This document shows, in pieces, positions 1 to 64,000 of a stretch of DNA of 64,000 bases. The translations under genes and the position numbers were made by a program. Below the pieces are notes generated by a model. The model searched no databases, was not told the origin of the DNA, and saw nothing but the letters and a program-made list of their open reading frames with translations. The first letter of the stretch is position 1; the number at the start of each line of letters is the position of its first letter. Origin of the DNA: Cavenderia fasciculata (Eukaryota; Evosea; Eumycetozoa; Acytosteliales; Cavenderiaceae); the NCBI RefSeq assembly GCF_000203815.1, contig NW_004457729.1, positions 806,674 through 870,673 of the forward strand, in the 5' to 3' direction.

Positions 1-552
1 TGAGCGAGCATCCATTGTACGACCGTCGGAGTCCCCGAATTAAACAAGTACCATGAAAACTCGTTAGTGTAGGGTACCTTGCTTTGGATGAGCAGTTCGA
101 GTACATCGTATCGCGACGTGTCCATTGCAGCCTGGTACACACCGGCCGTAGACAGTTTGATCGGCTCGGTCTGCTCCAACAAGATGCGAATCACCTCGAT
201 CGAGGCACCAGCCGGATCCCTCACCACCTCTCTCAACAAACTAGGAGACACAAACATATTCTGGTACCGAGTATACACTTTTCTAAACACCTCTACATCT
301 TTGATGACTGTGCATGCCAATGTAACTGATTTGGCGTCTGTAAAAGGTACGTCAAATCCTCTATCCATCTTGTCAATCAGCAATGATACCAATCCTGCAC
401 TCAGTATCTGACCAGCAGTATAATAGTGATCATACCTATGTATCCTCGGTAGATCAGTATACTTTCTATATATTTCTCTCTTGCACCATTTCTTTATTTC
501 AAATGAAAGATATCTATTTTGATATACTACTTGAAGGAATAATGATTTGTTC
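1..552 (-). CDS. Ankyrin-repeat-family protein of dictyostelid type, partial
   Basis: The minus strand is open from 552 to the left edge of the window, giving about 184 residues without a stop. The reading begins NKSLFLQVVYQNRYLS and continues through YTAGQILSAGLVSLLIDKM and ASIEVIRILLEQ to VLELLIQSKVPYTN. This is the layout of the large, divergent ankyrin-repeat family of dictyostelids, whose members start with a short helical NK-Y/F-L segment followed by repeats of about 33 residues with an 'A...G..VLELLI' pattern. The segment starts after a good acceptor (CTCTCTAG, ending at 553), so a short first exon with the start codon should lie at higher coordinates; I could not place it. The 3' part is outside the window. 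Function is unknown; such repeats normally mediate protein contacts. Confidence 0.6.
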
Positions 553-936
553 CTAGAGAGAAAGCAAAAGTAGATATTAGTATACTTTAAAGTACAGGAT
601 ATAGTGATAGACTATCTATTACATAACATACATTAATACAAATACAAAAATACACAAATACAAATACAAACAAATGAAATGCAATGACACCTGCAGGTGT
701 GTGATATTAGTTTGTATTTTTTGAAGTGTCAATGGTTTCAAAGTATTATTAAATAGTATTATAAATAAATAACATCCTCATCAATTGAGTTGAATGGGTC
801 TTTGATCAATAAAGATGGTGATGATCGATGTGATCATTAACAAGTTTATTAATTTTTTTTTTTTTTTGGTATCTAATTAGATAATGTTAGTTTCTGATCA
901 GATGAGAATGCAAGGACAGACATCATCATCATCTCT
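553..936. other. AT-rich non-coding stretch with a 14-bp palindrome
   Basis: Between the ankyrin-family exon and the candidate small gene at 937-1119 the sequence is mostly A/T with short direct repeats (ACAAATACAAAT around 640-672). A perfect 14-bp palindrome, ACACCTGCAGGTGT, lies at 687-700. The missing first exon of the ankyrin-family gene may lie here, but no candidate stands out. Confidence 0.5.
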
Positions 937-1119
937 TTAGTTATAGAAACTATTTCTGGATCCAGTAGATGCAGCTGATTTAAATTGAGTTTGTTAGATG
1001 ATTGTTTGATGATGATTTGGATATAAATGAGATTGAATATACTACATACTTGGTCTTCCATTGTTGGGTCTTGGCTTGGTGCCGTTTGCGATTTTTGGTC
1101 CGTTTCCTCGGCTGAACAT
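937..1119 (-). CDS. Candidate two-exon gene for a 35-residue basic protein
   Basis: On the minus strand an ATG at 1119 opens 23 codons (starting MFSRGNGPKIANG, rich in Lys, Arg, Pro, Asn and Gly). They stop at a textbook donor (GTATGT, from 1049) and join, across a 75-nt A/T-rich intron ending AAATCAG at 975, to a second exon reading TASTGSRNSFYN and a TAA (937-939). The two exons agree in phase (1) and the intron has the length normal for this genome. The product is small, basic and without a membrane segment; I do not recognise it. It could be a real microprotein gene, or the 5' end of a non-coding transcript with a chance ORF. Splice signals are the main support. Confidence 0.35.
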
Positions 1120-1906
1120 TATTGCTTGGAGTGATTGAGTTTAGTTGGTTGATTGATTATTTAAAGGTTGGTGTTAAGAGTGCAACAAATAAACTTTGTT
1201 TGTTTGTTGGTTGCTTTGAGAGTATACAGATAGTAATTGTACAATTGAATTGGAGTGAATAAATAGACTAATGCTGAAAGGCAAAGTTGATGATGTGTCT
1301 TGAGACCAGGGCCGACCTCCGACGAAAGATATTTTTGTAAAGAAAAAAAAAAATTGGGTCGAAATACTTTGTGCAAAGATACAACCAAAAGGGTAGAGAT
1401 CTCCACCTTTGCTCTATGATATTTGCCTTGTGATAAAATTCAATGGATGAAGCAGATTCACAGAGAACTAAATATCTCGGTTGGGGTTAATGTAGTGCGT
1501 TACGAGTTACGAGTTGTAGCTACTACAACAACGGAGTTCATTGAAAAGAAAAAAGAATTAATTAGTTAAATTCGTTGATCATTATTATGATGATGATGAC
1601 ATCACAGGATGTAAGTACTTTCTATTAATTGCTACACTAATTAATTGTAATATATATACAATGTGTATTGCAATACATTTATTTATTTATTTATTTGTTT
1701 GTTGATCGCAGATACTACTGACACCCAAGCCAAGATGAACGCGATGTGATGTGTCATCAATAAAAAATATTATATTATATTATATTTTTTAATAATTTCC
1801 TCATTTTTGTCATCAAATTTTGAGGTTCAAAAACTGGGTTGCAAGCACTATAATTTTAATTAAGTAATACAAATATAAATAAATAAATAGTTAGATAGAT
1901 TATAAC
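1120..1906. other. Gap with a weak microprotein candidate and a hairpin 3' end
   Basis: No long ORF. On the plus strand an ATG at 1443 reads MDEADSQRTKYLGW to a possible donor (GTTAATG at 1486). This is phase-compatible with an exon after the acceptor GATCGCAG (ending 1710) that reads DTTDTQAKMNAM and a TGA at 1747. About 15 nt further on come an AATAAA signal and a palindromic A/T hairpin (about 1764-1791), which would suit a 3' end. This would make a 26-residue product divergent from the candidate at 937-1119. The evidence is weak and the donor is poor. A second possible donor, GTAAGT, lies at 1611. Confidence 0.3.
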
Positions 1907-3608
1907 ATGTCACATGGAAGAGTAAAGGGTAAGCAATAATATTTATATTATTAATAAAATGACATAATGTATTAACATGGATTTATAACTATCGACCTAC
2001 TATCACAATCAATCACATGATATATGTATATTTAGAATTAGGAGATGGTGAATTATTCTCAGAGTTGTCTGCTGCAGGTTCAAAGTTGGTTGTAGTTGAC
2101 TTTACGGCCGCTTGGTGCCCTCCGTGTAAGGCCATTTCTCCTCGTTTCGTTGACCTTTCAAATGAATATCCAAATGTTGTATTTTTAAAGGTTGATGTTG
2201 ATAAATGTAGAGTATGTACAAGATAAGAAAATAACAAAAGTGAAAAGTGAAAAGAGAAAGAAGAAGAAGAAGGGTTGGTGATATTAGTAGTAAAGATGAT
2301 AATATATAACTTTTAAATATAATATATGATAACTAACTCTTTTCTTTTATTTTCTTTTTTTTTTCTTTTTTAATCTATATATAGAGTACAGCACAAAGTT
2401 GTGGAGTATCAGCAATGCCAACATTCCATTTCTATATTAATAGTAAAAAGATTGCAGAGTTTAGTGGAGCAGACCCAAACAAGCTCAAGAGTTACATTGA
2501 GCAACACCAAACCAAACCATCTTTTGCATCGAGTGGCCAAGCACTTGGTCACGGTCCAGCTCCCACCCAACAACCAAAACTTGTACTTTCATCCAACGAA
2601 GCCAATCCAGCTTTGGTACGTGAGTTGATTGAAATGGGGTTCCCAGAAAACAGAGCTAAAAAGGCTCTCATCATTGTAAAGAATTCATCTTCTCAAGCTG
2701 CTATGGATTGGATCTTTGAAAATATGGAAAAACCTGATATTGATGATCCAATTACAAATAATAATAATAACAATAATAATAACAACAATAATAATAATTC
2801 TTCTACTACATCTTCGACATCAACAGCACCAGTTGTTCATGATGCACTTTGTGATATTTGTCATAAACAAATCATTGGCATTAGATATAAATGCAAGGTT
2901 TGTCCAAACTATGACTTGTGTCAAGACTGCAAGGAAGGTGGCAAGCATCCAGCCGACCACGAGTGTGTCGCTCATGACAAAAACATTGAAAACTATGTGA
3001 TGACACCAGAAGAGAGAGCATTGCAAAAGAAAAAGTTGGATGAAAAGGTGATGGAATTACGTCGTATCAAGGCTGAAGACGAAGCCAAACGCGAGATTGA
3101 ACGTGAAATTAGCAGAAGATCAAGTGGCAAGGAACAACAACAATCACTCCAAAAGTGGCAAGACGACCAAATGAAAAAGGAACAAGAAAAGATCAAAAAG
3201 GAAAAAGAGGATGAGTTGAGAGCCAAGAAACGTATCAAAGAAAAGATTGAACAAGATAGATTGGAAAGATTGGCTAAAAAGAATGCTAGTTCTGGAACTA
3301 CACCAGCTGTTGTAGCTGCTGCTCCAGTTGCTGTTACACCAGTTGTTGCTACCACTACACCAGCCAATTACTCAGAGGTAACTATTCAAATTCGTCTTCC
3401 AACTGGGTCTGCCATCAGAGGAGTATTCAAACCATCGGATACACTCCAAGTAGTCTACCAATACATTGTTGAAAAGGGTGACCAGGGAAGCCACTTTAAA
3501 CTCTCTACTTCCTATCCTCGCAAGATTTACACTTCCGACGAATTAAAGACTACCACTTTAGAAGCTGCTGGTCTTGTTCCAAATGGAACTTTAATTTTAA
3601 CAAAATAA
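1907..3608 (+). CDS. Thioredoxin-UBA-ZZ-UBX multidomain protein
   Basis: Three exons (1907-1928, 2036-2211, 2385-3608) give 473 residues. Residues 1-105 are a thioredoxin fold with the redox motif WCPPC in [17 protein letters not shown] and the following [17 protein letters not shown] strand containing the cis-proline. Residues 139-180 are a UBA domain ([19 protein letters not shown]), which normally binds ubiquitin. Residues 217-265 are a ZZ zinc finger with paired Cys (CDIC, CKVC, CQDC) and His ligands. A Lys/Glu-rich coiled coil follows at 275-370, then a C-terminal UBX domain, the usual p97/Cdc48 adaptor. UBA plus coiled coil plus UBX is the plan of UBXN1/SAKS1; here thioredoxin and ZZ are added. 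The likely role is a cytosolic ubiquitin-p97 cofactor with a redox or thiol-binding head. The reading frame is continuous across both introns, so the fusion is in the DNA. An Asn run of about 14 separates UBA and ZZ. Confidence 0.9.
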
Positions 3609-3926
3609 ACAAGAGAGAGTAAAAGTAGAGTAAAGTATAGAATGATCATTCTTTTGACAATGACAATGAAAAGGTAAAGGAAAGGAAAGGTAAGGCAATC
3701 TTTGCTTCTTTATTCTCGAGTCGTGCATTTCACGTATGCCATTTTAACAAGATATTTATTCGAGAAAAGATATTTATATCTCAAGAACAAGACAGACAAA
3801 ACATCTATCTACCCACAAAAATGATCAACCCAGAATATCCATACCCAAGGTGATCCTCGATCATTTGTTTATTATTTTGTATATCTATCTATATCATTAT
3901 CTATATTTGTATTTACAACACCAACA
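3609..3926. other. Intergenic promoter region with a short uORF
   Basis: A/T-rich spacer between two plus-strand genes. An 11-codon ORF (MINPEYPYPR and stop, 3821-3853) lies about 75 nt upstream of the next start codon and could act as an upstream ORF. Nothing else is recognised. Confidence 0.4.
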
Positions 3927-6900
3927 ATGAATCGGTCGATTGCATTCATATTGGGGTTGTTTTTTTTGTTTGTTTGTTTCAACTTCAATGAAGCACAAGT
4001 ATTACCCCCACCAGAATGTATGAGTATATACATACAACCAAACAAACGTAAACTAATCTTTATTTCTGTCTGTTGCTACTACTACTACTACTACTAGTGG
4101 AATCTATTATATTCCTAATTAGACAATATAGACTTGATCTTCCTCAGGACCAAACAGTCTGTAATGTCCAATCAGCAGCAGTCATTTGTAATTATACTGC
4201 TCCAAATGAATATCATATTACACAAATGTAAGTCTCTCTCTCTCTCACACACTCTCTCTATCCATCACCCCCTTTAACTACAACAGTTGGTATTGACTCA
4301 ATCTTCTTCTTCTTCTTCTTCTTCTTCTTTTTATAGAAGGGCAGCTGGAAAGGCAAGTCCAGTTGGGTCACCAGATCCAAATTTAAGATCGCTCTACTTT
4401 CCCGGATTACAACAATTCTTTATAATGTGTAGTATTACTGGGGTACCTGCTATTCCAACATTGAATCTATTGACATTGCTAAAGAACATGCCAAATCTAA
4501 CTTCAATTCAGTAACTATCATCAAATCAAATATCGATATCGTACATCTTTTTTGACCCTACTTTACTATTCACCTGATATTTAGAACAACCAATGATCTC
4601 ACTATTAACGACATTCCAATGGATTTTGGTCAAACTTTACCAAGTGTATGTTCCAATCATCAATTTTATTGATTAATATTAATCTTTCTCTCTTTTTAAA
4701 AGCTTAAAAAACTAAGTATACTATACAGTCCATTGACAACGGTTGATAACTTTTTCAATAATACAGGAATTGACACATTCGTTCAATGGGGAAGATCAAT
4801 TGAAAAATTAAGGTTGGACGATTCATTAAGACTTCCCAATCTTAGTTTTATCCAACTTGAGATTACACCCAGTCAACCACAGTCATGGTACATTACACAA
4901 AATTCATTCCCAAAAGTATATGCTGTTGGTTTCAATTCTGATGGTACTGCATTATGTAATCTAAAAGTTGATTCTTCAATTATTAAAGAGATGTAAGTAT
5001 TCACAACAGTAAACTTAAATATCTAATCATAAAATGATTCTATCCAAAATTCTAACATAAATATATAGATTTTTACTTTCATCAAATAGTGGAGGATATA
5101 ATTTAGAAATGGTTAATACTTCTGCAATTACTCAATTGTATGTCATCAAATATAACATATATAATATTTATAGTATATTATATTAATATTAATATTTAAT
5201 AATTTCATTTAAAATTAAAGGGGACTGGATGGAAAACAATCAACTTTGACGCCATCAGATTACAATGAATATCCAAATTTACAATTTGTTATATTGACAA
5301 ACTCTAGTATATCCACATATCCATTTACATCATTTCCTTCATCACTTTTAAATTTGTAAGTATATATATATATACTTGTATTAATCAATTTAGACACAAT
5401 TATTAATAAGAAATTATTCTTCTTTTTCTCTCTAGTGCATCAACATTATCAGAGTTTACAGAAATCCCACCTATTCCAATTATCAAAGATAACTTCTTTT
5501 TAGGTTTAGCAAATAATAAGTTGACCGGTTCAATTCCATTCCATCTCTGGGATAATGTGATTGGAGGAACACTAGACGTGAAGAATAATCCAGATTTAAT
5601 GGGCAGTGTACCTGAATCTTGGTGTGATAAAAGATTATTATTATCTAATACCTCTATTTCATATGTACCAGGTAATATATATTTATAATCATCATTTATC
5701 ATTATTATTATTATTATTTATTAACATTTATTTTTATTATTCTATATAGATTGTTTTTGGTGTTATCAAAGTTCCAATGTAATATCTTTACCTTCAACTT
5801 TAACTAAACCTTCTAGTATTGATTGTGGTATGTACAATTGATCAAATATTAAAAAAAAAAAAAAGAATGATTATTAATATTTTTAATACTAATTAATATT
5901 ATTTCTTACTTACTTCTACTTACAACTACTAAAATAGCCATTACATTGGACAAGGATATTTATTTTTCAATGAATGGAACTGCCAATATTACAGGTAGAA
6001 ACTTTGGTTTTTATACTGAAAATGTAAACTATAGATTAATTGTTTCTAATTCAAAAATTGCGTAAATATATTATAATTATAACTAAATAACTAACCAACT
6101 AACTATATACTAATATATAATAATATTAAATTAACAATGTTTTATTTATCTTTCTTTATTTATGTAGGATAACTTATTTGACGATTGGAACTCCACAAAC
6201 AGTTGATATTAATATATTTGGAACTATTATTCGACCTAAAGTTGTGGTGGCTGATATTAAGGTGCTTGACCTTCAATTCTCTACTCCAACCAACTTTTAT
6301 TTCTCACTTGCATACAATCATTTTATTGACCATCAAATCACCCTCACCTCTAAAACAAGTGGTCTCCAGATCCCATGCTCCTTGTCTTCACCACTCACTG
6401 CCTCGGGTGTATCATGTGTTACACCAAGAGCCATCATCGGTGATTATATTTTAAATATTACAAATCAATTTAATTATTATTCAATGGATTTAAATTGTTT
6501 GTATATCCTAATCTAAAATATTAATATATTTACAATATTAAATGAATGAATGAAATATACTAATTATTTAATTTAATTTATAGTAACCTATTCATACCCA
6601 GTATTAAATAATGTTCAATTATTAGATATACAACAACAACAATTATTATTAATATTGCAAGGTAATTTTGGACCGTCTACATTGACAGTTTCAGTTACAC
6701 TAAATAATAGTATGGCATGTACTATTGTATCAAAGAATAGTGGGCTTGTTGAATGCTCACTTGCATCGATTCCATCGCCCGGACCTGCCACCATTCAAGT
6801 GTCGGTTCAAGACTTCACCGTTTCATTCAGCGATATGCTAAGTATCCCCTACCCACCAACCACCAATTTAAAACAAAAATGTATCGATGATACCTATCAT

Positions 6901-8033
6901 TGCTATGGTCACGGACAATGTAGTGACCAAGGCATTTGTTTATGTGAACCAAATTATTATGATAGTTGTAGATATTTTAGTATGTACAGAAACAAATCAA
7001 AAAATTAATAATAATAATCTTAATTATTAATATTAATCTATTTATTCTTTTTTTTTTTTTTTTTGTAGAGAATCCAAATGTAACATTTATACAAAATAAT
7101 ACAAAACCAGTTGCAACATTTGAATTGGATGGATATCAATTCTTTTTTACATTGGTATCGATTCAAGAAATTGATACAGAGAATGAAATAGTAAAGGAAT
7201 TGGTAGTGGATCAATGGAATGTGACTGATCGTTCCAATGGAGATTTGACATCACTCTACTATCACTTGGATATTAATGCAACGTTGCATCCGGGATTGTC
7301 GGCATCCACCAATGTCTCTACGTCGATTGAGTATTCTACCAAGGACAGAGAGGTTGCATTTGGCGATTCAGTGTTATCGGTTAGTGCCAATAGTATAAAA
7401 GTTGCGGTGAATATAAGTGGATGGCAATACGACTCGATTCTATCACATTTGAGAGTAGTATTTGCGACAGTAGTCAATAATGATGACCAACAATCAGTAA
7501 CACCAACTTGTGATGACGATGACAGTGATGGAACCATTCCAACATTTGAAGAGGTATTTGGAGGTAATAGTTATCTAAGAGTCATTAAAAACAATACACA
7601 ATTCTATGGTCGATTCTTATCCTACTCTTATTCAGATGGTAGAAAGACTTATTCCAAGAATGAATTGATTAGTAAGACTCCTATTAATGGTAGTACTGGT
7701 ACCACAGATGGAGGACTATCACTTGCAAAGATTGGTATACATTTTGCACAATGTGATTTGTGTCTACTTGACCCTGATTTCAGTGCATTGGTAGTCAACA
7801 ACAAACAATTGGAAGTCGAATGTCCCACATCGTCATCGGTGCCGTGGAAGATAATTGTCGGTGCCTGTGTCGGTGGAGTTGTATTTATAGCTTTCACCAT
7901 TGCACTAGTCTACTATATTCGTGATAGTAATCGAATGAGACTTAGACTACGTGAAATATTTCAAAGAGGAGGAGGAGGAGGAGGAAGTAAATCAACATCA
8001 AAACACCAAATCAAACTTGCAAACTTGGATTAA
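3927..8033 (+). CDS. ComC-like cell-surface receptor with LRR-type ectodomain
   Basis: Thirteen exons can be followed in frame: 3927-4017, 4098-4227, 4337-4510, 4585-4645, 4703-4992, 5069-5137, 5221-5355, 5435-5671, 5750-5827, 5938-6061, 6168-6496, 6584-6979 and 7069-8033. The start gives a signal peptide (SIAFILGLFFLFVCF). The first part has leucine-rich-repeat-like segments (LKKLSILYSPL, NKLTGSIPFHLW) split by introns. Then come IPT/TIG-like beta-sandwich segments and one EGF-like module (CYGHGQCSDQGICLC). The last exon holds a membrane-proximal module of about 230 residues, one transmembrane helix (IIVGACVGGVVFIAFTIALVYYI) and a short basic tail. The last module matches the equivalent part of the genes at 20013 and 53362 (shared DPDFSALV-type motif) and is probably the ComC supersandwich domain. 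The likely role is adhesion or recognition at the plasma membrane. Exact exon ends in the LRR part are the least certain. Confidence 0.82.
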
Positions 8034-8873
8034 ACTTTTAAATAAATAAATAAGCTGTACAACTGTACTGTATGTTCATTGCATACATACATACATAGTT
8101 CTTGGGTTTAAAGGAACACACAACAGAGATATCTAATACATAGATATGAGGGTGTACGATTACTATTATTTGAATGAGGTGTTGCAGGTTCCTTGAATCA
8201 TGTGTTTAAAAATAAACGACGAGAGGTAGGTATTAGTCCCCAACCACACATTAACAATGATCTAGATTGATTGTTGCCAACCGATCGGACATAGAGTCGC
8301 ATGGTACGATCTCTTTTTTTTTGCAACAACACATGGTGAAAAAATTACTTGGTTGGTTGGTGAAAGTCTAAGCAGGTGGAGTGGAGGTGGTTGGTTGGCG
8401 GTACCCTTGACAAAAAAACTTTGTAGTTTATTATTAATCATCATAATATTTATAAATACATACATTCGTAGGTCTCAAGTCATTAGCATCAAGAGTAGAG
8501 TGAGTGTTATTATTATTATTATTATTTTCGAATCATTCATCAGCAAGTCTTAAAATTTAGTGGTAGTTAGAGATAAAAAAAAAACGAACAACTTCAAAGT
8601 TTAGTTTTAAAACTACCCTCTCCTTTCCCTCCCCTTTTCATTTAAAATACACACACCACACCTATCACAGACTGACTCTGTAAGGTAGCTACACTTTGTA
8701 CAATCAATCATCAATCAATCAATCAAACAAATAATCAATTAATTTTATATCTTTATATCTTGAAAACAAAAAAGTTGTAATATTTATTTATTTATTTATT
8801 TATTTATTTATTAATAGTAGTATTTATTTATAATACATATAAATATAGAAGTAGTTGTAATAATATTTATAGG
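8034..8873. other. Intergenic region, no gene seen
   Basis: It holds an AATAAA-rich 3' end for the upstream gene (8039-8052), poly(A)/poly(T) tracts, a (TTAT)n run at about 8782-8811 just upstream of the next gene, and no ORF with protein-like composition on either strand. It presumably contains the promoter of the gene at 8874. Confidence 0.55.
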
Positions 8874-10659
8874 ATGAATCGAATTTTATTGATTAGTGCA
8901 ACTGTACTATTCATCGCATTGATGAGTGGTGGAGTTGCAATGGCAGATAGTCAATCACGAGCATTAGACATCATCAAAGAGTACTCTGGTATTGATAGAT
9001 ACACATACTTTACAACTGGTCAGAAACTGACCGAATATCCACCTGGACTGTGTGGAGGCACTCCATTGGATAACTGTGATTGGGCCAAGTACGGTGAAGC
9101 CGTTGTTTTGCTCTCAGGTGTCACTCTTATCATTGCCCTAGTATGTCTTGTATTCAGTGTACTCTTTTGGATGGGTCGTAGCTTCTTTTTCGGTGGATGT
9201 AATCCAACTCATGGTTTAATGTGTCCAGGTCCAAAGTTGGATCCAGAAGTATGTATATATAGAAAGAAAGGAATGAGTAGATGTATGTATGTATGTATGT
9301 ATGTATGTTGACTAATCTTAATTTATTTATTTATATATATTTTAGGTACCAGGAGAAGGATATACAAAGTGTCAAGTATTGGTATTAAAATTCTTGGCAA
9401 TTGGATTTGCTATTGCTGCAGTACCATTGTTTATTACAGCGATGACTGGTAATAGTGCTAGTACAAAGGGTGTTGGTGATTTTGGTGACACTGTTCTTCA
9501 AAAGGGTAATGACACTATTGCATCGATTGAAGTGATTAGTCAGAATATTACTGCTACGCAAGCCAGTCGTGTCACTGGATTCAATGAATACATTAATGAC
9601 ATGATTAATCGTTTGGATGATATTGTGGTACACGGTAAAGAGGTGCGTGACCAAGGTCTCGAAATCAACGAACAGTCTAAAAAGTACAGTGGATATCGTA
9701 ATAGTGTCGTGTTGGCTGGTTTGATTGTTGGTTTGGTTGTATGTATTGTCGTGGCTGTCGCAGGTCTATGCAACATCCCATTACTCAGTTGTGTGGGTGC
9801 ATTGTCGCTCGTCATTGTATTGCCATTCATGTGGATTGTCTTTTCGGCACATTACCCAATCAACTCGTTGCTCTCGGATGTGTGTCTTGCATATAATACC
9901 ACCGGTGTGTCTGGTCTCTCCAACTTTACAAACCCCATCGTCAACGAGATTTTCGCGGGTTGTGAAAACGACACCAACATCATCCCAGTGTTTGCCGATC
10001 TCAATGAGTTGGTCTATGAAATGTTTGACTCGGTGTACAACCAAACATGCGGTGATCGAGGTTACGGAGCTGTCTGTGGCCAAGCCATCCCCGTCTGGAC
10101 CGAGCCGCCCAACTACAACCTTCCCAACGACAGCTTTGCCATCATCGTCCAGTGTCCCAACGAGCCATGTAATAATGAGACGCTCCCCGACTACCTCGAC
10201 TCTCCCATCGTTGATTTCCTCGTTGGCTGCTATATAGTCGCCGACGGCGCCATCAACACCACCATCACCAACCCCGCCGACTGTGTCCTTCCCGACCATC
10301 TCGTCACATACAATGTGACCACCGTTGCCAACGTCACCGTATGCAATACAACGTGTGCCAACGGTCTACTTCGAAATGTGTCCGACGTCGTAATCGATGG
10401 TTACTGGGCACTCATCTCGTTCCAGGGTATCTATAACGAATCGGTTATTCCACTCATCTCGTGCTCCAACTTGATGCCATTTATTGAAGACATCCACGGT
10501 ATTGTCTGTGTCGATGAGGTTAATGCCTTGACACTCCTTATTGCCCCTACCGCCCTCTTTGCCATCCTCCTCATTGGTGTTGGTGTTGTTGGTGTACTTG
10601 GTCAAAAACGTTTCAACAAGAAAGCAACTCAACAACATAGTGGTAATGAAATGGCTTAA
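8874..10659 (+). CDS. Tweety-family-like multi-pass membrane protein
   Basis: Two exons (8874-9248, 9346-10659) give 562 residues. A signal peptide (ILLISATVLFIALMSGGVAMA) is followed by five hydrophobic helices. One is near residues 75-100, one at 135-155, a pair near 240-300 and one at the C-terminus (LLIAPTALFAILLIGVGVVGVL), before a short basic tail. The second helix is followed by GNSASTKGV and a coiled-coil-like segment, and the paired helices end in a conserved-looking SDVC. This order matches Tweety homologues (TTYH), membrane proteins proposed as volume-sensitive channels or lipid-handling proteins. The long loop before the last helix is Cys- and Asn-rich with many N-glycosylation sequons, so it should face outside. 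The intron contains an (ATGT)n microsatellite. Prominin-like proteins share the topology and are the main alternative. Confidence 0.72.
9279..9309. repeat. (ATGT)n microsatellite in intron
   Basis: About seven units of ATGT lie inside the single intron of the Tweety-like gene, just after its donor site. Confidence 0.8.
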
Positions 10660-11515
10660 ACCTTAAACCATTTAAATTAATAATAATAATAATAATAATA
10701 ATAATCGATTGTTAAATAATTATAATAATAATTATTTATAATCACCAATCCTATCCATTGCGAACAACAACAACAACAACAAAAATCTACAAAAGTATTT
10801 TTGTATCAACATCTCATTGTAAAAATTAGTTAATACCGACAATAATAATAATAGTAATAATAATAATAATAATAATATTCATTTCCATCTCTTTTCATCA
10901 CACTCACTATTTATTAAGCATAATAAACTCTATAATAACCAAAACAACCAAACGGTTATTATTATACATGTAAACTATTTATATATATATCGTATCGTGT
11001 CTGTCTGTCTATTTGAATCAAAACCCAATTTATATAAATATGCCCCAGTTGAAATGAAATTCCCAAGTTTAAGCGACTTCTCTCATTCGTTGCAACCCGA
11101 CAAGTCTGGTCGACTTCATTTCCATTATAAGCATCAAAAAAGATATTTATTATTAATAGTTAGAAGAAAAGAGATATACTTACTTTTATATTTATTATTA
11201 TTCCTCTTCTTGGTCATTTGATCATTCCACAACATCAGTCACTCACCACTCCACAACACATCGTTGCTACTCTCGCCCACTTTGAAAAAGTATTGCATTA
11301 ATTAATAGTAGTACTGGGCAGTAGTAAAGACTATCATCATTCCAGGCACACAATTCGAATTGTGTGTATGTGTTTGCTCACAAGACTAGACTGACTGTGT
11401 GTTGTGTGTGTCTTTGATATTAGTTTTCATTCTTCACCTCACTCTTTCACATCTCCTGCTGTATAATTACTCTATTCATTTTATTATTATTAGATATCTC
11501 TTCTCTTCTCTTCAG

Positions 11516-11546
<31 letters not shown>

Positions 11547-11867
11547 CCAACAAATAACAACAACAACAACAGGCAGTAACCGTTACCTACAACTACAACA
11601 AACAAAACAAAACAAAACAAAACAACAGATAGAGATAATGCAATAGTTATTTATTGTTGTAATATTTGAATCATATTAGTTAGTAACAGTGGAGTGACCA
11701 GACCAGACTAGTCTAGACTAGACAGACCAGTTCATTTATAAATACTTCTTCTTATCATAGAGAGGAAAGAGACAAGACAAATTATCAGAATATCAAATTC
11801 ATACCCTTTCTTTCCCTTTGTTCCTTCCTTCTTTCAAAACTAAACAAGAGAGACAACAACAACAACA
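10660..11867. other. Long intergenic region with simple repeats and a 20-bp palindrome
   Basis: It contains (AAT)n runs at about 10679-10706 and 10838-10876, an (AT)n run at 11516-11543 and a CAAAA tandem near 11600-11625. A perfect 20-bp palindrome, CACACAATTCGAATTGTGTG, lies at 11347-11366. The ORF at 10997-11221 has a protein-like start but turns into hydrophobic low complexity; it has no start context or splice partner that I can support. The region probably carries the 3' end of the Tweety-like gene and the promoter of the gene at 11868. Confidence 0.5.
11516..11543. repeat. (AT)n dinucleotide repeat
   Basis: Uninterrupted alternating A/T, about 14 units, in the region upstream of the WDR59/OXR1-like fusion gene. 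Confidence 0.85.
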
Positions 11868-14800
11868 ATGATAGCACCTTCGTCGTCATCAATATCAACA
11901 ACATCATCAAATGATTACCAACCAATACTTAGTTATCAAATGACACAAGGACAAAAGTATAGAATATCGTCTTTGGCAACCGATGCAACTGGACAAAAGA
12001 TTGCACTTGGAAGTGAGAGAAACCTATATATCCTTTTATTGACACAAGATGGTGGTGACACTGAAGAACAAATAACTCTTAGAAAGACATTGTATCCAAC
12101 CAAGGATAGTAGTAGTACCGGCAATGTAGTCCTAAGTTGGTGTCATGATAAATTAAAATCAAATCTAATTTCTACTTCTGTATGTATATAAATATATAAA
12201 TATAAATATATAAATATACATCATTAATGAATCTGACTTATTAATAATATTATGATTATTTTGTTATTTATTCTTTTCTAGAATGGAACCAATTTATTTG
12301 TATATGATACAAATGAAGAGAAATATGTATATTCATTTAACAAGGCACATTCAAGACACATTTCTTCATTGTCTTGGAATATGGCAGATTCAAATATATT
12401 GGCTAGTGCATCGGGTGATTCATTCATCAAGATTTGGGATTTAAGAGATCAAAAGAATGCATCTACATTGATCAATGCTCAATCAAGTCTTAATCAAATC
12501 GAATGGAATCCACATTCTTCAACTATGATTGCTTCTTCTCATTGTGGTGAAATTAAAATTTGGGATATTAGAGTATGCTAAAAATGGGGAACCATATATA
12601 TATTATATTTATTAACATCATTATTTTATTTCTCTCTTATTTTCTAGAAATTTGGATCACCATTAACATCATTTACAGCACATATTGGTGGAATTCCATC
12701 TATTGAATGGCATCATAAAGATAAAAGTACCATATTGACATGTGGAACTGATCGATCCATCAAAATTTGGGATGCATCACCACCTTCAAAATTATTAAGA
12801 TCTTATAAAATTGGTTCACCATGTAGTCTTTCAAAATTTGTTGTATGTCAAAAACGAAACAAAACATTAAATCTTTATTTGTATCATCATTTATTAATAA
12901 CTTTTGTATTTGTATTTATATTTTTAGCCATTTACAAGTCAAAAAGTAGTAGCAACGATTCAACAAAAAGGAGATAATGAAATATCATTTTGGTCAGGTT
13001 CAAATGATTCATCAGTGATGAATTTAGTTGGTCATCAAAGTCCAGTTTTATCATTTGATTGGAGAATAGTTGATGGTGCAACTCCAAGTGATCCTACCGA
13101 TAGAAAATATTATCTAGTTTCACTTGGAAAGGATAATTTTATTAAAATGTGGAAATTTACAGATGAAATGATTGGTGTAAGTACAATAGTAGTAGATACA
13201 CACAATTAAATGAAAGATTGAAATATTAATATTTTCAACAATTTCTTTTAGAATATTGTAAATGTTGATAGTTTATTATCACCAGAATCAAAATCAATAG
13301 GGATAGGAGGAAAAAGAAATTACCCATTAGATTTAAGCCAAGAATTATTAAGAATTGTCCAAGAGAAATTTAGCAATCTAACCATCGAGAAAACAAACAT
13401 GACAGAAAGAATATGTGTCGTCAATATTGACAATCGTAAAATCATCCTCATTATTTCATTTCCTTCATTGTATCCCTCTGCAGCTCCATCTTTTGAAATA
13501 TTAATTAAATCTTCACCAACTACAAATAATATAAAGGTTCAATTAAAAAAGGTAAGAAACAAACAAAATTAAATATATTAAGTAAATTAGTTTATATTCA
13601 CTTCTATTTTTTTGTATTTCTTTAGGAACTTGATAGATTATCATTAGAATTTATTGAAACAAAGAAACCATTTTTATATCAACTATTGAAAAAGTTTTCA
13701 GAGTTTTATTCACAAGAGATTGAAAAGGAACCTACATGCTACCAAAACATTACAGATTTTGTTGATTCGCCACAGATTAGCAAGAGAACTAGTTTGACAA
13801 TGCAACCATTTAGATTGTCTGATTATCAAAGACAATACCCTTCACCAACAGATTCCAATAATAATAATAATACAACTCAACCAAATACATTGACATCGAC
13901 AACATCAACTACAACAACAACAATAATACCTCCAACTTCACCTGTTGTTTTGACTTCGATTGGTGAATATACTAATGGTAATAATAGTTTTGATCATGAA
14001 AGAGATTTAGATGGAGAACAACTCCGTAGTCGAAGTAATAGTGCAACACCAATATTACAATCACAGCAAGATACATCATCATCTGGGTATAGACATCGAG
14101 CTGGATCGATTGGATCATCTTTTGCACCATTACCTCCAAATGCACCATACTATAATAGTAATCAATCTGTTTTATTTGAAATGTATGAAGTTAAACCAAC
14201 CGATACTCTTACTGGAATCGCATTACAATTTAATATGCCAAGAAATGTAATCATTCAAACAAATCGTTTATTATCTGATATGGTTATTCCTGGTCAAGTA
14301 TGTTAAACAATATTAAATATTAAGAATGATTATTGAGATAGAATACTAATATTTTATTTCTATTTAGATATTATGGGTATTTAAAAAAAAGGATAGATTT
14401 CAACAACAACAACAACAACAGGGACAAGATTTGGAAAAGATACCATTAGATCTGAATAATTTATCAATCAACGGCGATTTAAATACAAGTGTATCATCTG
14501 AAGATTCAATTTCATTGACTCCACTCGCATCCCCATTGATTGTTCCAACTATTGCTATATTATCACCACAACAACAATCACAACAACAATCACCATTCAC
14601 TGGAAATAGACCAAGAAGTAGAAGTAGCAATTCATCCAATATAAACATAAATGACCTTTTCAAACCAGTCAAAGAGGAAGTGCAAATGGCATTTCAAACT
14701 TTGGATCCAAATTTTATAGCATCAAGTGGAAATGGTAAAATGGATGGTACTATACCAACCATTCATGTTGAACAAGCTCTGACATCTCGTGGATCAGCTC

Positions 14801-16225
14801 TAATCACAAAATCAACTAGTCAAAATTCATTTGATACGGCAAGTGATAAATATAGTTGGGGTAGTCATAGAACTAGATTTACTCAAATCCCCAAAGAAAG
14901 CATTCACAAGGAACAATTAATTTGCTTTACAAAAAACAAAAGAATCTATGGTACTCTAACATTGACACCTTATCAATTTATTTTTCAATCACATTACAAT
15001 ACCGATCAAATATTTGCCGATTACATTCAAATCATTTCTTGTAAATATTTCCCAAACAAAACTGAATGGATTGCTCATTTATCAAGGTAATATTAAAAAA
15101 AAAAACAAATAATTGTTAAATTATATTATATTGATACTAATATATACTTTTATATTTTATTTTTAATTTTTAGGGATTGGAATAAAGAACAAAGTTTAAT
15201 TAAAAAAAAGAATCAAGATAATCATGAATATGATGTATTTATCCAAAGTGAAATTTCAAAATTAAATGAATTGGAAGAGGAAAATACCATATCAATCAAT
15301 GGAAAGGATAAAAAAGTATTGGTTTTCCCTTGTATCTACCTATTGATTTACAAGGATAAATATATTCAAACTTTATTCTTGAGAGGTATTGATGAAAATA
15401 GGTAAGAAAACAAACCAACCACAAACAAAATGAATATATATATAGACTTTTATACTTACATATCTTTTTTTTTTTAGTGTACAAAAGAGTTTCTCATTTT
15501 TAAAAAAATTGATTGTTGATCGTAAAGAATCTTCACCAATGGCAGTTTCACCTGTTCTTGGATCAACACCAATCAACAATACAGCAACAACAATACCATT
15601 GGTTAAATTACCACCACCCATTCCAATTGCATTACCACCAACTCTTGCATCACTTGGTGGAGGGTCATTTGAAGAACACAGTTATTCACCAAAACTCATT
15701 CAAACATTTACAAAGTATGAAAAACCATTGGAAGATGCTCTGCTAACCTCTGAAATATTCAAGAGACTTCGTCATTATCTCCCCATTCGACTCCAAGGCA
15801 ATGACGTAGAGTTGAAATATAATTCTACCAATGATGGTGTCTCTTTTCAAACTTTTTTCAGAAAAATGAAAGGTATCAAGTTTTCAATCCTCTTGGTTAA
15901 AGATAATGGTGGTCATGTATTTGGAGCATTTTTATCAGATGAAATTAGAACAAAGGATGCCAAATTTTATGGAGATGGTGAAACCTTTTTATTTAAAATA
16001 TATCCAGAATTTAATGTTTGGAAGTGGTCCAAAGAAAATGACTTTTTCATTTATTCTACGTTTGAATATTTTGTGGTTGGTGGAGGTTCATCATTTGGTC
16101 TTTGGATGGATACTGATTTCCTTCATGGGTCAAGTGGAGTTTGCGAAACATTTAAAAATCAATGTCTCTCTTATGCAAGTGATTTCAATCCAATCGTAGT
16201 TGAATGTTGGAGTGTTGGTGCTTGA
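11868..16225 (+). CDS. WDR59-like propeller + RWD fused to OXR1/NCOA7-like LysM-GRAM-TLDc
   Basis: Nine exons in one frame: 11868-12179, 12282-12572, 12648-12842, 12928-13176, 13252-13551, 13626-14297, 14368-15086, 15174-15401 and 15478-16225; 1237 residues. Residues 1-349 are WD40 repeats with IKIWD blades; AHIGGIPSIEWH and GHQSPVLSFDWR align with the equivalent blades of WDR59. About 365-475 is an RWD domain (ISFPSLYPSAAPSFEI), also as in WDR59. After a Ser/Thr/Asn-rich linker comes a LysM (YEVKPTDTLTGIALQF, about 634-680), a GRAM-like region (about 845-910) and a C-terminal TLDc domain ending VVECWSVGA. LysM-GRAM-TLDc is the OXR1/NCOA7 plan; TLDc proteins bind the V-ATPase, and WDR59 belongs to GATOR2 on lysosomes. 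Exon 6 carries both the end of the RWD and the LysM without a stop, so the fusion is direct. The C-terminal half and RING of WDR59 are absent. I infer a lysosome/V-ATPase role. Confidence 0.88.
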
Positions 16226-16508
16226 AAAGAGAAATCAATTCAATTCAAATCAAAATATATATTTATTAAACAAAAGTTTAGGGAATTAAATAAACGACCT
16301 AAATATTATTCACATTAAAATATATTGTACAAACAAAGTATTATTATTGATTTTTAAAACTATTTTATTATTAATCATTTTTTTGGAATTGGATGAGGTA
16401 TAATATTAATATTATTTAAATATGTGAAAAAAATATTCAATTGATTGAATATTAGGTAGATGGGGAGGGGGGGGTAGTCCATAGACCATGGTCGGAGTCG
16501 ATTCGATT

Positions 16509-18110
16509 TTAATTATAAATAGATAGTTGGGAATACTTTGATTCGATTATTTTTTCAACTTGATCTTTGGAACCGTTGGCATCGATTTCAGTGTAATCAA
16601 ATCTTTTACCAAGTCTTTGAACATTTTGGTATTCAGCGAGATAGGTATCGTAACGACCTTTACAAGCTTGTGGATCGATATCGGTGGCACGGACCTCGAT
16701 GGGAGGGAGGCTGTCGGTCTTTCTCTTTTCATTTTCTTGGAGTGCTTTTAATCCTCTTCCAAGTTGACGACTGACACTCTCCTTTTCAGAAACGTGTAAA
16801 ACTGTGATTCTAAACTTTGGTAACGATGCATTGGGGTTGATACGTTGTCTCAACTCTACAATCTTGTCATACAACATCTCTACGAATCTGGTTTGTTTGG
16901 CGTTTCTTGGGAACCCATCTATAATGATTCCATTTGATCGTACTCCCATTATATCAGGTTTGGTTATTTCCTTTAATAACATTTCCAATACAACTGTATC
17001 ATTTACTAATTTTCCTGATTTTTTTAGTGCCTGACATTCTAAAAGGAAACAAAAATTTAAAAGTAAGTATTTGTTTTCTAAAATTAGTTATTTATCTGTA
17101 AAACATACCATCACTATTTAAAAGTGAACTCATTACAATTGGTTTAGATTCTATACCAAGTGCACTTTGTAGAATGGCAGTATTTGTACCTTTTCCAGCA
17201 CCTGGACCACCCAACAACCAAGTTACATCTTTTGGAAGATTCAAGTTTTGAACACCATATTTTCTAACCAAATTACCCCAAGCTTGATCAAAAGTTCTCT
17301 TGGCATCGATATCAACTACATTATTCTCTTTGATTTGTTGTTTCAAAGTACTATTTAGATTGAGTTTTGAAATATCACCAATACTAATTTCAGATATGTT
17401 TTCCATTCTTTTCGATGGTAGACCTAAAATAATAATTAAATTAATATTATATGAACAATGTTTAAGGGTTAAATATTCAAATTGATTTTATAATGTGTAC
17501 CGTATAATAAATCTAATTTACCATCATATGAGTATCTTCTACGATGTGTTTTGGTACCATTACCAACAAAATCATCAAGTGATGCTCTTCTTCGACTTTG
17601 TATTTGTTTAAATAATGATTCTTCTTCTTTAATAGGATTTCTCACTAAAAATAATTAAATAAATTAAATAAATTAGATATAAAAGATTCTTTTCTTTTGT
17701 TTGTACTTTGTTTGTATGACATACAAATTGGATTTCCATTTTCCAAAATAGTTGGAATCATAAATGAATCATTTGCAGGGATATCAGGTAGAATTGGTTT
17801 AGATGTATGATATAAACTTGTAAATGCAGTTGAATGACCACTACCACCAATTACACCGTTGGTGGGAGGATGAAGATCAGCGGGACCATCAGAACATGGC
17901 CCACAAATTGAATTTCTTCTGATATGTGTATTGGATCCCTCTTGAATTGATTTTTGTAATTCAATAGAAGCTCTTCTTTGTGTTAATCTTGTTGAAGTTG
18001 CAATAACTTCTGATACTAAATGACTTGCTCCCTAAAGTTTAATTGAATGGCATATTAATAAACTCAAGTGGGTGGAAGGGTTATAAATATAAACATACTT
18101 TTGCCAACAT
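16509..18110 (-). CDS. Adenylate kinase family protein with Arg-Ser-rich N-terminal extension
   Basis: Five exons on the minus strand (18110-18099, 18031-17725, 17644-17501, 17423-17109, 17038-16509) give 435 residues. The C-terminal 220 or so residues are a nucleoside-monophosphate kinase domain: P-loop GGPGAGKGT, the NMP-binding segment, the conserved IIIDGFPRN motif, then a LID-like region with Arg residues and RYDTYLAEYQ. It should transfer phosphate between ATP and an NMP, most probably AMP or UMP/CMP. The first 190 or so residues have no known fold. They contain four basophilic sites of R-R-x-S type (QRRASIE, HIRRNSIC, SRRRASLD, HRRRYSYD), suggesting phosphorylation by PKA. The first exon codes only MLAK. 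The ORF at the downstream Met in SKRMENISEIS would omit the extension, but the spliced N-terminus is phase-consistent. Confidence 0.8.
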
Positions 18111-20012
18111 TTTTTAAATTATATTTGATCTATATTGTATTATCTAGATTTGATGAAAAAATAAATAAATAAATAATTCTATTAATTAATTAAGAACGAA
18201 ATAAAAATACAAAGAAATAAATATATTGATATTGATAAATAGATTTAAAAAGTCTGTTAAACTAGAATGTGAATGAATGAATTAAAGAATGAGGAATGGT
18301 GGAACGGAAAAATGTTCGTTTGATCTGTAGTGGATCAACTTTGGAATAGCACAGTGATAATGATTGATTGATTGAAAACACGGATCAGTGGTTAGGGTCT
18401 GATATTGGTGGTGATTGGGTATGAGTGTGGGTGGGTGGTGAGAAGCTTAAATTTTTGAAATTGAATCAGTTGGTTGAATCAGTGTGATGATGGATACACA
18501 AACGAGGGAGTGTGTGATTGGGAGTGGGGTGTTCCAAATTTATCGCGGCACTTTAATCTTGACAAGATTGCAATGATAGAGGAGGGGGAGGTTAAGGTTT
18601 AGGGTTGTTGGTCGTTCTTGATATATGGATCAAATATTATTATTATTATTATTCTTTGATCGGATGAGGAGGAAGGAGAAAGGGAATGGGAAAATGAAAT
18701 TAAATGGAATGGAATGGGTGTATTTCTAGAAAGGGAATGAATATCTCGATCGTTTAACGAGTGGTTGGTTATCCATCCGATACAATCAGATAATATTCTA
18801 GTTGGATTAGATGTCGTTGTAGTTACCAAAAATAATATTGGGTTTGGACATTGAATAATATTGGGTTTTGAGAATGTTTGAGATAATTGATAGAACAAAT
18901 AAATAAATAAATAATTAAATAAATGGAAATGGGAAAATAAAAAATTAAAAATCCTACTATCTTATTATTACTATTATTATTATTATTATTGTTTAAATGT
19001 ATGATTGTATTATTCCTTGATTCCTACTTTTATATCTTTATAATTATTATAATTTTAAAATCTTATTATTACTTTTTTTTTTGTTTTTATCTTGTCTTTA
19101 TGAATTAATGATATATTATATATTATTTAAAAGGGTACTTTTATAAATTCAATTTTATATGTTTATTATTATTATTAAGTATGATAAATATCAGTAAAAT
19201 GACTGTATTTGTAAACTATTAAATTCATTGAGCTTGTATTTGTTGGTGTTTCAACAATATTATTATTATTCTATATTTCTATATATTTTGATATGTATTT
19301 AACCTTGTCAAGTACTGAAGAATTCAAAGTACCAAGAGTAGTTTGTTTTGTCGGAGCAAGCCAGCATCCATGCACCATGATCCGTTAAAGGATGTAACCA
19401 TTCAAATAAAAAAATTAAAATTAAATTAAATCCTCAACTTCACCTCAAAACTCAAAAAAAGCCTTCCAAATTTGGTCCAACAAGCCTTCTTTTAGGGTTC
19501 AATAAAACAGATTCAAAAAAAAAATAAAGTAAATATTTTTTTTTTAAAATTACTTAACTTTTCAAAAAACTCGATACCTTGAAGAGTAGCGAAAAGAAAA
19601 GAAATAAAGAAAGTTAGAAGTTAGAGAAAGTTTTCTAGACAAATCGAGTTCAGAAAAAATATCTCCTTCTCAACCTCCACAGATGAATGATTTTTTCAGT
19701 GCTCAGAAATCCGAATAAGTATCGGGTATCTTTCAAAATACCTCGTCAAATTTTTGTTCTTCAAACTCCGAAGTCGCACTGGTTGGGAACCACGCATACC
19801 CGTACCCATTCAAGATACTCCGAAACAACAACAAATCTTGTTTTCATGATACGATGAGGTTATAAGATGAATGGGTTTTAGTTTAGTTCATATTTATCAT
19901 CTTTTTTAAAATTTTAGTTATAAAATCTATTAATAGTATTATACCTATCTTACAGTTACCTTGGTATAATCATATTTAAATTTCGATACTTAGGAAAAAA
20001 AGAGTGTGGAGG
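18111..20012. other. 1.9-kb intergenic region, partly of unusual composition
   Basis: No gene is supported. From 18111 to about 19300 it is ordinary A/T-rich spacer with poly(A) and (ATT)n tracts; a 100-codon minus-strand ORF at 18599-18898 lacks protein-like composition. From about 19310 to 19860 the sequence is less repetitive, with GC-richer words (for example around 19351-19395 and 19725-19825) and short inverted words such as GGTATC and AATACC. It does not read as coding in any frame. It may be a decayed repeat or a non-coding RNA. Confidence 0.45.
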
Positions 20013-23000
20013 ATGTTCATCTCCAACCCTCGCTTTTCACAAACTCATTTGGTATTTTCGAAAACCATTGTATTATTGATTTTATGTCTATGTATAGATT
20101 ACGATCAGTTTGTAGGTGCAATTATTCAAGGTGCAACTACACAAGTTAGTATAAAGAGTCCGATTACAGGTAGATGGTATCAAAAGTTTTGGTTGCCAGC
20201 TGGACCAGTCACAGCGATCAATGCTACGTGGGATTGCTCTAATCGTACCTATCAAGGTTACAAAGGATACATTGTACAATGGTCAAGTGACGAAGAGTGG
20301 GCATGGGCACTCTCATCGAACCTAGTCAACAATACCGCATCTTGGATCGGTGGAAGAGATGACCCTGCACCTTCAAAGGTCGGTCTATGGTACTACAACG
20401 AAGGTCCACTCAAAGGTCAACCAATGTATAATCTATTCTTTGATAAATGTTATCGTTGTTGTCATTTTGGTATTTTAGAACCTAATGTAAGTACTTTACA
20501 GTATATATATATTATAACATACATTAACATTATCTTAATTATATATATATAGTTAAGAAGAGGAGAGAATTTTCTTCATACATCATCAAGTTATAATATA
20601 TCATATTGGAATAATAATGCAAATACTGCAAGTATTACCACATGGATTTGTGAGTATGGTGGGTTGAGTCAACCGGCAATGCAACAGGCTGAAACGTCGG
20701 GAGGACCAATAGTCATCACTAATCTGGTTGGTTATCAACTTTCAACGCTTCAAATCAACTTTACAAAGAAATCAACCCCTTCTACCAAATTTCAGTGTCC
20801 TGTAACATCGATTATCAACTCTACATCGGTCATTTGCACATTACCTCCACAAACAGGATCGTATTCTGTCTTTTTCTACGACTCCTCTACCACTAGTGGT
20901 GGAAAGAATGACACTGTTCTCTATCAATACCAAAGTCCATTCATTTCAACCATCTATCCTGCATACAATGCAGGTGATACTATCACAGTGACTGGAAATA
21001 ACCTTGGAAATGATCCCTCCAAGATATCAGTCTCGGTCAGTAATGGAACCATCAAGTGTAATACTGTCACCTTTATCGTACCTAGTCAGGCCATTAAATG
21101 TGTACTAGCTAGTGCTCTAGGTCAAAACAAAATATTACCTCTTACAATCACTGTTGACTCTATTTCATTTCAATCTTTTAAAGCTTCTTTATGTATGTAA
21201 ATTATAATATTAAAATAATTATAAATAATAATATATTAATCTTTTTTTTTTGTTTATTATTTTAGACTTTGCAAAGAATAAATTATTTTATTCTGGATTT
21301 ATTAGTGATACTACATGGGATGATAATGAAATATATGCAACAAAGTTGAGGGTTGATGGTCAGGTTGGACATCGTGGAGTAGTCAATAATGTGGATTTAC
21401 ATGTATTTTTAAATAGGACTTTGCCACTTCCAATACCGGGACATTCATGGGATACTTGGCAAGGTGCATACTATCAACCAACCAATCAAAAATACTATTA
21501 TTTGGATGCTCCTCGAGTGGGTCAAGAAGTTGTCGGAGGGTTGTATGCTCCGATTGCACCAAATAAAACTGGGTGGACTACAACCACTCATATCACATGG
21601 TCGATGTATTCAACCAAGATAGTTGGCACTTCAGTCCTCACGACAATTGGTTCGACCCTGACAGAGTATGGTGGGAGTCAACCAAAGTTTATCAGCAATA
21701 TTACCAACTTGGTAGACTCGAGTGGTGGAGCTGTCGCGTTGCTGATGGACAATTATGGCACCCAGTTTAGTGCGACGGTGGTTACCTACCGAGGATCGAC
21801 TCTTACCTATACGCGTGACTTTATTGCTAGTTCTCTGAGTGCCAATGTTCCAATCGGCATTGATGGACCATACGCGATATCAGTCAGCATCGATGGAGTG
21901 TCTACCACTGCCAACACCCAATTCATCCAATACAATGCGCCAAAGATTGATTCGATTCCAGGAGGATTAACTGCAGGTTCCACTATCAATATCTATGGTA
22001 GCAGTCTTTGGAATCAGTTGGCAAACGTGTCTCTGTCGGTTGGCGGTGGATTGACTTGCAGCCAGTTGGTTATAGTTGTTGGACATCGCCAGTTTGCGTG
22101 TGTTGTTCCACCAGGCTCGGGTGGTCCGTTTGCAATGCAGCTGACTGTTGGCAAGCAGCTATCCAACGTGTACAACTACTACTATGCAGCTCCACTCGTA
22201 ACTGCAGTCACCCAAGAACTGTCTCCCTTTGGTGGAGAGATTGAAATCAATGGTACCAATTTCTACACTGATGCATCTTTGATTCAGGTTTCGGTCGGGT
22301 CAATCCCATGCACCTCTGTACGTGTATTGGTGAATCACTCGAGTATAGCGTGTACAGTATCTGCTGGAAGTGGAAGACAGCCTGTTGTGGTGACTGTATC
22401 AGGTCAACCATCCAACTCGAATGTATCCCTGACCTTCAAGACACCGTACATGCAGAGAGTAAACCAAGTACAAGACTATATCGAGATTTATGGAAATAAT
22501 TTTGGTGTAGTCTCCAACTTGATCATATCAGCTGGTAATGCATCGAATATAGCTTGTCAAGGAAACGATACGTTCATTGTATGCAATCCACTACCTCTCC
22601 AAGCGTCCAGTGGAAACATATCAATCAAAGCACAAAACTATCCAGCCGATTCAATTGAATTTGCATTCACTCCATACATCACCTCGATCACACCCAACCA
22701 AAACATTACAACTTGGGGTCAATACATTACCATTTCAGGTAGATTTTTCGAAACTTGGGATCCAGTCAACCAGACCTCCTTACCAGCACCACAAATTTAC
22801 AATAGTCATACCAACGATTATTATTTAAACAAACCGGTTATCGTCAATAATACTCAAACTATTACCTATTTTACAGAGATTGGTGGTACTGGTATGAATC
22901 AATTGTCAGTTCAAATTGGTGAGAGACCAATGTCAAATGGATTACTGTATACTTGTGCTAGTCCAATTATTACTGCCATTTCAATTGACCCAAATGCAAC

Positions 23001-24738
23001 CATTAGTAATTACAATATTATTACTATTTTGGGTAATGAATTTGGTCAGAAACCAGACAATATCTATTTGGATTATCAAAATGCCACTATCCAACCATCG
23101 TGGTTAGAGAATATTCCTCAGTTACTTGTCATAAAGATACAAGACAATTCTAAAAACAGTCAAATCAAATTGGTAATTGATGGATTACAATCAAATGACT
23201 TGGATTTAAATATACGTCCATTTATAAAGTCTGTTCAACCAATACCATACACAACCAATGGTAAAATGACTATCACTGGTCTCTACCTAGTCAACTCTGA
23301 TTCATCTGGTCAATCCATACCATTTGATATTATGTACTATAGTAATAATAATAATAATCAAACCAACATTTCAATGGAATATAGATACATAGATTTAAAC
23401 AAGACTATAATAGAATGTAATGTTCCCAATGGTTATGACTATTTTGACTTTGAAATTAAATCAACCAATCAAACAACTGGTATTATCAACTATCAATATG
23501 CTGAACCTGTCATTCTAGATGCTTCACCTGTATTTAAAAGAGTTGGTGGCAATGTGACCATTAGAGGTGTGTCATTTGGAGATGGACATAATTTGACAGT
23601 TTCCATTGCTTCTGTGGAATGTGGTTCTCCTTACTTGTTGGATACAACTCATTTGGTGTGTCATTATGATGGTAGTGTTGATAGTCCACTAAATGAAACA
23701 CTCCTCGTTACAGTGACTGCTCATAACCTAACAGGTAGTAATTATGCATTCCTCTATGCACAACCTCTAGCATGTCCAAACAATTGTTCAGGTCATGGTA
23801 CATGCTCCAATACAACTGGAAAGTGTACTTGTGAAGTTGGATACCAATCATCACAAGATTGCTCTGTCAGTGGTGGTGGCAGTGGTACCCCACCCTCAAC
23901 CGACGGTAATGGAAACACTACATTACCATCTAAAGTCAATTTTACAGTGGCGGTTAGTCACCTCAGAGAGCTAGATATCGACGGACAGACCACTGTTAAA
24001 ATCCTCAAAACAAGTACTACCAAATGGAATGTAACCAACAACTATGGTGGTGATTCAAATGTCAAACTGTATCAAGGAATGTTCCCAAATGACACTGCAG
24101 TTTTGCAAGTCACGGTCACTTATTACAATCAATCACAAGATATTGTATTTGCGGGCCAGACAATCTCAATGCCAAGCGATTCTGTCAAATATGAACTAGC
24201 TATTTCAAATTGGACTTGGACATCCAATACCAACACTATACAAGCCATATTCAATACCAAATCACCTAAATACTCTACTTATAATTGTCAAGAGAGTGAG
24301 GCTACCCTTACTACCACCACCACATCGGGTGAATCAATCTACTTTTTCCAATTAAAGAATGGTGGATCAGTGATGAATGCCAATTTTGCCGACCGTCTAT
24401 TATCAGATCAACGTGTCATTAGAACTAGTATTACACTCCTCGATTCAAATGACCCACTCTACCTCGATGTAGCCACATCAAATGACGAATACAATTTATT
24501 GGCAGCTGTCAATTGTCCTCATTTTGAAAATAGTGTCATCATTGATCCATCATTTTCAGCACTCGTACAACCAGACACTAAAGATGATTGTGAATCTTTA
24601 GCAGCATGGAAGATAGCAATTATTGTAGTATTCTCAATTATCGGTGCTTCTGCCGTTGCCATTGCAAGTTTTGTAACAATAAGGAAAAAATTAAAAAGAC
24701 AAAGAGAAATTTCAAATTTAGATATTAAATTAAAATAA
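20013..24738 (+). CDS. ComC-like receptor with C-type-lectin, IPT/TIG repeats and EGF module
   Basis: Three exons (20013-20486, 20553-21192, 21266-24738) give 1528 residues from the ATG at 20013, which opens a signal peptide (VFSKTIVLLILCLCI). The N-terminal part is a C-type-lectin-like domain (WIGGRDDPAPSKVGLWYYNEG, split by intron 1), with a second, degenerate copy in exon 3. Repeated IPT/TIG-like modules follow (patterns such as GDTITVTGNNLG and GGNVTIRGVSFGDG), then one EGF module (CPNNCSGHGTCSN) and a Gly/Thr linker. The shared membrane-proximal module follows (SNWTWTSNTNTI, DPSFSALV), then a transmembrane helix (IAIIVVFSIIGASAVAIASFV) and a tail ending SNLDIKLK. Numerous N-x-S/T sequons fit an extracellular location. 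The likely role is adhesion or carbohydrate recognition. The earlier in-frame GTG at 20004 is not used because an ATG follows it. Confidence 0.88.
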
Positions 24739-24786
24739 ACCAATCAAAAGAATAAACTATTATTATTATTATATTATTTATATTAT

Positions 24787-26336
24787 TTATTTTGAAAAAT
24801 TTTGTCTCCATAAAAATTCTTCAATTACACCAGATTCATTTGAGAATTGACATGAACTTGAACAAGTATAAATATTTAAAACACCAAAATCAATGTCATT
24901 GAATGATGCCAACTTGTCACTATCGACTTCGATGAAATGTAAGAGTTGTGGTAGAATTTGCATTTCAAACTTTCTTTCACTCTTGCAATTTGAACATTTT
25001 GGAATATCTGTTGTTAAATCCTTTGGTTTATTTTCCTCTGCTACCCATAAAACTCTATATTTATCTTCTCTACAATATCTACAAACATATAAATAAATAT
25101 TAATAAAATAATTTTTTAATACTCCTTTCTGTCTCTCTCTTTACAAACCTTAAAACTTGAGATTGATCAGGTTTAGTAGTAAGTTTAAATTGATATAATT
25201 CTCTATCTTTCATATTGGTAAATGTTCTTTCAGAGAATTCATCTTTGAGTCCAGTTTCACCAAGATAATCTTGGTAATCTTCCATACCTGGAGCATGTGT
25301 ATCGACCTCTCCCGTTTGTACATTGGATGAAATAGGTACCAATTCATTACCAGTTGCTGATTTTGGTTGTTCATTTTCTCCTTCTTCGAGATCATAATCG
25401 TCTTCGTCTTCGTCATCCTCGTTGATATATTGTTTGGCAGTGAGTGGATCATAGTTTTCAAATTCATCGTCTTCGCAGATAATGAGGAATTGTTTAAAAT
25501 GATGTTGATGTTTCTTTCTATGCAACAAGGTGGTTGCCTTGCCACAGTGTTCACGGTGATGCAATTCCCAATCGATCGATTGATGGTCTCTGGAGCAATA
25601 GTTGACTTGCTTGCACTTGCCACACTTGTTGGTGGCGTGTAAACCGCAAAACTCGCATGTCACCTGTCTCTTGCTCATCTTTTTCTCGTCTACCTTGAAA
25701 TCGTCGTCATAACGTCTCTCTTCTTGATCAATCTCATATACTTGATTGTCAAGCGGCAATTGTTGTCTAAATACCTTGTAATTATTGCATTGTGCACTCT
25801 TGCAACAAAACAAATAAATAGTACGATGATATGTATATTCAAAATCACTCCATGGTGCATAAAACTATAAAGAGACAATAATCATAATTAGTATATATTT
25901 ATCTCTTATATATATCTAATGTTGTATAATATATTATCGCACCTGTAACAAAAAAGAGAATTGAGAGTCACATCTCGAACACATCATCTGATCTCTTGTT
26001 GGGATATGTTCTAAATCTAACCATGCCTGTTCATTGATTGAATACAAAAAGGAAAGGAAATCAATATACATTAATATTAATAAACATTCTCTTTATTGAA
26101 ATGATAGTAGTATAGTATAGAATAGTATAGTAGTATTCTACTAGTTTACGACAACATACAGGATTACCTCCTATCTTGTTTGGGAAAAAGTCAGATGTCA
26201 ACTCTCTAAGCTCGTACACTGGTTCTGTGAAACCCATCGTAACCTGATGTGTACCAACAACGACATCTGTAGCTGCTGCTGCTGTATTTTCTGTTGTAGA
26301 TGATGATGATGAAGGTACTGTATCGTTATTCGACAT
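24787..26336 (-). CDS. PDCD2 (programmed cell death protein 2) homologue
   Basis: Four exons on the minus strand (26336-26160, 26026-25943, 25864-25149, 25078-24787) give 422 residues. The N-terminal region has the PDCD2 pattern: TSDFFPNKIGGNPAWLD, paired cysteines (CSRC) and HRTIYLFCCKSAQC. It is followed by a MYND zinc finger (CEFCGLHATNKCGKCKQVNYC, then the H-x3-C end). An acidic middle part follows, and the PDCD2_C domain with CSNC and YTCSSSCQ cysteine pairs ends the protein. PDCD2 proteins act as dedicated chaperones for ribosomal protein uS5 and are needed for 40S subunit assembly. The intron between exons 2 and 3 uses a weak donor (GTGCGA), but the domain continues across it. The gene starts divergently from whatever lies at 26400-27260. 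Confidence 0.88.
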
Positions 26337-27668
26337 GATAACAACTAATCTACTGTACTATATATATATTTGTAAATGTAGAAACAATAAAACAAGATTT
26401 CAAAGGATGTGAGAGAGCAGAGCAATTTCGCTTCGTTCGTCTTTTCTTTTGTGTTTGTCTAAAATTATTTTGAATTTCGTTGATTTTTGGATGGAAAATA
26501 CAAAATAATAATAATTACATACTTTGACGATGGTGGCACAAGTAATGATTAGATTGAAACATGGTCTTTTAAGATACTTCACCATGCCAGCATATTTACA
26601 GATTGGGGTTTGAATTGTTGTAAAGTTAAAAGACCATGTTTCATCGTCAAACAATTTAGTCTCTTCAAATTTAATGACAACCTAAAACAAAATCATCTAA
26701 CCCCAAAGAATAGTGAAAGATGAGAAGGATATAAATGTTTCTCCTCTAACTGAATGTTAAATTAATATGCTGTCTCAGCATCCGGTGCTGGAATGACCAT
26801 CTTCCTCCCAAACTTTGGCTCCTTTCTGAAGAGTTTGATTTGTGAGGCCTCACAATTGAGCAATACGTCTTTCAATTAGCTTTACAAATTCCAATGCGTA
26901 AAGACGGTGGATGGATTTCTGATTGGTTTGTCTATTGAATCACTTTGTCTATTTTGAAATGGTTTCTATAAATATAAATAATATTATATATTGTTATTAA
27001 TATAAATGATTATAATTAATATCAATTTCTAATATAAAATTATTAATAATTTACGATATAACTGTTGCTAGACCAATGAATACTACTGTGTAGCCGTCTA
27101 TTGACTAAAATAGAAGGGAGCAAAATATTAGCTGCTTTGCTGATTGTTAAAGAGTGTATGTGAACTTACCTTTGGATACAAGGTTGTCTGAATTTGATTG
27201 CCCAAAGAGGATAGGTGTATGCATGCGAGTAACTATATTATGTTGGGGGGAACCTTTCATATCCTATCAATCGATATTGATTGCTTGAAAGTGATGATTA
27301 CAATCACCAATACAAGAACTTCAATAATGCATTGAAGTGAATGATCAATTACCAAAAAAGGGTTACAATGATTGATTGATGGTGACTCATACACACCCCC
27401 ACACTTTACTGTTCTTTTTATCTAAATTCTTTGTTGGTTGCATAGTATCAAATAATTAAGTGGGACCAAACAAATATTTGTTTTTGTTACACCAATTTTA
27501 TTCAACGAAAATTCAATAGAGACAGCAAAGAAGCAAAAAAGACATTTGCTTTCATATTATTGCTACTGCAATAAATAATAATAAATCATCATTATCATTC
27601 AAATTCAGTTTCAGTCAATATTGATATTAGAAATAGAGAAATAGAGATAGATAGAGATAGATAGAGAG
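26337..27668. other. Intergenic region with exon-like fragments on the minus strand and a hairpin
   Basis: Three minus-strand segments with good splice signals, 27260-27170, 27104-27055 and 26965-26882, join in phase into a 74-residue ORF beginning MKGSPQHNIVTRMHTP. The same splice sites in another frame read TTLYPK, SIDGYTVVFIGLATVIS (a convincing membrane helix) and NHFKIDKVIQ before a stop, but I cannot find a start for it. Two further open pieces lie at about 26770-26882 (ending APDAETAY and a stop) and 26523-26669 (after TTTTAG, up to a GTATGT donor). I could not assemble a recognisable gene. One or two small genes, or relics, are likely here. An inverted repeat is at 26523-26651. Confidence 0.35.
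26523..26651. repeat. Inverted repeat able to form a long hairpin
   Basis: GAAACATGGTCTTTTAA at 26556-26572 is matched exactly by its reverse complement at 26626-26642, leaving a 53-nt loop. The next 9-10 bases outward (TTTGACGATG at 26523-26532 and CATCGTCAAA at 26642-26651) also pair if a 23-nt bulge on the left arm is looped out. Such a structure could be a small-RNA precursor or the remains of a palindromic element. Confidence 0.75.
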
Positions 27669-29247
27669 ATGGATCGAAAGGTATCATCCTCCTCCAAACC
27701 ATCCTCAACTACTTCTTCTTCATCATCTTCCTCTTCTTCATCCTCCTCTGCAACAACTACAGGAACTGGTACGAGTAGGTCAACAACAGGTAGTGGTGCA
27801 GTTGTAGGTAAAAGAGTACCTACGACGACGACGACGACTACATCATCTACATCGTCACCAACATTAACATCAACATTAAAGACAAAACCATTGTCATCTA
27901 TTACATCGGTACCTAGAGCTCCTGTCACTTCTAAACATGCATCGTTACCAAACTTAACAACTGGTAGAACACCTCCTATAACTAGTAGTAGTACTACAAC
28001 CGGTACATCAACTACAAGAGTTGTAAGAAAACCATTGTCTACCACATCAACTTCTTCAACATCTCCGACTTCAACAAGAACAACAACAACAACAACAACA
28101 TCATCATCGTCGGGTAGAACTATACCAAGTAGTAGAACAACTACGACTACCACGTCAAGACCTACGTTGACATCATCTTCAACGAGAACAACTACCTCTT
28201 CTGCAAGATTAACAGCACAGAAACAAACCCCTATAGGTACGAGTAGAACAACAAGTGTTGAGTCACAAAAACAACAACAACAACAACAACAAGCAGCTGC
28301 ATCGGTGACACCAGTGATTGATCTTACTCTATCAACAAGCTCAACTGCATCAAGCGAAGATAGTTCTTCATTGTCACCAGAGTTTGATAGAGTTGTATCA
28401 GAGTTTATTGTACTTGATGAACAAGAAGAAGAAGAGGAAGGAGATGATAATGATGGAGGAGAAGATGGACAACCAAGTGAAGAAGAGATATTGGATGTTG
28501 ATGAATACCATCTTCACAACAACAACACTGAAAGTTACCAAATGGAAGAAGATGAACAACAATATGAAGAACAAGATCAAGTGGAACAAGATCAAGAGCA
28601 AGTTGACAACCAACAACAAGACCAAATAGAAAAAGAAGAAAATCTTATACTTGAACAGCAAGCTATTTACGATCAAATTCAATTGGATAACCAAAATGCA
28701 GCGGCAGCAGCAGCTGAAGCTGAAGAAAGAGCAAAGGAAGCAATGGCAATAGAAGAGAGTGAAAAGAAGAATAATAGAAAATCACGTTGGTTCTCATCAT
28801 TGCTCAACCTCTTGCCATCGGCATCATCCATTTCAACTAGTATATCTACTACAATTGCAAGTTCAACCAACGCAATGGAGGATACAACAACCGTTACTAC
28901 AACCTCTGCATCGTCAATGCCAATATCAACATCATCGTCATCTGCATTTGTCAGTCTTGAAAAATCAACAGATATACATTACTACTCTACTGAAAATACT
29001 GGTGTCAATAACAACAATGATCAAATGGATACTACCACTACTACCAGTACTAGTTCATATTCAAATAATAATAATAATAATATTACATATGAAACTGATA
29101 ATAGTTATTTAATGATGTCTAATCAAACACAAGAACAACATTATACAATTGGTCAAGATCAATCATATGGTGGTAGCCATACAACAACAAGATTATCACA
29201 AACTCAACAACTTTATGTAGAGAATGTTCAACCTTTGCAACAAGAGG

Positions 29248-29303
<56 letters not shown>

Positions 29304-31090
29304 GAGGTGGAGCAAATACAAGAACAAGAACCAATTGTTTATAAATCACCTCCATTACCAATACAATCACAACAACCTCATCCACATCATTTGATGATGC
29401 ATCGTCAATCACAACATTATTATCAACAACAACAACAATATCAACCATCACCACCACAATATTATCAATCAACACCAAACCTATTACAATATAGCAATAA
29501 TCGAAATAGTGTACAAATACCCCAACATATGATGTATCCACACAACCAACCAAATGGAGTGGCTATTCTACCATATGTAGTGTCACCTACAAAAGCAGTC
29601 AATATATTCCAAGAGTGGTACAAGTCACTATGGTTTGCACCAACCAATTTCAGAGAACAACTTGAAAAGACACTAGAGATATCCTATCTCTTTGTGCCAT
29701 ACTATGCTTTTACTGCCCTTGTAACATCGACTCATAGAGGTCGTGTTGGTCATCTCAGAAACAACCAACAACAAGCGTTGGTTGTCGATGGTAATAGTGG
29801 AAGATCTCTTAGTGAAACTGAAGAGATTGAATGGAGTAGAGCTACATCTCATCCATATACTCAATCTCATAATGATGTTTTGGTATATTCTCCTATTGGT
29901 TCAAATATGAATGAACAACACCAACAACTACAAATACTACAACAACAAAACAGCAATCATATATCAACAGATAACCCACCACCCTATGTCGATACAAAGG
30001 AAATAGCCAATTGGAAAATTGAATTTACTGAACCATTCCATTCACAACATCCACAATTAAATTTCCCCATCACTGATATCTTACCAGTTTCTCCACAATT
30101 AAATGGTGGTAATCAAAATTTATTATCTTATCCTCAACAACCAAATCAAAATAATCAACAACAACCAAATCAACAACAACAAAGCTATTTAAAAAAGGAT
30201 CCAAATTTATTTAAAATTGCAAAACCATTGGAAAAGATTTCATGGGAAGAAGCTTGGAAATATGCTGAAACAAAGATTAAAAGAAATGAGTGTTATGGAA
30301 ATGACCAAAAATTAAAAAGAGATCATTTGGCACATACTGTAGCTGATACTGAAACTACTACAACTTTTGGTATGAGAGATCTCAAAAAATAATTATTATT
30401 CATTTATTAATATTTAATATTTATTTATATTTTCTAGATAATATTACATATAGAACTATTTATATGCCAATTTATAATATTAGTTATTTATTTGAAGGTG
30501 AAAGATATAATTTTATAATTAATGGACAAAATGCAAGTAGTTTTGGAGAGAGACCCTATGGTATGGGATCAATTAAAAACACAGCTATTAGATTCTTGAC
30601 TGCTGGTATATTTGACAAGGCTGGATCGACCAAGATTGACAAACAAACCGTCACAACCAATGGAATGATCAAAGGAGCAGATTTGAATCAAATCGATGAT
30701 GACCAACACTATCTCGAAGATAGATTTTATCTATTACTACCAGCATCTGATCAATTCCTAATGATTAAAACAATTGGTTTTGTTGTATGTTCACATTTAA
30801 AGAAACAAAAAAAAAGATATTAAACGGAAATCTAATCATTATTTTTATCTATTTATTTTTAGGTTTTAAAGAATACAGGACTTAGTGACTTGGTATTGGA
30901 ATCACATAGAAGAATGAGTGATGAATTGGGAGGAGAATGCATATTGGGAGCAGGTGATACTCAAACATTTACATTTAAAGGATGTTGGTGTATTGGTATT
31001 AAACAAGGTGATCCATCTTTACTAGAACTAGTACGAGTAGAAACAAATGGTGGAAGTGATAAACCAACTGGCGATTTAAGCATGGCCTAA
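27669..31090 (+). CDS. Large Ser/Thr/Gln-rich protein with conserved WYxSLWFAP module
   Basis: Three exons (27669-30369, 30438-30784, 30863-31090) give 1091 residues. The first 640 or so are low complexity: Ser/Thr-rich, then acidic, then Gln runs (about 18 Gln near 29249-29302). The conserved part begins about residue 640 with NIFQEWYKSLWFAP and LEISYLFVPYYAFTA. It continues through a tyrosine/proline-rich region to IYMPIYNISYLFEGERYNF and INGQNASSFGERPYG, and ends with the last two exons. The pairing of a W-Y-x-S-L-W-F-A-P helix with a 'xPYYxF' strand resembles a domain seen in bacterial membrane-associated proteins of unknown function; I recognise the pattern but not a named function. No membrane helix is obvious. 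The stop reached by reading through at 30390 is avoided by a phase-consistent intron (GTATGA to CTAG). Confidence 0.8.
29249..29302. repeat. (CAA)n polyglutamine-coding repeat
   Basis: An almost pure run of CAA codons (about 18 Gln) inside the large low-complexity protein. Such runs are common in dictyostelid genes. Confidence 0.9.
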
Positions 31091-31171
31091 AGGTTACAAA
31101 CAAAAACACACAACTATCCTCCAATAATATTAAATGTACATTTTATTTTGAACAACTTATAATAATAATTA

Positions 31172-31208
<37 letters not shown>

Positions 31209-31417
31209 CCATTCAACATACCTACCTTAAATGGACGTATGGGAAAAACAAAGAAAGATGATTATTCGAGTTTATATTATAAATTAAACTCTTTTTGATT
31301 TCTAATTATATTTTTAAAAAACATCTTGTTTGTTTCTGATTCCAAAATTATTACAGCTGTATATATATGTTTTAAACATTAACCATGTTTTTAGATTTAT
31401 ATTTATATATGTAGATA
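31091..31417. other. Intergenic, A/T-rich with (AAT)n
   Basis: 3' end of the preceding gene and promoter of the F-box/FNIP gene. An (ATA)n run lies at about 31169-31205. No ORF is supported. Confidence 0.5.
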
Positions 31418-33514
31418 ATGAATATAGATAATAATGATAATGATAATGATGATCAACAACAACAACAACAAGAAATTGATTATATAACAACAAAGATACC
31501 AACCATTATATTATTAGATATAATCAATAGGATTGAAGACAATGTAGATCTAATTAGTTGTTTGTTGACTTGTAAAAAGTTATATGAAAAGATTAGACTG
31601 CAATACAGCCATTCTATTCGATTCAAAGGGTTACAGTACATTGGTAAAAGAAAAGACTATACATCATCAGACGATGATCATAGTTTAGATTATTTCACAC
31701 CACTCGTCTACAAGATGGGGAGGTGTATGCCATCGTTTCGAGGTATCCTTCAAAACACTCTATCCAATCAATTGGTCATTGCAAAGAAGAGTCCTGAACT
31801 CCTCAACGCAGTATCTGATATATCTAAAAGGTTAAACAACTTTTATGTTATAGATGGTGTGCTGCACGACGACGAGTCGACCAATGGTCAATCGAGTCAA
31901 CAATCAATGTCATTCAATTTTGACAATCAACAACAATATAATAATCAAGTCTCAAAGGTATTGTTAGTGTCTAGATACGACCCTTTGGACTACATCACAT
32001 TACCATCATCAACAAGACAACTGATCATTGAACAAAGTAATGGAGACCTATCAACCTTTAAAAATTTGGAGTCATTTATTCCATCGACAGTGGAACACTT
32101 GGAAATTGATTGTGAATGCCTCGATCTTTCAAGTACAAGTAACCAAGTAATACCAAACACGATCAAATCATTGGTTATTCATCTAGATGACTCTATCGAT
32201 CAAATCGGTGACTATGAAAATGAAATCTGTTTGCCAAGTGGACTTGAATCTCTTACACTCAGGTTTGGCAGGACTATACCATTCAACCAACTACCATTCA
32301 ACCATCTATTGTCACTCACAACTCTAGAATTCACATCCAAAACAGTGACGACAGGCGTACTACCAACTAGTTTAACAAGTCTTAAAATCAATCTAGAGAA
32401 CCCACCTCCAACAGACTTTTTCAAACCATTGCCCAATCTAGTAACACTTCATGTCCAAATATTCTTCATTCGTCGTGACTCGTTTATAATGGACCTTGAA
32501 TCACTCCAGTATCTTGAGAGTTTAAAGTTTAGTACAAGCCAAAAAGTTGATATCAACCTGCCTGTTTCAGAGTCACTTATATGTCTATCTCTACCATTCA
32601 ACTCGACCAAAATCAGTCATCTACCAAAATCTCTAGAGATCTGTGATATATCTTATGAAAGGTTAATGGCTCTCGTTCAGACGACACCCCTTCCAACATC
32701 GCTACACAAATTGCAAATCCAAAATTGTCCTCATGGTGTACCAGTTGGCGTTATACCCAATAGTGTCAAAGTACTTTCCTTTGCATCTATATCGACAGCT
32801 TTGATAGTCGAAGGGTCTATACCATCATCTGTCGAAAAGTTGGGTCTTGGTCGGTACAATGGTCCTACCTCTCCATCTTTTCTACCCGACTCTATCAAAC
32901 ACCTAACATGGCGTAGAGGCATAGCACGCACCGAGTCGTTGCCAAAGAACTTGGAAACATTGACTTGGAAACCACTCATGATATTATCCTTCGGCGCCCC
33001 CGATAAGTTTATAATGTCAACAGATAACATGCCACCTTCTCTCGTTTCATTGTCAATACAAGTACCCGAATTTCAAACTATCAATCAAACTCGAGTATAC
33101 TCTATGACAGACAATATCAAAAATAATCAAAATAATAATAATATTGACCAACCAATCCTACTACTACTACCAAACCATATCAAACGATTGAGTTGTAGGA
33201 TAGAACCAGGTCACACAACAAAATTATTTTGTTTTAGATTGGATGATATTATTAATCATACCAAAGTTCAAGAACTAAACTTGACCCTTTCATCATCATC
33301 ACAAGTTTGGGTACAATTAGCTATTCAAAGATTGGATAATGACAATTCAAATGTTATGATGGTTGATAACCAATCTATATTTGGTGGATTCTTTAAACAA
33401 AAAAGAATGGAGGATGGTAAATATGGTCCATTATATCTTGTTTATCACAAAGATGGTAAAGAATCTACTTATTTTAGTTATGAAATACCTACTACTAAAA
33501 TAAATAAAGAATAA
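31418..33514 (+). CDS. F-box/FNIP-repeat protein (copy 1)
   Basis: Single exon, 698 residues. After an Asn/Asp/Gln-rich start comes an F-box-like segment (TKIPTIILLDIINRI through SCLLTCKKLYEKIR). It is followed by many FNIP/leucine-rich-like repeats of about 22 residues with the hallmark 'xLPxSLxSLxI' (for example GVLPTSLTSLKINL, GVIPNSVKVLSF and GSIPSSVEKLGLG). These proteins are expanded in dictyostelids; by analogy with other F-box LRR proteins they should recruit substrates to an SCF ubiquitin ligase, but individual targets are unknown. The C-terminal end (RLDNDNSNVMMVDNQSIFGG) is shared with the gene at 36142, so the two are tandem paralogues now separated by a transposon. Confidence 0.9.
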   Translation: MNIDNNDNDNDDQQQQQQEIDYITTKIPTIILLDIINRIEDNVDLISCLLTCKKLYEKIRLQYSHSIRFKGLQYIGKRKDYTSSDDDHSLDYFTPLVYKMGRCMPSFRGILQNTLSNQLVIAKKSPELLNAVSDISKRLNNFYVIDGVLHDDESTNGQSSQQSMSFNFDNQQQYNNQVSKVLLVSRYDPLDYITLPSSTRQLIIEQSNGDLSTFKNLESFIPSTVEHLEIDCECLDLSSTSNQVIPNTIKSLVIHLDDSIDQIGDYENEICLPSGLESLTLRFGRTIPFNQLPFNHLLSLTTLEFTSKTVTTGVLPTSLTSLKINLENPPPTDFFKPLPNLVTLHVQIFFIRRDSFIMDLESLQYLESLKFSTSQKVDINLPVSESLICLSLPFNSTKISHLPKSLEICDISYERLMALVQTTPLPTSLHKLQIQNCPHGVPVGVIPNSVKVLSFASISTALIVEGSIPSSVEKLGLGRYNGPTSPSFLPDSIKHLTWRRGIARTESLPKNLETLTWKPLMILSFGAPDKFIMSTDNMPPSLVSLSIQVPEFQTINQTRVYSMTDNIKNNQNNNNIDQPILLLLPNHIKRLSCRIEPGHTTKLFCFRLDDIINHTKVQELNLTLSSSSQVWVQLAIQRLDNDNSNVMMVDNQSIFGGFFKQKRMEDGKYGPLYLVYHKDGKESTYFSYEIPTTKINKE

Positions 33515-33693
33515 TTTAAGAGAGATAGATACAAATATTTAGAAAAGAAGAAAAATAATATTTATTGGGTTTTTAAATTTAATTTAAAACATGATCATTG
33601 GATAACCAAGATTGATTAAAAGACTGTCTTTTTTTATTATAATGTTTTATTAAATAAATATTAATAAAAATAAAATTAAAATCTAGATGAATT

Positions 33694-33729
33694 TCTGATA
33701 ACCATCCCGAAAAAAAATGTTAAAAATGT
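33694..33729 (+). repeat. Left terminal inverted repeat
   Basis: 36 bp beginning TCTGATAACCATCCCG, followed by a run of eight A and TGTTAAAAATGT. It matches the right end in inverted orientation with one C/T difference at position 9. Confidence 0.9.
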
Positions 33730-33850
33730 CGAAAACATCTAAACATTTTTAACATTTTTAACATTTTAAACATTACAAGTACTACCTTAATTTAAACGTA
33801 TAACTTTAGTATATATCAATCAGCAGTGCTAGTTACAGGAGTTCAATATA

Positions 33851-35972
33851 ATGGATGATGTTTTAACTGTTATTTGTAAGATTTGTGCGAAAATTATCCC
33901 TCTTTGTGATGTCAAAGCACATTTACTTGACACATGCATCCCTTCTCTTCTCTTTCGTTATGGATGCGGTGGTACTCTCCCAACATCACAAGAGTTCGAG
34001 AAGCTAACACAATCAGATAAAGAACATCAAATATTAAAAGTTAAACATGCAACCTTGCAAGAAAAATATAAGCAACGCAAAGCAACAACAATTGTTACAA
34101 CATCTCAACCACCTCCTCCAGTATTTAGATATGATTCACCAACAAATTCTATCTTCTCCTCTCCACCACCAACACCAAGTAATTCCTCAATTGCAATGGA
34201 TAATAGTTTTATGGAAGAGACTTTTCATGTCAAGAAAGAGTTTTTAAAGCAAGCAGATATTCATACATATAACAACAGTAGCAACTTAATTAATCTAGAT
34301 ATTCCTGATGGAGACCAAGGAGTGTGCACACTTGGTAACCAATTTAAGGTGCAGCAGAAAGATGTGATATTTTGTACCAACTCAGTGAGAGGCAGCAACA
34401 GAATAGAAATCACTTGTTTCGACAAACAAATTACATTGTGTAAACCTGCACACATTACGGATGAATATTGTCAAACTCATCTCGTTAGACCTCTTCTGGC
34501 AAGACCTATATCATTAGATGATGTAAAAGAATCAATATCAAACCGCCCAAAAGAAGAGTTGGTTAAATGTGCATCATGTCCAAACAAATGCACGATGAGC
34601 ATAAGATGCAAAGCGTCCTCACTCACTCCAATCAAGGATAATTATCTGTACTTTTGCACATATTCTTGTTTCCAAAAATACTTTGGTTCATCATCAGGTA
34701 AAACCTGGTCTGCTTATATCGAATCTAGTATGTATTATAATTTTTATTACTACTTATAAAGTACATACAACTGATACCTTATTCTAGAACAACCTAAAAA
34801 AGACAAAAAGGAAAAGAAGGAAACGAATAAGGAAAAAGGAAAAGATGATGATTCAGACGAGGAATCCAGCCATGAAGAAGATGAAGAGGGATATGTAGTA
34901 GAAGATGAAGAACAACATACAGATAAGAAAAGAAAAGCATCTACACCACCAAAGCCGACAACTAAAAAGGCTCCAGCTAAAAAGGCTGCAGCCAAAGACA
35001 AAGATAAAAGTAAAAGTTCTGGCAAGAAATAAACTAACAACTATTAATTATTGACACATATCTTCTTCTCTAGAAATTAACAAGATTATAGAGTACTTGG
35101 AAGATGAAATAGTATCGTTCATTGGACTTAAATTTGAAGATTTCCAAGATTTATATCAAAACACTATACGATTGCAAAAGACAAAAACAGAAACCAGAGG
35201 CACTAAATCAAAGTATTCAATCAGGGGCCAGTTGTTTATTACACTTTGTTGGCTCCGTCACTACCCAAAGAGAATTGTTCTATCTGCATTTTTTAAAATA
35301 TCGCAAACTACTGTAGAAGAATACACGTCTAACACTTTGGATTTGTTATATCCTCTCTGCCAAGAGAATTTCGATTACTATTTTTCAAAAAGAATGGACA
35401 AAGAGCACTATTCAATTTATGTTAAAGACACCAATGAATCTTGCATGGTTACATCAGTGGCAGATGGATCAGAACAAAGAATTTCAGTTCCCATGGATTC
35501 CGAAATTGCAATGAATTTTTATAGTGGAAAGAAAGGATATTTCTCAATAACCAAACTTGTCTTTTGTACTCCCACTGGAAAGATTATTTTCATGTCTAAA
35601 TCAAGACCTGGATCAAGAAATGATATTAACCTCGCCAATGAATCAAGAGCTTTCTATTCTAAACTAGACGAAGTTCTCGAGTTTATTTTGGGAGACAAAG
35701 GATTCATAGGTTGTCATGGCATGTATAAACACTTTTTGGTTAACGATAGAAATCCTAAAGCTAGTTTTAATAGAGGTGAGGCTGACAAAAGATTTAAAGC
35801 CATTAGAATTATCATAGAAAATGTGTTTGCCCATATGAAAAAGTGGGAAGCATGCAAAGCGACTTTGAGGATCAAATTTTCCGATCCTTCAAAAATTCTT
35901 CAACAACATGATCAAATATGGTCAGTTGTAGGATATCTCACAAATAAATACAAAAACATTAGAGGATTATAG
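33851..35972 (+). CDS. DDE-superfamily transposase (three exons)
   Basis: Exons 33851-34727, 34788-35009 and 35074-35972 are phase-consistent and give 665 residues. The N-terminus has a CxxC...HxxxxC zinc-finger-like motif (CKICAKIIPL to HLLDTC). A second Cys cluster follows at about residues 235-285 (CASCPNKC, CTYSC), then a Lys/Glu/Asp-rich linker that probably acts in nuclear import. The third exon starts with a helix-turn-helix (GQLFITLCWLRHYP, ISQTTVEEY) and the catalytic core: first Asp in VADGSEQ, second in ILGDKGFIG, and Glu in IIENVFAHMKKW, in the order of DDE_Tnp_4 enzymes. All three catalytic residues are present and no frame is broken. The donor of intron 2 (GTAAAAG at 35010) is weaker than usual but needed to join the zinc-finger part to the DDE part. 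Without it the two halves would be separate ORFs. Confidence 0.85.
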
Positions 35973-36029
35973 TAATAAACTTCTTGTTAAATATGTTTAA
36001 AAATGTTAAAAATGTTTTGGTTTTTTCGT

Positions 36030-36065
36030 ACATTTTTAACATTTTTTTTCGGGATGATTATCAGA
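36030..36065 (-). repeat. Right terminal inverted repeat
   Basis: The reverse complement begins TCTGATAATCATCCCG and continues identically to the left end for 36 bp apart from one transition. Confidence 0.9.
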
Positions 36066-36141
36066 AATTTTAAAGAAGATGAACATGTTCATCACCATCA
36101 TAGGTCACTCGCTTAACATGTAGTACATTACATCTCAAATA

Positions 36142-38175
36142 ATGGCAACCACAACAGAGATAGATATAGAGGACTATATAACAACAAAGATACCAACAAC
36201 TATTGTATTAGAGATACTCAACCACTTGGATAATGTAGATCTTATATGCATGTTGTTAACTTGTAAAAAGTTGTACTTTAATATTAGACAACAATGCAAT
36301 AATACCATTCGATTCAAAGATATAAGGTTGGTTGATGAAAAAGCATACAACTATATTTGGGATAGGTTTGTTGATAAAATGGGTAGTTGTATGCCATCGT
36401 TTTACAATATCCTTCAAAACACCTTATCCAATCAACTAGTCATAGCAGACCAACAAAATGAATATGCTTCAATATCAAAACGATTCAACAATTATCATAT
36501 ACTTGATAATAATGATGTAATGTCGGCCAATTCAACATATTACAACACCAAAGTAGAGACTGCTTTATTGTCAAATGTGAATGTGAACACCATTGGAGAC
36601 TGGTCAAAACTAAAGTTACCAACATCCACAACAACTATACTCATCCATCATGGTCAAACACCCATCGAGTTTCCAACCGACTACTTTCATCATTTACCAT
36701 TAATCAAAAGAATGGTTGTAGAATGTTCACAGATTAGTCTTGGAGGAGAAGGAGGAGGAAGCTTTCCACAAACCATTAAATCATTGGACTTAAAGGTATC
36801 GTCTGGACCGACCAAAGAACTATTATCTGGTCTACCACATGGATTGGAATCACTTGTATTTCGGTTTGGAAGAAACACTGCTCCCATTCCATTTCAAGAT
36901 ATCCCGTTTAACAAAATGTCGTCGTCGTTGACTACTTTGGAACTGTATACAACTGACTTGCCACCAGGTATCTTGCCAACAAGTTTGACACGTCTCACTC
37001 TGTCATTTAATACTTCCATTCCACAAGACTTGTTCAAATCATTGACACGACTCGAATCACTTTCTATTATTGCTAAAAGGTTGGGCAAACAAGACCAACC
37101 TGTCGACCTACAACCACTCGTCTCTCTCAAAAGTTTTAAAACACAGTTTGGACCAGCCATGCAGTTTATGTTGCCTCAGGAATCACTCCAACACTTGACC
37201 ATTGACTCTTTTACCAAAATTGACAGTATACCCGAATCACTAACCAGCTTGAACATTAGTTTGGAAACAATGGTCCATATGTTGGAATCTGAAATGCACA
37301 AACTACCAACATCGTTAACCAAACTTAAACTCAATACATATATTCCACGATTAATACCTCCTGGTCTTATACCAAACACTATCAAGTATCTTCAAATTGA
37401 AGCATGTACATTGGTAGAAGGATCTATTCCAGCGTCGGTAGAAACTTTAAAGGTTGGTGAGAGTATGACAGAAAATGTAACACTTCCCGATACCATCAAA
37501 CACCTATCATGGAAAAGTGAAGTTTCAGTACCTCTACCCAAACAATTAGAGACTTTAGAATGGACTTGCAATCTATTACGTTGGGCAGATAAAGCATACG
37601 ATTATTCACATAATTTTGCACCTATCATTAGTCAACTACCAACAACACTCACATCGTTGGCCATACAATTACCAAATTTCGAATCATTAAACAATGACCA
37701 AATTCGTGTCTATTCACTATTGGATAATATTAAATCAAAAACTAATGATGGTGATGATGATGATGATAATAATGATGATTGTAATCAATTAATATTACCA
37801 CCACATGTTACACAATTGACATGTAATATTCCACTTTGGTTTGAATATTTGTTATGTTTTAGATTGGATGAAATCATCAATCGTACCAATGTTCAAGAGT
37901 TAACACTATCCTTTCCAGTAAGTCATTGGGTACAGTTGGTCATTAAAAGATTGGATAATGATAACTCTAATGTCATGATTGTTGAAAATAATTCAATCTT
38001 GGGTGGTTTCATTCAACAACAACCTGGAAATCTACCAAACCAAAAGTATAGACCTCTCTATATTCAATACCACTATGATCAACGTGGTATGTATACATTT
38101 TTGGGTTACGAATTGCCTACCAATGGAAATAATAATGATAATAATAATTCCAATGAAATGGAAATTCCAAGTTAA
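36142..38175 (+). CDS. F-box/FNIP-repeat protein (copy 2)
   Basis: Single exon, 677 residues. It has the same plan as the gene at 31418: an F-box-like start (DYITTKIPTTIVLEILNHL, LTCKKLYFNIR), then a long array of FNIP-type repeats (GILPTSLTRLTLSF, GLIPNTIKYLQIEA, GSIPASVETLKVG). It ends with the shared RLDNDNSNVMIVENNSILGGF block and an Asn-rich tail. An Asp/Asn run (DGDDDDDNNDD) sits before the C-terminal block. The likely role is an SCF substrate receptor, inferred from the family only. The pair arose by tandem duplication; sequence divergence between them is considerable, so the duplication is much older than the transposon insertion between them. Confidence 0.9.
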   Translation: MATTTEIDIEDYITTKIPTTIVLEILNHLDNVDLICMLLTCKKLYFNIRQQCNNTIRFKDIRLVDEKAYNYIWDRFVDKMGSCMPSFYNILQNTLSNQLVIADQQNEYASISKRFNNYHILDNNDVMSANSTYYNTKVETALLSNVNVNTIGDWSKLKLPTSTTTILIHHGQTPIEFPTDYFHHLPLIKRMVVECSQISLGGEGGGSFPQTIKSLDLKVSSGPTKELLSGLPHGLESLVFRFGRNTAPIPFQDIPFNKMSSSLTTLELYTTDLPPGILPTSLTRLTLSFNTSIPQDLFKSLTRLESLSIIAKRLGKQDQPVDLQPLVSLKSFKTQFGPAMQFMLPQESLQHLTIDSFTKIDSIPESLTSLNISLETMVHMLESEMHKLPTSLTKLKLNTYIPRLIPPGLIPNTIKYLQIEACTLVEGSIPASVETLKVGESMTENVTLPDTIKHLSWKSEVSVPLPKQLETLEWTCNLLRWADKAYDYSHNFAPIISQLPTTLTSLAIQLPNFESLNNDQIRVYSLLDNIKSKTNDGDDDDDNNDDCNQLILPPHVTQLTCNIPLWFEYLLCFRLDEIINRTNVQELTLSFPVSHWVQLVIKRLDNDNSNVMIVENNSILGGFIQQQPGNLPNQKYRPLYIQYHYDQRGMYTFLGYELPTNGNNNDNNNSNEMEIPS

Positions 38176-38356
38176 AATGTGGAATCCAACCACCGTTCAT
38201 TCATCCATAAATTAAATTAAATAAAGGTCAAATAAATAAGTAACAATTATTTATTCACCATTATCCTAAATGATTTCAAACAAAGATAATAAATTGACTT
38301 ATTGATTTTCAAATGAATACCAAAGTCATGACCTCTAGAGAATGTTTGAAACCATA

Positions 38357-38608
38357 TCAACTTAAATCATTCAATCCAAGTTCTCCCCAGTTTCTTTCTG
38401 GTCTATTTTCTAAAGAAAGAAGAAATAGTGTTACTATGGTCCTGAGTGTCATTTGAATCACTCTTAATATTCTAGATGTACATACTTAATAACTCGTCAA
38501 ATTCATCTGATATTGAAACTAAAGTATCAATCGAAAGTGATTGTCCAATTGCTTTAAAAAGAAAGAAAGAAGAACATATTAATATAAACAACTTGTGTAA
38601 AGTAAGTT

Positions 38609-38656
<48 letters not shown>

Positions 38657-38761
38657 CATACATTCATTAGGAAGTTTATCTTGAGACCATTGCAAATCAA
38701 TCACATCGATTAGAGGTCTATGAGAATGTAAATAAAATGTAAATTTGCTATCTGTTGACAT
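38357..38761 (-). CDS. anapc13: APC13, small subunit of the anaphase-promoting complex
   Basis: Three very short exons on the minus strand, 38761-38662, 38551-38486 and 38409-38357, join in phase into 72 residues. The first reads MSTDSKFTFYLHSHRP, then LIDVIDLQWSQDKLP. This aligns closely with the conserved N-terminal motif of APC13/SWM1 (ILDLIDDAWREDKLP in the human protein). The C-terminus NWGELGLNDL matches the KWTDLALQYL block in position and pattern, and the size (human 74) also agrees. APC13 helps assemble the TPR lobe of the anaphase-promoting ubiquitin ligase in the nucleus. Donors are GTATGT in both introns; acceptors are TTTAAAG and CTTTAG. Intron 1 is filled by a (CAA)n repeat. The gene is convergent with the FNIP gene and divergent from the CorA gene. 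No single ORF is longer than the first exon plus its intron, so ORF-based annotation will miss it. Confidence 0.78.
38609..38655. repeat. (CAA)n trinucleotide repeat inside the APC13 intron
   Basis: About 15 units of CAA (GTT on the coding strand) make up much of intron 1 of the APC13 gene. The plus strand is open through it as poly-Asn, but this is an artefact of the repeat. Confidence 0.85.
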
Positions 38762-39330
38762 TATCTTTATCTATCTATCTTATCATTTGTACAACTTGTT
38801 GTTTACAAAATACAGATATAAATAAATAACTCTAACTTCAAACTATCTTTTAAAAAGAAAAGTATTAAAACCTGAAAGGGTGGTGGTTTTTTCTCTTTAA
38901 TTTTTTTAATCAATATGATGAAACATCAGTGAGTGCACCCGAGGTGTCTTTATCAATATTTCCTCACTTTATTGCTCCGATCAATATCACATCACAATTT
39001 CTATATTTATACCGATGGGATAGACACACTCAAATCAGCAGCTTATCTATCTAATCTATCTCTATCTCTCTAATCTATTTATCTTTACATTAACTTAACA
39101 AAAGGTGTTCATTTTTTGGTTGGTATGTTTTGTAGTAGTAATATTGATTATTATATGTCTTGAGAGAGAGAGATACTAACAAAACACCTTATCTATAATA
39201 TCATAGCACTATAGTTTCAGGACAAGATAATAATCATTTATTTACATCCAACTACTTTATATTTTGAAAGAGGAAGAAATCAAGTACAAAAAGAAAACAT
39301 AGAAAGAAGAAGAAAAAGAAGAAGAAAAAG
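38762..39330. other. Divergent promoter region, APC13 / CorA-type transporter
   Basis: Between two head-to-head genes. It holds T-rich tracts, (CTAT)n near 38765-38780 and 39045-39065, and an AGAAGAA purine run just before the CorA start. No ORF is supported. Confidence 0.5.
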
Positions 39331-40649
39331 ATGGATAACAACTCAATTGATCTTATAAACCTATCCACCAGAACGATGGAGAAGGATATTATGTTTTCTC
39401 GAGAAAAGGTATGTGAAACGAACACATTTATTTCTTAGTTTATTCATATGATTAATCTTATTTTGTTCTTTTGTTGTTTATAGCAAATTGTATTAACTTC
39501 TCAATTAAACTCGACTTCAACAAGAATAACAACCAATGAATTGGTACAATTAATTAAAGATAAAATGCATCAACCAGCTGATAATGCCAAAAAAGATACT
39601 ACAAACTATTGGATCGATCTTCAATCACTATCAGAGAGTGATATTTCAGATGTTTGTGATTTACTTGGCATTCATGCTTTAACCAAAAAAGATATTATAA
39701 AACAAGGTATGATCGAATCATATTGAAAACAAACAGACCGACTGTCAATATTAATAATCATTTCATTTCTATTAGAAACAAGAGAAAAATGTGAATTCTT
39801 TTCAAATCATATATTTGTAGTGGTCAATGAAATACATTATGAAGAAGGATCAAATAATCTTGTATCTGATAGTTTAAATATATTACTTTTCGATCGATTT
39901 GTTTTTACTTTTCATTCGGCATCACTCATCTCTACATCCCAAGTCATGAGAATGCTTAAATACTCAATGACTGGAACATTGCCATCGGCAGCATGGGTCA
40001 TCTATGCCTATCTTGATGGCATTGTAGATTTATATATCGATCTGGTTGACAAGATCATGATGGAAACTCAATCTCTCGATGAATTGGTATTAGTGTTGAG
40101 TGGAATGAAACAAGATGAATTGTTTACACGTATTGGTTTGGCTGGTAGAAGAGTTACCAATTTACATAGTGGAGTTTTTGGTAAAAGGTAAAAACAAAAA
40201 TATTTATTTATTTATTTATTGTTATTAATAATATATTTATTATCTTGTTTTGGTTTAGTGAAATTATTTCTGTATTATTAAGAGATGAAAAATTAATTCC
40301 TCAAAGTTTACTTAGATATCTTCGTAATGTTCAAGATCATGTTGTGAGAATGTTACAAAAGTTGACACTTTCACAAAGACTACTTGGCAATCTTAACAAT
40401 ATTTATATGGCACGTGTATCATTAGAGGTAAGCGATGCCTCCAACTCTGTAAATAGATCGATGAGAAAGTTTACAGCTGTATCGACCATTTTTGTTCCAC
40501 TTACCTTTTTGGCTGGAATCTTTGGTATGAATGTAAAGCTGCCAGGTATGGATGTCGACAATTATTACTCTTTTATTGCCATTATGTTATTCATGCTACT
40601 TTTCGGTATCACCGTAGCATTTTTATTTAAAAGATCTGGTTGGTTATAA
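39331..40649 (+). CDS. CorA-type magnesium/metal-ion transporter
   Basis: Four exons (39331-39408, 39484-39706, 39776-40187, 40259-40649) give 367 residues. The N-terminal part is a CorA cytosolic domain (YWIDLQSLSESDISDVCDLL, FDRFVFTFH, then the long helix ending LGNLNNIYMARVSLEVSDASN). The end has the two membrane helices with the diagnostic GMN motif after helix 1 (FVPLTFLAGIFGMNVKLPG). The second helix (FIAIMLFMLLFGITVAFLF) is followed by a short basic tail. This fits a pentameric divalent-cation channel. No mitochondrial presequence is evident, which argues for the CorA/ALR type rather than MRS2 of mitochondria. Introns are 69-75 nt. Confidence 0.92.
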
Positions 40650-41143
40650 TAATAATAATGTAATGTGTTATAATCAACTATGGCACAGTATCATCACCCC
40701 TCCACCATCATCGTCATCCTATGAATAAAAAAAAAAGGTTACCATAATGGTATTATGGTTACTTTATATTAAGAGATATCTATATACATTTTTTTTTTTA
40801 TTTGTGTTTATGGATAAAAGAGAGATAGAGGGAGAAGAGTTAATGTTGTTGACTATGTGATGTTGAGTTTTGTGTATGTATGTGGAAAAAAATGGAATTG
40901 TGATGTTTTGTTTTGTTTTGTTTTTTTGTTTGTTGTTTTTGTTATTGTTATTGTTATTGTTATTGTTGTTGGTAAAGTACTATGGCAATAGGTTGGTTTT
41001 GTTTGTTTGTGTTTATGTTTATGGTTTAGAGGTGGAGGCGATCGTCGTATTTGAATGATGGTTTGGGTTGAAAGTGTTCCTGTTTACGTTTGAAAAAAAA
41101 AAGAAACGCTCCAATAAAATAATAATAATAATACAGGAGATCT
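40650..41143. other. Convergent 3' regions, no gene
   Basis: It lies between two convergent genes and holds an imperfect hairpin (GTTACCATAATGGTATTATGGTTAC near 40738-40762), an (GTTATT)n run at about 40935-40970, and T-rich sequence. The 62-codon ORF here is poly-Leu from the repeat and is not a gene. Confidence 0.5.
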
Positions 41144-42879
41144 TTAAATCTTTTGTCGCTTTCTATTGTCATTATTTGAATTTCTTCTAGTAAATGGCAT
41201 TTGAGCAAAACTATTTTGAATCTAGAAAAGAAAAAAAGAAAAAAAAAAAAAAGAATAAGTATTTCCAAGTAGTGTTGAAATAGATATCTATATTATTTGT
41301 TTTAAACACATACTGATGAAATGGTTGGATCAATAGATTGTGGAGCTTGTTTAATACCTAATGGTTCAGCAAATACAACCTTTAAGGAATATCCTGATGG
41401 ATATTTAATACCATTCAACTCATTTTTAGCCTAAAAAAAAAGATTGAATAGTTAGAATAGAACTATATTATAATCTCCTTTTTGTTTTTTTTCTGATCTT
41501 ACAAGTAAAGCGGCTTGAGGAGTACTATAATTAACATATGCAAAACCTTTTGATTTGTTGGTAGTTTTATCCTTTTTAAGATCACAATATTCCATGCCAG
41601 GGTATCTGGAAAATAGTTTATAAAGATTTTCTTGAGTTACAGATTTGTGACAAACAACAAATAATCTTTGTCTAGAGATGGTTGGGAAATATGGATTTGG
41701 GAATTCGTTTTGGAATTGATATGGATTTCCAATCATTGGGAATGGTTGAGCTAATGGTGTTGCTGTTGCTTCTGGCTTTGTATTATTGGTTTTACCTTTT
41801 GGTAAAGCAATAATAATTTTTAATGATTTATCTAAATTTAATAATAAGGATGTTTGATTAGTAATCCAAAGTGTTTCATAATTATTTGTTTTTTTTTTTA
41901 CCATCAGATTCATTAATTGTTTCCATTGCCAAAGCAGCAGTTGAACTTTTAGAAAACTTTACAAAAGCATAACCTTTTGATTCGTGAGTATCTCTTTCAC
42001 GAACAATCTTTACATGTTCAAGGTTTCCAAATTCCTTGAATCTGTTGGTAAGGTCAGCTTCACTAACGTCCTTTTTACAAATGACAAAGAGTCTAGAGTT
42101 TGGTGGAGAATCTTCTGGATCGGTCGAAGGTGGTACCTTTGACTTTTGTCCCTTAACCTCTGCAATCATAACCTTTAAAGGTACTCCAGCAGCAGTAGGT
42201 GATTTGTCATCAGTGGTAGTAGTAGTATTGTTGTTGTTTGTTGTGGTTGTAGTGCTAGTAGTAGAAGTAGTAGTACTATTGGTTCCATTATTGTTAGAGA
42301 TAGATAAGATGGTTCCATTCATTTTTTCAATTGCAAGTGCAGCAGATGATGCCTTTTGATATTTGATATAGGCATAGCCCTTTGATTCACGGGTATCCTT
42401 GTCAACTACAATCTTGATTTCAGTTGTTCCAAATGGTTGGAAAGCAACTGCCAATTGATTCTCTGTCACATCTTTTCCACAGATAACAAATATTCTAGAG
42501 AATGGTACATCATTACTAGCTAGGGTTGTAGTCGATGATGAAGATGATGATAATTGTGACTTTGCATTATTATTTGAAGTTGAATTTACTATAGATATAG
42601 ATATCAAATAGGGAAAAGATATTTGTGGTTAGATTCATATATTCTTTTTTTTAATATATCTCTCTCTCTCTATCTCTATCTATCTCCATCTATCTATCTC
42701 TTTTTCTATATACCTTTATTCTTTAAAGAATGGTTAATATTGTTCTTATCGTCTTCGTCGTCACTAATGTTATCCTCTCCGTCACTCTCATCTACATCTT
42801 TTGATAATTCATGAAGATGGAATGCCGAAGTGTTGTCTAGTTCATTGTCAGATGATGAAGTGGTTGTAAATTGGTCCAT
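41144..42879 (-). CDS. RBM45-like RNA-binding protein with three RRM domains
   Basis: Five exons on the minus strand (42879-42714, 42588-41902, 41831-41503, 41430-41314, 41221-41144) give 458 residues. An acidic, Ser/Asn-rich start is followed by three RRMs with RNP2/RNP1 motifs: FSRIFVICGKDV with ESKGYAYIKY, SRLFVICKKDV with ESKGYAFVKF, and QRLFVVCHKSV with KSKGFAYVNY. The RLFVVC-K-V RNP2 form and the spacing match RBM45/DRB1. The second exon ends exactly at DESDG-type phase 1 and RRM2 continues into exon 3. The C-terminus (RRNSNNDNRKRQKI) is basic and could act as a nuclear signal. It is expected to bind RNA in nucleus and cytoplasm; targets are unknown. Asn/Thr runs lie between RRM1 and RRM2. 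Confidence 0.85.
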
Positions 42880-43366
42880 GTTGTCAGTATTGTTATAGTA
42901 GTTATCGTTGGTACTATCTAATCTAAATGTGTTATTAATATTTAATATATTTAAATGAGGGGGGGGGTAGAGGTGAAGTGATGGTAATAATAGATAGATA
43001 GTATTCTAAATGTGTTATGTATGTTGAGTTATGTATGTATGTAAAGGTTAAAAGTATAGTATTTGTTTGTTGTTGTTGTTGTATTTGTTTGTTTGTTTGT
43101 TAGTTGTTGAAAAACAAGTTGGCACCTCCTTTTTGATATTAACTTTTCTTTTCTTTTTTTCACAATTTTTTCTTTGACTCTCTTGATTTGAAGTACACGC
43201 GAATAAAAGGGATTGACGTGCTGCTGCATTTGGATGCCACACCCAGAGACCCGTCGATGGCACGTTGGATCAAAAAAAAAAAAGAAAGAAGAGGATTGTG
43301 AATGTATCTATTATTATTTTTAAGATTTTGTTTTATTAATGTTTAATTTATATATATATCTGTATT
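42880..43366. other. Intergenic region between two minus-strand genes
   Basis: Mostly T/G-rich simple sequence and a G9 run (about 42959-42968). A GC-richer, non-repetitive stretch lies at about 43195-43270; it does not read as a known protein or a tRNA and may be 5' untranslated sequence of the RBM45-like gene. Confidence 0.45.
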
Positions 43367-44470
43367 TTAGAGTTGTGGGAAAACGACTTCATTTGATTCG
43401 CGGTTGATTTTGAGTAAAAGGGGATCGAGGGATACTGGGAGAGCGGTCTGTACAACTTGTGGGTGCTTGATGTTTGGTTTCTCGATGGTGAGTTCGACGT
43501 CGAGTTCACCTGGTTGTGCAATGTAGGTTGGGAAGGGTGGTGATTGCTTCCAGACGTTGGAACGTGAGTCGGTGACACGGAGGTAGCCGCCGTTCTTGCC
43601 CGGCACGGCACCCTTGACCATGATGACGTTGAGCTCCGAGTTGATCTTGACCACTTGGAGGTTGTTGACGGTGCTGCTTTGGCCACCGAGACGACCGGGC
43701 ATCTTCTTGCCCTTGAACACACGACCGGGGGTCTGACGACAACCGGTTGAACCAATTGAACGATGAGTCTTGGAGACACCATGAGTGGCCAACAAACCAC
43801 TGAAATTCCATCTCTTCATGCCACCAGCAAATCCCTTACCGGTGCTAGTGCCCTGTACCTTGACAAGTTGTCCCGGTACAAAGTGACGTGCATCGATCGA
43901 TGTGCCAACATCCATGAATCCACCCTTGGTCACCTTAAACTCCATCACTACACGTTTGGGTGGGACGTCGGCCTTTGCAAAGTGGCCTTTCAACGTACCT
44001 CCAATATTTTTCAATTTAATCTCTCCTGCTCCAACCTGTACTGCGTTACTACCATCATTTACTTTTCTCTTTACTTGTACTACTTGATTATCAGGTAACT
44101 AAAATATATATATAACAAAATAATAAACATAATAAACATAATAATAATAAGTTGTATGTTCTTCTATTATCATCTTCTTCTTCTTTCTTTCATTCTTTAC
44201 CTCTATAACTGTGACAGGGATAGCAACATGGTCGACATAGACGGTGGTCATACCCAACTTCTTGCCAATTGCTCCTACTCTGTGTGTTCTATAGTTCCAA
44301 CCGTTGGTTGGGTCCTTGAGGAAGGGTGGTTCGGGTGGCTTTTGACCAAAAGCTGGTTTAGGAATATATGTAGTACCTGCAAACCCTTTGCCCATTCTAC
44401 CAGAGGCTATGATATTTGCATTGTTGCAAGCTACGTTGAGTAACTTGACTCTTGATATTAAACTGTTCAT
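43367..44470 (-). CDS. Mitochondrial large-subunit ribosomal protein uL3m
   Basis: Two exons on the minus strand (44470-44201 and 44098-43367) give 333 residues. The N-terminus (MNSLISRVKLLNVACNNANI) is basic and hydrophobic without acidic residues, as for a mitochondrial targeting signal. The rest is a full bacterial-type L3: RVGAIGKKLGMTTVYVDHVAIPVTVIEV at the start. It then has GTSTGKGFAGGMKRWNF and GVSKTHRSIGSTGCRQTPGR, the central loop that reaches toward the peptidyl-transferase centre, and KKMPGRLGG with the conserved Gly-rich turn. It is longer than E. coli L3 (209 residues) because of N- and C-terminal extensions, normal for MRPL3. Codons in exon 2 are GC-rich compared with flanking DNA. 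Introns follow GTAAAG to TTTTAG. Confidence 0.93.
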
Positions 44471-45462
44471 ATCTATCTACTAGTGTTTGTGGTTGATTGT
44501 GTTGTATTGTACTCGTGCTACTATACTATCCAATAATCAATCACTATAAAGATCTATACTAGTTTAGAGTGTTGCTAATCTGACACTCTCTCATATTATC
44601 AAAGCACAATGATCAAACGAAAAAAAAACTACAAAAATTCAAAAAAAACAATTATTCGTCTCTCGACTCTTTCAAGTTCATTACAAACAACGAAAGAATG
44701 TTCAGATAATGATATATAATTATTTATTGTTTATAAAAGAGAGATATTACCCTTTAAACATGAACGAATACAATATAGTATCATAATTATTTATATTTAG
44801 AATGGAGATATATTATTATTATCATTATTATCTGTATATCTCGTCACCACACATCTCTCACTCATTGTGAAAGAAAGAAAGAAAGATATCTGTCTTATTT
44901 GTCTTTTGTGACAAGATAACAAAGCAAGATTTCTTTTTATTATTATGTTATAGAGGTAGATAAAAGACATTCATTCACTCATTTATGTTTCTACCAAAAA
45001 GTATTCATTTTTTTTATATATTTCTTTTTTTGGAAACTGCTGGCTGCTGCAATAAATTAAATTAAATTAATTTAATATTAGGGGTTCTTCATCAAAAGAA
45101 GAGCGAATTATTAAACACACTTACTCACACCCATACTGAATACATTTATTGTAGTGTGGGAAAACAACAACAAACAGATAATCATAAATATAGAAATAGA
45201 AGTAAATACACAACAAAGACAGAGAGAGAGAGAGAGATAGAGGGGAGAAGAATAAGAAGAATAAGTGTGTAGAATAATAATAATAATAATAGATTGCCTA
45301 TATTCATACAAAAGGAAAGGAAGTCTTAAATTCAACCACTTGTCCAAAGCAAGCAATCAAACAACTCATCATCTTACAACTCTAGAACGTTACATCTATT
45401 ATACTACTACTCGTAGAGACAACACCCCCTCCTCCAAAACAAATAATAATAAATCATAAATA
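44471..45462. other. 1-kb divergent promoter region
   Basis: It lies between head-to-head genes for uL3m (-) and the DUF202 protein (+). It holds homopolymer A/T tracts, (GAAA)n near 44866-44885, and a TTAATTTAATTT palindromic region near 45058-45080. No ORF on either strand has protein-like composition. Confidence 0.5.
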
Positions 45463-47100
45463 ATGGAGGATGATGGTAAATTGCAAAAGAACGAGCAAAT
45501 AGAGGATAATGAGGAGGAAGAAGAGATGACTGAAAAATCATCACCACCTTCCTTTCCTTTCATATCTATTGACGATGAAGATGATGAAGACGATCAAGAT
45601 GATCATCACCTGCCAACAAAAGAAGAAGAAGAAGAAGAGGGTGAGATGTCTGAAATAAATGAGGAGGAGGAGGGAAAAACAAAAGAGGAAGAACAGGATG
45701 TAAAAGAGGAAAATGACGATCGTGAAATTTATACAGAGTCAACGTCTAGTACTCATCCTCCTCTTCCTATTTCCTCACCTCTTTCCAATAAAACTAGTCG
45801 GTCAACGTCACCTCCTCATCATTCATATAGTACTCCAGTTTCTCCCATGAATTTATCCTATTCTAATAGTCCAAATATTGGTCATCATTCCAAAAGTGAT
45901 CATGAACATTCAAGTAGTAGTGGCGGTGAAAGTGATCACAATGACAGCGGTGGTGGCACCCCTGGAAAGAAGAAAAAAGACAAAAAGAACAAAAAGGAAA
46001 AGAAAAAGAAACAACAAGCCAGAGAAGATGTAGGAAAGAGTCAACAGCAACAACAAGATAGTGGGGGAACTGCCACAACCACCGATGAAGACGACGATGA
46101 TGAAGATGACGACCAACACAACATGCTGGATCAAGAAGAAAGAAAGAGATTGAAAAAAGAGAAAAAGGAAAAAAAGAAAAAGAAAAAAGAAGAAAAGAAA
46201 CTAAAGAAACAACAATTACTGGAAGATCAAAGACAAATGCAATTACAACAACCAATCTTTATACCATCACCTACACAATCTGGAGCTCAAATAACCAATC
46301 AAAGGTCATCCCCTGAACCATTCATATCATCATCAACAACAAGTAATAATCAAAATATTGGTGTTACTCCAAACAATAATAATAATAATAATAGTAATAT
46401 TCATGGACAATTATTTGACTTTGATCCAAATACAACTACAACTACAGTTGTTGGTGGAACGGGAACAACCAATAATGATAATCCACCATTATTACCACCT
46501 CCGCCAACTAAAATCATTAAAAAGAAAAAGAAAAAAGTAAAAGAGCACGAAAAGAAAGAAGGATTAACCAAACGAAACAATCCACTTGCCATACTTCACA
46601 AAGGGTCAATCAACAATAATGATCTTCAAACCGATCCTCTTGCCCCTCCCTATTCACTTCCCAAACCATTTAATAACAATGCCAATGTATCAATAGACAT
46701 TGACAGAAAACCCCAAAAGATTCAAGTATGGAGAAAGGTCTTGAGTGATGACTCTAAGCTATTCTCAAATGAAAGAACTTGGATGAGTTGGGTTGGACTG
46801 ACATTTTCATTGGGTGCTATTGGAACTTCGATCATTACCTTTTTTGGAACTCAAAACGTGGCACTCTTTACTGGTGTTTCACTTTGGGTTATTGCCTTGG
46901 GATTCCTTCTCTATTCCTATGTCATCTTTAGACTTCGTCGTAAAGCAATCTTAAACAAAGGAAAAGGCCCATTTTACGATCCATACGGTCCCATTGCTTT
47001 GGTTTGTACAACCATGATGTCCGTAACTGTCTTTTTGGTTTTCTTTATCATTAAACGTCCTCCTCCAATGGTATCAAATGGTGGTGGTGATTCTTTTTAA
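45463..47100 (+). CDS. DUF202/VTC1-like membrane protein with long charged N-terminus
   Basis: Single exon, 545 residues. The first 410 or so are low complexity: acidic Glu/Asp runs, then Lys/Glu-rich segments (KKKKDKKNKKEKKKK-like), Gln and Asn runs. The C-terminal 125 residues are the only folded part: LFSNERTWMSWVGLTFSLGA then three membrane helices (about 440-460, 465-485, 515-535) and IFRLRRKAILNKGKG between them. This is the DUF202 domain found in VTC1 and the VTC4 tail, the membrane part of the yeast polyphosphate polymerase; the R-x-x-M/L-S-W motif before helix 1 is characteristic. There is no SPX or catalytic tunnel domain, so it would be an accessory membrane subunit of acidocalcisome or vacuole. 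The assignment of function is inference. Confidence 0.82.
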   Translation: MEDDGKLQKNEQIEDNEEEEEMTEKSSPPSFPFISIDDEDDEDDQDDHHLPTKEEEEEEGEMSEINEEEEGKTKEEEQDVKEENDDREIYTESTSSTHPPLPISSPLSNKTSRSTSPPHHSYSTPVSPMNLSYSNSPNIGHHSKSDHEHSSSSGGESDHNDSGGGTPGKKKKDKKNKKEKKKKQQAREDVGKSQQQQQDSGGTATTTDEDDDDEDDDQHNMLDQEERKRLKKEKKEKKKKKKEEKKLKKQQLLEDQRQMQLQQPIFIPSPTQSGAQITNQRSSPEPFISSSTTSNNQNIGVTPNNNNNNNSNIHGQLFDFDPNTTTTTVVGGTGTTNNDNPPLLPPPPTKIIKKKKKKVKEHEKKEGLTKRNNPLAILHKGSINNNDLQTDPLAPPYSLPKPFNNNANVSIDIDRKPQKIQVWRKVLSDDSKLFSNERTWMSWVGLTFSLGAIGTSIITFFGTQNVALFTGVSLWVIALGFLLYSYVIFRLRRKAILNKGKGPFYDPYGPIALVCTTMMSVTVFLVFFIIKRPPPMVSNGGGDSF

Positions 47101-47360
47101 ACAAAACAATAAATAATAAATATAAAATAAAGAAATATATAATATATTTATAATTCTTTTAATCCTCAGTACGAGTATTTTTTTTTTTTTGGTTTCCAAG
47201 GATGGAAATGATTATTTATTTATTTAATAAAAATAGTAATAATGAATGTTTGGACTTCCTTTTCGCTAAAAGGATAGTTTAGGGGGTTGGTACAATTGAT
47301 AGATAATAATATTATATAATCGAAACTATAAGAGTAATTCATTAAATTATTAATTATTAA

Positions 47361-50138
47361 TTATTTTTTAATGATTGGTTTAGCTGGTGAAGATTTAATT
47401 GGAGATGATGGTGTGACTTGTGGTTCCTCCTTTTTCAGGATGGTAGGAACTACAGTTGGTTGTACGACGGTTGTAGCTGGATAAACCGGTGGCTTTGTAG
47501 TGGTTGATTGGTCTTGTACGGGTTGTTTATTTCCAAGACTCAATAAACTGGCAGTTAACAAGGATGTAGATGGTTTAGTGGTAGTAGTGGTATTAGCTGC
47601 AGCAGGTGGCGCAGCACTCGTAGTAGTTGGCTTTTTAGCAGTGATATCTGGTGATGCTGATTCAGTGACAGAAGTGGTTGTGGAAGATGGAGTTGAAAAA
47701 GAGGAAGTAACTACAGTTGGTTTAATGGGTACATTATTACTACTATTATTATTATTATTATTACTGTTATTATTATTATTAATAGTGACAGACTTTGTTG
47801 GAGTTGAAGATGGTGTTGGATTTGATGGAATTTGTTTTGGTGATGATCCAACAACAATCTTTTCCTTTTCCTTTTCAGGTTCTGGTTTTGTTGTCGACTT
47901 TGGAGCAGAAGCAGTTGTTGAAATGGCAATTGGTTGTGATTGAGTGACTACTGGCTGAACTACTGCTGTTGGTTGAACTACTACTGCTGGTTGAGTAGTT
48001 GTAATGGTTGGAATATTCAAAGGAGAAGATGGTCTCATATTTGATAATGATGGAGTCGTTGATAATAATGTTGTAGTTGGTGAAATTGTACTAGTTGTAG
48101 TTGTAGTTGTAGTCGTACTGGTCGTATCAATTGTTGTTGATAGAGATGGGAAAGCACGATCAAAAGCCATTGATCTTGCTTGAACATAATATTTACCCAA
48201 AGTTCTCCAATCCAACAATTCCGATAGTTTCTCTGTACGGTTTCTCAATTCGATACGTTGACGACGATCGAGTTGACAAAAGTTGAATAGGTATTGGGTG
48301 AGTTGGTCGACTGACTCTTCAGGCGACTTGAAACGACGGTCGACAATGTAGATACCCTTGCTGTCTGGATCCGATAGTCCACGACGCATATAGTTGGCAA
48401 AACCGGTGAGATTGGATGTGACAGATGGCACACCTAGTACTGTGCATTCGCTTGGTGTGTATCCCCATGGCTCATAGTACGACACAAAGATACCGAGATG
48501 GCAAGCACGCACAAAATCAGTATAGTCGAGGGGAATGAGTGGATTGGTGGAGTTGAGAAACTCGGGGTGGTAGATAATCTTGACACGGTCTTGTGGTGCG
48601 TTAAACATCTTGATACGACGGAGATGGTTGAGAATAGGGTCGTTGAGATCATCGACCATGTTGTGAGTGACGATGGGTGGTAGAGTGGGACGTTGCTTGA
48701 GTGCAAAGATACGACGCTTGAGCATGATCAAGTCTTCCTGTGTGAGCAACTCTTCAAAGGTGATGTTTTTGCCACGTGATGTTGCGTCAAACAGACGGTC
48801 TCCCATACTCTCGACAACGGCATTGCAAGTACGACGCATGTCTCTAATGTGCGACTGACCCTTGAGCGACTCGACGTTAAAGTTGTTGGTCTTGGATGGC
48901 ATGATGATAAAGGAGACGACCGTCGTTGACGAGCCGGCCTGTTGCAGCATCTTGTTGAGTCCATTCAACGCGTCCAAATACATATCAACACCTTTATTGA
49001 CATACTCTGACCGACCAGCAGTGAAAAAGTACAATGTATTGTCGAGATCAAAGTCTTGGTGTCCGTAAAAGTGTCCTCTTACAAACTCGTGCAATACATT
49101 CTTGTGCTTGGCATGCAAGTTTTGAAACTCGTGCAATGCTGTAAACTTGTCCAGTTTGAGTCCGTTGGGTAGGATCACATCTGCCTTGCGCTGTAACACT
49201 GCCTCTGACTCGTATGCTGTAATCTCGCTCACCGTCGTAAACACGTGTGCGTCGGCAGCTGCTCGCTTCTCGATCCAGTGACGGTGGTATATACCACGCT
49301 TGCTCGCTTCATAGTCCATATTTAGCTGCTGCATCTGGTTGTAGAGGTCGACACCACCCGCACTCAAATACCGTCCGAGCAGAGTTGCATGTGTCGTGAA
49401 TATGGTCGCTACAGGTTGCACACGCCACTTGCGCAGTAGGATCAGCCCAATGGCCGCCTGCCACTCGTGAAAGTGGGCGATAAACTTCTCGTCTGGTGCC
49501 AACTCTGCAAACTCTTTCAACAACAGTGCCGTCTGGTATCCAAAGATGATGCAGTCGTTGGCCTCAGTGTCGCCTGGTTGCTCGAACCCGCTCATCAGGT
49601 CCCATCTCCATTCGCCCAATTTATGATGTGAACTCTTCAAATCAATCAAGAATACCTTTGGATAAGACTCTATCAACCATTTGCCAAAGTGTACTTGAAT
49701 GCCATACTTTTTCATCATATTGTCAATGACCGGTTGTGTCAATGGTCCAGGTGTCAATGGTTCGAATTCAGTTGCTGCAGTCTCTGAATTATATGGTCCA
49801 ATTAATGCATATCTACTTTTATATTCTTCAACTGTAATCTTAAATAGGTAAATTAATTAAGTTAATAAGTGAATCGATTGATCAGTCATTTGTATTTATA
49901 TGTTTAAACATACTGGAGCTTTAGATTTCAATACGGTATAGATACCACCAACCTTTTTACAAACTTCCCAACTGATATCAAACAGTGCCACTTCAGTAGA
50001 TGCTTGTTGTGGGATAGCTGTAGGTGCAGGTATCGAAGATGAAAAGGATAGAGGTGATGCTGAAGAACTACCTGTCACCCTTAATTGTGACATTGCGTTA
50101 TCTAAAAAGGTGCTATTTGGTGTACCAAATATCATCAT
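47361..50138 (-). CDS. Glycogen synthase (GT3 family) with long Ser/Thr/Pro-rich tail
   Basis: Two exons on the minus strand (50138-49914 and 49838-47361) give 900 residues. The catalytic part starts about residue 47 with LFDISWEVCKKVGGIYTVLKSKAP, the UDP-glucose-binding K-x-G-G segment of eukaryotic GT3 enzymes, and runs to about residue 650. It includes HFHEWQAAIGL, TIFTTHATLLGRYL and the catalytic E-x7-E motif EPWGYTPSE. The enzyme adds glucose from UDP-glucose to glycogen in the cytosol. The last 250 or so residues are a Ser/Thr/Pro/Asn-rich tail much longer than in animals, with possible sites for regulatory phosphorylation; whether these are used is not visible. The intron acceptor is an AAG, less common here, but the catalytic domain reads across it. 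D. discoideum calls this gene glcS; I am confident of the family. Confidence 0.92.
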
Positions 50139-51140
50139 TCTCTAGATATATATAAATATAAAGTATATTATATTATTATGACTATGAGAGAGGAATTACT
50201 TTGTAAGTAACTTTCAAATGATTTTATATTATTATTATTATTATTATTATTTGTATACATTAAAAAAGGAAAGATGAATGAATGAATGAATGAATGAGAA
50301 AGATAAGTTAGATAGATTAGACAAAAAGAGGAAGAAAGATATAAATTAAATTTTTATCAATAAAATATCGTGTCTGTCGGGTTGTTAATAGCTATGGTTT
50401 TAGCAAAAATATATGTATATATGGTTTTTAATTTAACTAAAGTCAAAGAGGAAGATGAAGATGAAGATGAAGATGAAGGATGAAAAGAGAGAAACATCAA
50501 GTTATTTATATTAAATATGATTATTATTATATATTATTATTATTATTATTATTGTGATTATGATAAATGAATCTTACATGAAACTATTAATTATTTTGAT
50601 TTAGTTAGAATAGTTTATTGTTTGTTATAAAAATGAGTGAGTAGTATATAGTATAGTATAGTAGTACTATGGTATGGCAGTATATCTCACTGTATCTGTT
50701 GGTTGTCCTACACTTTTTTCTTTCCAAATAAATAACCGACTGTGTGTGTGAGAAAGGTGAAACCAAGCGAATGATTCTAAACCCTACCCAATTGCACACC
50801 CACCCACACATTCCTGATATTATTTATGTGTGTATCGCTAGTTTTCACCTTTTTGGTAATAATGCAGTTCCCGATTTTTAATAAAACATGAACTAGACTA
50901 GAGTGGAACATTCCAAACCCAAGCAGAATAATGATGACGCTGATTCATTCGGGGGATTGCTTCACTATAAATAAATTGAGTACTGGACCTGGGTGGAGAG
51001 GTGTCTCTCTGAGACAAATTAAATTTTGGGTGTTTGTTCAAAATCGTGAAGTTTGATGAGATGATAATGATCATTCATTTCATTTCGCTTTCAATTTCCG
51101 ATGAATGAAAGATAGATAGAAGAGGATAAGAGAGAGAAAG
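50139..51140. other. 1-kb divergent promoter region
   Basis: Between glycogen synthase (-) and seryl-tRNA synthetase (+). Contains (ATT)n at about 50225-50250 and 50531-50552, a (GAATGAAT)n run near 50276-50297 and a (GAAGAT)n run near 50449-50478. The minus-strand ORF at 50605-50811 is not supported as a gene. Confidence 0.5.
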
Positions 51141-52676
51141 ATGATGTTGAGAAGATTAGTACATATTGCCAATAGTAATAAGAATGTTGTTACTTGTAAC
51201 AGCAACAACAACAAGTCATCATTGTACAATCATTTCAAATCATCAAATATAAATGAAACGATTACTACTACGACACAACAATATGCTAATGTTAATGTTA
51301 GATACTATAGTCATAACAAAGCAATCAATAATAATTTAAGTAATAATATATCAGATCAAGAGATAGAGTCACAGGTGTTTCAGTTCAAACCAACACTCAA
51401 CTTTCAATACATTAGAGATAATGCAGAGTATCTGCAAAAGAATGCGATTGATAGAAAGTCAGATGTAGATGTACATAATGTGGTAGATATGTACGAACGA
51501 TATAGAGTGGTCAAACGTGACATTGATAGTGTTAGAAAGCAGAGAAACGAGACATCGACCAAGATGAAAGATAAGAAGCTGACAAGAGAAGAGCGTGATC
51601 AGCTGGTCGAGCAAGGCAAGTCGATCAAGACACGATTGGCAGATATGGAAAAGACACATGACGATTTGTTGTCGTCGATGACATCTGAAGCGCTGCGTAT
51701 CCCCAATGCGACACATCCAGAGGTGCCGGTTGGCGCCGAAGATGAGAGTGCCGTGTTGCTCGGACACCATGGACATATCAGACAGTTTGACTTTCCCATA
51801 CGCGATCATTTGGAGATTGCCAAGATGATTGGTGCGCTCGAGTCGGCCAACCATACGGCCGGAAACCGATTCTACTATATGACGGGTCCGGGCGCGTTGC
51901 TCGAGATGGCACTGTCATTCTGGGCGTTCCAGAGGGTGCATTATAAGCTTGGATTCGAGCCTGTTATCACACCCGATGTGATCCATCCGTCTCTGGCAGA
52001 GGCGTGCGGGTTCCAGCCTAGAAGTGCGGCCTCCCAATTGTACTGGTTCCGCGACCACGACCTGTGTTTGACCGCGACCGCCGAGATTCCACTCGCGGGT
52101 ATGTATGCACACCAGACACTACCCACCTCGAAACTTCCCATCAAACAAGTGGGATTCTCACACTGTTTCCGTAGTGAGGTGGGTGGTGGCACCAACAACC
52201 GCGGTATCTACCGTGTACACCAGTTCTCCAAAGTCGAGATGTTTGTCCTTGCCAACGAACAGGACAGCGACCGTATCCACCGCGAGCTCCTCGACACGCA
52301 AATCGAAATGTTTAATGAGCTCGAACTCCCCTTCCGCGTGCTCGATATGCCTACGGGCGACTTGGGAGCACCCGCCTACCGAAAGTTTGACATTGAAGTA
52401 TGGATACCCAGTCGCAATGGATATGGCGAGATCTCTAGCACCAGCAACTGCACCGACTACCAGAGCCGTCGTCTCAACATCAAACACCATCTTCACGCAG
52501 ACGCCGACTCTCACTTTGTTCACACACTCAATGGTACTGCCATTGCCATCCCACGTATCATCCTAGCCATCCTCGAAAACAATCAACAAAAGGATGGATC
52601 TGTATTGATCCCAAAAATACTCAGACCATTTTTAAATAACCAAGAATATTTTTATCCATCAAACAAATCAACATAG
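51141..52676 (+). CDS. Seryl-tRNA synthetase, mitochondrial type
   Basis: Single exon, 511 residues. The first 75 or so residues (MMLRRLVHIANSNKN, Asn/Ser/Thr-rich, few acids) look like a mitochondrial presequence. The N-terminal tRNA-binding coiled-coil arm follows (residues about 85-195, RYRVVKRDIDSVRKQRNET to THDDLLSSMTSEALRIPN). The catalytic core of the class II enzyme then has motif 2 (FRSEVGG and GIYRVHQFSKVEMF) and motif 3 (NGTAIAIPRIILAILEN). The GEISSTSNCTDYQSRRLNI block is the serine-binding segment of SerRS. It charges tRNA-Ser with serine. The 3' two thirds of the gene are much richer in G and C (third positions) than the 5' end or flanks. The first-Met context is AAAG-ATGATG; the second ATG could equally be used. 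Confidence 0.95.
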   Translation: MMLRRLVHIANSNKNVVTCNSNNNKSSLYNHFKSSNINETITTTTQQYANVNVRYYSHNKAINNNLSNNISDQEIESQVFQFKPTLNFQYIRDNAEYLQKNAIDRKSDVDVHNVVDMYERYRVVKRDIDSVRKQRNETSTKMKDKKLTREERDQLVEQGKSIKTRLADMEKTHDDLLSSMTSEALRIPNATHPEVPVGAEDESAVLLGHHGHIRQFDFPIRDHLEIAKMIGALESANHTAGNRFYYMTGPGALLEMALSFWAFQRVHYKLGFEPVITPDVIHPSLAEACGFQPRSAASQLYWFRDHDLCLTATAEIPLAGMYAHQTLPTSKLPIKQVGFSHCFRSEVGGGTNNRGIYRVHQFSKVEMFVLANEQDSDRIHRELLDTQIEMFNELELPFRVLDMPTGDLGAPAYRKFDIEVWIPSRNGYGEISSTSNCTDYQSRRLNIKHHLHADADSHFVHTLNGTAIAIPRIILAILENNQQKDGSVLIPKILRPFLNNQEYFYPSNKST

Positions 52677-53361
52677 GAAGAAATATAATACAAAGTAAAT
52701 TATAAAGCAAGTAAAGTTAGAGTTATTATAACAAAACAAACAAAAATAATTTAATTATTTCTTTTTTTAAAAAAATAATAATAATAATAATCTTCGCACC
52801 TTTTAAATTTGTCGTCACGTCTTTACGTCTCATGAATTTCTCGTCACGCGGTATCCGAAACATCAATCCGCCAATAAGAAATTGTAACCCTATCGACTGA
52901 CGTTGGTTGTATTTTGCCAAGACATTTTAAGCTCGCAAAAAATAGATATTTGGTTTTTAACGTTAAAGTTTAATGTTTGCGCGTTTCTAAGTTCTCGTTT
53001 TTGCCAATTTTCAAGTCACAGGACAAGGGTTCTATGTTCTCTTGGCGTCAGTTGGAAGGAGTCTTTTGTTGGATTGTGGTCTGAATCATTGAATTATCTA
53101 GATGATTATAACGATCAAGTTATTTTGGCGCATTTATAGTCAATCACACAACAAACAAGGATATCAAAAGGAAGATGGTTGTTTTCCATCATGTAAAACC
53201 GTGTAGTGGAAAGCAACTTGTTCAACCCTCAACCTCCCCACAATTTATTGTTTCATTATCTAAAAGACAAATAGAAAGAAAAGAAAAAAGAGAGATACAG
53301 AGAATTTGGAGATAATTTATTTTTTTTAAACAAGAAAAAAATTAATTAGTTTATTTTATCA
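52677..53361. other. Intergenic region with a block of atypical sequence
   Basis: From about 52790 to 53140 the DNA lacks the A/T tracts and simple repeats usual between genes here and has many CG dinucleotides (for example TCGTCACGTC, CGTCACGCGG). Open frames cross it on both strands (minus 52726-52920, read from a TTG, and plus 52903-53139) but neither resembles a known protein, and they overlap. It may be a relic of a gene or a repeat. The remainder (53140-53361) is A/T-rich promoter for the next gene. Confidence 0.4.
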
Positions 53362-56300
53362 ATGTACTTTGTAAAATTATTTGTATTATTATTATTATTT
53401 ATAGTTAGTTGTAGAGGTCAATGGATTTATGAAGTAGAGTATGCAAATGCAGGATGTACAGGAGCAATTAATAGAGTAAATGCATTTTATGCAGGACAGT
53501 GTTATGCCGGTGGTTCAGACTATTGGTGGTACACTGTGTCTGGTGGTACTGCTTCGTTTGCAATCAGTCAAGGAGGTTGTTTTGCAGCACCAGACTACGC
53601 TTATAATTACCCTGCCGACTCTGGATGTACTGGATCTATGCAGGTCATCACACGTACAGTACCTCCACTACCAGCCACCGGATTCCTTGGATTCGAACGT
53701 ATTAGGTCGCCAAACCCATCAAGTGATTGTTTAAACTACGAAAATGAAAGAAGTATTGATAGAATCAATGCATGTGTCATGTTACCATCAAACAGAGGTG
53801 CTGGTATCTATATCAGGGCCTATCAAACCACTCAAATCGGGTTTGGATATTATTATGCCGGATGTGGTACTGTAATGGGTACCAATGTATTTACATCTCC
53901 ATCTACATGTTCAAGTGTCGATGGTGGGTATACATGGGGACAAGTGTTCCCAGCACTAGGTATATCATCGGTCGGTGCAACCAACACCCTAAACGATGTA
54001 TCGCTCACTACCTTTTCGTCGAATATCGGTGGTTCCATCTTTTACTACACTGCCACGCTCAGCTGTCCAGCTGGTCAATACCCAATGGCCACTTCGATTA
54101 ACCCAGCCACACCAACTGCCACCCTCGCCATTCCATCCGCAGCTAGAGGTCAGAGTTGCACAATCGTCGTGTCAGCCAACGGAGACACTATCGTATCTGG
54201 CGGTCCTATAACAGGTCAATCAGGTGCCTTTACCCTTCCACTTCGTATGTCCCCTCAACTTATAAAATATAATATATTTAATATTTCAACATGACACTAA
54301 CTATTTATTTTATTTTATTTAGTTGCAACAATGTCAACATTAACACCAGGAACTGTAACAACTAAAACCATAGCATTTACTTATTCTAGTAGTACTGGAG
54401 GTACTTATACAGTGACTGTTGGTGGAACACAATATCCAACTTGTTCGGGTGTGACTACATGTACTGCCACTGGATTAAATCCAAATACACAATACACTGT
54501 CAGTGTGACCGTCACCAATGCCGGTACGACCTCTGCACCATTGAGTTTCACCACTACCACTGCCAATATTATTGACACCCCATCCGTTTCAATCAACGCT
54601 CAAACCAGCACATCTCTTACCGTATCGTATGCAGTGACTGGTGGTTATGGAGCTACCATCTACCAACTCAGACTCAACAACGTCGTTCAAGCTTCATGCA
54701 TAACTTCATCATGTACAATTCCCGGTCTTGTCTATGGAACTGTTTATACTTTTTCAGCATCTGCAACCAATGATGGGTATACTGCAACTTCACCCAATTT
54801 TGTTAAAAACTTTTGGACTTGTATGAAACAAAACAAAAAAATAATAATCCAAATCTATCAATATTTATATTTATAATTACTTTTATTTCTATTTCTATTT
54901 TTTTTCTTTCTTTATAGTACCAACAATGGGACCAGTAAATATTGTAAATTATGGAACTACATGGTTAACATTTAGCTATTCATCAAATGATGGTAGAGTG
55001 ATTGGTGCCAATACATTTGCTATTCGAGTCAATGGAATATTGAGTACAAACTCTACTTGTTCAGGATCTACCAATTGTTATGTTGGTGGATTGACTGCAG
55101 GTTCAACACCAGCCATTAGCATCACATCTTCCAACAGTGGTGAAACATCTGCTACACAAGGTACAGCAAATCAAAAACTATATGATAGTGTCAGCACCCT
55201 TGTTGTTACACCATCCCTACAAACAAGTTCATCATTTAGAGTAACGTATTCAAGTTCGAATGGTATCCCTTTAAAAACAATCTACCAAGTTTTAGTTGAC
55301 AGTATTTCCGCCCCTAGCTGTCCAGCCACCGAAGGTGCATGTACTATTATATCCCTTCCACCAAAAACCTACAATGTTACAGTCACTGCAACCAACGACG
55401 GTTTATTAATTTCAAAATCAATCAATGTTCTTGTTACAAATTGTATGTATAAATATATTGAATTAATATATATTTTGGATTTTAATTATTTAATATTTAA
55501 TTTATTTTTTTAGTCCCAACAATGAATCCAATTGTAGTAGGAGATATTGGTACAACTTGGGTTGAATTTACTTATTCATCTATTGGTGGTACAGCAGGAG
55601 GTAATAGTTTTACAATTAATGTTGCTGGATCAGATATTGCAACTGCATCATGTAAACAAGGACCATTCTGTAGAGTTTCTGGTTTAACTTCTGGATCATC
55701 ACCAGTTATTTCAATCTTTGTAACCAATAATGGTGAAGTTTCCAATACTGTATCTTCAACTCCTTCATTGTATCAACCAACCTCGCCACCAATCATCTCG
55801 TTTTCAAGAGTATCACCAACCACTCTTAATATTTCATGGACCGAAAATGATGGTGTTCCAGGCCTATCTCTATTTGACGTGTTATTAAATGGAACCAATA
55901 TTTGTCCCAATATTGCTATTAACAATTGTTTATATAATTCAATTACCGATGGATTATATTACAACTTTACAATCATTGTTAAAAATGATAACTTTGTTTC
56001 ATCAAATTCAAAATCTTATTTCTCTTATCCTCGTATGTTAAAACATTTAAATTAAAATATAGACATATAAATATATATATAAATATTAACATAATTATTA
56101 TTATTATTTATTATTAGCAACAACACCAGTTTTAGTAACAGCAATTGGAAAGACAGGATCAATTTATGTAAATTGGACAGAGTCAAGTGGAGGTGTGCCA
56201 GATGAAACTAAATACCATGTATTCTTGTCTATTGATAATGATCATTGGGCTAGAGTTTGTTTGGGTGGCGCTGCTAGTAATAGTTTGAACCTTTCATGTT

Positions 56301-57469
56301 TGGTTGATGACTTGACAGACAATACATTCTATTATGTAATGGTGACTGTTGAAAACACAGATTTTGAAGTTTTAAGAACCATTAGTAATGCTACTACTCT
56401 ACCTTTTAACGGTACCAATAGTTGCAGACCAGCTGGATCAGAAGTGGACTGTTCAGGTAATGGTACATGTCCAAATCATGAATGTCTGTGTGCAGACGGT
56501 TGGGATGGTCAATATTGTGAGGTACCAACTGACGGTGGTGGAGATGGTGGAGATGGTGGAGGTGGTGTGATCATTACACCTAATCCATCAAACCCAGGCA
56601 TTGATATTGATAAAGGAGGTGTAAAATACTCATTCACAATTAACAAACTATTGGAACGTGATTTGGATATGAATGTTGCCAAAGTGTTAGAGTTGACATC
56701 GATTAAATGGCAACCCGTCCAACAAGTCAATGATACTCTGGTACACCCAACCAACAATGGATCGGTGATTAGACGTTCGTGGACATACACAGCTATCAAT
56801 GTAACCTCGTATGCCGCTGTCATCAATATCACCTTTATCCAACTGGAAGCAATCCCTAATGTGACAGTTGGAGACTCTTACCCAATGTCATTTGCAGGTG
56901 ATGAGTTCCTTCTCAAGATCGGGTCGTTCAAATATGCAATGGAAATATCTCAATGGAATTGGGATAGCCAGTTATCAACACTAGAGTTATGGACTAGTAT
57001 CAATGCTCAACCTGAAGAATGTGCCAGTGATGATTCCAATCCCATTGCAATGGTCAATGGTACAACATCCAACTTTATCAATATTGGTCAAGCCAACGGC
57101 AAACTACTGTACGGTAGACTTGTCAAACGCGTCGTTCTCGACTCTATCCCTCGTTCAGTCAATCACTACCTCGTACAAGAATCCGAAACCAACACAACTG
57201 TCGTCACAGCCATTCCATACTTTGAAAACCAAGTCGACATTGATCCCAACTTTTCCCTCTTGCTCGACACCTCCAAATCATCCAATGACGGTTGCTCCAA
57301 ACCCGACAATACCTGGCGTATCATTGTAGGTGTAGTAGTTGGAGTTGCTGCACTTGCAGCCATCACATTTGCAGGAACACTCTTTTACAAGAGAAAGCTA
57401 AGAAATCATCAACAACAAAAGACCCTAGCTAAAAAATTATCATCCATCAATAATAATAATCAGTCATAA
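53362..57469 (+). CDS. ComC-like receptor with fibronectin-III-like repeats and EGF module
   Basis: Five exons (53362-54244, 54323-54820, 54918-55442, 55514-56032, 56118-57469) give 1258 residues. A signal peptide (LFVLLLLFIVSCRGQ) is followed by a Cys-rich N-terminal domain of about 270 residues. Three central exons each hold two Ig/fibronectin-III-like sandwiches with patterns such as TTWLTFSYSS and NGTNICP. Every intron is phase 1, so the exons are symmetric and could be duplicated or lost without frame change. Exon 5 has another FN3-like unit, one EGF module (CSGNGTCPNHECLC), a Gly-rich linker and the shared membrane-proximal module (ISQWNWDSQLSTLEL, DPNFSLLL). A transmembrane helix (IIVGVVVGVAALAAITFAGTLF) and a short tail follow. 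The likely role is cell-cell adhesion; ligands are unknown. Confidence 0.88.
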
Positions 57470-58096
57470 ATCAAATAAATCAAATAAATAATAAATCTAA
57501 GGGGGGGTTACATGTTATTATTCCAAATAATAATAATAATATCCTGGTTATTGCATCGGGATGACCTCATCCAATTCAAGTCATGACATCAACCAACTAT
57601 TATCTATTTTCGTATCTTGCATTGGCAATGGGGTGCGAGTACTAGTTGAAGTGTGTTGGTACGAATTGAATTCAACGATAATAAATATCTAGAAAACTGA
57701 CAAATATCTCTGTTTTCCCAACAGTTGTATAATTAATTCATGGGTGTAAAAACAACACCACTTCTGATTGTGTTCCTCCTCCTCTCAACTCAAGGTCAGG
57801 TCGAATTGAATTGGGTTGCCTCCCCAACACCAGTTAAACGATTCGCGACACCTTGATAGTAGTTTTATTTTTTGCATCATTCAAAAAAGATAAAAATACT
57901 TTGCAAAAAAAGTATCACTACGCATTCAGTTACAGTTAGAGTAGTAGTCGAACAAAAGTAAAAGTAAAAGTAGTAGTAGTATAATATCATCGTCAGTGAT
58001 TGATCGATTGATAAATACGAAGTATACTTAAGTATCAGAAACAGTACTTTTTTTTAGATACTTTTACAATCACACATCACCACACTGCCATTGACA
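57470..58096. other. Intergenic region with a short secreted-peptide ORF
   Basis: Contains a G7 run at 57502-57508 and (AAT)n. An ORF at 57740-57856 codes for 38 residues beginning MGVKTTPLLIVFLLLSTQG, a convincing signal peptide, then a short hydrophilic end and TGA. It may be the first exon of a lost gene, a real peptide or chance; no splice partner was found. The remainder is promoter for the gene at 58097. Confidence 0.4.
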
Positions 58097-61000
58097 ATGG
58101 GGTGTAAATATAACCAACAACATCGAATCAATGTAATAATCTTATTTATTGTACTATCGATATCATCATTGTATATCACAGGTATGTTCATATATATTGT
58201 ATTATAGTAGTAGATCAATCATATGATATGATATGATGAATCAGAGGTCAAAAGTCGATCCAACAATGAATCGAAACAAGAATTATGTTTATGTTGATTG
58301 TTAATAACGATATATATGTATATTTACTTTAATATTTATTCTGTTATTAGGAACAAAATCAATCAATGTAATATCATCAGAATATTCAATCAAACAAATT
58401 GAATTGGTAGGAGGAGAGGTGTCGGCGGTGAGTGGAGAGATATTGTTCGACGACAGTGTATATTATTTGGACACGTATGTGTGTGCAAACTTTACTTGTG
58501 AAGCACCACCAGCATGTCCACCATGCGACTTTACAGACTTTAATCCATACGGCTGTGGTAATGTCAAGCCAGGCTGCAACCAGAGCGTGTGTGACGACGG
58601 CAAGGCCAAGGTGTGTACACCCACAAGCCACTGGATCAACCTACCACTCAACACAAAGATGACGGGTGTGTCGCAACCCTCACTCGAGTCGTCCAACCTC
58701 CCCACATACTACCGTTTCTATGCGTCACCCGATTCATGTACCGGATACCGTATGCGAATCAATCAAAACCAATCGACTGTCTATGTATTGGCCAATTACG
58801 AGCCATTCACCAGAATCGATACACCTAGTCGTGTACGTCTGTCTCGAGAGTCTGAAATGACCATTACATTCTGTCCTACCGATGAAGTCATCTACCAATA
58901 CAGTTATCAGACACATTACCCATTTGGCACCATCTTTTTCATCGTCATCAATGAAGGTAACCTCAACTCTACCTATGATATTATCATCGAGCCTATTCCT
59001 ATCGACCCTCGTCTGCCAGACACCGACATACCTGCCTGTGTCCGTGCCGACCCGACCATCCCGTGTGTTCGCGACGGTCGTCTCATCGAAGGTTACTCTG
59101 TCGAGCCCACCCTCGACTTTTCATACACTATATACAACTGTCAAAACGTGTCTGCCAACATCCTCTCTGTCAATGTCGACGTTGACGTCTATATCTGGAT
59201 CGACCAACCACCTCCAGTATCAGGTGAAACAACTGGTTATTATTTTGATAGTTCTTATTCTGGTATGTATCTTACAAAACAAACAAAAGAAACAAAAGAA
59301 AAGAAAAATGACAATATTCAAAAATATTAACATACTTTTTCTTTTTTTTTAAATTTTCATTTACTTTGTACTTTTCATTTACTTTAGTTGATGAAACATT
59401 TACATTATCATTATGTCCAGATGAAGGAAAGACAAACAAGACATTGTTTATTAGATTCTTGCAACCTGATAATGGTCAAATGCAAATCAATGCGGTTATC
59501 AAGTCGAATGCGATTATAAAGGCGGTTGAGTTGTCGAGTTTACCGACATTGGCCGGGTCGTGGATGTTGGGTGGGTCGTCGTATTTGGTCGACTCGAACA
59601 ATATAACGCTGCGATGCGACAATTACGATCTCGATTGTACAGAGTATCTGCCAACTGCACCACGTACCTACATCAACCCATTCTACCCGGTGCCATCGGT
59701 CTTTACCGAGCAGGGTCTCGGTCTCAGACAATTCAACGATATCGTTCTCTATGAGAACGCATCGCTGCCACTCAAGAACGCATTCCAGTTTGGTTTGATG
59801 ATCAGTTTGTCTTATAATGGATTCACGATGCAGTTTAGAGTGCCCGACGAGATTGGCGAGTTGACCATCGTGTTTTTGGGAAGACTGGTCGACTCGCAGG
59901 GTCGTCCGCTGACAGGCCCGTACAAAGTGACGCGTCGTACAGACCCAGTCTGCGTGTACGACGAGTTTAAAAAGATCGATGCGCTGCAGAATGTTATTCT
60001 CGAAGAGACTGATATAACGACGAGCCTAAGGTACGAGTATGATTTGTTGATCTACTCCGACCCCTATTACTACTGTCAACAGGATGTCATGTCGATGATC
60101 ACCTTTGCAACGTCGCAATACACTCTTGAAAACTCGTCGAGATGCGCGGCGACCAGCGATATGGCGACGTATCTCGCCGACCCTTGCTGCAGCATTTACG
60201 CGTCGTTTAGCGGGACATGCGAGCCGCACAACACGACACTGTCACTCTTGACACTGCAGTCGATTGATTCGCAGCGCGTCAACGACACATGCACGTTTGC
60301 GTCGTGTGCCAACTCGGTGCTTGCCAACTATGCACAGACACTTCAGACGGCCGAGCAAAACCCATGCGACTTTGCACAAGAGCAACAAGACTCGATCGAG
60401 GATGAGTTGTATACAGTGTTCCGTGCCTGTCACGCTAGCGTCATCCCAGCAGCCAACTGCACGCAGGATAGTGACTGCACATCATTTGGCACAGGCTCCT
60501 ACTGCAACTATCGTCGCGGTGAGTGTAATGTACCTGCCAACTATATCGAGCGTAGCTTTGTCGGATGCATCGTTGAAGCTATGCCCATCTCGATTATGAA
60601 TGAAGTGGTTACTATGTTTGAACTCGACGACATTCGGTCGGACAAGGACGCGATTGCAGAGTTTTTGCATACCCAGAACCAGGCAAACGACTGCGTCTCC
60701 TATTATGGCGTCAACTATTGGTCGAGATACGTCTACGAGTACACGGTCGATCAGTTTGCACAGGGCAGCGCGTTCCCCAGTGTCTACGGACTCGACCGTT
60801 CCGCCGGCATCACACACTATGATGCTACGATGCGTGGCGGTTTCATTTACAAGTGGATCTCGTGGTTCTCCTCGAAAGACCTCTGCAGTCGCTACGTAAA
60901 GTGTGACTGGCTCGGCGCTGACGGCACCCTCGACACGACCACCTACAACGACCTCGTCGCCGAGTGCCAAGACTCACCCTCGCGTCCCACCGGCTTTTGC

Positions 61001-63938
61001 GGCGACTGTTCGACCGACCCCACGCGTAACTGTATCGTTGCTCCCGGCGCCACCCAATCCAACTGTGCCACCAACCACGTATGCTACTTTGAAACATTCA
61101 ACCCTGCACTCTTCCACGACCCTGCCAACTACTACCCCATCGTCACAGACCCCAACCAATGCGCGCAGCAGTATGGCAGCTGCAGTGTGCCATGCGGGTA
61201 CGAATGCGCCACTCCCAACTCGTGTGTCATCCAGCTTGCACCCGACGAGCTCCAGTGTCCCCAGTTTAACGGGCCATTTGATGCTGTCACATCGGTCAAC
61301 TACGGCTCGTCCATATACTGTGTCTTTTCAGGCGCATTTACCGCCGCTCAATGCACGCAGTCGGCCGGCAACCTGACACAGCGTTTCCAGACCTGCGGGT
61401 CACTCTCTGCATCCCAATGCACGACTTGCGGCGACGCATCGTTCCCTGTGTGCGGGTGTACTGTTACACCAGTCGAGTGCGCCACCCAAGCCCAATGTCT
61501 TGCGCAAAAGGGCAAGTGCTCAGACTCGTACTATTTCGAGACCAAGATCGCTGCCTATCCAGCTGTCTACCCCAAGTGTCTCGTGCCATACGGCAAGTCA
61601 GACATCCTTGCCGCGACACCCCAATGCACCGAGCCCGACCAGCAAGACAGTCCCATGGGCTGCTACTCGGGCAACCTCGCCGACACGGCCGCCGCCTATT
61701 GCCAAGGCCACGGCGGGTCCGTCTGGAACATGGCCACGACACAAGCCCAATGCACAGCGTACGGGTACGGCTGCAAGGGGTACGACCGTTCCCAAAACGC
61801 CATCCTCCCATCGACACTTCGGTTCAACGAAAAGGATGAATCCCAGTGCACGGCCGAGGGTGACCAATGGATCCCTAAATTCGACTGGACACCCGCTGTG
61901 TGGACACCCGCCAAGGCGTCGCAGCTCAGCTGGCAGACTACCCGTGGTATCGTGCCCTACACCAACTACTCGTCGGCACTCTCGTTTGAAAAGTTCTTTG
62001 GTATCTTTGAGACGGCCACCGAGCGTCTCCAATCGATCGTCTACAAGTCACAACTACTCTGTCGTGTATCGACCAGCAAGAATGCACTCGAGTCATTGAC
62101 ATGCTCGTGTTTCAACGATGAGTCGAATGACAGATGCTTTGATTCGATCGAGTCGTCGTCCAACACCATTCTCAACCCATGCAATGGTATCACCACAACC
62201 AACTTTCTCAATAACCATGCGACTGTCCAGTTTGTCGCCGACTCTATTGCACCAGACACTTGTGTCTTGGTGGGTATTGCCGATCTCTACTCGGACCAGT
62301 TTATCGCCAAACGTGTCTTTGCTCTCGCCTCTTCGTTTGTCACATATATTCCACCCGAAGATTACTCGGTCTATAACGGTGCCGGTGCCGTCGTCGGTCG
62401 TGTCATATCCGACGGTGTCTCACTGCGTATCTTTGACGAGGGTGTCCAATCGATCGACATTTGTATCACACAAACCCTCAAATACGATGTCGACCAATAC
62501 CCAACCATCGACTTTGCACTCATCGATCCCGACTCTGGCAGTATCACCGCGTTTGGATGTACGTTTAATGGATCTATCGTCCCACCCATAGACCCATCCG
62601 AAACAACCAACCCAACCGGTGACAAAAACAATAATAACCAAAAATGTTGTCGTGTTCCCAAACCAGAATCAATTGGCACCAATGACTATATCATGATTGC
62701 TCGTACCGACGATTGGGAAACAGCTCCCTTCCAACCATTCTCTGACAGCGACACTCGAATGATCCATACCCTTGCAGCACTTTTCCTCATCCTAACAGTC
62801 TTTGGATTCGCTCAACTCCTTCATTTCTCTTATTGTTTCTTTATTAAAAAGGAACCTTATAAAGTAGTTTATTTATTATTTTTCTTTTTATTTTGTTTTT
62901 CTCTAAGTATGTTAAAAAAAAAACAAATCAAACAAATGGAATGTATAAATATTATTAATATTAATATTAATATATTATTATTCTTTTTTTCTTTTTTTTA
63001 TCTTAATAATTATAGTTAGATGTATATATTTCTTTATATTACCAAGTAATCAATTACCAAGTGGACCAAATGTAGGAGAATATATTCTTGTAGTATTACC
63101 AACCTTTTTATACTTTACATCGTTTACTATAGTCATTACGATTTGGTATATTCTTAGTAACACCAATATCACAATGTACCAAAACGTATTCAAGGTGATC
63201 AACAAATTAATTCTAGTCTCTAATTCTGTACTCTACCTCTTCTTTGTCATCATTGTATTGGTGTTTAATTTCACCAATGAAAATGATCCACCAACTTGTG
63301 GTGGTAGAAAGGTGACTTCATTCTCAAATACTACACCTCAAAATGTAGTATCGATCTTGTATGCAGTTATTCAAGCACTATTGTCACTAGTCATTGGTAT
63401 TGCATTTATCTACTTTGGTCTAAAGATCTATCGTCAATTCTCAGCCATTCATGCCAAAGACTCACAACAAAGTACTCAAAAGGCCAAGACATTTACAATG
63501 GCTGCCATCTGTTCGATTGGCTTTGTACTACATTGTATCTTTATCATTGTACTGGTAAGTGTCAGTCCTTCCAACATTAATTTCAGTTTTGCCGGTCTCT
63601 TGATCACAGAGTTGGTTCCAGTTGCCACTCTCTTTATCACCTACAATCAAATCCCACTGTCAATGCCTAAATTCGTTTCAAAGACCATCAAGATATCAGG
63701 TACCACCTCTCAATTCACTTCTGGTGGTAGCGGTAACAGTGGTAACAGCGGTATTCATCTACGTGAAAGTGTTGCTCGTGGAAGACACCACAATTCAACA
63801 AGTACAAGAGATTATAGTGGTAGTACAAGTGGAAACAGTAGTATTAGTAGAGAAACTACAAATTCTTCAAATGGCAGTAATAATAATAATAATAGTAGTA
63901 GCAGTAATAGTCCAATTGTCTATCTTGACAAAAAATAA
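58097..63938 (+). CDS. Giant Cys-rich ectodomain joined to THH1/TOM1/TOM3-like 7-helix domain
   Basis: Four exons (58097-58181, 58351-59262, 59388-62906, 63016-63938) give 1812 residues. The first exon ends a signal peptide (VIILFIVLSISSLYI). The ectodomain, about 1100-1200 residues, is rich in Cys. It has many CxxC and Cx6-8C patterns (for example CPPCDFTDFNPYGC and CSVPCGYEC), with Asn-x-Thr sites, and fits no single known module. It ends with about 30 residues of Asn/Lys linker before the first membrane helix (TLAALFLILTVFGFAQLLHF). Further helices in exon 4 give about seven in all (for example LVVLPTFLYFTSFTIVITIWYIL and LFFVIIVLVF). The last ones are followed by a Ser/Gly/Asn-rich tail of about 80 residues. 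The seven-helix part resembles the THH1/TOM1/TOM3 (DUF1084-type) family, which in dictyostelids occurs with large ectodomains. A receptor-like role is inference. GC content of exon 3 is far above that of its surroundings. Confidence 0.82.
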
Positions 63939-64000
63939 TAATAAAACAAATAAATTATTTATAATTGTACAATCAATCAATCAATCATCATAGTGACGAA
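63939..64000. other. Start of 3' untranslated region
   Basis: AATAAT/AATAAA-like A/T-rich sequence after the stop codon, cut by the window end. Confidence 0.4.

Follow-up and report, generated by a model that had tools for sequence, protein, structure and literature searches.

In the yeast SEA structure, the propeller and RWD domain of Sea3/WDR59 bind GATOR1 (SEACIT) and its C-terminal half builds GATOR2 (SEACAT); the two halves are connected by a flexible connector, the N-terminus lies in the wing with Sea1, Npr2 and Npr3, and the partner side of the Sea3-GATOR1 interface is described as essentially unconserved between yeast and human (PMC9646525). The same report describes rapamycin hypersensitivity, as in GATOR2-type mutants, upon deletion of the Sea3 C-terminal half (SAP) alone (PMC9646525). 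Fission-yeast Sea3 is described as working with GATOR1 (PMC7857730), and a preprint describes fly Wdr59 as behaving like GATOR1 in starvation with respect to movement (PMC13370336). Among TLDc proteins, mutation of Ncoa7 residues G815, S817, G845, G896, L926 and E938 is described as weakening or abolishing V-ATPase binding, G845 and G896 being buried (PMC8608904). mEAK-7 (TLDC1) is described as a lysosomal, V-ATPase-binding TLDc protein and reportedly activates mTOR signalling. How the V-ATPase signals to the Rag/TORC1 machinery, and why in some organisms WDR59 acts as a partner of GATOR1, are open questions in the field.

Here we report a gene of the amoeba Cavenderia fasciculata that is very probably a fusion of WDR59-like and OXR1-like modules. 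It occupies 11868-16225 (+) of the window, the whole 64,000-nucleotide stretch of contig NW_004457729.1 that was analysed; all window features below lie on the same (+) strand. Nine exons form a single frame of 3714 nt encoding 1237 aa with no internal stops, and all eight introns are GT-AG, 70-102 nt long and 8-21% GC. The encoded domains follow in the order WDR59-type propeller, RWD, low-complexity linker, LysM, weak GRAM-like stretch and TLDc. Exon 1 (11868..12179) carries the start and the first strands of the propeller, exons 2 (12282..12572) and 3 (12648..12842) carry WD40 blades, and exon 4 (12928..13176) carries the last of them, the whole propeller covering approximately aa 33-348. 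A loop and the beginning of the RWD (approximately aa 373-485) lie in exon 5 (13252..13551); exon 6 (13626..14297), the junction exon, holds the RWD end, a low-complexity linker of about 150 aa and the beginning of the LysM (14184..14379, aa 636-677), which is split by the intron at 14298-14367. The LysM end, a further low-complexity linker and the beginning of the GRAM-like stretch (about aa 845, position 14881) are in exon 7 (14368..15086). This weakly assigned stretch continues through exon 8 (15174..15401) and ends in exon 9 (15478..16225), where it is followed by a linker, the TLDc (15734..16219, aa 1075-1236) and the stop.

Residues 1-494 find WDR59 (7uhy_D, 4.9e-41) as their best solved match among the best 60 of 528 matches listed, ahead of Tako8 (9.1e-38) and a WDR24 chain (9dx2_H, 2.8e-36), and the preference is clearer in the best single stretch, with 122 bits for WDR59 against 43.5 for Tako8 and 57 for 9dx2_H. 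Yeast Mtc5, which we take to be a synonym of Sea3, also matches the N-terminal half (3.9e-24). The RWD, recognised by Pfam at 1.1e-4 (22.8 bits, exactly at the curated cut-off), aligns to 7uhy_D as a second stretch (i-Evalue 1.8e-4) and comes after the propeller, the same order as in the WDR59 match. The propeller is divergent: it is 32% identical over 325 residues to its canonical paralogue in the same genome, sits on a long branch, and retains 18 of the 36 WDR59-diagnostic columns, columns at which human, yeast and the canonical amoeba WDR59 all agree and WDR24 differs. Searching the genome exon by exon with the N-terminal half gave 72 matches, the top six being the fusion gene itself; WD40 places on C7 (6.1e-17) and C5 (2.4e-14) then slightly outrank the best WDR59 exon (C2, 3.3e-14), so by itself this search would not pick out WDR59. 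None of the 14 zf-RING_16 matches in the genome falls at the fusion locus, and a search with the WDR59 C-terminus found nothing there either. The zf-RING_16 matches above cut-off include a 439-aa frame on C3 that the WDR59 C-terminus search did not match.

In the C-terminal half, Pfam identifies LysM (4.9e-7) and TLDc (1.2e-43). Four LysM stretches occur in the genome, two of them in TLDc genes, namely the fusion and a separate stand-alone LysM-TLDc OXR1-like gene (L040). Pfam GRAM gave no match up to E = 1 in this half or in either of two other amoeba OXR1-like proteins, and the GRAM-like assignment comes from a weak similarity of residues 845-902 to L040 (28%, 4e-4). The TLDc is identical at 63 of 159 positions to the NCOA7 chain 7uzg_T and at 64 of 157 to zebrafish OXR2, and keeps all six of the Ncoa7 positions tested for V-ATPase binding, numbered by counting back from mouse Ncoa7 residue 943 in agreement with the glycine bend at 896-903 (PMC8608904). 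The two other amoeba genes and both of the vertebrate chains used for comparison retain the same six positions; this, together with the burial of G845 and G896, indicates an intact fold rather than binding. The original prediction, made from the letters of this DNA, had described one frame across nine exons running from a WDR59-like half with RWD, through a stop-free exon holding the RWD end, linker and LysM, into LysM, GRAM and TLDc of OXR1/NCOA7 type, with the RING missing; each of these elements is recovered here apart from GRAM, which is weak.

The place of the join bears on what the protein may do. The break point falls between the functional halves of Sea3, where the flexible connector lies, and the approximately 150 low-complexity residues that separate RWD from LysM appear too few for an alpha-solenoid. 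The kept part had been taken for the GATOR2 half of WDR59, and here the SEA structure points the other way, since in it propeller and RWD face GATOR1 (PMC9646525). By analogy with yeast Sea3, the fusion propeller and RWD would dock on GATOR1 (Iml1/DEPDC5-Npr2-Npr3), the WDR59 part linking GATOR1 with the GATOR2 cage would be absent, and the TLDc standing in place of the lost half would bind the V1 sector of the V-ATPase. The fusion could then keep at the proton pump a pool of GATOR1 that is free of GATOR2 and for that reason GAP-competent, or it could couple GATOR1 to what the pump is doing; either way, the damping of TORC1 would depend on the condition of the acidic organelles. The predicted binding of TLDc to the V-ATPase is somewhat favoured; putative binding of the N-terminal half to GATOR1 is plausible but falls short of probable, and so does a one-protein bridge between GATOR1 and V-ATPase linking nutrient sensing to organelle acidity. 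That both bindings occur together is a little more doubtful than either alone.

The strongest competing explanation, about as credible as the two bindings together, is that the protein is an OXR1-type V-ATPase regulator acting on the pump only, with its propeller and RWD redeployed as an all-purpose scaffold for docking or targeting that does not recognise GATOR1. The loss of half of the diagnostic propeller columns and the intact LysM and TLDc are consistent with such a role, as is the TLDc protein Tbc1d24, which carries an unrelated module, TBC (PMC8608904). However, a general scaffold does not readily account for the retention of propeller and RWD in Sea3 order, nor for the dropping of the scaffold half at the flexible connector.

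The linkers contain three R-x-R-x-x-S sites, presumably an AGC-kinase-like motif, at 14025..14042 (aa 583-588), 14091..14108 (aa 605-610) and 14608..14625 (aa 754-759), and none occurs in L040, L041 or the incomplete 1163-aa model of canonical WDR59. A count of three was reached in 0.02% of 5000 shuffles; the pattern was picked after viewing the sequence, and the count is for that reason only a lead. In its most extended form, which we regard as unlikely, the GATOR1-V-ATPase proposal would have WDR59 cut where its GATOR1-binding part meets its GATOR2-building part, the first of these then gaining a V-ATPase-binding tail, placing a Rag-GAP under pump control and by-passing GATOR2; the linker sites might provide feedback, and the fusion, read as a Rosetta stone, would suggest contact between GATOR1/WDR59 and OXR1-type proteins elsewhere.

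The junction exon has no stop in its own frame, whereas the other two forward frames contain 8 and 32, and 224 open codons would arise by chance at about 3e-8 at the exon's base composition. It contains neither AATAAA nor ATTAAA, lacks any AT-rich gap, and shows nothing resembling an intron under a filter requiring donor GTA[AGT][GT], acceptor YAG, 50-300 nt and GC <=0.30, and a hidden intron or gene boundary in this exon was rejected on account of the open frame and the missing intron-like stretch and poly(A)-type motif. The locus might instead yield two products, a short OXR1-like protein starting in exon 6 and/or the WDR59-like part alone: in-frame ATGs occur at aa 508, 635, 653 and 668, that at aa 635 just ahead of the LysM, ATTAAA is present in exon 5 (13504, 13542) and in the introns flanking exon 6 (13568, 14312), and Ncoa7 has a known short isoform, Ncoa7-B (PMC8608904). 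Yet ATTAAA is found in many other exons and introns too, exon 6 lacks every boundary signal sought, and an AATAAA (16289..16294) follows the TLDc stop by 64 nt, so that we consider this arrangement improbable.

An assembly chimera joining two loci is far less probable still and was set aside. Trinucleotide runs of 16 and 25 nt in the linker, and 81 nt of the junction exon that are 77% similar to C2:484209-484286, could be seen as places for a false join, but the runs are short, the exon as a whole matches its own genomic place only, the join stays in frame inside one exon, and a genome search for an orphan second WDR59 C-terminus gave three places, which are WDR59, WDR24 and MIOS.

At C2:1333480-1339305 the genome carries a canonical WDR59 whose propeller, RWD and RING occupy consecutive frames of an incomplete model (1163 aa), the last intron being placed no more closely than between the frames at 6062 and 6367 of L037. 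Its propeller scores 178 and 159 bits against human and yeast WDR59, compared with 144 and 88 bits for the propeller plus RWD of the fusion. WDR24, MIOS and the GATOR1 subunits Npr2, Npr3 and Iml1 are likewise encoded elsewhere in the genome. That the fusion is the organism's GATOR2 subunit or sole WDR59 is rejected as scarcely credible, since its N-terminal half does match WDR59 best but the RING is absent from the locus and the RING-bearing WDR59 on C2 is closer to the human and yeast proteins. The fusion is accordingly a second, divergent WDR59-like gene, a possibility already raised in the original prediction, and the two kinds of gene proposed as worth searching for, a WDR59 with RING and a separate OXR1-like gene, are both present in C. 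fasciculata.

The introns suggest how the fusion gene was assembled. The three introns in the propeller of canonical WDR59 are all found in the fusion too, at identical column and phase (12180..12281, 12573..12647 and 12843..12927, all phase 0, matching canonical introns 1, 2 and 3), for which a simple count gives a chance of about 6e-8. The phase 0 intron within the LysM (14298..14367) agrees with that of L040 in both position and phase, in an ungapped alignment of 46 residues (fusion 632-677, L040 74-119), and the phase 2 intron at 15402..15477 has a similar place in L040 and L041 by hand comparison, MAFFT not having aligned it. Of the five introns in the N-terminal half, those at aa 349 and 449 are unmatched in the parent-type genes, as is one of the three in the C-terminal half (aa 912), and three L040 introns (aa 264, 368, 765) have no fusion counterpart. 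The introns shared with WDR59 in the propeller and with L040 in the LysM thus give each half the appearance of a genomic copy of a parent-type gene. In a propeller tree of four sequences, the fusion groups with amoeba WDR59 (88/82); with WDR24 as outgroup it falls outside all three WDR59 sequences on a long branch (91/86). In the TLDc tree, the three amoeba sequences stand apart from two vertebrate ones (98.8/99), and which amoeba gene is nearest the fusion is poorly supported (58/61). A prokaryote genome scan for relatives returned four pattern matches, none confirmed, as expected.

Among the open-access articles searched we found none naming both WDR59 and TLDc, and the seven naming TLDc and WD40 described no such fusion in their titles or abstract openings; the gene may already carry automatic annotation in protein databases. 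If the proposal is true, the union of the GATOR1-facing half of WDR59 with a V-ATPase regulator would let both of the open questions be addressed in an amoeba by a single knock-out and a single pull-down.

Compared with mEAK-7 (TLDC1), the fusion has the TLDc in common, and to our knowledge mEAK-7 has no WD40, RWD or LysM. mEAK-7 also has a myristoylation site, unlike the fusion, and Tbc1d24/Skywalker is like the fusion in joining TLDc to another trafficking module, which in its case is TBC (PMC8608904). With OXR1/NCOA7 (LysM-GRAM-TLDc) the fusion shares LysM, a weakly assigned GRAM-like stretch and TLDc in that order, differing in the roughly 630 WDR59-like residues that precede them and in a GRAM unrecognised by Pfam. 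Its closest resemblance on the other side is to the N-terminal SEACIT portion (SIP) of WDR59/Sea3 (Mtc5), which likewise has a propeller, then an RWD, and ends at the flexible connector, and to the canonical WDR59 of its own genome, with which it has three introns in common; it differs from WDR59/Sea3 in having no RING, and an OXR1-like protein in place of the C-terminal half.

At the level of sequence, we show both the architecture and the ancestry of the WDR59-like/OXR1-like gene at 11868-16225 (+), a single 1237-residue frame of nine exons joined by GT-AG introns. Comparisons with solved structures and Pfam place a WDR59-type propeller (residues ~33-348) and RWD (~373-485) ahead of a LysM (636-677) and a TLDc (1075-1236), both of the OXR/NCOA7 type. 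The LysM-GRAM-TLDc order of the original prediction holds for LysM and TLDc; the GRAM-like stretch, from residue ~845, is unrecognised by Pfam and shows weak similarity to another OXR1-like gene only. The closest long frames end at 10659 (+) and 16509 (-). The two linkers of the fusion contain three R-x-R-x-x-S sites, presumably AGC-kinase motifs, and none occurs in the two other OXR1-like and TLDc genes (L040, L041) or in the incomplete WDR59 model; the pattern was picked after inspecting the sequence, and the count is a lead only.

As read in the assembly, 11868-16225 is a gene fusion. Exon 6 (13626-14297) contains the RWD end, a linker of ~150 residues and most of the LysM, with 0 stops in frame vs 8 and 32 in the other two forward frames. 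In 60-nt windows, the linker (13710-14189) has a GC of 0.27-0.43 and the RWD end one of 0.20-0.22; whole introns of the fusion have 0.08-0.21. A donor-acceptor filter found no pair with intron-like composition in exon 6. AATAAA and ATTAAA are absent from this exon, and ATTAAA is present in exon 5, in both flanking introns and in many other places in the gene. The whole exon matches its own place alone, and an 81-nt stretch of low complexity within it has a 77% match at one place on contig C2.

The genome (31.0 Mb, 21 contigs) also contains the separate genes that were sought as counterparts. A WDR59 with a RING lies at C2:1333480-1339305 (L037), and the best solved-structure match of its propeller, RWD and RING is in each case WDR59, the RWD weakly (18 bits). 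WDR24 is on C17 (3e-42 for its RING half; 6.6e-72 between its propeller part and a WDR24 chain), MIOS at C3:1540-1543.5 kb (1.2e-72), and the GATOR1 subunits Npr2, Npr3 and Iml1 on C8, C4 and C3. An orphan second WDR59 C-terminus was not seen, because a search with 200 residues of that C-terminus gives three places only: WDR59, WDR24 and MIOS. A separate OXR1-like gene with LysM and TLDc (L040; six exons, 917 residues) stands ~250 kb off on the fusion's contig, and a TLDc gene without LysM (L041) is on C14; of the 21 TLD stretches that the genome scan listed, these two and the fusion have the top scores. By eye, L040 (C5:568.9-572.0 kb) may hold two GRAM-like stretches, at residues ~265-300 and 481-548.

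All three propeller introns of canonical WDR59 recur in the fusion at identical alignment column and phase, a coincidence with a chance of ~6e-8 given five fusion introns and ~1020 possible sites. The LysM intron matches that of L040 in residue and phase, and by hand comparison a phase 2 intron where the GRAM-like stretch ends seems common to the fusion, L040 and L041. Fusion introns at residues 349 and 449 are absent from canonical WDR59, and that at 912 and three L040 introns are without counterpart. Based on the shared positions, one half looks like a genomic copy of a WDR59 gene and the other like one of an OXR1-like gene. Their protein divergence is large (propeller identity 32% over 325 residues with canonical WDR59; TLDc identity 60/159 with L040), and the duplications are old.

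Elsewhere, the window (A+T 64.8%) carries a DDE_Tnp_4 transposase frame with a helix-turn-helix at 35055-35972 (+) (PF13359 2.2e-23, PF13613 3.1e-10); 33833-34759, just upstream and without a Pfam match, may be part of the same element. A similar-looking pair of FNIP-repeat/F-box proteins flanks these frames, at 36124-38175 (FNIP 2.3e-12, F-box 2.8e-4) and 31415-33514 (assigned by eye only). ComC supersandwich domains occur with TIG repeats at 21232-24738 and with an EGF-like domain at 56090-57469, in what we take to be dictyostelid surface proteins; FNIP repeats and ComC domains are linked to dictyostelids. One frame at 2385-3608 combines UBA, ZZ and UBX domains with a thioredoxin domain end at 21.2 bits, under the 23.5-bit cut-off. 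A 1235-residue frame at 59312-63019, without a Pfam match at E 0.001, lies in a high-G+C stretch (55.8% over 60001-62000 vs 35% for the window).

The fusion is well delimited and combines two known families, and a description of such a WDR59/OXR1-type combination was not found in the excerpts of the literature searched. Work on the yeast SEA complex places the Sea3/WDR59 propeller and RWD (SIP) in a wing beside the GATOR1 proteins Sea1, Npr2 and Npr3, and the C-terminal half (SAP), beyond a flexible connector, in the GATOR2 core; SAP deletion gives rapamycin hypersensitivity, as in other SEACAT mutants (PMC9646525). Further reports have Sea3 working with GATOR1 in fission yeast (PMC7857730), Wdr59 movement resembling that of GATOR1 in starved flies (PMC13370336, preprint), the TLDc domain of Ncoa7 binding the V-ATPase (PMC8608904), and Oxr1 and Ncoa7 TLDc domains inhibiting bacterial A3B3 ATPase activity in vitro (PMC12146697).

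The fusion's cut falls where the two WDR59 halves meet, and the biological reading is therefore more specific than the original one of a physical or functional link between the GATOR2 and V-ATPase systems. We propose a GATOR1-to-V-ATPase bridge without GATOR2, in which the N-terminal half would bind GATOR1 and the TLDc would bind the V-ATPase. Divergence of the propeller is the main evidence against such a bridge: three WDR59 proteins share 63 invariant columns, of which the fusion keeps 39 and WDR24 27, and of the 36 among them that set WDR59 apart from WDR24 the fusion keeps 18. The proposal is drawn from comparison with the known systems: unlike Sea3/WDR59, the fusion retains SIP without SAP and carries an OXR1-type protein in its place, and it keeps 6/6 of the Ncoa7 TLDc positions that had been tested for V-ATPase binding.
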